Shown piece by piece: positions 1 through 32,129 of a stretch of DNA of 32,129 nt. This DNA comes from an uncultured Bacteroidales bacterium (lineage in GTDB: Bacteria > Bacteroidota > Bacteroidia > Bacteroidales > FEN-979), in the NCBI GenBank assembly GCA_903925275.1, contig CAIYES010000036.1, forward strand, positions 1 through 32,129, written 5' to 3'. Made by a program: the position numbers and the translations under genes. The notes below the pieces were generated by a model. It searched no databases. It was not told the DNA's origin and saw nothing but the letters and a program-made list of their open reading frames with translations. Position 1 is the first letter of the stretch. Every line of letters starts with the position of its first letter.

Positions 1-21
1 ATTTCACCATTTCACCATTTT
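1..21. repeat. Short 8-nt tandem repeat at window edge
   Basis: Two copies of ATTTCACC and a partial third lie just downstream of the mechanosensitive channel stop codon. On the minus strand the unit reads TGAAATGG, so like the heptamer arrays elsewhere in the window it contains a stop codon and has a period not divisible by three. The array may continue beyond the window. Confidence 0.5.
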
Positions 22-41
22 CTATTCTCCATCGGCACAGT

Positions 42-1226
42 TCATCCGGAAGGACGTTGGAAAGCTTTCAGTCCGAATTCAGGCAATACCGAGAAGATAT
101 GTTCAAACAGCCCGGCTTGAAAATCTTCAAATTCGGTCAGGTTAGGAGGAATAAAATACGCATACAACTCAATCGGTAAGCCGTTTTCAGTGGGTTGCAA
201 CGTACGCACCAACAGCGATGCATCCTTGTTCAGTTGCGGGATGTTCCGGAGATAATCAAGAATATACTTCCGGAAAAGTCCAAGGTTCGTAATACCGCTA
301 TCCGGGTTGGGTTGGTCAGCAATAATAATTTTTTTCATTTTTAGGTTTTCAAGCATGACGCCATCCACAAAGCGGATCGTTCCAATATCGATCAGGATTG
401 ATCTTTTCATGCGGCGGCCTCCGGCCTGGTCCATGCTTCGCCAGTTCTGGAATGAATCTGATATCAGCGTATAGGTTGGGATACAACTCACCGAATTATC
501 AAAGTTCCTGACCTTCACCGTAACCAGTGAAACATCGATCACTGTGCCATCGGTATTGTATTTGGGCATGGTTATCCAATCGCCGATATGCAACATTTTG
601 TTGCTTGAAAGCTGCACCCCTGCCACAAATCCAAGGATGCTGTCTTTGAAGATCAGCATGATTACGGCCGACATGGCACCAAGCCCGGCAAGCAGCGTAA
701 GTGGTGATTGCCCGATCAGAACAGAGATCATGGCTATCCCACCTACCACATAGGTGAGGATCTTCCCGATTTGCACATACCCCTTGATTGGTTTGGAATC
801 GGATATATCAAGGTCACCATAAATGTGGTAAACAGCATTCAAAAACGATACAATGACGCGTAAAAAAATCCAGGTAATGAAAAGGTGTAACCCAAGTTCA
901 ATATATCTTATGGCTATAGGATACTGTGAAATACTAGGCACCAGTGAAACCTGGAGAACCAGCGCAGGAAGCAGCATCGCCAGTCGCGTAAATACCTTTT
1001 GTTCGTATAAATGGTCATCCCATTTGCTTGTAGATCGCTCAACCAGCCGTTTGAGAAAGTTGTTGATGATGAATTTTGCTATATAATAAACGATGATCGA
1101 GCAGCACAAAATAATGATGAGCGTCGAAAAATCGGCGGTATAGCCGGCAAATGTGCCGGAAAAACCCCAATCAGTGAGGGTCGATTTTAATCCTCTGGTC
1201 AGGGTGTGAGTTGTAATTTCCTGCAT
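42..1226 (-). CDS. MscS-family mechanosensitive ion channel (YbdG type)
   Basis: Predicted inner-membrane channel of 394 residues that would open under membrane tension and release solutes during osmotic downshock. Hydrophobic segments lie near residues 36-56, 82-100, 105-130 and 155-172. The pore-lining helix is about 175-205, rich in Gly and Ala, and is followed by the beta domain with the HIGDWI motif (213-218) typical of MscS proteins. The stretch NWRSMDQAGGRRMKR (261-275) resembles the YbdG/MscM branch rather than MscS itself, and the long N-terminal membrane part fits that branch. The start lies 21 nt downstream of the lipid kinase stop, so this is the last gene of a three-gene envelope operon. 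Family assignment is firm; the YbdG subfamily is inferred from motif memory. Confidence 0.92.
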   Translation of the reverse strand: MQEITTHTLTRGLKSTLTDWGFSGTFAGYTADFSTLIIILCCSIIVYYIAKFIINNFLKRLVERSTSKWDDHLYEQKVFTRLAMLLPALVLQVSLVPSISQYPIAIRYIELGLHLFITWIFLRVIVSFLNAVYHIYGDLDISDSKPIKGYVQIGKILTYVVGGIAMISVLIGQSPLTLLAGLGAMSAVIMLIFKDSILGFVAGVQLSSNKMLHIGDWITMPKYNTDGTVIDVSLVTVKVRNFDNSVSCIPTYTLISDSFQNWRSMDQAGGRRMKRSILIDIGTIRFVDGVMLENLKMKKIIIADQPNPDSGITNLGLFRKYILDYLRNIPQLNKDASLLVRTLQPTENGLPIELYAYFIPPNLTEFEDFQAGLFEHIFSVLPEFGLKAFQRPSG

Positions 1227-1247
1227 AATAGTTGAGATTAAAGGTAT

Positions 1248-2138
1248 TTAAGGAACCATAACATTGAGCGACAAGGGGTTTATCTTTATGGAAAGTTCTT
1301 TGCCCATGATCTTCGGATCACCGTCAAGATGGATACTTTTCCCCTTTTTCCGCTTCAAAATCACCTCTTTTGCCCGGATGATTTCAACATACCTGGTCCG
1401 GTCAAATTTCCGAAGAAAAAGCAACGGAGCTAAAAAAATTGTTTTCCATTCAGGCATCTTTCCTACGATGCACACATCAATAAAACCATCGTTAACACTG
1501 GCAGCCGGGTCAATAGAGGTATTGTTGCCGAATTGGCTTGAATTTGCGAAACTCACCAGCAGTGCCCGACGCTTAATCACCTTACCGTCAATTATCAAGG
1601 TATATTGCTTGGGTTCATAGTTTTTATATGAACTCGCTGTAATCCTGAAATAAGTTGAAAAACCGCGTTTCCCGGCAACAGCAAATTTTTTTGCTACCGA
1701 AGCATCAAAACCAACACCGGCAACATTCACGAACAATTGGTCATTGATGGTGGCCGTATCGATCTTCAGGATATTTCCGTGACCGATGATGTCGATTGCA
1801 CGTTTTATGTTCATTGGTATTTTCAGGTGGCGGGCAAGACCATTGCCCGACCCCGCCGGCACGATGGCGAGGGCAGTATCGGTTCCTGTCAGCCCGGCAG
1901 CAACTTCATTCACAGTCCCATCTCCTCCCACGGCAACAACAATGTCGATGCCGTCAAGAGCCGCTTTCCTGCTGATTTCTGTGGCATTTCCAGGTGCATT
2001 CGTATATACAACCTCCACATCAAACCTGGATTTATCTATCCGTTTCGCGATCAACCGTTCAACACCCTTATGCTTCCCAATCCCCGAAATAGGGTTGACG
2101 ATGAAAAGAATGCGTTTCGTTGAATGGTCATCCGTCAT
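1248..2138 (-). CDS. YegS/BmrU-like diacylglycerol (lipid) kinase
   Basis: A 296-residue member of the diacylglycerol kinase catalytic family, expected to phosphorylate diacylglycerol or a related lipid with ATP at the cytoplasmic membrane face. Visible signatures are the N-terminal VNPISGIGK (15-23), the nucleotide-binding GGDGTVNE (71-78) and PAGSGNGLARHL (94-105). Length is typical (about 290-310). It lies 28 nt downstream of an LtaS-like phosphoglycerol transferase gene and 21 nt upstream of the channel gene, all on the minus strand. LtaS-type enzymes release diacylglycerol from phosphatidylglycerol, so a DAG-recycling role is a reasonable inference. Substrate is not decided by sequence; sphingolipid or other lipid kinases share these motifs. 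Confidence 0.92.
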   Translation of the reverse strand: MTDDHSTKRILFIVNPISGIGKHKGVERLIAKRIDKSRFDVEVVYTNAPGNATEISRKAALDGIDIVVAVGGDGTVNEVAAGLTGTDTALAIVPAGSGNGLARHLKIPMNIKRAIDIIGHGNILKIDTATINDQLFVNVAGVGFDASVAKKFAVAGKRGFSTYFRITASSYKNYEPKQYTLIIDGKVIKRRALLVSFANSSQFGNNTSIDPAASVNDGFIDVCIVGKMPEWKTIFLAPLLFLRKFDRTRYVEIIRAKEVILKRKKGKSIHLDGDPKIMGKELSIKINPLSLNVMVP

Positions 2139-2166
2139 ACTGCGCTTGAAATTTGCTATTCATTCT

Positions 2167-4188
2167 TCATTTCCAATTGTCAATCATCATTCGATTTTCG
2201 ATTAGCCGGTTGTTATATTGCTGGATATATGCTCTTATGAACAACTCCAGGTTTTTCTTTTCCGGCTTACCCTTTGAAACCAGGTTCTCTTTCAGCATGG
2301 GGTCTTTCGTAATATCGAACAGGGAGGTACATCCGGTTCCATTGTACTCCAGATAGTAACCATCTTTTATCAATCCGTAAAGACCACTGATGTAATGGAT
2401 TGAGAAGGTATTTGGGTTGTTGGCGCTGTTAAAAAGATCGTTGCCAAAGGCAAGGTAACTTTTATCGAAGCCGAGGTAGCTCAACACGGTAGGCATCACA
2501 TCGGTTTGCTGGGCAACCGCTTCCCCTCTGCCCTGCAATGCACTGCCTGGTTTAAAGAAAAGCAATGGAATGGCATATTGTCCGATATCCGACTGGTAAT
2601 ATGGATAATACCCTTCTGAAGTATGATCAGCTGTGATCACAAACAGCGTATTCTTATACCAGGGCATGTGTTGTGCCGTATGAAAGAACTCACCCAATGA
2701 ATGATCGGCATACATGACACTTTGCTGGATGGGCAGTTTCCCTGTGCGGAAAATATTGATATACTTTGCCGGTACATAATAAGGATGATGTGATGAGAGC
2801 GAAAAAAATGCCGCTGCAAATGGTTGTTTAAATCCATTGATTGTTTTTGCCGCATATTGAAAGAATTCCTCATCCCTGATTCCCCATTTTCCGTCATAAT
2901 CCCGTTCATTGTTGTATTCGCTGCGGCCATAATAATGATCAAAACCCACCAACCTCGAATAGGCATCGAATCCCATGGTGCCATTGGTGCCTCCATGGAA
3001 AAATGCCGTGGTATATCCCCGGGGTTTTAACAACCCTGCAATGCTCGTATACTTCCCCGCTGCATACCCCGACTGGATAAACGATTCGTTCATCAGCGAA
3101 GGTATCCCTGACAACACAGCAGGAATCCCCTGGATGGAGGTCTTTCCATTTGCAAAGGCATCGAAATAAAATCCGACCCTGATCAGTGAATCCATAAAGG
3201 GGGTGAAGCCCTGGTACCGCCCATTGTCGAGTGAATGGTTCAGGAACCCGATGTGCTCACGCGAAAAACTCTCCAGGATGATGATCATCACGTTGTAGTT
3301 TTTAAAGCCGGTCAGCCCCGCCTGATGAACAGGCGTATAGATTTTTGCCAGTTCACTCTCCTTCCTAAACCACGTAATGGTTTTCAGTGCCTGATGTTTG
3401 AACGTTTTAACCAGGGAAAAAGGTGTATTCAACACCAGGGGTATGTTTTTTGCCAGGGTAGAATTCCCGGCAGTGACTAGTCCGATGGGACGAAGCTGCA
3501 ACCCGCCCCGCATGCCGATGACAGTAAGTGCCCCGATTACAATCATTAAAATTGTGTTCACGAAAAAAAACTGGAAACCTGCTCCCTTTTTAGTTGACCC
3601 CGGCGAGGCAACGGCGAACCGTTTTGCAATATAGATTAAAACAACAACGAACAGGATCCAGATCACGGCCATGTACCAGAAATCCTCAAGAAACTGAGGG
3701 ATCAGTTTGTCAAAATCACCTCCAACCTCCATATAGCTGAAGATATCGGCCGTAAGTCGTTTGAGGGTAAACCTGAAGTAGATGGTATCCCCGAAATTGG
3801 TGAACAGGGCGAAGGCATTGATAATATAGTAATAGCTGTTGGCAAAACCCTGGTAGATCCTGTTGTACCTGAATGTAAAAGGCATCAGATTCATCAGAAT
3901 AAAGGGGGCATTGATAAACAGCAAGGCCGACAAATCGAACCGCAATCCGATAATGAACAAGTGCAACGCTTCCATGAAACCCAGGTTCGAAAAATATCCC
4001 AGGTTGAAAATATAGAACAGAATACGGGAGAAGAACAGGAGGAGCAGTACCAACAACAGTTTCAACATCATGACCATATGGATGTTGCCGCTGAACCACT
4101 TTCTGCCTTTGCCGGAACCGGAACTAACTCTTCTTCCTGAACTTTTGACAGGAATGCCCTTTGATCGTTTTCCAGATTTTCTTCGCAT
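2167..4188 (-). CDS. LtaS-like sulfatase-fold phosphoglycerol transferase, membrane-bound
   Basis: A 673-residue protein with a very basic N-terminus, about five membrane helices (near 40-62, 72-105, 117-135, 170-190 and 207-226) and an extracytoplasmic sulfatase-fold domain from about 297. Likely catalytic and metal-site residues are E306 in ILESFS, T350 in NGKTS (position of the LtaS nucleophile) and D521-H522 in ITADHTSEG. The family transfers phosphoglycerol from phosphatidylglycerol, or phosphoethanolamine, to envelope glycans or lipids. A Gram-negative cell has no classical lipoteichoic acid, so the acceptor is unknown. It is the first gene of the operon with the lipid kinase and the channel. 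A -7-type box (TACTTTTG on the minus strand, 4212-4219) lies 24 nt upstream of the chosen ATG, supporting this start. Confidence 0.92.
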   Translation of the reverse strand: MRRKSGKRSKGIPVKSSGRRVSSGSGKGRKWFSGNIHMVMMLKLLLVLLLLFFSRILFYIFNLGYFSNLGFMEALHLFIIGLRFDLSALLFINAPFILMNLMPFTFRYNRIYQGFANSYYYIINAFALFTNFGDTIYFRFTLKRLTADIFSYMEVGGDFDKLIPQFLEDFWYMAVIWILFVVVLIYIAKRFAVASPGSTKKGAGFQFFFVNTILMIVIGALTVIGMRGGLQLRPIGLVTAGNSTLAKNIPLVLNTPFSLVKTFKHQALKTITWFRKESELAKIYTPVHQAGLTGFKNYNVMIIILESFSREHIGFLNHSLDNGRYQGFTPFMDSLIRVGFYFDAFANGKTSIQGIPAVLSGIPSLMNESFIQSGYAAGKYTSIAGLLKPRGYTTAFFHGGTNGTMGFDAYSRLVGFDHYYGRSEYNNERDYDGKWGIRDEEFFQYAAKTINGFKQPFAAAFFSLSSHHPYYVPAKYINIFRTGKLPIQQSVMYADHSLGEFFHTAQHMPWYKNTLFVITADHTSEGYYPYYQSDIGQYAIPLLFFKPGSALQGRGEAVAQQTDVMPTVLSYLGFDKSYLAFGNDLFNSANNPNTFSIHYISGLYGLIKDGYYLEYNGTGCTSLFDITKDPMLKENLVSKGKPEKKNLELFIRAYIQQYNNRLIENRMMIDNWK

Positions 4189-4211
4189 GGATTTCGCGTT
4201 TAAAGCGAACG

Positions 4212-4219
4212 CAAAAGTA
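4212..4219 (-). promoter_or_regulatory. Probable -7 box for the LtaS-kinase-channel operon
   Basis: The minus strand reads TACTTTTG, a full match to the Bacteroidota -7 consensus TAnnTTTG, 24 nt upstream of the LtaS-like start. No TTG is found at the expected 19-20 nt upstream, so only the -7 element is supported. Confidence 0.5.
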
Positions 4220-4358
4220 AGGCAATCGGAGGATTATATTAAAATAGTTTTTAAAAAATTGATTTTTCGTTTTTCAAGAAAGGCAAACCGTAAATCTGAA
4301 GAAGATAAAATTTTAATTCACAGTTTTTCTATATTTTAAAACCATGTCTTATTAACAG

Positions 4359-4388
4359 TTGAAATATAAAAATAAACACCTATTTTTG
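4359..4388 (+). promoter_or_regulatory. Bacteroidota-type promoter of the FIST-histidine kinase operon
   Basis: TTG at 4359-4361, exactly 19 nt, then TATTTTTG at 4381-4388, matching the Bacteroidota housekeeping pattern TTG-N19-TAnnTTTG. Transcription would start near 4395, giving a leader of about 33 nt before the ATG at 4428. Confidence 0.75.
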
Positions 4389-4427
4389 TCTATTACCTTT
4401 TTATGCTGGACTTAATAATAAAACAAG

Positions 4428-5570
4428 ATGAAAACAGAACAGATTATTTATTCCGAAGCCAAAGGCTGGGTAAAAAAAAGAGAGAATAACCTGGGTAATC
4501 TGGCCCGGCTTGTTTTCTTATTTGGCAACAAAGACTTGCTGAAACAACAGAAACACATCGATTTTGTAAAAGCTGCCTATCCTGCGGCACAAATTGTCGG
4601 TTGTTCTACTTCCGGCGAGATTTGTCAGGAGGAAGTTTTCAACAACAACATCGTATGTACAGCTGTGTGGTTTGAAAACACACAAATAGAAATTGCGAAA
4701 GAGCAAATCAATACAATGGAAGATAGTTTTGTTGTTGGCGAAAAACTTGCAGAAACCCTTGATAAAGATCATCTTGTTCATATCATGATCCTTTCTGAGG
4801 GATTGAATATCAACGGGAGCGAACTCACGAAAGGCTTAAACCACCGACTTAACAACCGGATTCCAGTTACAGGAGGTTTGGCCGGTGATCAGGCTAACTT
4901 CGCCGAAACTGTTATTGTGCATAATCAGGCAGGTGAAAAAAATCTGGTGTTAGCCATTGGGTTTTATGGTGAGCATATTCAGGTTGGCTACGGATCGATG
5001 GGTGGATGGGATTCGTTTGGAGCTGACCGGGAAGTCACCAAATCCAAAGGGAATATCCTGTATGAGCTTGATGGACATCCTGCTCTGGAACTGTACAAAC
5101 GATATCTGGGCGATCATGCCGCAAACCCGCCTGCCTCAGCGCTGCTGTTTCCTTTAAGTCTTCTCTTGAAAAATTCGGAAACAGCACTTGTACGCACTGT
5201 TTTAGCTGTAAATGAAGCTGACGGCAGTATGGTTTTTGCAGGGGATATTCCTCAGGGTGAATTTGTAAGGCTTATGAAAGCCAATTTTGACCGGCTGATC
5301 GATGGTGCAAATGATGCGGCAGAAATGTCGAAAATCAGCCTCCAGAATTCAAATCCCGACCTTGCTATCCTGATCAGTTGTGTTGGGCGAAAACTTGTGT
5401 TGAAGCAACGCGTGGAAGAGGAACTTGAGATTATTCGTGAAGTTATTGGCAATAATGCTGCGATGGCAGGCTTTTATTCTTATGGAGAAATATGCCCGAT
5501 CAAACCATTCGATCAACATTGTGAGCTTCACAACCAAACCATGACAATTACGCTGTTTAAGGAAGTATAA
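4428..5570 (+). CDS. FIST-domain sensory protein
   Basis: A 380-residue protein with a FIST_N domain (about 25-220) followed by a FIST_C domain (about 220-365). Supporting segments are AQIVGCSTSGEI near the N-terminus, GGLAGD in the middle and the C-terminal run from about 340 with GFYSYGEICP. FIST is a signalling domain thought to bind small molecules, possibly amino acids, and is often encoded beside histidine kinases. There is no signal peptide or membrane helix, so it is cytoplasmic. Its stop lies 12 nt before the hybrid kinase start, so the two are almost certainly co-transcribed and probably work together. It has a well-matched promoter at 4359-4388. The ligand cannot be told from sequence. 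Confidence 0.9.
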   Translation: MKTEQIIYSEAKGWVKKRENNLGNLARLVFLFGNKDLLKQQKHIDFVKAAYPAAQIVGCSTSGEICQEEVFNNNIVCTAVWFENTQIEIAKEQINTMEDSFVVGEKLAETLDKDHLVHIMILSEGLNINGSELTKGLNHRLNNRIPVTGGLAGDQANFAETVIVHNQAGEKNLVLAIGFYGEHIQVGYGSMGGWDSFGADREVTKSKGNILYELDGHPALELYKRYLGDHAANPPASALLFPLSLLLKNSETALVRTVLAVNEADGSMVFAGDIPQGEFVRLMKANFDRLIDGANDAAEMSKISLQNSNPDLAILISCVGRKLVLKQRVEEELEIIREVIGNNAAMAGFYSYGEICPIKPFDQHCELHNQTMTITLFKEV

Positions 5571-5582
5571 ACCAGGCGCAAA

Positions 5583-8500
5583 ATGGGAGAAAACTTGAAC
5601 AAACTTTTATTACGCCAGATTAAACGACACTATGGCTCTGTTGACAACTTGCCGGTTGAGCTGAAAGGTATAATTCAGGATATCAGCAATACCTATTATA
5701 ATTATGAAGATGACACACTACTGCTTCAAAACTCAATAGAAATCAGTTCGCAGGAACTCAGGGACGGCTTCCTGAAACAAAAAAAAGATGCAGAATCACA
5801 AAAAGAGACCATAAACAAAATAAAAGAAGCCATATTTGCGCTCAACCCCTTTGACCAGCTAAAATATACCGAAAGTGAACCTTCCCCGTCGAACAGCATG
5901 TACCTGTTCGACTCACTGATAAAATTAATTGAAGAGCGTAAGGAGGCTGAAGAAGCGTTGCGAGAGAGCGAATTTCGTATGAAATCCCTCACCAGTACGG
6001 CCCAGGATGCAATTTTGATGATGGAGCCGGAAGGACGGGTCTCCTATTGGAATGCTGCTGCCGAACGTATTTTTGGCTATACCTATGATGAGGCCATCGG
6101 ACATTCACTGCATGATTTAATTGTGCCAAGGCATTTCCATGAATTGCACCAAATAGCCTTTCCAGGGTTTCAAGTTACCGGAGAGGGTACCGCTATTGGG
6201 AAAACACTGGACCTTATAGCTATTCGAAAAGACGGCAAGGAAATCTCTGTTCAGCTATCACTTTCCTCCTTTAAACTGAAAGATGGCTGGCATGCCATGG
6301 GCATTCTCAGAGATATCACTGAACGCAGACTCATGGAAAATCAGCTGAAAGAGAGTGAAAACCTTCAGCGTTCCCTTCTTGAAAATGTTGCAGTTGGCAT
6401 CGTGATCATCGATCCGGAAACAAGCGTTATTGAAAGCGTCAACACTTTTGCTTCATTGTTAATCAGAGAAAGCAAAGAAAATATTATCGGACGCAAGTGC
6501 CACATGTTTATTTGTCCTGTGCAAGATCAATGCTGCCCGGTTTGCGATCATGGTCAGGAGAGCGATAATTCCGAAAGTGTTCTGCTTCGTGCTGATAAAA
6601 CATCGATAACTGTTCTGAAAACTGTTAAAAGGATACAAATAGGAGGTAAAGAAAAACTATTGGAGAGCTTTGTGGACATAACAGTTCAAAAAGAAGCTGA
6701 AGAGGCATTGCTGCAAAGCAGTAAAAAATGGGAGGCAATAATTTCTGCTTCTCCCGACGGAATCGGAATGGCATCATTAGACGGGAATCTGCAACTCATG
6801 TCAGACAAATTAGCTCTGATGTATGGCTATTCAATTGAACAAAAAAATAATTTTATTGGAAAACCGTTTATTGATTTTATTGATCCTTCAAATCACGAAC
6901 TCTTACTCGATAATATTCGCAAATTGTTTGCAGGCGAAAATGATCAAAAGATTACAGAATACCTGGCCGTAAAAAAAGATAACAGCCGGTTTTGTGTCGA
7001 TGTGAACTCCACTGTTTTGTTCGATTCAAAAGGAAATCCCGAAAGCATCCTGTTTGTCGAACGAGATATTACCGACCGCAAACAGGCAGAGGAGGCACTT
7101 CACAATGAACGTACGCTTTTTCGCACGATCATCGACTTGATTCCTGATGCAGTATATGTGAAAGATATTTCAGGACGAAAAATCATCGCCAATCCCAAAG
7201 AAGTTCAATTCGCAGGAAAGAATTCTGAAGAAGAAATAGTAGGTAAAACCGATTTTCAGTTGTATCCCGACAAAGATGCAAAACGCGCCCTGGCTGAGGA
7301 TCAGTTTGTTCTTGATTCAGGAAAACCAATTTTCGACATTGACGGATCATTGATAGACAAGAAGGGCAAGGTTCATTGGCTTTTGTGCTCAAAGGTACCT
7401 TTGCGTGACGTGCATGGAAAAATCACAGGAATAGTCGGGGTAACCCACGACATCACCGAACGCAAACGTGCCGAAGAGGCACTTGCACAAGCTGCCGACC
7501 GCCTTGCGATTGCCACAAAGGCAGGTGGCGTAGGCATTTGGGATTTAGACATCGCCAGCAACAAGCTATTCTGGGACAACCAGATGTATCGGCTCTATGG
7601 AATTAAGCCGGATCAATACACCAGTGTATATGAGAACTGGCAGGCAGGGGTGCATCCCGACGATCGGGCCCGGAGCCTTGCGGAAATCCAGATGGCCATT
7701 AAAGGTGAAAAAGAATTTGACACGGAGTTCCGTATCGTCTGGTCGGATGGTTCAATTCACAACGTGAGAGCTCTTGCTTTCGTGATGCGCGACGACAAGG
7801 GCATTCCACTGCGAATGATCGGCACCAATTGGGACATCACCGAACAGAAGAAAACTGAAGCCGTACTTTTAAAAGCCAAGCAAGAAGCCGATTTAGCCAA
7901 CAAAGCCAAATCAGAATTCCTTGCCAACATGAGCCACGAAATACGCACACCGCTGAACGGAGTTATCGGATTCACCGACCTGCTGCAAAAAACCCCTTTA
8001 AATAAGATTCAACGGCAATATGCCGATAATGTCAATGCTTCCGGTCATACATTGTTAGGAATCATCAACGATATTCTTGATTTTTCCAAAATAGAAGCCG
8101 GGAAAATGGAGCTTGATTTAATTAAAACTGATATTTTTGAACTGGCAGAGCAAACATCAGACATCATAAAATACCATGCTTCCCAAAAAGGAATTGAGTT
8201 TTTATTGAACATTCAGCCGGATATACCGCGCTTTGTAAGCGTGGATCCCATCAGGTTAAAACAAATTTTGGTCAACCTTTTAGGGAATGCCGTAAAATTT
8301 ACAGATTCAGGAGAAATAGAACTGAAAGTAACTTTTGTGAAAAAAGATGATTGTTTGGGAGAATTCATCTTTTCGGTACGGGATACGGGGATTGGTATTA
8401 ACGAAGAACAACAAAATACACTATTTAAAGCATTTACTCAGGCAGATTCTTCAACAACACGCAAATTTGGCGGAACAGGCCTTGGACTTGCAATTTCGAA

Positions 8501-9833
8501 TATGCTCGCCGAAAAAATGGGAAGCAAAATTGAAATCATCAGTGAGCCCGGCAGAGGCTCAACTTTCTTTTTTTCAATTGAAACAGGATATGAGGTTGGT
8601 GAAAAACTTCACTCCGGCAGTATAACAGACATCCATCGGGTTTTAGTAATTGATGACAATGACAATAATCGTTTAATTCTTGAACATACATTTAAAAACT
8701 GGGGTATTGAATTTGTCGGCATTGACAATGGGCTTTCCGCACTTAAGTTCATTCAGAAGTCACCTTTGTTTGACGTAATTATCGTTGACTATCATATGCC
8801 CTATCTCAATGGGCTGGATACCATCAGAATGATACGTGAGCAATTAAACCTGTCACCCGAAAAACAACCTGTTGTTTTGCTTCACAGTTCGGCAGATGAT
8901 ATTCAAATTTATGAAGAGTGCAAAAAGCTGGGCGTGAGATTTAACCTTACAAAACCTGTTAAATCTCAGGAATTATTGCACTATCTGAGAAGTATTCACA
9001 ATCAACCCGCCACATGGCCAAAAGAAAGCAAGAACGAACCGATGGATACATCTTTCGGCCTTGCAAATGATTCTGCCCCGGTTATCCTTATTGCCGAAGA
9101 TGTTGCTATAAATATGCTGTTGGTTACAACTATTATTAAACAAATGATTCCCAATGTTTTTGTACTGGAGGTTAAAAATGGAAAAGACGCATTTAATACG
9201 ACTATTTCAAAAAATCCGGATTTAATATTAATGGATGTTCAGATGCCTGAGATGTCGGGAATTGAAGCAACTGTAAAATTAAGAAACTATGAAAAAGGCA
9301 AAGGGACCAGAATCCCTATTGTTGCATTAACAGCAGGAGCTATAAAGGGAGAAAGGGAAAAATGCCTGGAAGCAGGAATGGATGATTTTTTAACCAAGCC
9401 GATTGACCAGAATGCGTTGAATAAAATATTAAAAAAACATTTGATCGCATTTTATAAACAATCCGGTGATTCCATCGAAAAGATCAACAAAAAAAGAAAT
9501 GATCTGCATTTTGATGAAATAATGTTGATGGAAAACATTGGAAACAGCCAGATCATTTTCGAAGAATTATTTGAAGTCGTCCCCTTACAGTTTTCACACG
9601 ACATCGAATCCTTGGACAACGCCATCAGCGAAAAGCATTTGGAAGGGATTAAAAGAGCAGCCCATTCCATCAAAGGTGCAGCCTTGAACATGTGCTTTAA
9701 CATTCTTGCAGAATTGGCAAATGAAATTGAAATGTCTATTGAGGATGATAATGTTGAAAAACTAGATGCGATCTATAAGGACCTTATTCTGGAGTGGGAA
9801 CAGATACAAGTGCTCCTGAAGAACAAAAAATAG
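5583..9833 (+). CDS. Hybrid sensor histidine kinase with five PAS domains, two receivers and an HPt domain
   Basis: A 1416-residue multistep phosphorelay protein. In order: a helical N-terminal region (1-120); PAS1 (about 125-255); PAS2 (257-380) holding a cysteine cluster near 305-325 (CHMFICP, CCPVC); PAS3 (380-508); PAS4 (508-640); PAS5 (640-762, PAS_3-like); HisKA with SHEIRTPLN and phospho-acceptor H785; HATPase with N box [17 protein letters not shown] and [11 protein letters not shown]; receiver 1 with D1069 in DYHMP; receiver 2 with D1218 in MDVQMP; and a C-terminal HPt domain with H1361 in AAHSIKG. All four phosphorelay residues (H-D-D-H) are present. No membrane helices are evident, so it senses cytoplasmic signals, probably with the FIST protein encoded 12 nt upstream. 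No DNA-binding output domain is present; the partner regulator is not in the window. Confidence 0.95.
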
Positions 9834-9873
9834 TGACTTGATTTATCATGAAGTAGTCAGCTTTATCAGGCTA

Positions 9874-9990
9874 TCTCAAAAGTCTGAAAATCTTTCTTCA
9901 CCGCGAAGACACAAAGGCGCAAAGAATTGAAAATCAATAAAGTTGTTTTTCGCTTCTTTGCGTCTTTGCAGTGAAAAATGGTTTTTGAGA
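9874..9990. repeat. Long imperfect inverted repeat in the kinase-citrate lyase gap
   Basis: This is the main content of the 316-nt gene-free stretch 9834-10149. TCTCAAAA (9874-9881) pairs with TTTTGAGA (9983-9990). Inside, a left arm with GAAGAC, CAAAG and GCGCAAAGAA (about 9905-9925) pairs imperfectly with TTCTTTGCGTCTTTG (9954-9968). The total span is about 117 nt with a central AT-rich loop. It resembles the dispersed palindromes built on GCAAAGACGCAAAG seen in many bacterial genomes. It could act as a processing or termination structure for the kinase transcript, but it has no clean U-tract. Apart from the putative box at 10108-10115 I see nothing else in this gap. Confidence 0.65.
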
Positions 9991-10107
9991 CTACCTCAAC
10001 AGATATGAGCTACTAATCCTTCTTACATCCATTTCAGTTGACTTCAGCAAACTGCAATAGCAAACTGCTAAATTCTAAAATCCGAACCATCATAGCTGAT
10101 TTTTTTC

Positions 10108-10115
10108 TAATTTTG
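10108..10115 (+). promoter_or_regulatory. Possible -7 box for the citrate lyase operon
   Basis: TAATTTTG matches TAnnTTTG and lies 34 nt upstream of the citrate lyase ATG. No TTG is present 19-20 nt upstream, so the site is only partly supported. Confidence 0.4.
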
Positions 10116-10149
10116 GCTGTTCAAAAAATAACATTAACGAACTTGTCTG

Positions 10150-11364
10150 ATGGGAGAAATTGCTACAACCGGCAACAAAGGCAAAGGAGTCCGCTCCGAT
10201 TGTTTTGTTACCCTCGAACTTACCGGCCAGGGAGGAATTCAGCTTCAGGTTGAATCAAAAGTAGCCGTGATGTACGGCGACAGCATCCGCAGGGAGACAT
10301 ATGAAATCCTGGAATTCTTCGGTATTCAACATGCGAATGTTAAAATTGAAGATTCGGGTGCATTGTCATTGGTTATCGCTGCCCGCCTCGAAGCGGCCAT
10401 TAAAAAACTTATCACGACAAACAAAGACTGGCTCCCTCTCATGCTGGAAGAGAACCGTTACACCACAGCTAAGGATCGCAACCGGTTTTCACGACTGTAC
10501 CTGCCGGGGAATTCCCCCAGCCTGATGATCAATGCCGGCATCCATAAACCCGATGGTATCATCCTCGACCTCGAAGACGCCGTAGCCCCGGATAAAAAGG
10601 ACGAGGCACGTTTCCTGGTGCGGAATGCCCTCTGCGGCATCGATTTCTATGGCGCTGAGAGGATGGTTCGCATCAACCAGGGCGAACGAGGGATTGAGGA
10701 TCTGAACTACATTATTCCATACAATGTCAACCTTATTCTGTTGCCCAAATGCGAAAATCCTGAACAGTTAAAGGCTGTTGACGAAAATATCCGGAAAATC
10801 CAGCAGGAACACAATCAGACGAACCAGGTCTGGATCATGCCGATCATCGAAAGTGCCCTTGGAGTGATGAATGCCTACCCCATTGCAGCGTGTTCCGCGA
10901 ACACTGTTGCGTTGGCCATCGGACTTGAAGATTATACGGCCGACCTTGGAACGAAACGCACTGCTGAAGGCATCGAATCGTTCTTTGCCCGCAGCTGGGT
11001 GGTTAACGCCGCACGGGCCGCCGGGATCCAGCCCATCGACTCGGTATTTTCCGATGTGGGCGACATGGAGGGGCTTCGGCAGAATGTTCTCCGCTCCAAA
11101 GCACTCGGTTTCGATGGCATGGGTTGCATTCATCCCCGCCAAATCGTGGTAATCCATGAAACGTTTGCCCCTACTCCAGAGGAAATTGAAAAAGCCAAAA
11201 AGATCGTTTTTGCATTTCACAAGGCTCAGGAACAAGGTCTTGGGGTGGTTGCCCTGGGAACTAAGATGATTGATCCTCCTGTGGTAAAAAGGGCGGTTAA
11301 CACCATCAATCTCGCACTGAAAATGAACAAGCTCGCTGAAAACTGGAGGGAAACGTATGCTTAA
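10150..11364 (+). CDS. citE: Citrate lyase acyl-carrier/beta subunit fusion (CitD-CitE)
   Basis: A 404-residue protein joining two citrate lyase subunits that are usually separate. Residues 1-90 match the gamma subunit (CitD acyl carrier): VTLELTGQGGIQLQV, YGDSIRRET and the end DSGALSLVIAARLEAA. S16 (context VRSDC) aligns with the serine that carries the phosphoribosyl-dephospho-CoA group. Residues about 110-400 are CitE, the citryl-ACP lyase of the HpcH/HpaI superfamily, with LEDAV (141-145), VRIN (173-176) and C-terminal GMGCIHPRQ. The complex cleaves citrate to acetate and oxaloacetate. The stop overlaps the CitF start by 8 nt, implying translational coupling. CitC, CitX and CitG, needed to activate the carrier, are not in the window. 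The fusion is seen directly; the serine assignment is by alignment from memory. Confidence 0.9.
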   Translation: MGEIATTGNKGKGVRSDCFVTLELTGQGGIQLQVESKVAVMYGDSIRRETYEILEFFGIQHANVKIEDSGALSLVIAARLEAAIKKLITTNKDWLPLMLEENRYTTAKDRNRFSRLYLPGNSPSLMINAGIHKPDGIILDLEDAVAPDKKDEARFLVRNALCGIDFYGAERMVRINQGERGIEDLNYIIPYNVNLILLPKCENPEQLKAVDENIRKIQQEHNQTNQVWIMPIIESALGVMNAYPIAACSANTVALAIGLEDYTADLGTKRTAEGIESFFARSWVVNAARAAGIQPIDSVFSDVGDMEGLRQNVLRSKALGFDGMGCIHPRQIVVIHETFAPTPEEIEKAKKIVFAFHKAQEQGLGVVALGTKMIDPPVVKRAVNTINLALKMNKLAENWRETYA

Positions 11365-12922
11365 ATTTGATAAACTTGTAACCAATGCAGCCGGACGTTT
11401 AGTTCCGACAATGGTCAACGGAAAACCTGCTGTGCCTTACATGGGCGTTGGAAAATATAAACCGGAAGGCTTTCGGGCCGCACCCAGATTATCCACCTGC
11501 GCCGACTATCCGGCCGATGGCAACAAAGTTATTCCCAGTCTCAAGGAAGCCCTGATCAAAGCAGGTTTGTGCGATGGGATGACCATTTCAACTCATCATC
11601 ATTTCCGCAATGGCGACCTGGTAGCCACACAAATTTTCGACATAGCGCATGAACTTGGCATAAAAAATCTGATGTGGTACCCATCCGCATCTTTCCCATG
11701 TCATGAACCCATGACCAAATACCTCGAAGACGGAACCATCAACCGCATTGAAGGCAGCATGAATGGCGCCCTTGGAAGGTTTACCTCCGAAGGAAAGATG
11801 AAGGGGCTTGGGGTTTTACGCTCGCATGGCGGTCGTTACCAGGCCGTTCAGGACGGCGAAGTTCACATCGACATTGCCGTCATCGCGGCTCCGACTGCCG
11901 ACCCGTTTGGAGATGCCAACGGAGTTAATGGCACTGCAGCCTGTGGCCCGCTTGGCTTTGCATTGGCCGATTCGCAATATGCCGACAAGGTGATCGTTGT
12001 TACCGACAATCTTATTCCTTTTCCTTGTCTGCCCTGGCAGATCAATGGTAACTACGTTGATTTTGTAGTTGTTCTCGATAAAATCGGCATCCCTGAAAAG
12101 ATCGTCAGCGGAACGACTGAAATAACAAAGAGTCCCGACCGGCTGCTGTTAGCCGAATGGTCAGCAAAATTCTGTGACGAAGCCGGCCTGATCTACGATG
12201 GGTTCTCTTTCCAGGCAGGAGCCGGCGGCACCGCACTCTCAATCGGGATCTATTTCTCGGAGATCTTGCGAACACGTGGCTGGAAAGCCCGTTTTGCTCG
12301 TGGTGGAAGCAACAAATATTTAGTAAAAATGCTGGAGGAGGGTCTCGTGGAATATATCCTTGATGGCCAGACCTTTGACCTTGAAGGGGTGCGCTCGATG
12401 CGCGACAACCCCCATCACACCTGGACCAGCCCCTTCACCAGTTATAACTACCATAGCAAGGGTAACTTTTCCTCCATGGTCGATATCGTGATCTTAGGAG
12501 CCACAGAGGTTGACGTGAATTTCAATGCGAACGTTGTAACCCATTCCGACGGTTACCTGTTGCATGGCATTGGTGGTTGGCAGAATACCCTCTTTGGAAA
12601 ATGTGTAATCCTGCCCATTCCGCTCTTTCGCGACCGGATGCCTGTGATCCGCGACGAGGTGACTACCATTTGCGGCCCCGGCGACCTTATCGATGTGATC
12701 GTGACCGAACGTGGCATTGCCATCAATCCGCTCCGCACCGACCTGATCGAAAAGATGAAAAACTCCTCCCTCCCAATCAAAACCATCGGAGAACTCAAAG
12801 CCGAAGCCGAAAAGATCTGCGGCGTTCCGGCCAAACCAAAGTTCACCGACGAGGTGGTGGCCGTGGTTAAATGGGTGGATGGCACGGTGCTGGATTCGAT
12901 ATGGAAAGTGGATGTCGAATGA
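11357..12922 (+). CDS. citF: Citrate lyase alpha subunit (citrate CoA-transferase)
   Basis: A 521-residue CitF protein, the citrate:acetyl-ACP transferase of citrate lyase, close to the usual length of about 510. Features include an N-terminal AAPRLSTCADYP segment, the glycine-rich FQAGAGGTAL near 290-300, and a C-terminal FTDEVVAVVKWVDGTVLDSIW run that is characteristic of the subunit. It starts inside the end of citDE (8-nt overlap), so the two are one operon and the same enzyme complex. Its TGA stop (12920-12922) is also the first three bases of a nine-unit TGACAAR array, so the gene ends exactly where the array starts. Assignment is firm. Confidence 0.95.
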   Translation: MLKFDKLVTNAAGRLVPTMVNGKPAVPYMGVGKYKPEGFRAAPRLSTCADYPADGNKVIPSLKEALIKAGLCDGMTISTHHHFRNGDLVATQIFDIAHELGIKNLMWYPSASFPCHEPMTKYLEDGTINRIEGSMNGALGRFTSEGKMKGLGVLRSHGGRYQAVQDGEVHIDIAVIAAPTADPFGDANGVNGTAACGPLGFALADSQYADKVIVVTDNLIPFPCLPWQINGNYVDFVVVLDKIGIPEKIVSGTTEITKSPDRLLLAEWSAKFCDEAGLIYDGFSFQAGAGGTALSIGIYFSEILRTRGWKARFARGGSNKYLVKMLEEGLVEYILDGQTFDLEGVRSMRDNPHHTWTSPFTSYNYHSKGNFSSMVDIVILGATEVDVNFNANVVTHSDGYLLHGIGGWQNTLFGKCVILPIPLFRDRMPVIRDEVTTICGPGDLIDVIVTERGIAINPLRTDLIEKMKNSSLPIKTIGELKAEAEKICGVPAKPKFTDEVVAVVKWVDGTVLDSIWKVDVE

Positions 12923-12982
12923 CAAGTGACAAATGACAAGTGACAAGTGACAAATGACAAGTGACAAATGACAAGTGACAAG
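12920..12982 (+). repeat. Heptanucleotide array A (9 perfect TGACAAR units)
   Basis: Nine contiguous 7-nt units, each TGACAAG or TGACAAA, in the order G A G G A G A G G by last base. The first TGA is the stop codon of citF. The period of 7 puts a TGA in all three forward frames within 21 nt, while the opposite strand has no stop in any frame. Array B (13410-13458) is its inverted partner. Confidence 0.97.
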
Positions 12983-13002
12983 CTGGGGGATTGTTGAGAT
13001 CG

Positions 13003-13356
13003 TTATTGATTTTTGCGGGCAGTTTTGATACTTGCCACAATTATGAAAAATAATTCGCTTCCTTCATTTTTGATGGGAGTAATTTTTTCCGGTTGAAAGT
13101 ATCCAAGGTCATTCACTAATTCAAGCCAGAAGATAGTTTCGTCGCATTCCTCTTCAACAATTTTCATTTTGCTGATAAAGTCTCGTTTTGATTTTGCCAG
13201 ACAACCAGCCCGATAATTTGCAGCTACAGAAGTAGCAGACCTTACGATTTGGTTCCCGATAATTTTTGATGTATTCGTTTCCGGTAAATTCTCCACCATC
13301 CTTATTATACTCAGCGCAAATTGTTTTGTCCGTTGTTTTAAGTTCTCATAAGCCAT
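13003..13356 (-). CDS. Four-helix bundle protein (S23/TIGR02436-like)
   Basis: A 117-residue, largely helical protein from the ATG at 13356; a GTG at 13368 would add four residues. The order of segments (ENLKQRTKQFA, NQIVRSATSVAANYRAG, EEECDETIFWLELVNDLG) matches the four-helix bundle family first known from 23S rRNA intervening sequences and related to the Avd accessory protein of diversity-generating retroelements. The surface is basic, which suggests nucleic acid binding; the exact function is unknown. It is encoded opposite to its neighbours and lies entirely between inverted TGACAAR arrays A and B, which together fill the citF-recQ interval. It looks like the cargo of a small inserted unit. 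No reverse transcriptase, transposase or rRNA gene is nearby. Confidence 0.88.
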   Translation of the reverse strand: MAYENLKQRTKQFALSIIRMVENLPETNTSKIIGNQIVRSATSVAANYRAGCLAKSKRDFISKMKIVEEECDETIFWLELVNDLGYFQPEKITPIKNEGSELFFIIVASIKTARKNQ

Positions 13357-13394
13357 AATTTTTATCACTTAATCCATTATTTCAAAAAAAGTAA

Positions 13395-13402
13395 TAAGTT
13401 TG
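13395..13402 (+). promoter_or_regulatory. Possible -7 box for recQ
   Basis: TAAGTTTG matches TAnnTTTG. A start site 6-8 nt downstream would fall at the first base of array B (13410), so the recQ leader would be made up of the repeat array. No TTG lies at the expected distance. Confidence 0.4.
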
Positions 13403-13409
13403 TTAATAA

Positions 13410-13458
13410 CTTGTCATTTGTCATTTGTCATTTGTCACTTGTCACTTGTCACTTGTAA
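13410..13458 (-). repeat. Heptanucleotide array B (inverted partner of array A)
   Basis: Seven units on the plus strand: CTTGTCA or TTTGTCA six times, then a variant CTTGTAA. This is the reverse complement of TGACAAR. The variant last unit supplies a TAA codon in frame directly before the recQ ATG at 13459. Array A, the enclosed gene and array B occupy 12920-13458 with no base left over between citF coding sequence and recQ. Confidence 0.96.
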
Positions 13459-15378
13459 ATGGTCCTCACAATCCAACAAATACTTCTGAAACACTGGGGC
13501 TATTCCTCCTTCCGCCCTTTGCAGGAAGAGATCATTCAATCGGTTCTCGATGGAAAGGATACATTGGCATTGTTACCCACGGGTGGTGGTAAATCAGTCT
13601 GTTTCCAGGTTCCGGCGCTTGCCCTCGATGGCATCTGCGTCGTTATCTCCCCGTTGATCGCCCTTATGAAAGACCAGGTCGACAACTTGAAAAAAAGAGG
13701 TATTCCTGCAGCAGCGATTCATTCGGGCATGCATCCCGACGAAATCGACATTATCCTTGGAAATTGCCGCTTCGGGAATACCAAGCTGCTCTATATTTCT
13801 CCTGAAAGACTTGCCACCGGGAAGATGCGCGAATCGCTGAAACAGATGAAAGTCAACCTTCTTGCTGTGGATGAAGCGCATTGCGTTTCACAATGGGGCT
13901 ACGATTTCAGACCGCCATACCTTCAGATCGCCAACATTCGTTCCTTGCTCCCCGGTACACCGGTGTTGGCGCTCACGGCAACAGCTACTCCCAGGGTGGT
14001 AAAGGACATCCAGCAAAAACTTGATTTTAAAAGGGAAAATGCATTCCAAAAAAGTTTTGAGCGTAAGAATCTCACCTATCTTGTCTTCAAGGAAGAAGAC
14101 AAGTTTAAACGCCTTCTCAAAATTGTCAATAGAGTGAAGGGCTCCGGGATTATCTATGTGCGCAATCGCAGGCAAACAAAGGATATTGCAGATTTTCTTC
14201 AGAAAAACAAGATCAGTGCTGACTTTTACCATGCCGGCCTTGATTCTAAAACACGCGATCAGCGACAATCGGCATGGATTAATGAAGACAAACGAATTAT
14301 CGTTTCAACCAACGCTTTTGGGATGGGAATCGACAAACCCAATGTCAGGCTGGTGATCCATCTCGACTTGCCCGACAGCATCGAAGCCTATTTCCAGGAA
14401 GCAGGCCGTGCAGGTCGCGATGAAAAACGGGCCTACGCTGTTTTGCTTTATGAAACTGCCGACATACTTGATTCACGACATAACCTCGAACTCTCCTACC
14501 CCGAATTGAAAACAATCCGTGATGTTTACCAGGCACTTGGTAATTATTTCCAGTTGCCTGTCGGGATGGGAAAAGACCTTCAGTTCGATTTCGACCTTGC
14601 CGCATTTGCCGGACAATATAATTTTCAACCGGTAATCGTGTTCAACTGCCTCAAATTCCTGGAAAAGGAGGGATTTGTCATGCTGACTGAAGGAATTCAT
14701 CATCCTTCGAAAATATACATCAAGGCGGGTAAAGAGGAACTTTACCGTTACCAGGTCGAACACGAGTCATTCGATCATTTCATTAAAACCATGCTGCGTT
14801 CATACAGCGGCATCCTTTCCGGGTTTGTAAACTTCAGTGAACCCGAACTCGCCCGCAGAAGCAACCTCAGCATCGAAAAGGTGGTCGGCAACCTGAACCA
14901 CCTCGTTAAATTGCAGATCCTTGATTATATTCCGCAAACAGACAAGCCTCAGGTCATCTTCATGCAGGAAAGGCTCGATTCCCGCGACCTTTCCATTTCA
15001 CATGAAAATTACAGAGACCGTTTTAAAGATGCTGAAAGGCGATTAGAGAAAATGACCGCATATGTCGAAAAAACCAACAAATGCCGTAGTCAGGCCTTAC
15101 TTGCCTATTTTGGAGAGAGTGACACCAAACGGTGCGGCATGTGTGATGTATGCATCGAACGCAACAAGATGAGCCTTAATGAAATGGAGTTCGACAGCAT
15201 TGTGTCCAAGATCAAACCGGTTTTAAAGATAAGTCCCTGTTCACTTGATGATATCATAATCGCAGCAGATCCTATCCATGAAGACAAGGTAATCCGTGTC
15301 ATTCAGTGGTTGGTGGATAATGAAAAAATTATCCTTGACAGCGCGCAAAGATACAGGTGGAGGGTGTTGAATGACTAA
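13459..15378 (+). CDS. recQ: RecQ-family ATP-dependent DNA helicase
   Basis: A 639-residue 3'-5' DNA helicase of the RecQ family, acting in recombination repair and replication fork processing. The helicase core shows LLPTGGGKS (Walker A, 38-46), VDEAHCVSQWGYDFRP (motif II, about 137-152), STNAFGMGIDKPNVR and QEAGRAGRDEK (motifs V and VI). The zinc-binding region carries cysteines near 542-566 (KCRSQALLAYFGE, RCGMCDVC). The C-terminus is short and an HRDC domain is not obvious, as in other short Bacteroidota RecQ proteins. The start is fixed by an in-frame TAA directly before the ATG, supplied by the last unit of array B. The methyltransferase gene follows after 11 nt. Confidence 0.95.
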   Translation: MVLTIQQILLKHWGYSSFRPLQEEIIQSVLDGKDTLALLPTGGGKSVCFQVPALALDGICVVISPLIALMKDQVDNLKKRGIPAAAIHSGMHPDEIDIILGNCRFGNTKLLYISPERLATGKMRESLKQMKVNLLAVDEAHCVSQWGYDFRPPYLQIANIRSLLPGTPVLALTATATPRVVKDIQQKLDFKRENAFQKSFERKNLTYLVFKEEDKFKRLLKIVNRVKGSGIIYVRNRRQTKDIADFLQKNKISADFYHAGLDSKTRDQRQSAWINEDKRIIVSTNAFGMGIDKPNVRLVIHLDLPDSIEAYFQEAGRAGRDEKRAYAVLLYETADILDSRHNLELSYPELKTIRDVYQALGNYFQLPVGMGKDLQFDFDLAAFAGQYNFQPVIVFNCLKFLEKEGFVMLTEGIHHPSKIYIKAGKEELYRYQVEHESFDHFIKTMLRSYSGILSGFVNFSEPELARRSNLSIEKVVGNLNHLVKLQILDYIPQTDKPQVIFMQERLDSRDLSISHENYRDRFKDAERRLEKMTAYVEKTNKCRSQALLAYFGESDTKRCGMCDVCIERNKMSLNEMEFDSIVSKIKPVLKISPCSLDDIIIAADPIHEDKVIRVIQWLVDNEKIILDSAQRYRWRVLND

Positions 15379-15389
15379 TTATTGACCCT

Positions 15390-16196
15390 ATGTCCAAACG
15401 CTCGTTATCTCTGTCATACGACGACCTCCCACTCTGGTCGGCACCTTTCGGGCTCACATTGCTCGATACCATACGTATGAAAACCCATATCAATGTGCTT
15501 GACATCGGCAGCGGCAGCGGTTTTCCCATGCTCGAACTGGCCGAAAGAATGGGAAAGACCTGCATGGTGTACGGCCTTGATCCCTCGGAGGAGGCCGTTA
15601 CGATGATCACTGAAAAAAAAGCGGCAAAAGGAATTGAACTGGCCAAGATCGTCCGCGGAACGGCAGAAGCCATCCCCTTTCCGGACGGGTATTTCGGGCT
15701 CATCGTTTCAAATAACGGGTTGAACAATGTAAGTGATCAGGCCGCATCTCTTGCCGAATGCTACCGTGTGGCCGACGCAGGTGCCCAAATGGTGCTTACC
15801 ATGAACCTGCCATACACCATGATCGAATTTTATGATGTTTTTGAAGAGACGTTACTGGAACTGGGGATGGAGGAGGCTGTTGTTAAAATGCATGAACACA
15901 TCAACGATAAACGTAAACCGGTGGAATACCTGAGAGACCTCATTACAGGAACCGGTTTTATGATCAATACGATCAATGTTGATGGTTTTAAACAAAAATA
16001 CAGCGACGGAAGTGCGTTCCTCAACCATTTTTTGATCCGAACCGCGTTTATGGAATCGTGGAAAACAATATTATCCGAAGATCAGGTTGAACCGGTGTTT
16101 AAAATCATTGAACAAAAACTAAACGTGATCGCCCGGAATTCCGGAGAACTTGCCATCTCGGTTCCCTATGTTTGTTTTGATTGCAGAAAAATTTAA
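15390..16196 (+). CDS. Class I SAM-dependent methyltransferase, substrate unknown
   Basis: A 268-residue protein with the Rossmann-type methyltransferase core. The SAM-binding glycine motif VLDIGSGSGFP lies near 35-45, an acidic residue follows strand 2 in YGLDPSEEA, and a motif-IV-like segment GYFGLIVSNNGLNNV lies near 105-120. Residues from about 150 to the end are helical and less conserved, as expected of a substrate lid. It resembles the UbiE/Methyltransf_11 group in general form; the substrate cannot be told. It lies 11 nt after recQ and 11 nt before the next small gene, so it is probably co-transcribed with both. Confidence 0.85.
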   Translation: MSKRSLSLSYDDLPLWSAPFGLTLLDTIRMKTHINVLDIGSGSGFPMLELAERMGKTCMVYGLDPSEEAVTMITEKKAAKGIELAKIVRGTAEAIPFPDGYFGLIVSNNGLNNVSDQAASLAECYRVADAGAQMVLTMNLPYTMIEFYDVFEETLLELGMEEAVVKMHEHINDKRKPVEYLRDLITGTGFMINTINVDGFKQKYSDGSAFLNHFLIRTAFMESWKTILSEDQVEPVFKIIEQKLNVIARNSGELAISVPYVCFDCRKI

Positions 16197-16207
16197 CATC
16201 TAAAATC

Positions 16208-16519
16208 ATGTTCTATTCATTGCTGTTAACAATTATGATGCTCCTGCCTGCGTCTCAGGATAAACTGGTTGGCAAAGATTGCGTATACAAGGGTTTCAAA
16301 CTCTATGGTAATGTAAAAATTGTGAATGATTTTCCAGATCTGAAGGTGAAAATCGTAGAGAATTTTCCCGACCTCAAAGTACAGGTAGTTGAAAATTTTC
16401 CTGATCAGTGTGGAAAATGGAAGTTTGTCAATGATTTTCCCGATATCAAAATCAAGTTCGTTACCGACTTCCCGGATTTGAAAATAAAATTCGTTGAAAA
16501 TTTTCCGGGAAATCCTTGA
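16208..16519 (+). CDS. Small secreted protein built of 11-residue FPD repeats
   Basis: A 103-residue protein from the ATG at 16208; an upstream start at 16181 would overlap the methyltransferase and spoil the signal peptide. Residues 1-17 (MFYSLLLTIMMLLPASQ) look like a signal peptide. From about residue 34 there are six consecutive repeats of roughly 11 residues with the pattern hKhVxDFPDhK or hKhVENFPDhK (h hydrophobic). The third is interrupted by a QCGKW insertion. Alternating hydrophobic and charged residues suggest a regular beta structure, possibly a small solenoid or sheet, outside the cytoplasm. I do not recognise a named family. The gene is 11 nt from the methyltransferase gene, and its TGA stop is the first three bases of array C. 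Confidence 0.75.
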   Translation: MFYSLLLTIMMLLPASQDKLVGKDCVYKGFKLYGNVKIVNDFPDLKVKIVENFPDLKVQVVENFPDQCGKWKFVNDFPDIKIKFVTDFPDLKIKFVENFPGNP

Positions 16520-16616
16520 GAAGTGACAAATTACAAGTGACAAGTGACAACAAGTGACAAATGACAAGTGACAACAAGTGACAACAAGTGACAAATGACA
16601 AATGACAAATGACAAG
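16517..16616 (+). repeat. Heptanucleotide array C with 10-nt variant units
   Basis: Thirteen units. The first is a variant TGAGAAG whose TGA is the stop of the FPD-repeat gene; one other is TTACAAG. Most are TGACAAG or TGACAAA. Three are 10-nt forms, TGACAACAAG, at 16545-16554, 16569-16578 and 16579-16588. No inverted partner lies before the glycosylase gene at 16682. The remaining 65 nt to that gene carry no clear signal. Confidence 0.95.
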
Positions 16617-16681
16617 TATGGGTTGTGGTTGGGTTATATTGCTTCGCAATTCACTTCGTAATTCGTAAATCTTAAATATCA

Positions 16682-17293
16682 ATGGTCGGCCGGGATTTCT
16701 TTCTGCAGTCGAATGTAACAACGATCGCTCGCGACTTGCTTGGCAAGCACCTGGTCTCTCGTATGGATGGGGAGTTCACTTCGGGGATCATTTGCGAAAC
16801 GGAGGCCTATGCCGGTGTAACCGACAGAGCATCACATGCCTTCGGAGGGCGCAGGACAGCGCGCACGGAGGTGATGTACGCTACCGGGGGCATCGCCTAT
16901 GTGTACCTTTGCTATGGAGTGCACTCTCTGTTCAACGTTGTCACCAATGCGGAAGGAATACCCCATGCTGTTTTAATACGTGGAATTATCCCCCTCGAAG
17001 GCAAAGAAATCATGCTCAGGCGTGCCGGGAAGGAGAAGGTGACCAAAGGGTTCGCCACAGGGCCTGGCAAGGTGTCAAAGCTCCTGGGGATCCATTACTC
17101 CCATTCGGGGTTAATCCTTTCTGACCATCCCGGAAAAGGTAAAAATTCCGTCATCTGGATTGAGGATCATGGCAGGGTGATTACACCGGATATGATCCTT
17201 CAGGGACCGAGAATCGGGGTGGACTATGCGGGAGAGGACGCGCTGTTGCCCTACAGATTTACAGTACCGGGTTTAACCCTGCAAACCAGGTAA
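16682..17293 (+). CDS. 3-methyladenine DNA glycosylase (AAG/MPG family)
   Basis: A 203-residue base-excision repair enzyme of the Mpg (alkyladenine glycosylase) fold, expected to remove 3-methyladenine and related damaged purines. Family motifs visible are LLGKHLVSR near 20-28, ICETEAYAGVTDRASHAFGG (38-57, with the catalytic-site Glu and Tyr region), YLCYGVHSLFNVVT near 77-90 and VLIRGIIPLEG near 98-108. The length matches the family, and the C-terminal RIGVDYAGEDALLPYRF is typical. It lies downstream of array C and upstream of a bidirectional terminator it shares with HU. The start codon has no obvious ribosome binding site, common in Bacteroidota. Confidence 0.93.
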   Translation: MVGRDFFLQSNVTTIARDLLGKHLVSRMDGEFTSGIICETEAYAGVTDRASHAFGGRRTARTEVMYATGGIAYVYLCYGVHSLFNVVTNAEGIPHAVLIRGIIPLEGKEIMLRRAGKEKVTKGFATGPGKVSKLLGIHYSHSGLILSDHPGKGKNSVIWIEDHGRVITPDMILQGPRIGVDYAGEDALLPYRFTVPGLTLQTR

Positions 17294-17355
17294 GGACTCC
17301 TAATAAAGGATCAAGAAGGCTAGAACTGCATTATAATCCTTCATCTCCGGCATAA

Positions 17356-17381
17356 AAAAACCCGGCCTAAACCGGGTTTTT
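17356..17381. terminator. Bidirectional rho-independent terminator
   Basis: A 10-bp perfect stem, AAAAACCCGG (17356-17365) and CCGGGTTTTT (17372-17381), around a 6-nt loop. A-rich and T-rich flanks let it serve both the glycosylase gene on the plus strand and HU on the minus strand. Confidence 0.9.
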
Positions 17382-17401
17382 CTTAAGGAAGTTGTAACGT
17401 C

Positions 17402-17674
17402 TTATTTAACTTTTTTGTTAAGCGCGGCACCTGCCTTGAATTTTACAACTTTCTTAGCTGCGATCTTGATCTCTTTTCCATTCTGAGGATTGCGTCCCTT
17501 GCGGGCAGCTCTCTTGGAAACAGAAAATGATCCAAAATCAACTAAAGCAACTCTTTCACCCTTGCTGAGTGCTTTTTTCGTATTATCAATAAAAGCCTCC
17601 AGAGCGCGTTTTGCTTCAACTTTGGTCAGTTTTGCATCGTTGCCAATTGCTTCGATTAATTGAGCCTTGTTCAT
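17402..17674 (-). CDS. HU-family DNA-binding protein
   Basis: A 90-residue histone-like protein that bends and compacts DNA. It starts MNKAQLIEAIGNDAKLTK, as in canonical HU, and keeps the central VDFGSFSVSKRAARKGRNPQ region with the GRNP turn of the DNA-binding arm and the C-terminal KFKAGAALNKKV. The full length agrees with HU. It has its own promoter at 17714-17743 and a terminator at 17356-17381, so it is a single-gene unit. IHF is a less likely alternative given the HU-like N-terminus. Confidence 0.95.
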   Translation of the reverse strand: MNKAQLIEAIGNDAKLTKVEAKRALEAFIDNTKKALSKGERVALVDFGSFSVSKRAARKGRNPQNGKEIKIAAKKVVKFKAGAALNKKVK

Positions 17675-17713
17675 TTTTCTAAGTTTTAATTAATAGATGA
17701 TTAATAATCGCTG

Positions 17714-17743
17714 CAAATATACGGTATCTGAAAAAAAAGTCAA
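17714..17743 (-). promoter_or_regulatory. Bacteroidota-type promoter of the HU gene
   Basis: On the minus strand TTG (17741-17743) is followed after exactly 19 nt by TATATTTG (17714-17721), an exact match to TTG-N19-TAnnTTTG. The start site would fall near 17707, about 33 nt upstream of the HU ATG. Confidence 0.8.
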
Positions 17744-17816
17744 GTGATTTCGGCTGAAAACAGTTGAAAATGTTGATAACATGGAATTTTTGTTAATATC
17801 TATACCCCCGAAACAG

Positions 17817-18788
17817 TTAAATACCATGGGTTTCCGGAAATATTCCGGCGAAGCCCCTCAGGAAATCCCCGGTATTCATGGCTTTTCTGCCAGACAACTG
17901 GAGCAATTTCACATTGATTATCCCGTTTTGTGCGCTGATTTTTATAGAAGTTTTTCCATCCGTAATAATTTCACCCGGTGACTTGTTAATCGAGCCAATC
18001 TCAGGGATGGTTTTAAAGATCTTCAGGGTCCGCAATGTACCATCCGGCATCTTCAGCTCCATGAATGCTCCTGGGTGGGGACTGAGTCCACGGATGAAAT
18101 TATGAATGGTCACCACATCCTGGTACCAGTTAATCCTGCAATTTTCTGTGTATATCTTAGGCGCTTGTTTTAACGGTGTATCACCAATAATCAACGATTC
18201 CTGTGTGACTTCCCTTACGCTGCCTGAAATAATGCTCTCAATCGTCCTGATAACCAGTTTCGCGCCGATTTCCATCAGCCGGTCATGAAGTTCACCAGCC
18301 GTTTCGTCAATGCCAATTTTAATTTTTTCCGAAAAAATAATTTTTCCTGTGTCAATCTGGTCATTTAAAAAGAAAGTAGTAACACCAGTTTCATGTTCGC
18401 CGCAAATAATGGCCCAATTGATAGGAGCCGCCCCTCGGTATTGAGGCAAAAGAGATGCATGCAGGTTGAATGTCCCAAGAGCTGGCAATGCCCATACCTG
18501 TTTGGGCATCATTCTGAAAGCAATGACAATTTGCAGATCGGGCTTATATGACATGAGCTGTTCGGAAAACCTGGGATCCTTCATATTCACCGGCTGTAAC
18601 ACCGGGATTCCGTGCAGCAGGGCAAATTCTTTAACCGGTGAAGCTTTTTCCTTTAGTCCCCTCCCGGCAGGTTTATCCGGGGCTGTAACAACTGCAACAA
18701 CGGTAAATCCAGCAATAACAAGTCTCTCCAGAGATGGTACAGCAAAACCGGGCGTGCCGAAAAAAATAATGCGAGGAAATTCGTTCAT
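17817..18788 (-). CDS. fmt: Methionyl-tRNA formyltransferase
   Basis: A 323-residue enzyme that formylates initiator methionyl-tRNA using 10-formyl-tetrahydrofolate. The N-terminal FFGTPGFAVPSL (9-20) is the family signature. Catalytic residues N108 and H110 (TFNLHASLLPQYRGAAPINW) and D146 (DQIDTG) lie at the same numbers as in the E. coli enzyme. A C-terminal OB-like domain begins near 205 and includes IRGLSPHPGAF. The start is chosen by fit to the family N-terminus. Oddly, an 8-bp-class hairpin with an eight-base T tract on the minus strand ends directly at this ATG, leaving no room for a normal leader if it terminates. Confidence 0.95.
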   Translation of the reverse strand: MNEFPRIIFFGTPGFAVPSLERLVIAGFTVVAVVTAPDKPAGRGLKEKASPVKEFALLHGIPVLQPVNMKDPRFSEQLMSYKPDLQIVIAFRMMPKQVWALPALGTFNLHASLLPQYRGAAPINWAIICGEHETGVTTFFLNDQIDTGKIIFSEKIKIGIDETAGELHDRLMEIGAKLVIRTIESIISGSVREVTQESLIIGDTPLKQAPKIYTENCRINWYQDVVTIHNFIRGLSPHPGAFMELKMPDGTLRTLKIFKTIPEIGSINKSPGEIITDGKTSIKISAQNGIINVKLLQLSGRKAMNTGDFLRGFAGIFPETHGI

Positions 18789-18812
18789 AAAAAAAAGCCT
18801 GATTACTCAGGC
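18789..18812 (-). terminator. Terminator-like hairpin abutting the fmt start codon
   Basis: On the minus strand GCCTGA and TCAGGC (18807-18812 and 18797-18802) form a 6-bp GC-rich stem with a 4-nt loop, followed by eight T residues (18796-18789) that end one base before the fmt ATG. This has the form of a rho-independent terminator for the upstream TPR gene, or an attenuator in front of fmt. Confidence 0.7.
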
Positions 18813-18839
18813 CATAAAATTAAGAATACCGGATGTAAA

Positions 18840-18867
18840 TGACAAATGACAAATGACAAGTGACAAA
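18840..18867 (+). repeat. Heptanucleotide array D (4 TGACAAR units)
   Basis: Four perfect units ending A A G A on the plus strand, in the fmt-TPR interval. It faces array E in inverted orientation across about 40 nt, so the pair can form a long hairpin. Confidence 0.95.
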
Positions 18868-18906
18868 TAATGGAAGAAAAAAGCCTTGTTACAAATTTAA
18901 TAACTA

Positions 18907-18955
18907 ACCGTCACTTGTCATTCGTCACTTGTCACTTGTCACTTGTCACTTGTCA
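18907..18955 (-). repeat. Heptanucleotide array E, starting at the TPR gene stop codon
   Basis: On the minus strand the array starts with TGACAAG units at 18955 and runs through six 7-nt units, one a variant TGACGAA, then a partial unit. The first TGA (18953-18955) is the stop codon of the TPR gene. Its inverted partner is array D. Confidence 0.95.
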
Positions 18956-19654
18956 CTTTTTCAACTGTCCCTCAGCATAAGAGATATATTTATCCGCTTC
19001 TCTGCCTTCATTGGAACGTGAATAATTTTCTTTGATCTTTTTGTAGATAGTTATGGCCTTTTCATAATTGCCAAGCTCTTCATAGGCCATAGCGGCCTTC
19101 TTCAGGAATAAAGGTGTAGTGAATTCGTTCTTCTTCATTTCAGCAGCATCCATGTAAAGATCTGCAGCTTTCTGTACCTGTTTTAATTCCATGTTTGCAT
19201 CGCCCATAGCGCCTTTGGCCATTGGTCCGACAAATTGATCACTGCTGCTGAATTTATTCAAATGCTCCAGGGCTTTTTCAAATTGGCCAAGTTTTAAATA
19301 GCAAATTCCGGCATAATATTGGGACAGGTTTGCCGATTTTGTCATGCCAAATTCATCAATAACAGCAAGGAATCCGAGGTATTGTCCATCCCCGTTCAAT
19401 GCTTTCTGCAATGAATCCTGTTCGAAATATTTTTCTGCCATGAACATCTGGCTCTGAGCATCCTTTTCTTTGGGTGCCAAATAGAAACGTTTGAATCCGA
19501 AAAACCCGAGAATTACAACGATAATCACACCGATTACAATCATGATGATCTGCTGATATTTTTCGATAAATTGCTCGGTTTTGCTGAATGCCTCTTCAAC
19601 TGCAACGATTCGTTCTTCTGTTTTGTCAATCTTTTTATCCTTCTTGAGTGCCAT
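18953..19654 (-). CDS. Membrane-anchored tetratricopeptide repeat protein
   Basis: A 233-residue protein from the ATG at 19654. A longer open frame to 20143 is rejected because it runs antisense through the TrmH-family gene and lacks family-like sequence. The N-terminus (1-35) is charged and helical, one membrane helix spans about 36-56 (IIMIVIGVIIVVILGFFGF), and the rest forms several TPR-type helical pairs, for example QYYAGICYLKLGQFEKALEHL and AAMAYEELGNYEKAITIYKKI. The topology fits an inner-membrane anchor with a periplasmic scaffold, like YfgM; a specific partner is not evident. A -7-type box, TAATTTTG on the minus strand (19676-19683), precedes the ATG by 21 nt. The stop codon is the first TGA of array E. 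Confidence 0.85.
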   Translation of the reverse strand: MALKKDKKIDKTEERIVAVEEAFSKTEQFIEKYQQIIMIVIGVIIVVILGFFGFKRFYLAPKEKDAQSQMFMAEKYFEQDSLQKALNGDGQYLGFLAVIDEFGMTKSANLSQYYAGICYLKLGQFEKALEHLNKFSSSDQFVGPMAKGAMGDANMELKQVQKAADLYMDAAEMKKNEFTTPLFLKKAAMAYEELGNYEKAITIYKKIKENYSRSNEGREADKYISYAEGQLKK

Positions 19655-19675
19655 GGTATCTGAAATTTGGAGGTG

Positions 19676-19683
19676 CAAAATTA
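19676..19683 (-). promoter_or_regulatory. Possible -7 box of the TPR gene
   Basis: The minus strand reads TAATTTTG, matching TAnnTTTG, 21 nt upstream of the TPR ATG. No TTG is found at the standard spacing. It is divergent from the box at 19724-19731. Confidence 0.45.
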
Positions 19684-19723
19684 CATTTTTTCCTGAATCA
19701 ACGGCACATTTGCCCATTTTTTT

Positions 19724-19731
19724 TACTTTTG
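19724..19731 (+). promoter_or_regulatory. Possible -7 box of the TrmH-family gene
   Basis: TACTTTTG matches TAnnTTTG and lies 23 nt upstream of the ATG at 19755. It supports that start over the longer frame beginning at 19581. No TTG is seen at 19-20 nt spacing. Confidence 0.5.
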
Positions 19732-19754
19732 CACAAATCCCGAAACCCTGGAAC

Positions 19755-20477
19755 ATGTACCCGGTCAATGATCCGTCAGCTGCAATTAACAATGAATTGA
19801 TCGAATACCTGAAGGGTTGTATCACACAGGAACGTTTCAAAAAATTCCAGTCAACCATCCGCTTCCGCACCCGGCATATCACCATGGTACTCGAAGACAT
19901 ATTCCAGCCGCACAATGCCAGCGCAGTATTACGGAGTTGCGATTGTTTTGGCATCCAGGATGTACACATCATCGAAAACAAGAATAAATATGAGGTAAAC
20001 CCAGATGTGGCGCTTGGATCTTCGAAATGGCTGAACCTTGTCATGTATAACGGTGGCGAACACAACACCGCAACCTGCCTGAAAAACCTAAAAAAACAGG
20101 GATACCGGCTGGTAGCTACTACCCCCCACAAAGATGATTTCACCCCGGAAACGCTTCCTCTTACTCAAAAAACCGCGCTTATTTTCGGTACCGAGCTGGC
20201 AGGTCTGACGCCGGTGGCACTCGAAATGGCTGATGACTTCATTAAAATCCCGATGGTTGGATTTACTGAAAGCCTGAACATCAGCGTATCTGCTGCAATT
20301 TTTATCCAAACCCTCACTACCAGACTGAGAGTCTCCAACATTCCATGGCAGCTCACAAATGATGAACAATCAGAGATCATGCTCACCTGGTTGAGAAACT
20401 CTATTAAGCGATCCGATGTCATTGTCCGCGATTTCATGAATGCAAGAAATATTCCGGCTGATCCGCTGCAGCCATAA
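19755..20477 (+). CDS. TrmH-family (SPOUT) RNA 2'-O-methyltransferase
   Basis: A 240-residue SPOUT methyltransferase that uses SAM to methylate a ribose 2'-OH, most likely guanosine 18 of tRNA as in TrmH. The three family motifs are present: NASAVLRSCDCFG with R60 (54-66), IFGTELAGLTP near 155-165 and IPMVGFTESLNISVSAA near 178-194. The start at 19755 is chosen because the upstream part of the longer frame (from 19581) is antisense to the TPR gene and a -7-type box lies at 19724-19731. An N-terminal extension of about 40 residues, characteristic of TrmH, is present. An rRNA target (RlmB type) is less likely given the overall form. Confidence 0.88.
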   Translation: MYPVNDPSAAINNELIEYLKGCITQERFKKFQSTIRFRTRHITMVLEDIFQPHNASAVLRSCDCFGIQDVHIIENKNKYEVNPDVALGSSKWLNLVMYNGGEHNTATCLKNLKKQGYRLVATTPHKDDFTPETLPLTQKTALIFGTELAGLTPVALEMADDFIKIPMVGFTESLNISVSAAIFIQTLTTRLRVSNIPWQLTNDEQSEIMLTWLRNSIKRSDVIVRDFMNARNIPADPLQP

Positions 20478-20478
20478 T

Positions 20479-20509
20479 TTGGTGGAATCGTTCATTTTAT
20501 GTAAATTTG
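20479..20509 (+). promoter_or_regulatory. Bacteroidota-type promoter of the THX gene
   Basis: TTG (20479-20481), 20 nt, then TAAATTTG (20502-20509). It begins directly after the stop of the TrmH-family gene and would give a leader of about 25 nt before the THX ATG. Confidence 0.7.
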
Positions 20510-20540
20510 CCGGTTATCAGAAATTTTTAATACATCATAT

Positions 20541-20840
20541 ATGGGAAAAGGAGATAAAAAAACGAAACGTGGCAAGATTGTCATCGGTTCATCGGGAGTG
20601 AAAAGGGCACGCAAAAAGAAAAGATCCCTTGCCGCAGTTGCGCCAAAAGCTGAGTCAAAACCTGTGAAGGAAGTTGAAGAAGAGGTAATTCACCCTGCAA
20701 AGGATGTTCCTAAGAAAACTGCTAAAAAAGCTGAGGAGCATGTCGAAGGTGCCGAAGTGAAACCAAAAGGTGCCAAAACGAAGAAAAAAATTGCCGGAAC
20801 CGACGAGGAACCTGCTCACGAAGAACCTAGCATAGGTTAA
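20541..20840 (+). CDS. 30S ribosomal protein THX (bTHX) with long charged tail
   Basis: A 99-residue very basic protein. The first 30 residues, MGKGDKKTKRGKI, IGSSGVKRARKKK, correspond to ribosomal protein THX, a small 30S subunit component known from Thermus and common in Bacteroidota. Residues 31-99 form a low-complexity Lys, Glu, Ala and Pro tail with no fold visible, probably disordered. Tailed versions occur in related bacteria, though this tail is long. It has its own promoter (20479-20509), and a hairpin at 20870-20899 lies between it and rsmG. The THX core is clear; the role of the tail is unknown. Confidence 0.85.
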   Translation: MGKGDKKTKRGKIVIGSSGVKRARKKKRSLAAVAPKAESKPVKEVEEEVIHPAKDVPKKTAKKAEEHVEGAEVKPKGAKTKKKIAGTDEEPAHEEPSIG

Positions 20841-20869
20841 CAATTTTCATCAAATGATCTTACCAAACA

Positions 20870-20909
20870 CGTCCGGATCGGCACTTGCTTATCCGGACGA
20901 TTTTATTTT
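20870..20909 (+). terminator. Terminator hairpin between THX and rsmG
   Basis: A 9-bp perfect stem, CGTCCGGAT (20870-20878) and ATCCGGACG (20891-20899), with a 12-nt loop, followed by the T-rich tract ATTTTATTTT. It ends only 3 nt before the rsmG ATG, so rsmG translation or transcription may depend on partial readthrough. Confidence 0.75.
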
Positions 20910-20912
20910 ATC

Positions 20913-21539
20913 ATGAGCCTGCCTTCATCCTATTTCCCGCAACTGACTCTTTTGCAACGCGATCGGTTTGAGCAAATGAAAAAACTCTACCGCGAATGGA
21001 ATGCCAGGATCAACGTGATTTCACGCAAGGATATTGATCAGATTGGGATTCACCATGTTCTGCATTCCCTGGCAATCGCTGACATCATAAAATTCAAACC
21101 CGGAACAACGATCATGGACGCAGGAACGGGTGGTGGTTTCCCCGGAATTCCACTTGCCGTGATGTTTCCTGATGTTCAATTTACGTTGGTTGACTCAATC
21201 GGGAAAAAAATCATGGTGGTCGAAACCATTGTGAAAAGCCTTGGACTACTTAATGTAATCACTCTGAATGCCCGCTTTGAATCGGTGAAACAAAAGTTTG
21301 ACTTCATTACAGGCCGGGCAGTTTCAAATCTCCCTCTCTTTCTGTCAATGGTCAGCCAGTGTGTGAAAAAAAAAGAAATCAACGAACTTTCAAATGGGAT
21401 TTTATACCTCACAGGAGGTGAAATTGAACCCGATATAAAAAAAATACCGGCACTATCGACCACCTATAATTTGTCAGATCATTTCAATGAATCCTATTTT
21501 ACGACGAAAAAGCTTGTTCATCTTTATAACTTTTCATAA
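20913..21539 (+). CDS. rsmG: 16S rRNA (guanine-527-N7)-methyltransferase
   Basis: A 208-residue RsmG (GidB) enzyme that methylates N7 of G527 in 16S rRNA with SAM. Markers are the N-terminal LYREWNARINVISRKD (25-40), HHVLHSLAI, the SAM motif MDAGTGGGFPGIPLAVMFP near 68-86, the acidic VDS loop, and FITGRAVSNLP near 130-140. Length is typical for Bacteroidota. It lies 72 nt downstream of the THX gene, directly after a terminator-like hairpin. Loss of this enzyme gives low-level streptomycin resistance in other bacteria. Confidence 0.95.
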   Translation: MSLPSSYFPQLTLLQRDRFEQMKKLYREWNARINVISRKDIDQIGIHHVLHSLAIADIIKFKPGTTIMDAGTGGGFPGIPLAVMFPDVQFTLVDSIGKKIMVVETIVKSLGLLNVITLNARFESVKQKFDFITGRAVSNLPLFLSMVSQCVKKKEINELSNGILYLTGGEIEPDIKKIPALSTTYNLSDHFNESYFTTKKLVHLYNFS

Positions 21540-21676
21540 GTAATATCTCTTATTATCAATGATTTAAGCTAATTACCACCCTGACACAATAAATAGTCCT
21601 TGGTCATATCGCCGGATTTTCTTTATTTAGCTGTTTTATTCACAGAAACAATTTTAACCAAATAAACTTAGTATTT

Positions 21677-23749
21677 ATGGCTGAACAGAAGAAGTTCATT
21701 CCTTTCGTCTCCGCTGAGACAAACATGAAAGAATTTACCTTACGGGCGTTGATCATTGGCCTCTTTTTTGCCGTTATTCTGGGCGCTGCCAATGCTTACC
21801 TCGGACTTAAAGCCGGTATGACCATCGCCGCTACCTACCCAGCCGCCGTGCTTGGGATGGCAATTTTGCGGTTAATGAAGGGGTCTATCCTGGAAGAAAA
21901 CTTTACCCGTACTGTGGGTTCCATTGGCGAATCTGTTGCCGCAGGCGCGATATTTACACTGCCTGCATTTTTTGTTTCAGGCATCTGGTCCGAATTTTTC
22001 ACAGTAGGCCATTACATCACCTCTTCGCTGATCCTTATGGCAGGCGGTGTGCTCGGTATCATGTTCGTTGCCCTTCTTCGCCGCGTCATGGTTGAGGATG
22101 CTGAACTTCCTTTCCCTGAATCTGTTGCTGCAGCCGAAATTCACAAAGCAGGGCAAGGTGGCTCAGGCGGGTCGAAGTTCCTGTTCTGGTCAATGGGACT
22201 TGGCGGATTGATCAAAATCCTCGGAGAACTTAAGCTTTTTCAGTATCTCTGGGAAAAATTTGTAGTTTTTGGCAACCAAACCATCACAGGTACAGTGTTC
22301 AAAGGTCAGGGTGGAATGTTACTCAGTTCACCAGGTGTGAGCCCTGCTTACATGGGTGTTGGTTATATCATCGGTCCCAAATTAGGTGCCCTTAACTTTA
22401 GCGGTGGAATACTTGCCTGGGGTTTGATGGCTCCAATGATTTTATATTTCCTCACACCCAGCATCGATTTTACGGCCTGGGCACAAATGCTTTCCACAGT
22501 CACCGGAATATCCCCGGCTGAAGCGACTGCAAAAGTGGCAGACCCAAGCTTCCAGATTACCCAGGTATGGAAATTTATCATCCGCCCGATCGCCATTGGC
22601 GGTATGTTGGTCAGTGCGGCCTTTACCCTCTTCAAAATGCGTAAAAGCCTCACTACCGGAATTGCCCGTTCTGTGAAAGACGTAAAAAAAGCAGCTTCCG
22701 GAGTTGAACACAACGTTCCAAGAAATGAAAAAGACATCAGCTTCAGCTGGATCATGGTTGGAATTTTTGCCGTTGCTGTGCTTACATTCTGCATTACCTA
22801 CTTCATTTTCGAGACCAACATCCTGATTGCCGTTGTTGCCTCTACTGTGATGATTATTCTGGCCTTTTTCTTTGCCTCTGTTTCCGGCTACCTTGTTGGG
22901 ATCATGGGCTCGTCAAACAACCCGATCAGCGGACTTACGCTCACAGCCCTCGTGGTGACTGCTCTTATCCTTGTTGCACTTGGCGTACAGGGTAATGCAG
23001 GCGTTGCAACGGTACTTGGCGTGGCAGCAATTGTTTGCGTTTCTGCTGCTGTTGCAGGTGAAATGCTTCAGGATCTCAAAGCCGGCCATATCCTTGGTGG
23101 TACTCCATGGCGTATGCAGATCGGCGATATCCTGGGAGTCATACTCGCTGGTGCCGTCATGTTTGTTGTGTTGGCTTTCCTCAACGACGGTGATATTGCC
23201 AGCGGTAAAAACCTCGGATACCAGGGCGGTTTTGGAAGTAAAAATCTTTCGGCACCCCAGGCCAGCCTGATGGCTATCCTTTCACGTGGTATCGTGCAGG
23301 GACAAATGGCCTGGCCGCTTATCATCGCGGGCATGCTTATGGGTGTTGCCTTCATCCTGATGCAGGTAAAAAGCCCGATGCTTGTCAGCGTCGGCATGTA
23401 CCTCCCCATCGAAACCACTTTCGCTATTTTCGTAGGTGGATTGATCAAGGGCGCCGTGGAAATGTATTCTGAAAAAAGAAAGCACAACGAGGCACAAAAA
23501 GTCCGGGTTGAAAATACCGGGGTACTCCTGGCATCCGGTATGATTGCAGGAGAGGCGCTCATGGGACTGCTCATTGCAATCTTCGCGGTGTTTAACATCT
23601 TCCTGTACAACTATTTCAGTTTCTTTACAACCCCTACATTCTACATCAGCTTTGTGGTGCTGGCGATCATTGCCTACGTACTGATCCAGATTCCGCTGAA
23701 GAATGCTGGAAAACCAGATGAACCGGCGCCCCCGGCTTCGGGCATGTAG
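21677..23749 (+). CDS. OPT-family oligopeptide transporter
   Basis: A 690-residue, strongly hydrophobic transporter with about 14-16 membrane helices, expected to import small peptides (or, in some members, metal chelates) by proton symport. The N-terminal region LRALIIGLFFAVILGAANAYLGLKAGMTIAATYPAAVLGMAILR and the segments GSIGESVAAGAIFTLPA, AELPFPESVAAAEIHKAG and GSSNNPISGLTLTALV are typical of the prokaryotic OPT branch. A cytoplasmic loop near 325-345 is basic. It ends with its own terminator (23769-23807). A PqqD-like gene and a PepD dipeptidase gene follow on the same strand, which fits a peptide uptake and breakdown group. The upstream 137 nt contain no clear promoter match. Confidence 0.93.
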   Translation: MAEQKKFIPFVSAETNMKEFTLRALIIGLFFAVILGAANAYLGLKAGMTIAATYPAAVLGMAILRLMKGSILEENFTRTVGSIGESVAAGAIFTLPAFFVSGIWSEFFTVGHYITSSLILMAGGVLGIMFVALLRRVMVEDAELPFPESVAAAEIHKAGQGGSGGSKFLFWSMGLGGLIKILGELKLFQYLWEKFVVFGNQTITGTVFKGQGGMLLSSPGVSPAYMGVGYIIGPKLGALNFSGGILAWGLMAPMILYFLTPSIDFTAWAQMLSTVTGISPAEATAKVADPSFQITQVWKFIIRPIAIGGMLVSAAFTLFKMRKSLTTGIARSVKDVKKAASGVEHNVPRNEKDISFSWIMVGIFAVAVLTFCITYFIFETNILIAVVASTVMIILAFFFASVSGYLVGIMGSSNNPISGLTLTALVVTALILVALGVQGNAGVATVLGVAAIVCVSAAVAGEMLQDLKAGHILGGTPWRMQIGDILGVILAGAVMFVVLAFLNDGDIASGKNLGYQGGFGSKNLSAPQASLMAILSRGIVQGQMAWPLIIAGMLMGVAFILMQVKSPMLVSVGMYLPIETTFAIFVGGLIKGAVEMYSEKRKHNEAQKVRVENTGVLLASGMIAGEALMGLLIAIFAVFNIFLYNYFSFFTTPTFYISFVVLAIIAYVLIQIPLKNAGKPDEPAPPASGM

Positions 23750-23768
23750 TCATTTATGAACCTTTCCT

Positions 23769-23807
23769 GAAAGCTGTTTCAACATCCTGGGACAGCTTTC
23801 TTTTTTT
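23769..23807 (+). terminator. Terminator of the OPT transporter gene
   Basis: A 9-bp stem, GAAAGCTGT (23769-23777) and ACAGCTTTC (23792-23800), with a 14-nt loop and seven T residues after it. Array F starts at the next base. Confidence 0.9.
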
Positions 23808-23840
23808 CTACTGCCTACTGCCTACTGCCTATTGCCTATT
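23808..23840 (-). repeat. Second heptanucleotide array F (TAGGCAR units)
   Basis: On the minus strand four 7-nt units, TAGGCAA once and TAGGCAG three times, end in a further TAG. On the plus strand this reads CTACTGC three times and CTATTGC once. Like TGACAAR it starts with a stop codon and varies A/G at position 7. It begins directly after the T tract of the OPT terminator. Confidence 0.93.
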
Positions 23841-23868
23841 AATTCCATTTCCCCAACAACTGAACAAA

Positions 23869-24246
23869 GTGAACTTCTTCAAACGCCGGAAAATTTTCAA
23901 ACAAGCTAACTTTCTTGACCTCAGACCTGTCAGGGTGCTCGGGCACGAGTTGCGCGACGACGGCGGGATCACCCTGCTGATGCCCCGGTTTAAAAACCGG
24001 ATCAATTCGGCACTGTTCCAGCCCCCTTCAAAGGGAAAAACCATCTTCATCAAACTCGACCGGTTCGGTGGCCATACATGGTTGCTGATCGATGGAAATT
24101 TAACCGTAACTGAAATCTGTTCAATACTGAAGGCACAGTTTCCCGAAGAACTAATACCCATTGAGGAAACTGAGGAGCGGGTTACCAAATTCCTCTCCCT
24201 TCTTTATCAGCAGCGTTACATTACATTCCGTGAAATTCAGGATTAA
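23869..24246 (+). CDS. PqqD-family protein
   Basis: A 125-residue protein from a GTG start; no ATG fits the conserved N-terminus. Residues about 40-120 match the PqqD fold, a winged-helix-like peptide-binding domain: FIKLDRFGGHTWLLIDGNLTVTEICSILKAQFPEE followed by a helical tail (ERVTKFLSLLYQQRYITF). In classical systems PqqD carries a precursor peptide to a radical SAM enzyme. Here no radical SAM gene or precursor peptide is found in the window. Its neighbours are an OPT peptide transporter and a dipeptidase, so it may bind peptides in another role. The fold call is good; the role is unknown. Confidence 0.75.
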   Translation: MNFFKRRKIFKQANFLDLRPVRVLGHELRDDGGITLLMPRFKNRINSALFQPPSKGKTIFIKLDRFGGHTWLLIDGNLTVTEICSILKAQFPEELIPIEETEERVTKFLSLLYQQRYITFREIQD

Positions 24247-24271
24247 ACAAACTACTTTCCGAATAATTTGT

Positions 24272-24279
24272 TAACTTTG
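24272..24279 (+). promoter_or_regulatory. Possible -7 box of pepD
   Basis: TAACTTTG matches TAnnTTTG and lies 59 nt upstream of the pepD ATG. No TTG at the standard spacing is seen. Confidence 0.4.
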
Positions 24280-24338
24280 AATGTTCAACAGAAACAATTA
24301 TTATTCATATACATTATTATTTATAAAGACCATTTATC

Positions 24339-25799
24339 ATGAGTAAAGACATTTTACAACTCAACCCCAAAGCGCTGTGGAAAAATTTTTACAGCCTTAC
24401 CCAGATTCCCCGGCCTTCAAAAAAAGAAGATCAGATCAGAGAATTTATTTACAATTTCGGCAAAAACCTTGGATTGGAAACCATTGTTGACGAAGTAGGC
24501 AATGTAATTATCCGGAAACCCGCCACACCCGGCATGGAAAATCGTAAAGGTGTGATTCTGCAAGGGCATCTCGATATGGTACCCCAAAAGAACAGCGATA
24601 AAGTGCATGATTTTGAAAAAGACCCCATCGAAACCATTTGTGAAGGCGATTGGGTGCGTGCAAACGGAACAACCCTGGGCGCCGACAATGGCATGGGCGT
24701 TGCCGCTGCAATGGCTGTTCTTGAATCAACAGACATGCAACATGGCCCTGTTGAAGCGCTGTTCACAAGCGATGAGGAGACGGGCATGACCGGAGCAACC
24801 GGACTGAAACCCGGCATATTAAAAGGTGATATCCTGGTGAACATGGATTCAGAAGATGAAGGCGAACTTTACATCGGCTGTGCAGGAGGGACCAACGGAA
24901 ACATGACTTTCAGCTACAAAGAACAACCTGTTTCAGGCGATTTTAAAGGATTCAAGATCAACGTGACCGGATTAAAAGGTGGTCACAGCGGTGTTGATAT
25001 CCACCTGGGCCGTGGCAATGCGAACAAGATCATGAACCGGGTTCTTTATCACGGACACCTAAAACACGGTTTACTGCTGGCCTCCATTGATGGTGGCAGC
25101 CTCCGCAATGCCATCCCGCGCGAATCGTTCGCCCATGTCATCATTCCGGCTGCAAACATGCAGTGTTTTCTCGATTGCCTTGTCAAAATGACCAATAAAA
25201 TAAAAAATGAACTGTCGGCAGTCGAACCTACCCTGAAAATCGAAGCTGTATCGGCCGAAGTACCGGATACAGTTATTGATCAGGTAACTTTACTGAAATT
25301 CATGAATGCCATCTATGCCTGTCCTAACGGGGTGATGCGCATGAGCAACGAAATGTCTGGTCTTGTCGAAACATCCAACAACCTGGCCATCGTGAAGTCG
25401 GAAAAGGGGTCAATTAACATTAAAAACCTGCTCAGAAGTTCGGTCGACTCTGCTAAAGATGATCTTGAGATAATGATTAAGTGCATCTTCGACCTGGCCG
25501 GCGCCGAATCGGTATTCGATGGAAGTTATCCCGGCTGGAAACCAAACCCCGACTCGCCAATCCTGAAGACGATGCAGGACATTTACAACAGTAAATTTGG
25601 CAAAATTCCGGAGATTAAAGCTATTCATGCCGGCCTCGAATGCGGAATCCTGGGCGGTGCCTATCCAAACTGGGACATGATCTCCTTTGGTCCGACAATT
25701 CGTTTCCCTCACTCCCCTGATGAAAAAGTGAACATTGCAACTGTTCAGAAATTCTGGGACTTCCTGGTGGAAACGCTCAAGCATATCCCTGTAAAATAA
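24339..25799 (+). CDS. pepD: Aminoacyl-histidine dipeptidase (peptidase M20C)
   Basis: A 486-residue cytosolic zinc dipeptidase of the PepD family that cleaves Xaa-His and other dipeptides. Metal and active-site motifs are GHLDMVPQ (His ligand and adjacent Asp) near 73-80, LGADNGMG (bridging Asp), SDEETGMTG (catalytic Glu and metal Glu), NMDSEDEG, and the C-terminal FPHSPDEKV with the last His ligand. The lid domain includes GLKGGHSGVDIHLGRGNA. Length is as expected. A terminator follows at 25821-25853. Placed after the OPT transporter and PqqD-like genes, it probably completes peptide use. Confidence 0.95.
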   Translation: MSKDILQLNPKALWKNFYSLTQIPRPSKKEDQIREFIYNFGKNLGLETIVDEVGNVIIRKPATPGMENRKGVILQGHLDMVPQKNSDKVHDFEKDPIETICEGDWVRANGTTLGADNGMGVAAAMAVLESTDMQHGPVEALFTSDEETGMTGATGLKPGILKGDILVNMDSEDEGELYIGCAGGTNGNMTFSYKEQPVSGDFKGFKINVTGLKGGHSGVDIHLGRGNANKIMNRVLYHGHLKHGLLLASIDGGSLRNAIPRESFAHVIIPAANMQCFLDCLVKMTNKIKNELSAVEPTLKIEAVSAEVPDTVIDQVTLLKFMNAIYACPNGVMRMSNEMSGLVETSNNLAIVKSEKGSINIKNLLRSSVDSAKDDLEIMIKCIFDLAGAESVFDGSYPGWKPNPDSPILKTMQDIYNSKFGKIPEIKAIHAGLECGILGGAYPNWDMISFGPTIRFPHSPDEKVNIATVQKFWDFLVETLKHIPVK

Positions 25800-25820
25800 T
25801 CTTAATCGTCATATTTAGGT

Positions 25821-25853
25821 AAAGGCTGCCTCCTGAATTGGGGCAGCCTTTTT
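25821..25853 (+). terminator. Terminator of pepD
   Basis: A 10-bp perfect stem, AAAGGCTGCC (25821-25830) and GGCAGCCTTT (25842-25851), with an 11-nt loop and further T residues. Confidence 0.9.
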
Positions 25854-25892
25854 CAAATTTACCGGACATTAGCATTGGAATTAAAATATATT

Positions 25893-25922
25893 TTGGTATT
25901 GATTTTTTTTTTTATACTTTTG
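25893..25922 (+). promoter_or_regulatory. Bacteroidota-type promoter of rpmH
   Basis: TTG (25893-25895), exactly 19 nt including an eleven-base T run, then TACTTTTG (25915-25922). The leader would be about 16 nt before the rpmH ATG. Confidence 0.75.
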
Positions 25923-25944
25923 CAGTCCCCAAAAATAATGTAAG

Positions 25945-26106
25945 ATGACAAAGAGAACTTACCAGCCTTCGAACAGGAAAAGAAAGAACAAACATGGTTT
26001 TCGTGAACGCATGGCAACAGCCAATGGACGTAAAGTACTTGCTGCCAGAAGGGCTAAAGGAAGAAAAAAACTGTCCGTTTCTGACGAAAAATTGGACAAA
26101 GAATAA
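25945..26106 (+). CDS. rpmH: 50S ribosomal protein bL34
   Basis: A 53-residue basic ribosomal protein with the full bL34 signature: [20 protein letters not shown] (3-22), then [21 protein letters not shown] (23-43), and a short acidic-basic tail of about ten residues. It belongs to the large subunit. Its promoter is at 25893-25922 and its terminator at 26162-26196, so it is a single-gene unit. A longer overlapping frame at 25994-26248 is only a shadow. The gene is not next to dnaA, rnpA or yidC here, although rnpB lies about 5.4 kb downstream. Confidence 0.97.
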
Positions 26107-26161
26107 TATTCTTTACTTGATTGACAGGTTCAATCCGAATTTTACGCAATTTTGTAAACTG

Positions 26162-26196
26162 AAAGAAGATAATTTCAACTTATCTTCTTTTTTTAT
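26162..26196 (+). terminator. Terminator downstream of rpmH
   Basis: An 11-bp perfect stem, AAAGAAGATAA (26162-26172) and TTATCTTCTTT (26180-26190), with a 7-nt loop and a T-rich tail. No promoter match lies between it and the YfhO-family gene at 26229, so that gene may depend on readthrough. Confidence 0.85.
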
Positions 26197-26228
26197 TTTC
26201 AGACATTCCCAAAAAATAATTATCCCCA

Positions 26229-28709
26229 ATGAAAAACATCGATTATAAAAAGCTGCTGCCTTACTTTGCAGCCATCGTGATCTTTTTAGCAATTACCATG
26301 GTCTATTTCAGTCCACTGCTGAACGGCAAAAAGATACTGCAGAGTGACATTATCAACTTCAAAGGGATGTCAAAAGAGATTGTCGATTTCAGGGTTAAAA
26401 CCGGCCAGGAACCGCTGTGGACAAACTCGATGTTTGGAGGGATGCCTGCCTATCAGATTTCAACAATTTACACATCAAACCTCGTTGGTTTTCTTGACAA
26501 AATAATGACCCTTGGGTTGCCGCATCCGGCCAACCTTGTTTTTCTCTATTTCCTTGGATTCTTCATTCTGCTCCTGGCCATGGGAATTGATCCATGGTTA
26601 TCCATTGCAGGTGCAACCGCATTTGCGTTTTCCTCCTTCTTTTTTATCATCATCGATGCCGGACATAATTCACAAGCCCATGCCATCGGCTACATGGCTC
26701 CGGTAGTCGCAGGAATTTTCCTGACTATGAAACGAAAATATCTCTGGGGAGGAATCATGACCGCCATTTTTCTATCATTGGAAGTCAAGGCCAACCACCC
26801 GCAGATCACTTATTACCTGGCCATCATTGTATTGCTGCTTGGCCTGTTCCAGTTGATCCAGGCCATCAGGGATAAAGAACTGCTGCCATTCTTCAAAGCT
26901 GCAGGTGTTCTTGTGATTGCCCTCTTGTTCGCTGTTCTCACAAACCTAACCAGTTTATGGGCAACCTGGGAATATGGGAAATACACCATCCGCGGAAAAT
27001 CAGAACTCACCTCAAATAAGGCAAATAAAACATCAGGCCTCGATAAAGACTATGCAACCCAGTGGAGCTACGGTGTTAGCGAAACCATGACCCTCCTGAT
27101 TCCTGATTTTTACGGCGGTTCTTCCAGCGTGAAAATCAGCGAAAACTCGAAAATTGTGGAAGCCATGAAAAGCAATGGACTTCCCGACGAAACGGTCAGG
27201 CAGTTTACCCAACAGCCCCTGCCGTTTCTTTATTGGGGCGCGCAACCATTTACCTCAGGCCCGGTGTATGTCGGGGCCATTATGTGTTTCCTGTTTGTCC
27301 TTGGACTGATTATAGTCAAAGGCCCGCTTAAATGGTGGCTCCTTGCAGCAACCCTGCTCTCTATCGTACTCGCCTGGGGCCATAATTTAATGCCGGTTAC
27401 GGAATTCTTCCTGAACTATTTTCCCGGCTATAATAAATTCCGTGCTGTTACGATGATCCTGGTCATTGCTGAATTTGCAATACCACTGCTGGGGATTCTC
27501 GCGCTGAAAGAAATCAGTGATAAAAAACTCAGTCAGAAAAATCTTTTTAAAAGTATTCAGATCGCTTTTATCATTACAGCAGGCATCACCTTGTTTTTCG
27601 CCCTCCTTCCCGGTGCATTCCTCGATTTCGTGGGCAGAGGCGATCAATATACAAAACAACAATACCAGTTCCCCGAATGGCTGATGCAGTCGATCCGCGA
27701 TGAACGGCTCCGTTTGCTCAGGATGGATGCGATCAGGTCATTTGTCTTTATTCTGTTGGCCGGTGGCCTCCTTTGGGCTGTTCTTTTCAACAAGATTAAA
27801 AAAGAATATGCCTACATAGCCCTCACGGTTCTGATCCTCGCGGATATGTTTACCGTGAATAAACGTTTTGTCAACAACGACAGTTTCACCTCCACCTCAC
27901 GGGTTGAAAATCCGTTTGAGCCCACAGCTGCTGATAATCAGATTCTCCAGGACACACGTCCCGATTTCAGGGTACTGAACCTGACCAAAGATCCCTTTAA
28001 CGATGCCGGAACTTCCTACTATCATAAGTCGATCGGCGGCTACCATGGGGCTAAGCTCCGCCGTTATCAGGAATTGATTGACAACAACATCGAGAAGGAG
28101 ATTCAAACATTTGCCAAAACCATGAGCACCGACAGTACACCGGTATTAAACATGCTGAACACCAAATACTTTATCATACCAGGGAATGACAAACAGCCCG
28201 TTGCTTACCCGAATACCAACACCCTTGGAAATTGCTGGTTTGTAAGCTCAGTTAACTTCGTAGACAATGCCGATGGTGAAATGAATGCTATCAGGGACTT
28301 CCATCCTAATACACTGGCCATTATAAATAAGGCTTTCAGCGAAGATCTTAAATCGTTCACGCCCAACCTCGATCCAAGCGATTCCATAAAATTGGTTAAA
28401 TATGCCCCCAATGAGTTGTCGTACCAGTATCACTCAACCAACAAAGGACTTGCTGTATTCTCCGAGATCTATTATCCGAAAGGATGGAATGCATATGTTG
28501 ATGGGAAGATTGCTCCGCATTTTCGTGCTGATTATGTTTTGCGGGCCATGGTTTTGCCTGCCGGCGACCATAAACTCCAGTTTAAGTTTGAACCAACAGT
28601 TTTTATCACAGGGGAATTAATTTCACGCATAAGTTCAATTATCCTCATCGTCTTTGTTTTGATCATGGCGTTCGTGGAAATCAGAAAAATACGGAAACCC
28701 CGGGAATGA
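26229..28709 (+). CDS. YfhO-family multipass membrane protein
   Basis: An 826-residue membrane protein with a cytoplasmic N-terminus, a first membrane helix near 10-28 and about 12 further helices up to about 530, then a soluble extracytoplasmic region and a final helix near 795-817. The early loop LLNGKKILQSDIINFKGMSKEIVDFR with acidic residues, and FNDAGTSYYHKSIGGYHGAKLRRYQELID in the soluble part, are typical of YfhO. In Firmicutes YfhO-type proteins glycosylate lipoteichoic acid; they have the GT-C-like fold. In Bacteroidota the substrate is unknown. The stop overlaps the next start by 4 nt (ATGA), so it is coupled to the glycosyltransferase gene and likely acts in the same surface glycan pathway. 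Confidence 0.88.
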   Translation: MKNIDYKKLLPYFAAIVIFLAITMVYFSPLLNGKKILQSDIINFKGMSKEIVDFRVKTGQEPLWTNSMFGGMPAYQISTIYTSNLVGFLDKIMTLGLPHPANLVFLYFLGFFILLLAMGIDPWLSIAGATAFAFSSFFFIIIDAGHNSQAHAIGYMAPVVAGIFLTMKRKYLWGGIMTAIFLSLEVKANHPQITYYLAIIVLLLGLFQLIQAIRDKELLPFFKAAGVLVIALLFAVLTNLTSLWATWEYGKYTIRGKSELTSNKANKTSGLDKDYATQWSYGVSETMTLLIPDFYGGSSSVKISENSKIVEAMKSNGLPDETVRQFTQQPLPFLYWGAQPFTSGPVYVGAIMCFLFVLGLIIVKGPLKWWLLAATLLSIVLAWGHNLMPVTEFFLNYFPGYNKFRAVTMILVIAEFAIPLLGILALKEISDKKLSQKNLFKSIQIAFIITAGITLFFALLPGAFLDFVGRGDQYTKQQYQFPEWLMQSIRDERLRLLRMDAIRSFVFILLAGGLLWAVLFNKIKKEYAYIALTVLILADMFTVNKRFVNNDSFTSTSRVENPFEPTAADNQILQDTRPDFRVLNLTKDPFNDAGTSYYHKSIGGYHGAKLRRYQELIDNNIEKEIQTFAKTMSTDSTPVLNMLNTKYFIIPGNDKQPVAYPNTNTLGNCWFVSSVNFVDNADGEMNAIRDFHPNTLAIINKAFSEDLKSFTPNLDPSDSIKLVKYAPNELSYQYHSTNKGLAVFSEIYYPKGWNAYVDGKIAPHFRADYVLRAMVLPAGDHKLQFKFEPTVFITGELISRISSIILIVFVLIMAFVEIRKIRKPRE

Positions 28710-30016
28710 AAAAAGCGCTGATTATCAGTTATTACTGGCCTCCAAGCGGCGGAGCAGGTGTTCAACGATGGCTGAAATTTGTCAAATACCTTCGTGATTT
28801 CGGATGGGAACCGGTGGTGTTTTGTCCCGAAAACCCTGAATATCCTGAAACAGATACTTCCTTGTTCAAGGATGTTCCGCCAGGTCTTGAAGTGCTGAAA
28901 TTTCCTATATGGGAACCCTATCAGGCCTATAAAAAACTGCTTGGTCAGAAAAAAGAGGATAAAATCAACGCTGCCTTTTTATCAGAGACGAAAAAGAATA
29001 AAACCCTTGAAGCTATTTCAATATGGATCCGTGGAAATTTCTTCATCCCGGATGCCCGTAAGTTCTGGATCAGTCCCGCTGTAAAATTTCTCAGGAGATA
29101 TTTGGAAAACCATTCAGCCGATGTGATTATCTCAACCGGTCCGCCTCACTCCACGCACCTCATTGCCATGGCGCTGGCTTCCGGTTCCCGGATTCCCTGG
29201 CTTGCAGATTTCCGTGATCCATGGACTAACATTGACTTCTATAAGTTTCTTAAACTCTCCTCATGGGCCGATCACAGGCATCATAAACTTGAACTGGAAG
29301 TCCTGCAAAAAGCAAACGCAGTTTCGGTGATCAGCAAATCAATGGCACTGGATTTTAACAAGATTTACGAGCGTCACTATGACGTTATCACAAACGGTTT
29401 TGATGAGGAAGATATCGCCGGTAACGTTGTCGCGGTGCTTGATGTGAAATTTTCAATCGCACACATCGGAACACTGACAAACACCCGCAATCCGGTTACG
29501 TTGTGGCAAGCTTTGAAAAACATTTTGGCTACGCATCCGCATCTGGCAGCAGATCTTGAGATCAAACTGGTCGGCAAAGTTGATCATACTGTTTCCGCAT
29601 CATTGGATGACTTTGGCCTGAGCCGGTTTGTCAGAAAAATTGAATATATGCCCCACGATCAGGTGGTAAAATGCCAGCAGCAATCGCAGGTTCTACTGCT
29701 GCTCATCAACAATACCCTCAATTCCAACATGATCCTGACCGGTAAGTTTTTTGAATATATGGCCGCAAAACGACCCATATTATGCCTCGGTCCCGAAGAT
29801 GGCGATGCAGCCCTGATTTTACACGAAACGAAGGCCGGACTGCTGGCAGGATTTGACGATGTTGCAGCAATGACAAACCATATTCTTCATTATTACGATT
29901 TGTTTCAGCACAATTGTCTTGAAGTTCAAAGCCGGCAGATTGAAAGGTTCTCAAGGAAAGAACTGACGGGTGAATTGGCGCAAGTGCTGAATGATATTGC
30001 TGATATAATCCGGTAG
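28706..30016 (+). CDS. GT4-like glycosyltransferase
   Basis: A 436-residue GT-B type glycosyltransferase. The N-terminal ISYYWPPSGGAGVQRWLKFVKYL (8-30) is the glycine-rich acceptor-side motif of the GT4 group, followed by DVIISTGPPHSTHLIA and LADFRDPWTN near 165-175. The C-terminal donor domain contains IAHIGTLTNTRNP, IKLVGK, a MPHDQVV segment and TGKFFEYMAAKRPIL, where the Glu before the Y is the expected nucleotide-sugar contact. No membrane helix is evident. Its start overlaps the YfhO-family stop by 4 nt. It is convergent with the MATE gene, with only 5 nt between the stop codons and no clear terminator. Sugar donor and acceptor are unknown. Confidence 0.88.
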   Translation: MKKALIISYYWPPSGGAGVQRWLKFVKYLRDFGWEPVVFCPENPEYPETDTSLFKDVPPGLEVLKFPIWEPYQAYKKLLGQKKEDKINAAFLSETKKNKTLEAISIWIRGNFFIPDARKFWISPAVKFLRRYLENHSADVIISTGPPHSTHLIAMALASGSRIPWLADFRDPWTNIDFYKFLKLSSWADHRHHKLELEVLQKANAVSVISKSMALDFNKIYERHYDVITNGFDEEDIAGNVVAVLDVKFSIAHIGTLTNTRNPVTLWQALKNILATHPHLAADLEIKLVGKVDHTVSASLDDFGLSRFVRKIEYMPHDQVVKCQQQSQVLLLLINNTLNSNMILTGKFFEYMAAKRPILCLGPEDGDAALILHETKAGLLAGFDDVAAMTNHILHYYDLFQHNCLEVQSRQIERFSRKELTGELAQVLNDIADIIR

Positions 30017-30021
30017 GTCCT

Positions 30022-31377
30022 TTATTTTACTTCAGCACTATATTTCACCACCGCTTTTTTCTTCCAATACCCCATCCTGTAATAAATGTAGTATAGAATC
30101 ATACCGGTAAACCAGCCAACCGGTATCGACCACCAAATTCCATCTACACCCATAACCTCTTTTTGTGAAAGAAAATATGCCACGGGGATGCGAATGATCC
30201 ATAAGGAAAACAGGCTGATGAACATTGGAATCAATGTATCGCCAGCTCCTCGCAAAAGGCCGTTTATAACAAACATGACGGAGAAGAAAATATAAAACGA
30301 TCCGATGATGCGCAAATAATCACCCCCCAGTGAAATTACCACAGGATCATCGGTAAACATCCGCATCAGGATTCTTCCGAATAAAACGGTAATCAGTGAG
30401 ATAAACAACGAAAATACACCTGTCATGATCAGCGTGGCACGAAGTCCGGCTTTAACCCGATCGGGACGGTTGGCTCCCATATTCTGTCCGACAAAAGTCG
30501 ACAAGGCAACTGCAAAGCTCATGGCCGGCATCGATGCAAAACTATCAATTCTGCCAGCAGCACTATAAGCCGCATTTGCATCTATTCCATGTTGATTTAC
30601 AATCCAGTAGAGGGCAACCATGCCGGCAGCTACAAAGGTTTGCTGAAAACCGGTAGGTAATCCTATTTTGATGCTTTTTTTGAATATTTCATGATCATAC
30701 TTTAAATCCCTGAAGGAAAACTTCACCACTTTATGATATCGGTTCAGGTAAATAATCAGGAGAAAAAAAGCACATGCTTCTGAAATTACAGTTGCAATGG
30801 CAACTCCCGGAACACCCCAATGAAAAACCGGGACAAAGATCAGGTCGAGCATGATGTTTAACCCTACCGAACCTATTAAAAAATAAAGCGGGGTTTTTGA
30901 ATCGCCAAGTCCGCGCAGGATTGCGCTTGTACCATTATAACCAAATAGGAATATCAATCCTGCAAGGTAAATATTTAAAAAAAGCATGGCATCAGGAACA
31001 ATAGCAGGATCGAGGTCAATCAGCCTGAAAATATACCCGCTGAGCATGATACCGCCAACAGTTACCACCAGAGAGGTGAAAAACATGACTATATAAAGAG
31101 TATTGATCGCTTTCCTTACATTGTCGAACTGCTTGGCGCCAAAGTATTGTGAAACAACAATGGTAAAACCCATCGTCACACCTATGATAAATGAAATCAA
31201 AAGAAAAACAATGGGAGAAGATGTTCCAACGGCTGCCAGAGCCCCCTTCCCGATATATTTTCCAACAACAACACTGTCAACTACGTTGTATAGCTGTTGG
31301 AAAACATTGCCGAGTAACATGGGAATTGCAAACTTCAGGATCAACCGGCCTTCATTCCCATAGCTAAGGTCTTTCAT
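30022..31377 (-). CDS. MATE-family multidrug/organic cation efflux transporter
   Basis: A 451-residue transporter with 12 predicted membrane helices in two similar halves. The N-terminal segment FAIPMLLGNVFQQLYNVVDSVVVGKYIGKGALAAVG (16-51) and its counterpart near 230-290 (GLPTGFQQTFVAAGMVALY) match MATE proteins of the MepA/NorM type, which export drugs and metabolites with sodium or proton exchange. It ends KKKAVVKYSAEVK in the cytoplasm. A -7-type box on the minus strand (31383-31390) ends only 5 nt before the ATG, so the transcript may be leaderless. The box is the mirror image of the rnpB box. Confidence 0.93.
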   Translation of the reverse strand: MKDLSYGNEGRLILKFAIPMLLGNVFQQLYNVVDSVVVGKYIGKGALAAVGTSSPIVFLLISFIIGVTMGFTIVVSQYFGAKQFDNVRKAINTLYIVMFFTSLVVTVGGIMLSGYIFRLIDLDPAIVPDAMLFLNIYLAGLIFLFGYNGTSAILRGLGDSKTPLYFLIGSVGLNIMLDLIFVPVFHWGVPGVAIATVISEACAFFLLIIYLNRYHKVVKFSFRDLKYDHEIFKKSIKIGLPTGFQQTFVAAGMVALYWIVNQHGIDANAAYSAAGRIDSFASMPAMSFAVALSTFVGQNMGANRPDRVKAGLRATLIMTGVFSLFISLITVLFGRILMRMFTDDPVVISLGGDYLRIIGSFYIFFSVMFVINGLLRGAGDTLIPMFISLFSLWIIRIPVAYFLSQKEVMGVDGIWWSIPVGWFTGMILYYIYYRMGYWKKKAVVKYSAEVK

Positions 31378-31381
31378 GGCA

Positions 31382-31421
31382 GCAAAGGTAGCCAGAATTC
31401 ACGGATATTTCGTACCTTTGC
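31382..31421. promoter_or_regulatory. Mirror-image divergent -7 boxes for the MATE gene and rnpB
   Basis: GCAAAGGTA (31382-31390) and TACCTTTGC (31413-31421) form a 9-bp perfect inverted repeat with 22 nt between. Each arm is a TACCTTTG box (TAnnTTTG) facing outward. The right one is 6 nt from the 5' end of the RNase P RNA; the left one is 5 nt from the MATE ATG. No TTG is found at 19-20 nt upstream of either. Confidence 0.6.
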
Positions 31422-31596
31422 CCAAACAACAGTTCGTTCTGTCGCTGGTATTGACAACGCACGCGTCGTCTAAAAAAAACACCAGAGGAAAGTCGGGACA
31501 ACACAGAGCACCATGCTTCCTAACGGGAAGGATCTGTAGCAACAAAAGCCATGGAGACAGAAAGTGCCACAGAAAATAACTACCAGGTGGTACCGT

Positions 31597-31640
31597 GTAT
31601 CCATGTAGAGACGCATCGCGATGCGTCTCTATATGGATAC
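31597..31640. repeat. 44-nt palindrome inside RNase P RNA helix P12
   Basis: GTATCCATGTAGAGACGCATCG and its reverse complement meet head to head, with a single G/T difference (31605 and 31632) that would be a G-U pair in RNA. The core TAGAGACGCAT resembles palindromic repeats dispersed in many bacterial genomes. It is framed by GTACCGTG (31590-31597) and CACGGTAC (31664-31671), which close P12. Confidence 0.9.
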
Positions 31641-31851
31641 GGCAATGCGTCGTTGCATGGTTGCACGGTACAACCAGGAAAAGGTGAAAATGCGGTGTAA
31701 AAGACCACGATCCCGGTGGGTGACCATTGGGAAGGGTAAACCTCATGGGTTGAAAGACCAAGTATACCAGTTGTTAAGGGTTGCTCGCCCAATGCTGGAG
31801 GGTAGGTCGCTAAAGTCTGCCGGCGACGTCAGACTCAGATAAATGACAGAA

Positions 31852-31897
31852 TTTTTTTGCATTTGGATTCGAAATTTTGAACCCCAATGCAAAAAAA
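31852..31897 (+). other. Extra hairpin between P2 and P4 3' strands of RNase P RNA
   Basis: TTTTTTTGCATT (31852-31863) pairs perfectly with AATGCAAAAAAA (31886-31897), followed inward by a mismatch and GG-CC. It sits in the joining region where the E. coli RNA has only a few bases. On its own it looks like a terminator, but the P4 and P1 3' strands lie beyond it. Confidence 0.75.
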
Positions 31898-31945
31898 ACA
31901 AAATCCTGCTTACAGAACTGTTGTTTTTTATTTTAACAACTTATC

Positions 31946-32129
31946 ATGAAAATAGTTTCCATTGTGGGAGCCCTAGAAATAGCTGGATTTAAAATCTCTC
32001 TATTAAAAAAGAAGTTCCTACCATATTCAACAAAATCAAGCCTTCCACAAAACGATATTCTCATAAAATTATATTTAAAATTACCAATTCTGCAATGGTT
32101 ATTTGGAAAGCAGACATTCGCCGTTGGAA
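31946..32129 (+). CDS. Partial ORF resembling the C-terminus of a SAM methyltransferase
   Basis: An open frame of 61 codons from an ATG 15 nt after the RNase P RNA tail; it runs off the window. The first residues (MKIVSIVGAL) look like the N-terminus of UDP-GlcNAc 2-epimerases, but the rest does not. The segment FLPYSTKSSLPQ and KLYLKLPILQWLFGKQTF resembles the last 40-50 residues of class I SAM methyltransferases found in surface polysaccharide clusters. An in-frame TAA lies 12 nt upstream of the ATG, so the methyltransferase core is absent. It may be a truncated remnant or a short unrelated gene. Both likenesses are from memory and weak. Confidence 0.4.
   Translation, partial: MKIVSIVGALEIAGFKISLLKKKFLPYSTKSSLPQNDILIKLYLKLPILQWLFGKQTFAVG

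Follow-up and report, generated by a model that had tools for sequence, protein, structure and literature searches.

A four-helix-bundle gene between inverted heptamer arrays at the citF-recQ junction of an uncultured Bacteroidales bacterium, a candidate REP/RAYT-like element

The insert between citF and recQ

The window, that is, the whole stretch of 32,129 nucleotides analyzed here, belongs to contig C36 of the draft genome (5.65 Mb, 574 contigs) of an uncultured Bacteroidales bacterium. The names of the neighboring genes (citF, recQ, fmt, and others) are putative and were assigned by reading. What we take to be citF is the ORF at 11357 to 12922, and its stop codon TGA opens array A, which is composed of nine perfect TGACAAR units on the forward strand (12920 to 12982), as the first-pass annotation had stated. 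Twenty bases separate this left arm from a four-helix-bundle gene (PF05635 23S_rRNA_IVP/TIGR02436) on the reverse strand (13003 to 13356), encoding 117 amino acids from the ATG at 13356, and 53 bases separate this ATG from array B, the right arm. The latter interval (13357 to 13409, reverse strand) is a leader- or promoter-like stretch which, by eye, is alike in the orthologous elements of the genus. Array B (13410 to 13458, reverse strand) consists of six perfect inverted TGACAAR units (13410 to 13451) followed by one degenerate unit, CTTGTAA (13452 to 13458), which abuts the ATG of recQ at 13459. Array B had been described as seven inverted units ending just before this ATG; its end position is right, with the seventh unit being degenerate. 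Similarly, the statement that no base is left over holds for the outer ends alone, since on the inside 20 and 53 bases flank the gene.

The presence of a reverse-strand four-helix-bundle gene between the arrays was confirmed by matches to the profiles PF05635 (E = 1.8e-19, 70.4 bits versus a curated cutoff of 33.8) and TIGR02436 (E = 7e-28, 97 versus a curated cutoff of 24). The frame is also open up to a GTG at 13368 (121 amino acids), the ATG at 13356 being the more likely start since relatives align from there. The AlphaFold2 model of the protein displayed four helices with a mean pLDDT of 95.1 and matched 2rld, a Bacteroides protein, and 2gsc (Xcc0516) with a TMq of 0.80 to 0.85. Avd was matched more distantly (TM-score of 0.75 to 0.78 to chains of 4dwl and 8ub7, Foldseek E of 0.01 and above), so that the fold bears out the proposed kinship to the S23/IVP proteins of rRNA intervening sequences and, at a greater distance, to Avd. 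The solved relatives are five-chain assemblies. In a subfamily alignment of 29 of 36 intended sequences (leaving out L082 and L083, which contain in-frame stops, as well as L084, L088, L089, L090, and L091), the polar residues N47, R49, S56, K63, E69, E70, D72, E73, and E98 were invariant. According to the available part of PMC10053308, members of the family occur in rRNA intervening sequences and are related to Avd. The family is common, matching 116 of the 148 genomes sampled from Bacteroidota. An hmmscan of the protein returned PF05635 alone and no known nuclease, transposase, or polymerase domain. Neither PADLOC nor PHROGs gave a match, which rules out a known defense or phage family as the identity of the protein.

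The window holds 50 TGACAAR units, compared to 13.6 expected and a maximum of 24 in 100 shuffles, and some of these units form arrays without a gene. One such array (16517 to 16617, forward strand) lies between the ORFs at 16181 to 16519 and 16682 to 17293, while beside the ORF at 17817 to 18788, presumably fmt, there is an inverted pair with its left half at 18837 to 18868 (forward strand) and its right half at 18910 to 18958 (reverse strand). At the place corresponding to 16517 to 16617, five further species of the genus each carry an array made up of their respective arm unit, and G159 has a TAATTTT array. As for the inverted pair, no array with a score of at least 16 was found between the two neighboring genes in the 7 relatives read that far.

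In 23S rRNA intervening sequences, the arms form a stem that RNase III cuts, which removes the intervening sequence from the transcript. The citF-recQ insert might be an RNA element of this kind, its arms forming an RNase III-cut stem to which the protein binds and its transcript being excised, so that the element would be tolerated in operons. The arms indeed fold into a long RNA stem (551 nucleotides, z of -8.2, none of 100 shuffles equally stable), and it is from rRNA intervening sequences that the protein family takes its name. However, the stability of the fold is no independent evidence, because any two inverted arrays would fold. The element lies between protein ORFs, outside 23S rRNA, with no Rfam match at gathering score in the part of the window from 11000 to 21000, and in the sample from the source genome most gene-less arrays have no inverted partner nearby and cannot form such a stem. 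We thus consider this explanation decidedly unlikely.

Occupancy of the citF-recQ site across genomes

We examined 30 recQ loci, seven of which come from more distant families and have no citF beside recQ; in the remaining 23 genomes, citF and recQ adjoin in all except G149. No orthologous recQ was found in G151 and G152. The four-helix element occupies the interval in 9 of these 22 genomes, including the source genome. Empty intervals, which the first reading had proposed to look for, are present in 9 of the 22 as well, with 3 to 19 bp to the first aligned codon of recQ. G156 harbors a GxxExxY-family gene (TIGR04256) in place of the four-helix element, and other remains consist of about three TGACAAR units in G163, 132 bp without arrays in G164, and 148 bp with a nonamer array in G168. 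Two of the genomes, G153 and G158, are near-identical sisters.

In a tree of citF plus recQ from 21 genomes, most filled sites group together, with weak support in places and with G154 apart. The nine site proteins are monophyletic among the sampled proteins (bootstrap of 79) and split into a GATTTAC clade of five species and a TGACAAR/AATTACC clade of four; the G148 orthologue, for example, has the word GATTTAC. Inheritance at the site in nine species, together with the citF-plus-recQ tree and the monophyly of the proteins, rules out a purely local or recent insertion, and the notion of the citF-recQ copy as a recent arrival had to be given up. Judging from these comparisons, the element is old, was inherited in nine species, and has repeatedly been lost or replaced. 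A four-helix element with ATGTACG arms also fills the citF-recQ interval of a more distant named Bacteroidales contig (L064). The L064 protein does not belong to the clade of nine, so that this place may have received an element on more than one occasion.

Within this inherited element the protein has diverged more than the products of the neighboring genes. Across eight species, its identity to the source copy is 55 to 69%, compared to 94 to 97% for citF and 81 to 90% for the first 180 residues of recQ. Both arms change together from species to species. The likeness of the two arms could be maintained by gene conversion or template switching, with no need for a protein.

Inverted arrays around related genes

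The trimer (TGACAAR)x3 has 201 matches in the source genome while the reversed control has none; chance as the origin of the arrays was ruled out by shuffles, by the reversed pattern, and by control windows. TGACAAR arrays lie within 1.5 kb of only one of the nine PF05635 genes of this genome, namely, the citF-recQ copy. The paralogues have words of their own: GGTTKATG-type octamers at C143 and C393, an AATGCARRC nonamer at C104, ATTTCAG at C129, and a GAATATC-type word at C535. At C155 a contig end cuts one side and a nonamer or octamer array lies on the other, the C262 paralogue has arrays in direct orientation, and the C56 paralogue has none. Looked at for TGACAAR alone, the nine genes would speak against a cassette; it was the word-free search of their flanks that revealed the other words. 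PF13366 had no match in the source genome, and we therefore do not extend the claim to GxxExxY genes.

In order to score the arrangement regardless of its word, we used four samples, comprising 35 named loci, 29 loci from related genomes, the 30 best matches across the phylum, and the 9 own genes, and for a joint inverted-unit score we added 60 further loci from lower-ranked matches in related genomes. The resulting 176 family ORFs in 164 loci were reduced to 167 by dropping identical proteins and genes with less than 80 bases of flank on either side; these 167, most of which belong to the order of the window (98) or to its phylum, include broken genes (e.g., L082 and L083), at least one of which (L267) is counted as two pieces. 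With a threshold set at the 99th percentile of 1,723 control pairs, the joint score was exceeded by 133 of the 167 four-helix genes and by 5 of 275 other genes from the same loci. By sample, the passing genes were 6 of 8 own, 72 of 90 from related genomes, 35 of 39 named, and 20 of 30 top matches of the phylum, and 34 of the 167 failed. The first-pass annotation had proposed to count how often four-helix genes lie between inverted arrays, and had pictured a small cassette, a single cargo gene enclosed by inverted repeats; these counts and the empty sites show this picture to be largely right.

An earlier measure, which demanded an equal best period on both sides and a left unit equal to the reverse complement of the right one within one mismatch, gave 53 of 100 complete loci (24/35 named, 15/27 related, 10/30 phylum, and 4/8 own) versus 14 of 2,723 control window pairs (11/2,174, 2/214, 1/270, and 0/65, respectively). 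Long arrays were more restricted. At the long-array threshold, 13 of 17 flank zones in the source genome, 32 of 56 in relatives, and 17 of 70 in named loci were positive, as were 26 of 1,439 control windows, and the 30 best-scoring members of the phylum have short inverted flanking arrays only (0 of 60 zones). In both of these measures, one locus stands in two samples, L061 and L163 being the same place. Arms that are direct rather than inverted by one measure were found at L032, L067, and L093, of which L067 and L093 pass the joint inverted test.

None of the main arm words is palindromic, the units being tandem 7- to 9-mers. For the comparison of words and proteins, 130 of the 133 passing genes were kept (the other three were shorter than 70 residues or contained X), among which the period is 7 in 89, 8 in 36, and 9 in 5, with 85 distinct consensus words. 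Plasmids carry the arrangement too: out of 27 plasmid and phage matches, 11 loci were read and 9 passed, on plasmids of Cyanobacteria, Chloroflexota, and Treponema, while Bernardetia (30) and the one phage record (20.5) failed the inverted test. The citF-recQ insert appears to be best explained as one member of a widespread class, in which an IVP gene lies between inverted arrays of 7 to 9 bases whose units differ by protein lineage.

A word was taken as common to two genes when shared within one mismatch. This was the case for 152 of 179 cross-genome pairs that were at least 65% identical in protein, and the share fell to 118 of 322 at 55 to 65%, 214 of 1,360 at 45 to 55%, and 90 of 6,418 below 45%. 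The same trend held for pairs without similar neighboring ORFs (9/9 at 80% or more, 15/21 at 65 to 80%, 101/219 at 55 to 65%, 210/1,206 at 45 to 55%, and 90/6,491 below 45%). Paralogues within one genome, in contrast, shared a word in only 4 of 106 pairs. The word thus tracks protein identity and is rarely shared within a genome, indicating that gene and arms travel together and that paralogues keep different words.

Individual copies illustrate this. L037 (C129) has relatives in G162, G148, and G152 without similar neighboring ORFs, and L037, L159, L260, and L241 are pairwise 84 to 88% identical in DNA over 527 to 598 bp. In the alignment of L037, L159, and L260, similarity fades beyond the arrays plus, by eye, a short inverted repeat just outside them. 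In the source genome itself, L031 and L033 (C143 and C393) show 87.6% identity along the 573 bp that run from the left array up to the contig end, and their left flanks differ.

These data bear on the possibility that the arrays are passive satellites, i.e., slippage-prone heptamers that accumulate between genes, with the link to the four-helix gene resulting from hitchhiking or composition bias. Heptamer arrays are indeed overrepresented in some bacteria for a cause that the available part of PMC4692102 gives as not known. Yet control genes and control window pairs rarely show the arrangement, as counted above, and slippage alone would produce neither the same new inverse unit in both arms nor covariation of unit and protein at nonsyntenic sites. 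Plain slippage, which leaves inverted arms that differ together unexplained, was ruled out, and we regard passive satellites in general as highly improbable.

Gene-less arrays and relation to known systems

Near gene ends, gene-less arrays stand alone or as members of an inverted pair. We compared 27 of them, from nine genomes and from the 10 to 17 kb surrounding citF-recQ (for the source genome, the whole 32-kb window), with the arm word of the site element. Fifteen of the 27 equal their own arm word exactly, with 6.3 expected when permuting genomes (P = 0.0006), and 20 do so within one mismatch, with 9.9 expected (P = 0.0019); this list omits a period-10 row of G000, retains two overlapping rows of G154, and allows more than one arm variant for each of G155, G161, and G000. 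On the scale of whole genomes, we compared the dominant unit in 8 of the 9 site genomes, G155 being left out as it has another word. TGACAAR-armed genomes hold 201, 34, and 14 TGACAAR trimers versus 0, 1, and 0 of GATTTAC, and GATTTAC-armed genomes hold 297, 144, 123, and 36 GATTTAC trimers versus 55, 0, 4, and 1 of TGACAAR, with G165 as the exception (40 GATTTAC versus 141 TGACAAR). Trimer counts follow the arm word in 7 of the 8 genomes, which is a tendency only (permutation 4/56). The counts come from draft assemblies, and in the genus these are interrupted at arrays. Genomes of the genus that have the site element also hold more arrays of TGACAAR plus GATTTAC (9 versus 7 genomes, one-sided P = 0.0028), in a comparison leaving out G149, G151, and G152, where no citF-recQ interval was found; G156, which has no site element, is rich in both words. 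Among the part of the family matches fetched, no TGACAAR-armed gene was found in the TGACAAR-rich genomes G165, G156, and G148.

The arrays are also oriented with respect to genes. In 18 of the 23 own TGACAAR arrays of at least three units that have an ORF-based gene call on both sides, the two arms included, the + unit lies nearer the left gene and the - unit nearer the right one (P = 0.009; P = 0.001 when pooled with relatives). This polarity would suit a posttranscriptional regulon, in which the arrays at gene ends are RNA or DNA binding sites, the protein is a dedicated regulator, and the arms serve autoregulation, with arrays growing by slippage and being kept by selection. The covariation of unit and protein would fit a binding protein as well. 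Published heptamer arrays share this placement and are mostly transcribed, according to the accessible part of the survey (PMC4692102), and for the TAACTGA repeats MacGregor suggested a role in the regulation of translation (PMC4679880, available in part). However, a regulon alone would not account for gene and arms recurring together at unrelated loci and across several phyla, nor for the tendency of gene-less arrays at unrelated genes to share the arm unit, and we consider it rather unlikely.

We favor instead a REP/RAYT-like element, in which the four-helix protein probably recognizes its own repeat and helps to spread it. The protein would bind its unit either in DNA or in the long hairpin formed by the arms and, together with host enzymes, would let the element and the gene-less arrays spread or persist at gene boundaries; this role in spreading or maintenance would parallel the one thought to be played by RAYT proteins on REP sequences. 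That the protein recognizes or spreads the arrays had already been suggested in the first-pass annotation, and both ideas keep their conditional standing, the former in view of the unit following the protein lineage and the latter because gene-less arrays tend to have the same unit as the arms in their genome. As a tentative extension, IVP proteins may be the cognate master genes of dispersed 7- to 9-mer arrays, each seeding, extending, and rewriting its own word in trans without a known transposase or polymerase of its own, and these may be selfish or maintenance elements in several phyla. Several points speak against an element: the protein has no known catalytic domain, the citF-recQ copy is inherited, the 30 top matches of the phylum have no long arrays, the TGACAAR-rich genomes named above gave no TGACAAR-armed gene among those fetched, direct arms were seen by one measure, and the arms might be kept alike by processes other than the protein. 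The support for an element is comparative throughout.

A REP repeat carries a conserved tag. RAYT genes are flanked by two inverted cognate REP repeats, REPs are dispersed without the gene, and the RAYT gene coevolves with its REP and evolves faster than its neighbors (PMC2817692, seen in part). The four-helix gene is alike in all these respects, being flanked by inverted cognate repeats that are also dispersed and coevolve with it, and evolving faster than its neighbors. It differs in encoding a four-helix bundle and no tyrosine transposase, and in having head-to-tail arrays of 7 to 9 bases rather than single palindromes. With 23S rRNA intervening sequences the element has the protein family in common, and the ORF of an rRNA intervening sequence lies between complementary arms just as the citF-recQ gene does. 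In contrast to them, it is located between protein genes, its arms are tandem arrays, and cognate arrays occur elsewhere without the gene. The protein has the fold of Avd of diversity-generating retroelements, but there is no reverse transcriptase on contig C36, the 7 RVT_1 matches of the source genome being on other contigs. Moreover, 2 of the 9 genomes with the element at citF-recQ, G159 and G161 (drafts that are 95 to 97% complete), gave no RVT_1 match, ruling out a general need for a reverse transcriptase. The citF-recQ element also differs from the IS element/MITE class in having no transposase gene, its single gene matching PF05635 only. We filed the class as new because in each compared family the defining feature fails (tyrosine transposase, rRNA location, adjacent reverse transcriptase, and transposase gene); it works most like REP/RAYT.

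Both heptanucleotide arrays and the protein family were already known, and it is their link that appears to be new. Among the matches listed in the open-access literature on the arrays or on the four-helix protein, no work ties the two together, and a search of that literature for the array words gave no relevant paper. Known arrays include TAACTGA in Beggiatoaceae, Cyanobacteria, and Bacteroidetes (PMC4679880) and GGGAATC in Xanthomonas and GGGGAYT in Nostoc (PMC4692102). As far as the accessible parts of these sources go, they are, like the TGACAAR arrays, dispersed and mostly intergenic tandem heptamers, and no gene is physically tied to them, whereas the four-helix element holds its cognate gene inside. 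The pairing of word and protein could explain the arrays of cyanobacteria, Xanthomonas, and Beggiatoaceae that have no known cause, as well as the common occurrence of the IVP family. In addition, a four-helix gene in a CRISPR, DISARM, or other defense operon may owe its presence to an element of this kind inserting at the boundary of two genes rather than to a role in defense.

Some details of the published arrays, taken from the same partial sources, recall those described here. Xanthomonas GGGAATC arrays often form close inverted pairs, and the polarity reported in the survey of GGGAATC and GGGGAYT resembles that of the TGACAAR arrays (PMC4692102). MacGregor compares the distribution of TAACTGA with that of XisH/XisI and one hypothetical protein family (PMC4679880). 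The cyanobacterial STRR are another class of heptanucleotide arrays.

Contents of the citF-recQ interval

The citF-recQ interval of genome G156 (locus L167, 887-1500) harbors a GxxExxY gene (TIGR04256) in the slot used elsewhere by the four-helix element. Repeats of the AACCACAAAGG type lie 3' of this gene, and its leader resembles, by eye, the leaders of four-helix elements. The GxxExxY gene is perhaps a second cargo type.

Four-helix genes at other sites

In all three Anaerolineales loci (L068, L070, and L083), the four-helix gene was located between a putative ABC transporter ATPase gene and that of its permease, the neighbors being assigned by eye. This shared placement suggests that inheritance of the gene at one site also occurs beyond Bacteroidota.

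Four plasmid loci (L274, L276, L277, and L280) carry four-helix genes placed inside defence or CRISPR operons, between DUF1156 and Swt1 HEPN genes (two cases), drmD-pglX, and csx2-cas1. Heptamer arrays flank these genes too, and gene-neighbor methods may misread them as parts of defence systems. On a Nostoc plasmid (L282), a four-helix gene with AAGTCGC arrays adjoins XisH and XisI, whose distribution, according to section 10 of MacGregor (PMC4679880), resembles that of TAACTGA arrays.

Arrays at contig ends and in the window

In the draft genome containing the window, TGACAAR arrays run into contig ends (the end of C46 and the starts of C104 and C150). Since contigs stop within them, the arrays break these assemblies, and their numbers are therefore probably too low.

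Within the window, a 112-aa ORF composed of repeated VENFPDLKVK-like stretches (16181-16519) immediately precedes a gene-less TGACAAR array; a profile search matched its product to no Pfam or NCBIfam family. A tandem array of a different word, CTACTGC, for which no cognate gene was found, occupies 23808-23838 (4.4 copies), shortly past the ORF at 21677-23749.
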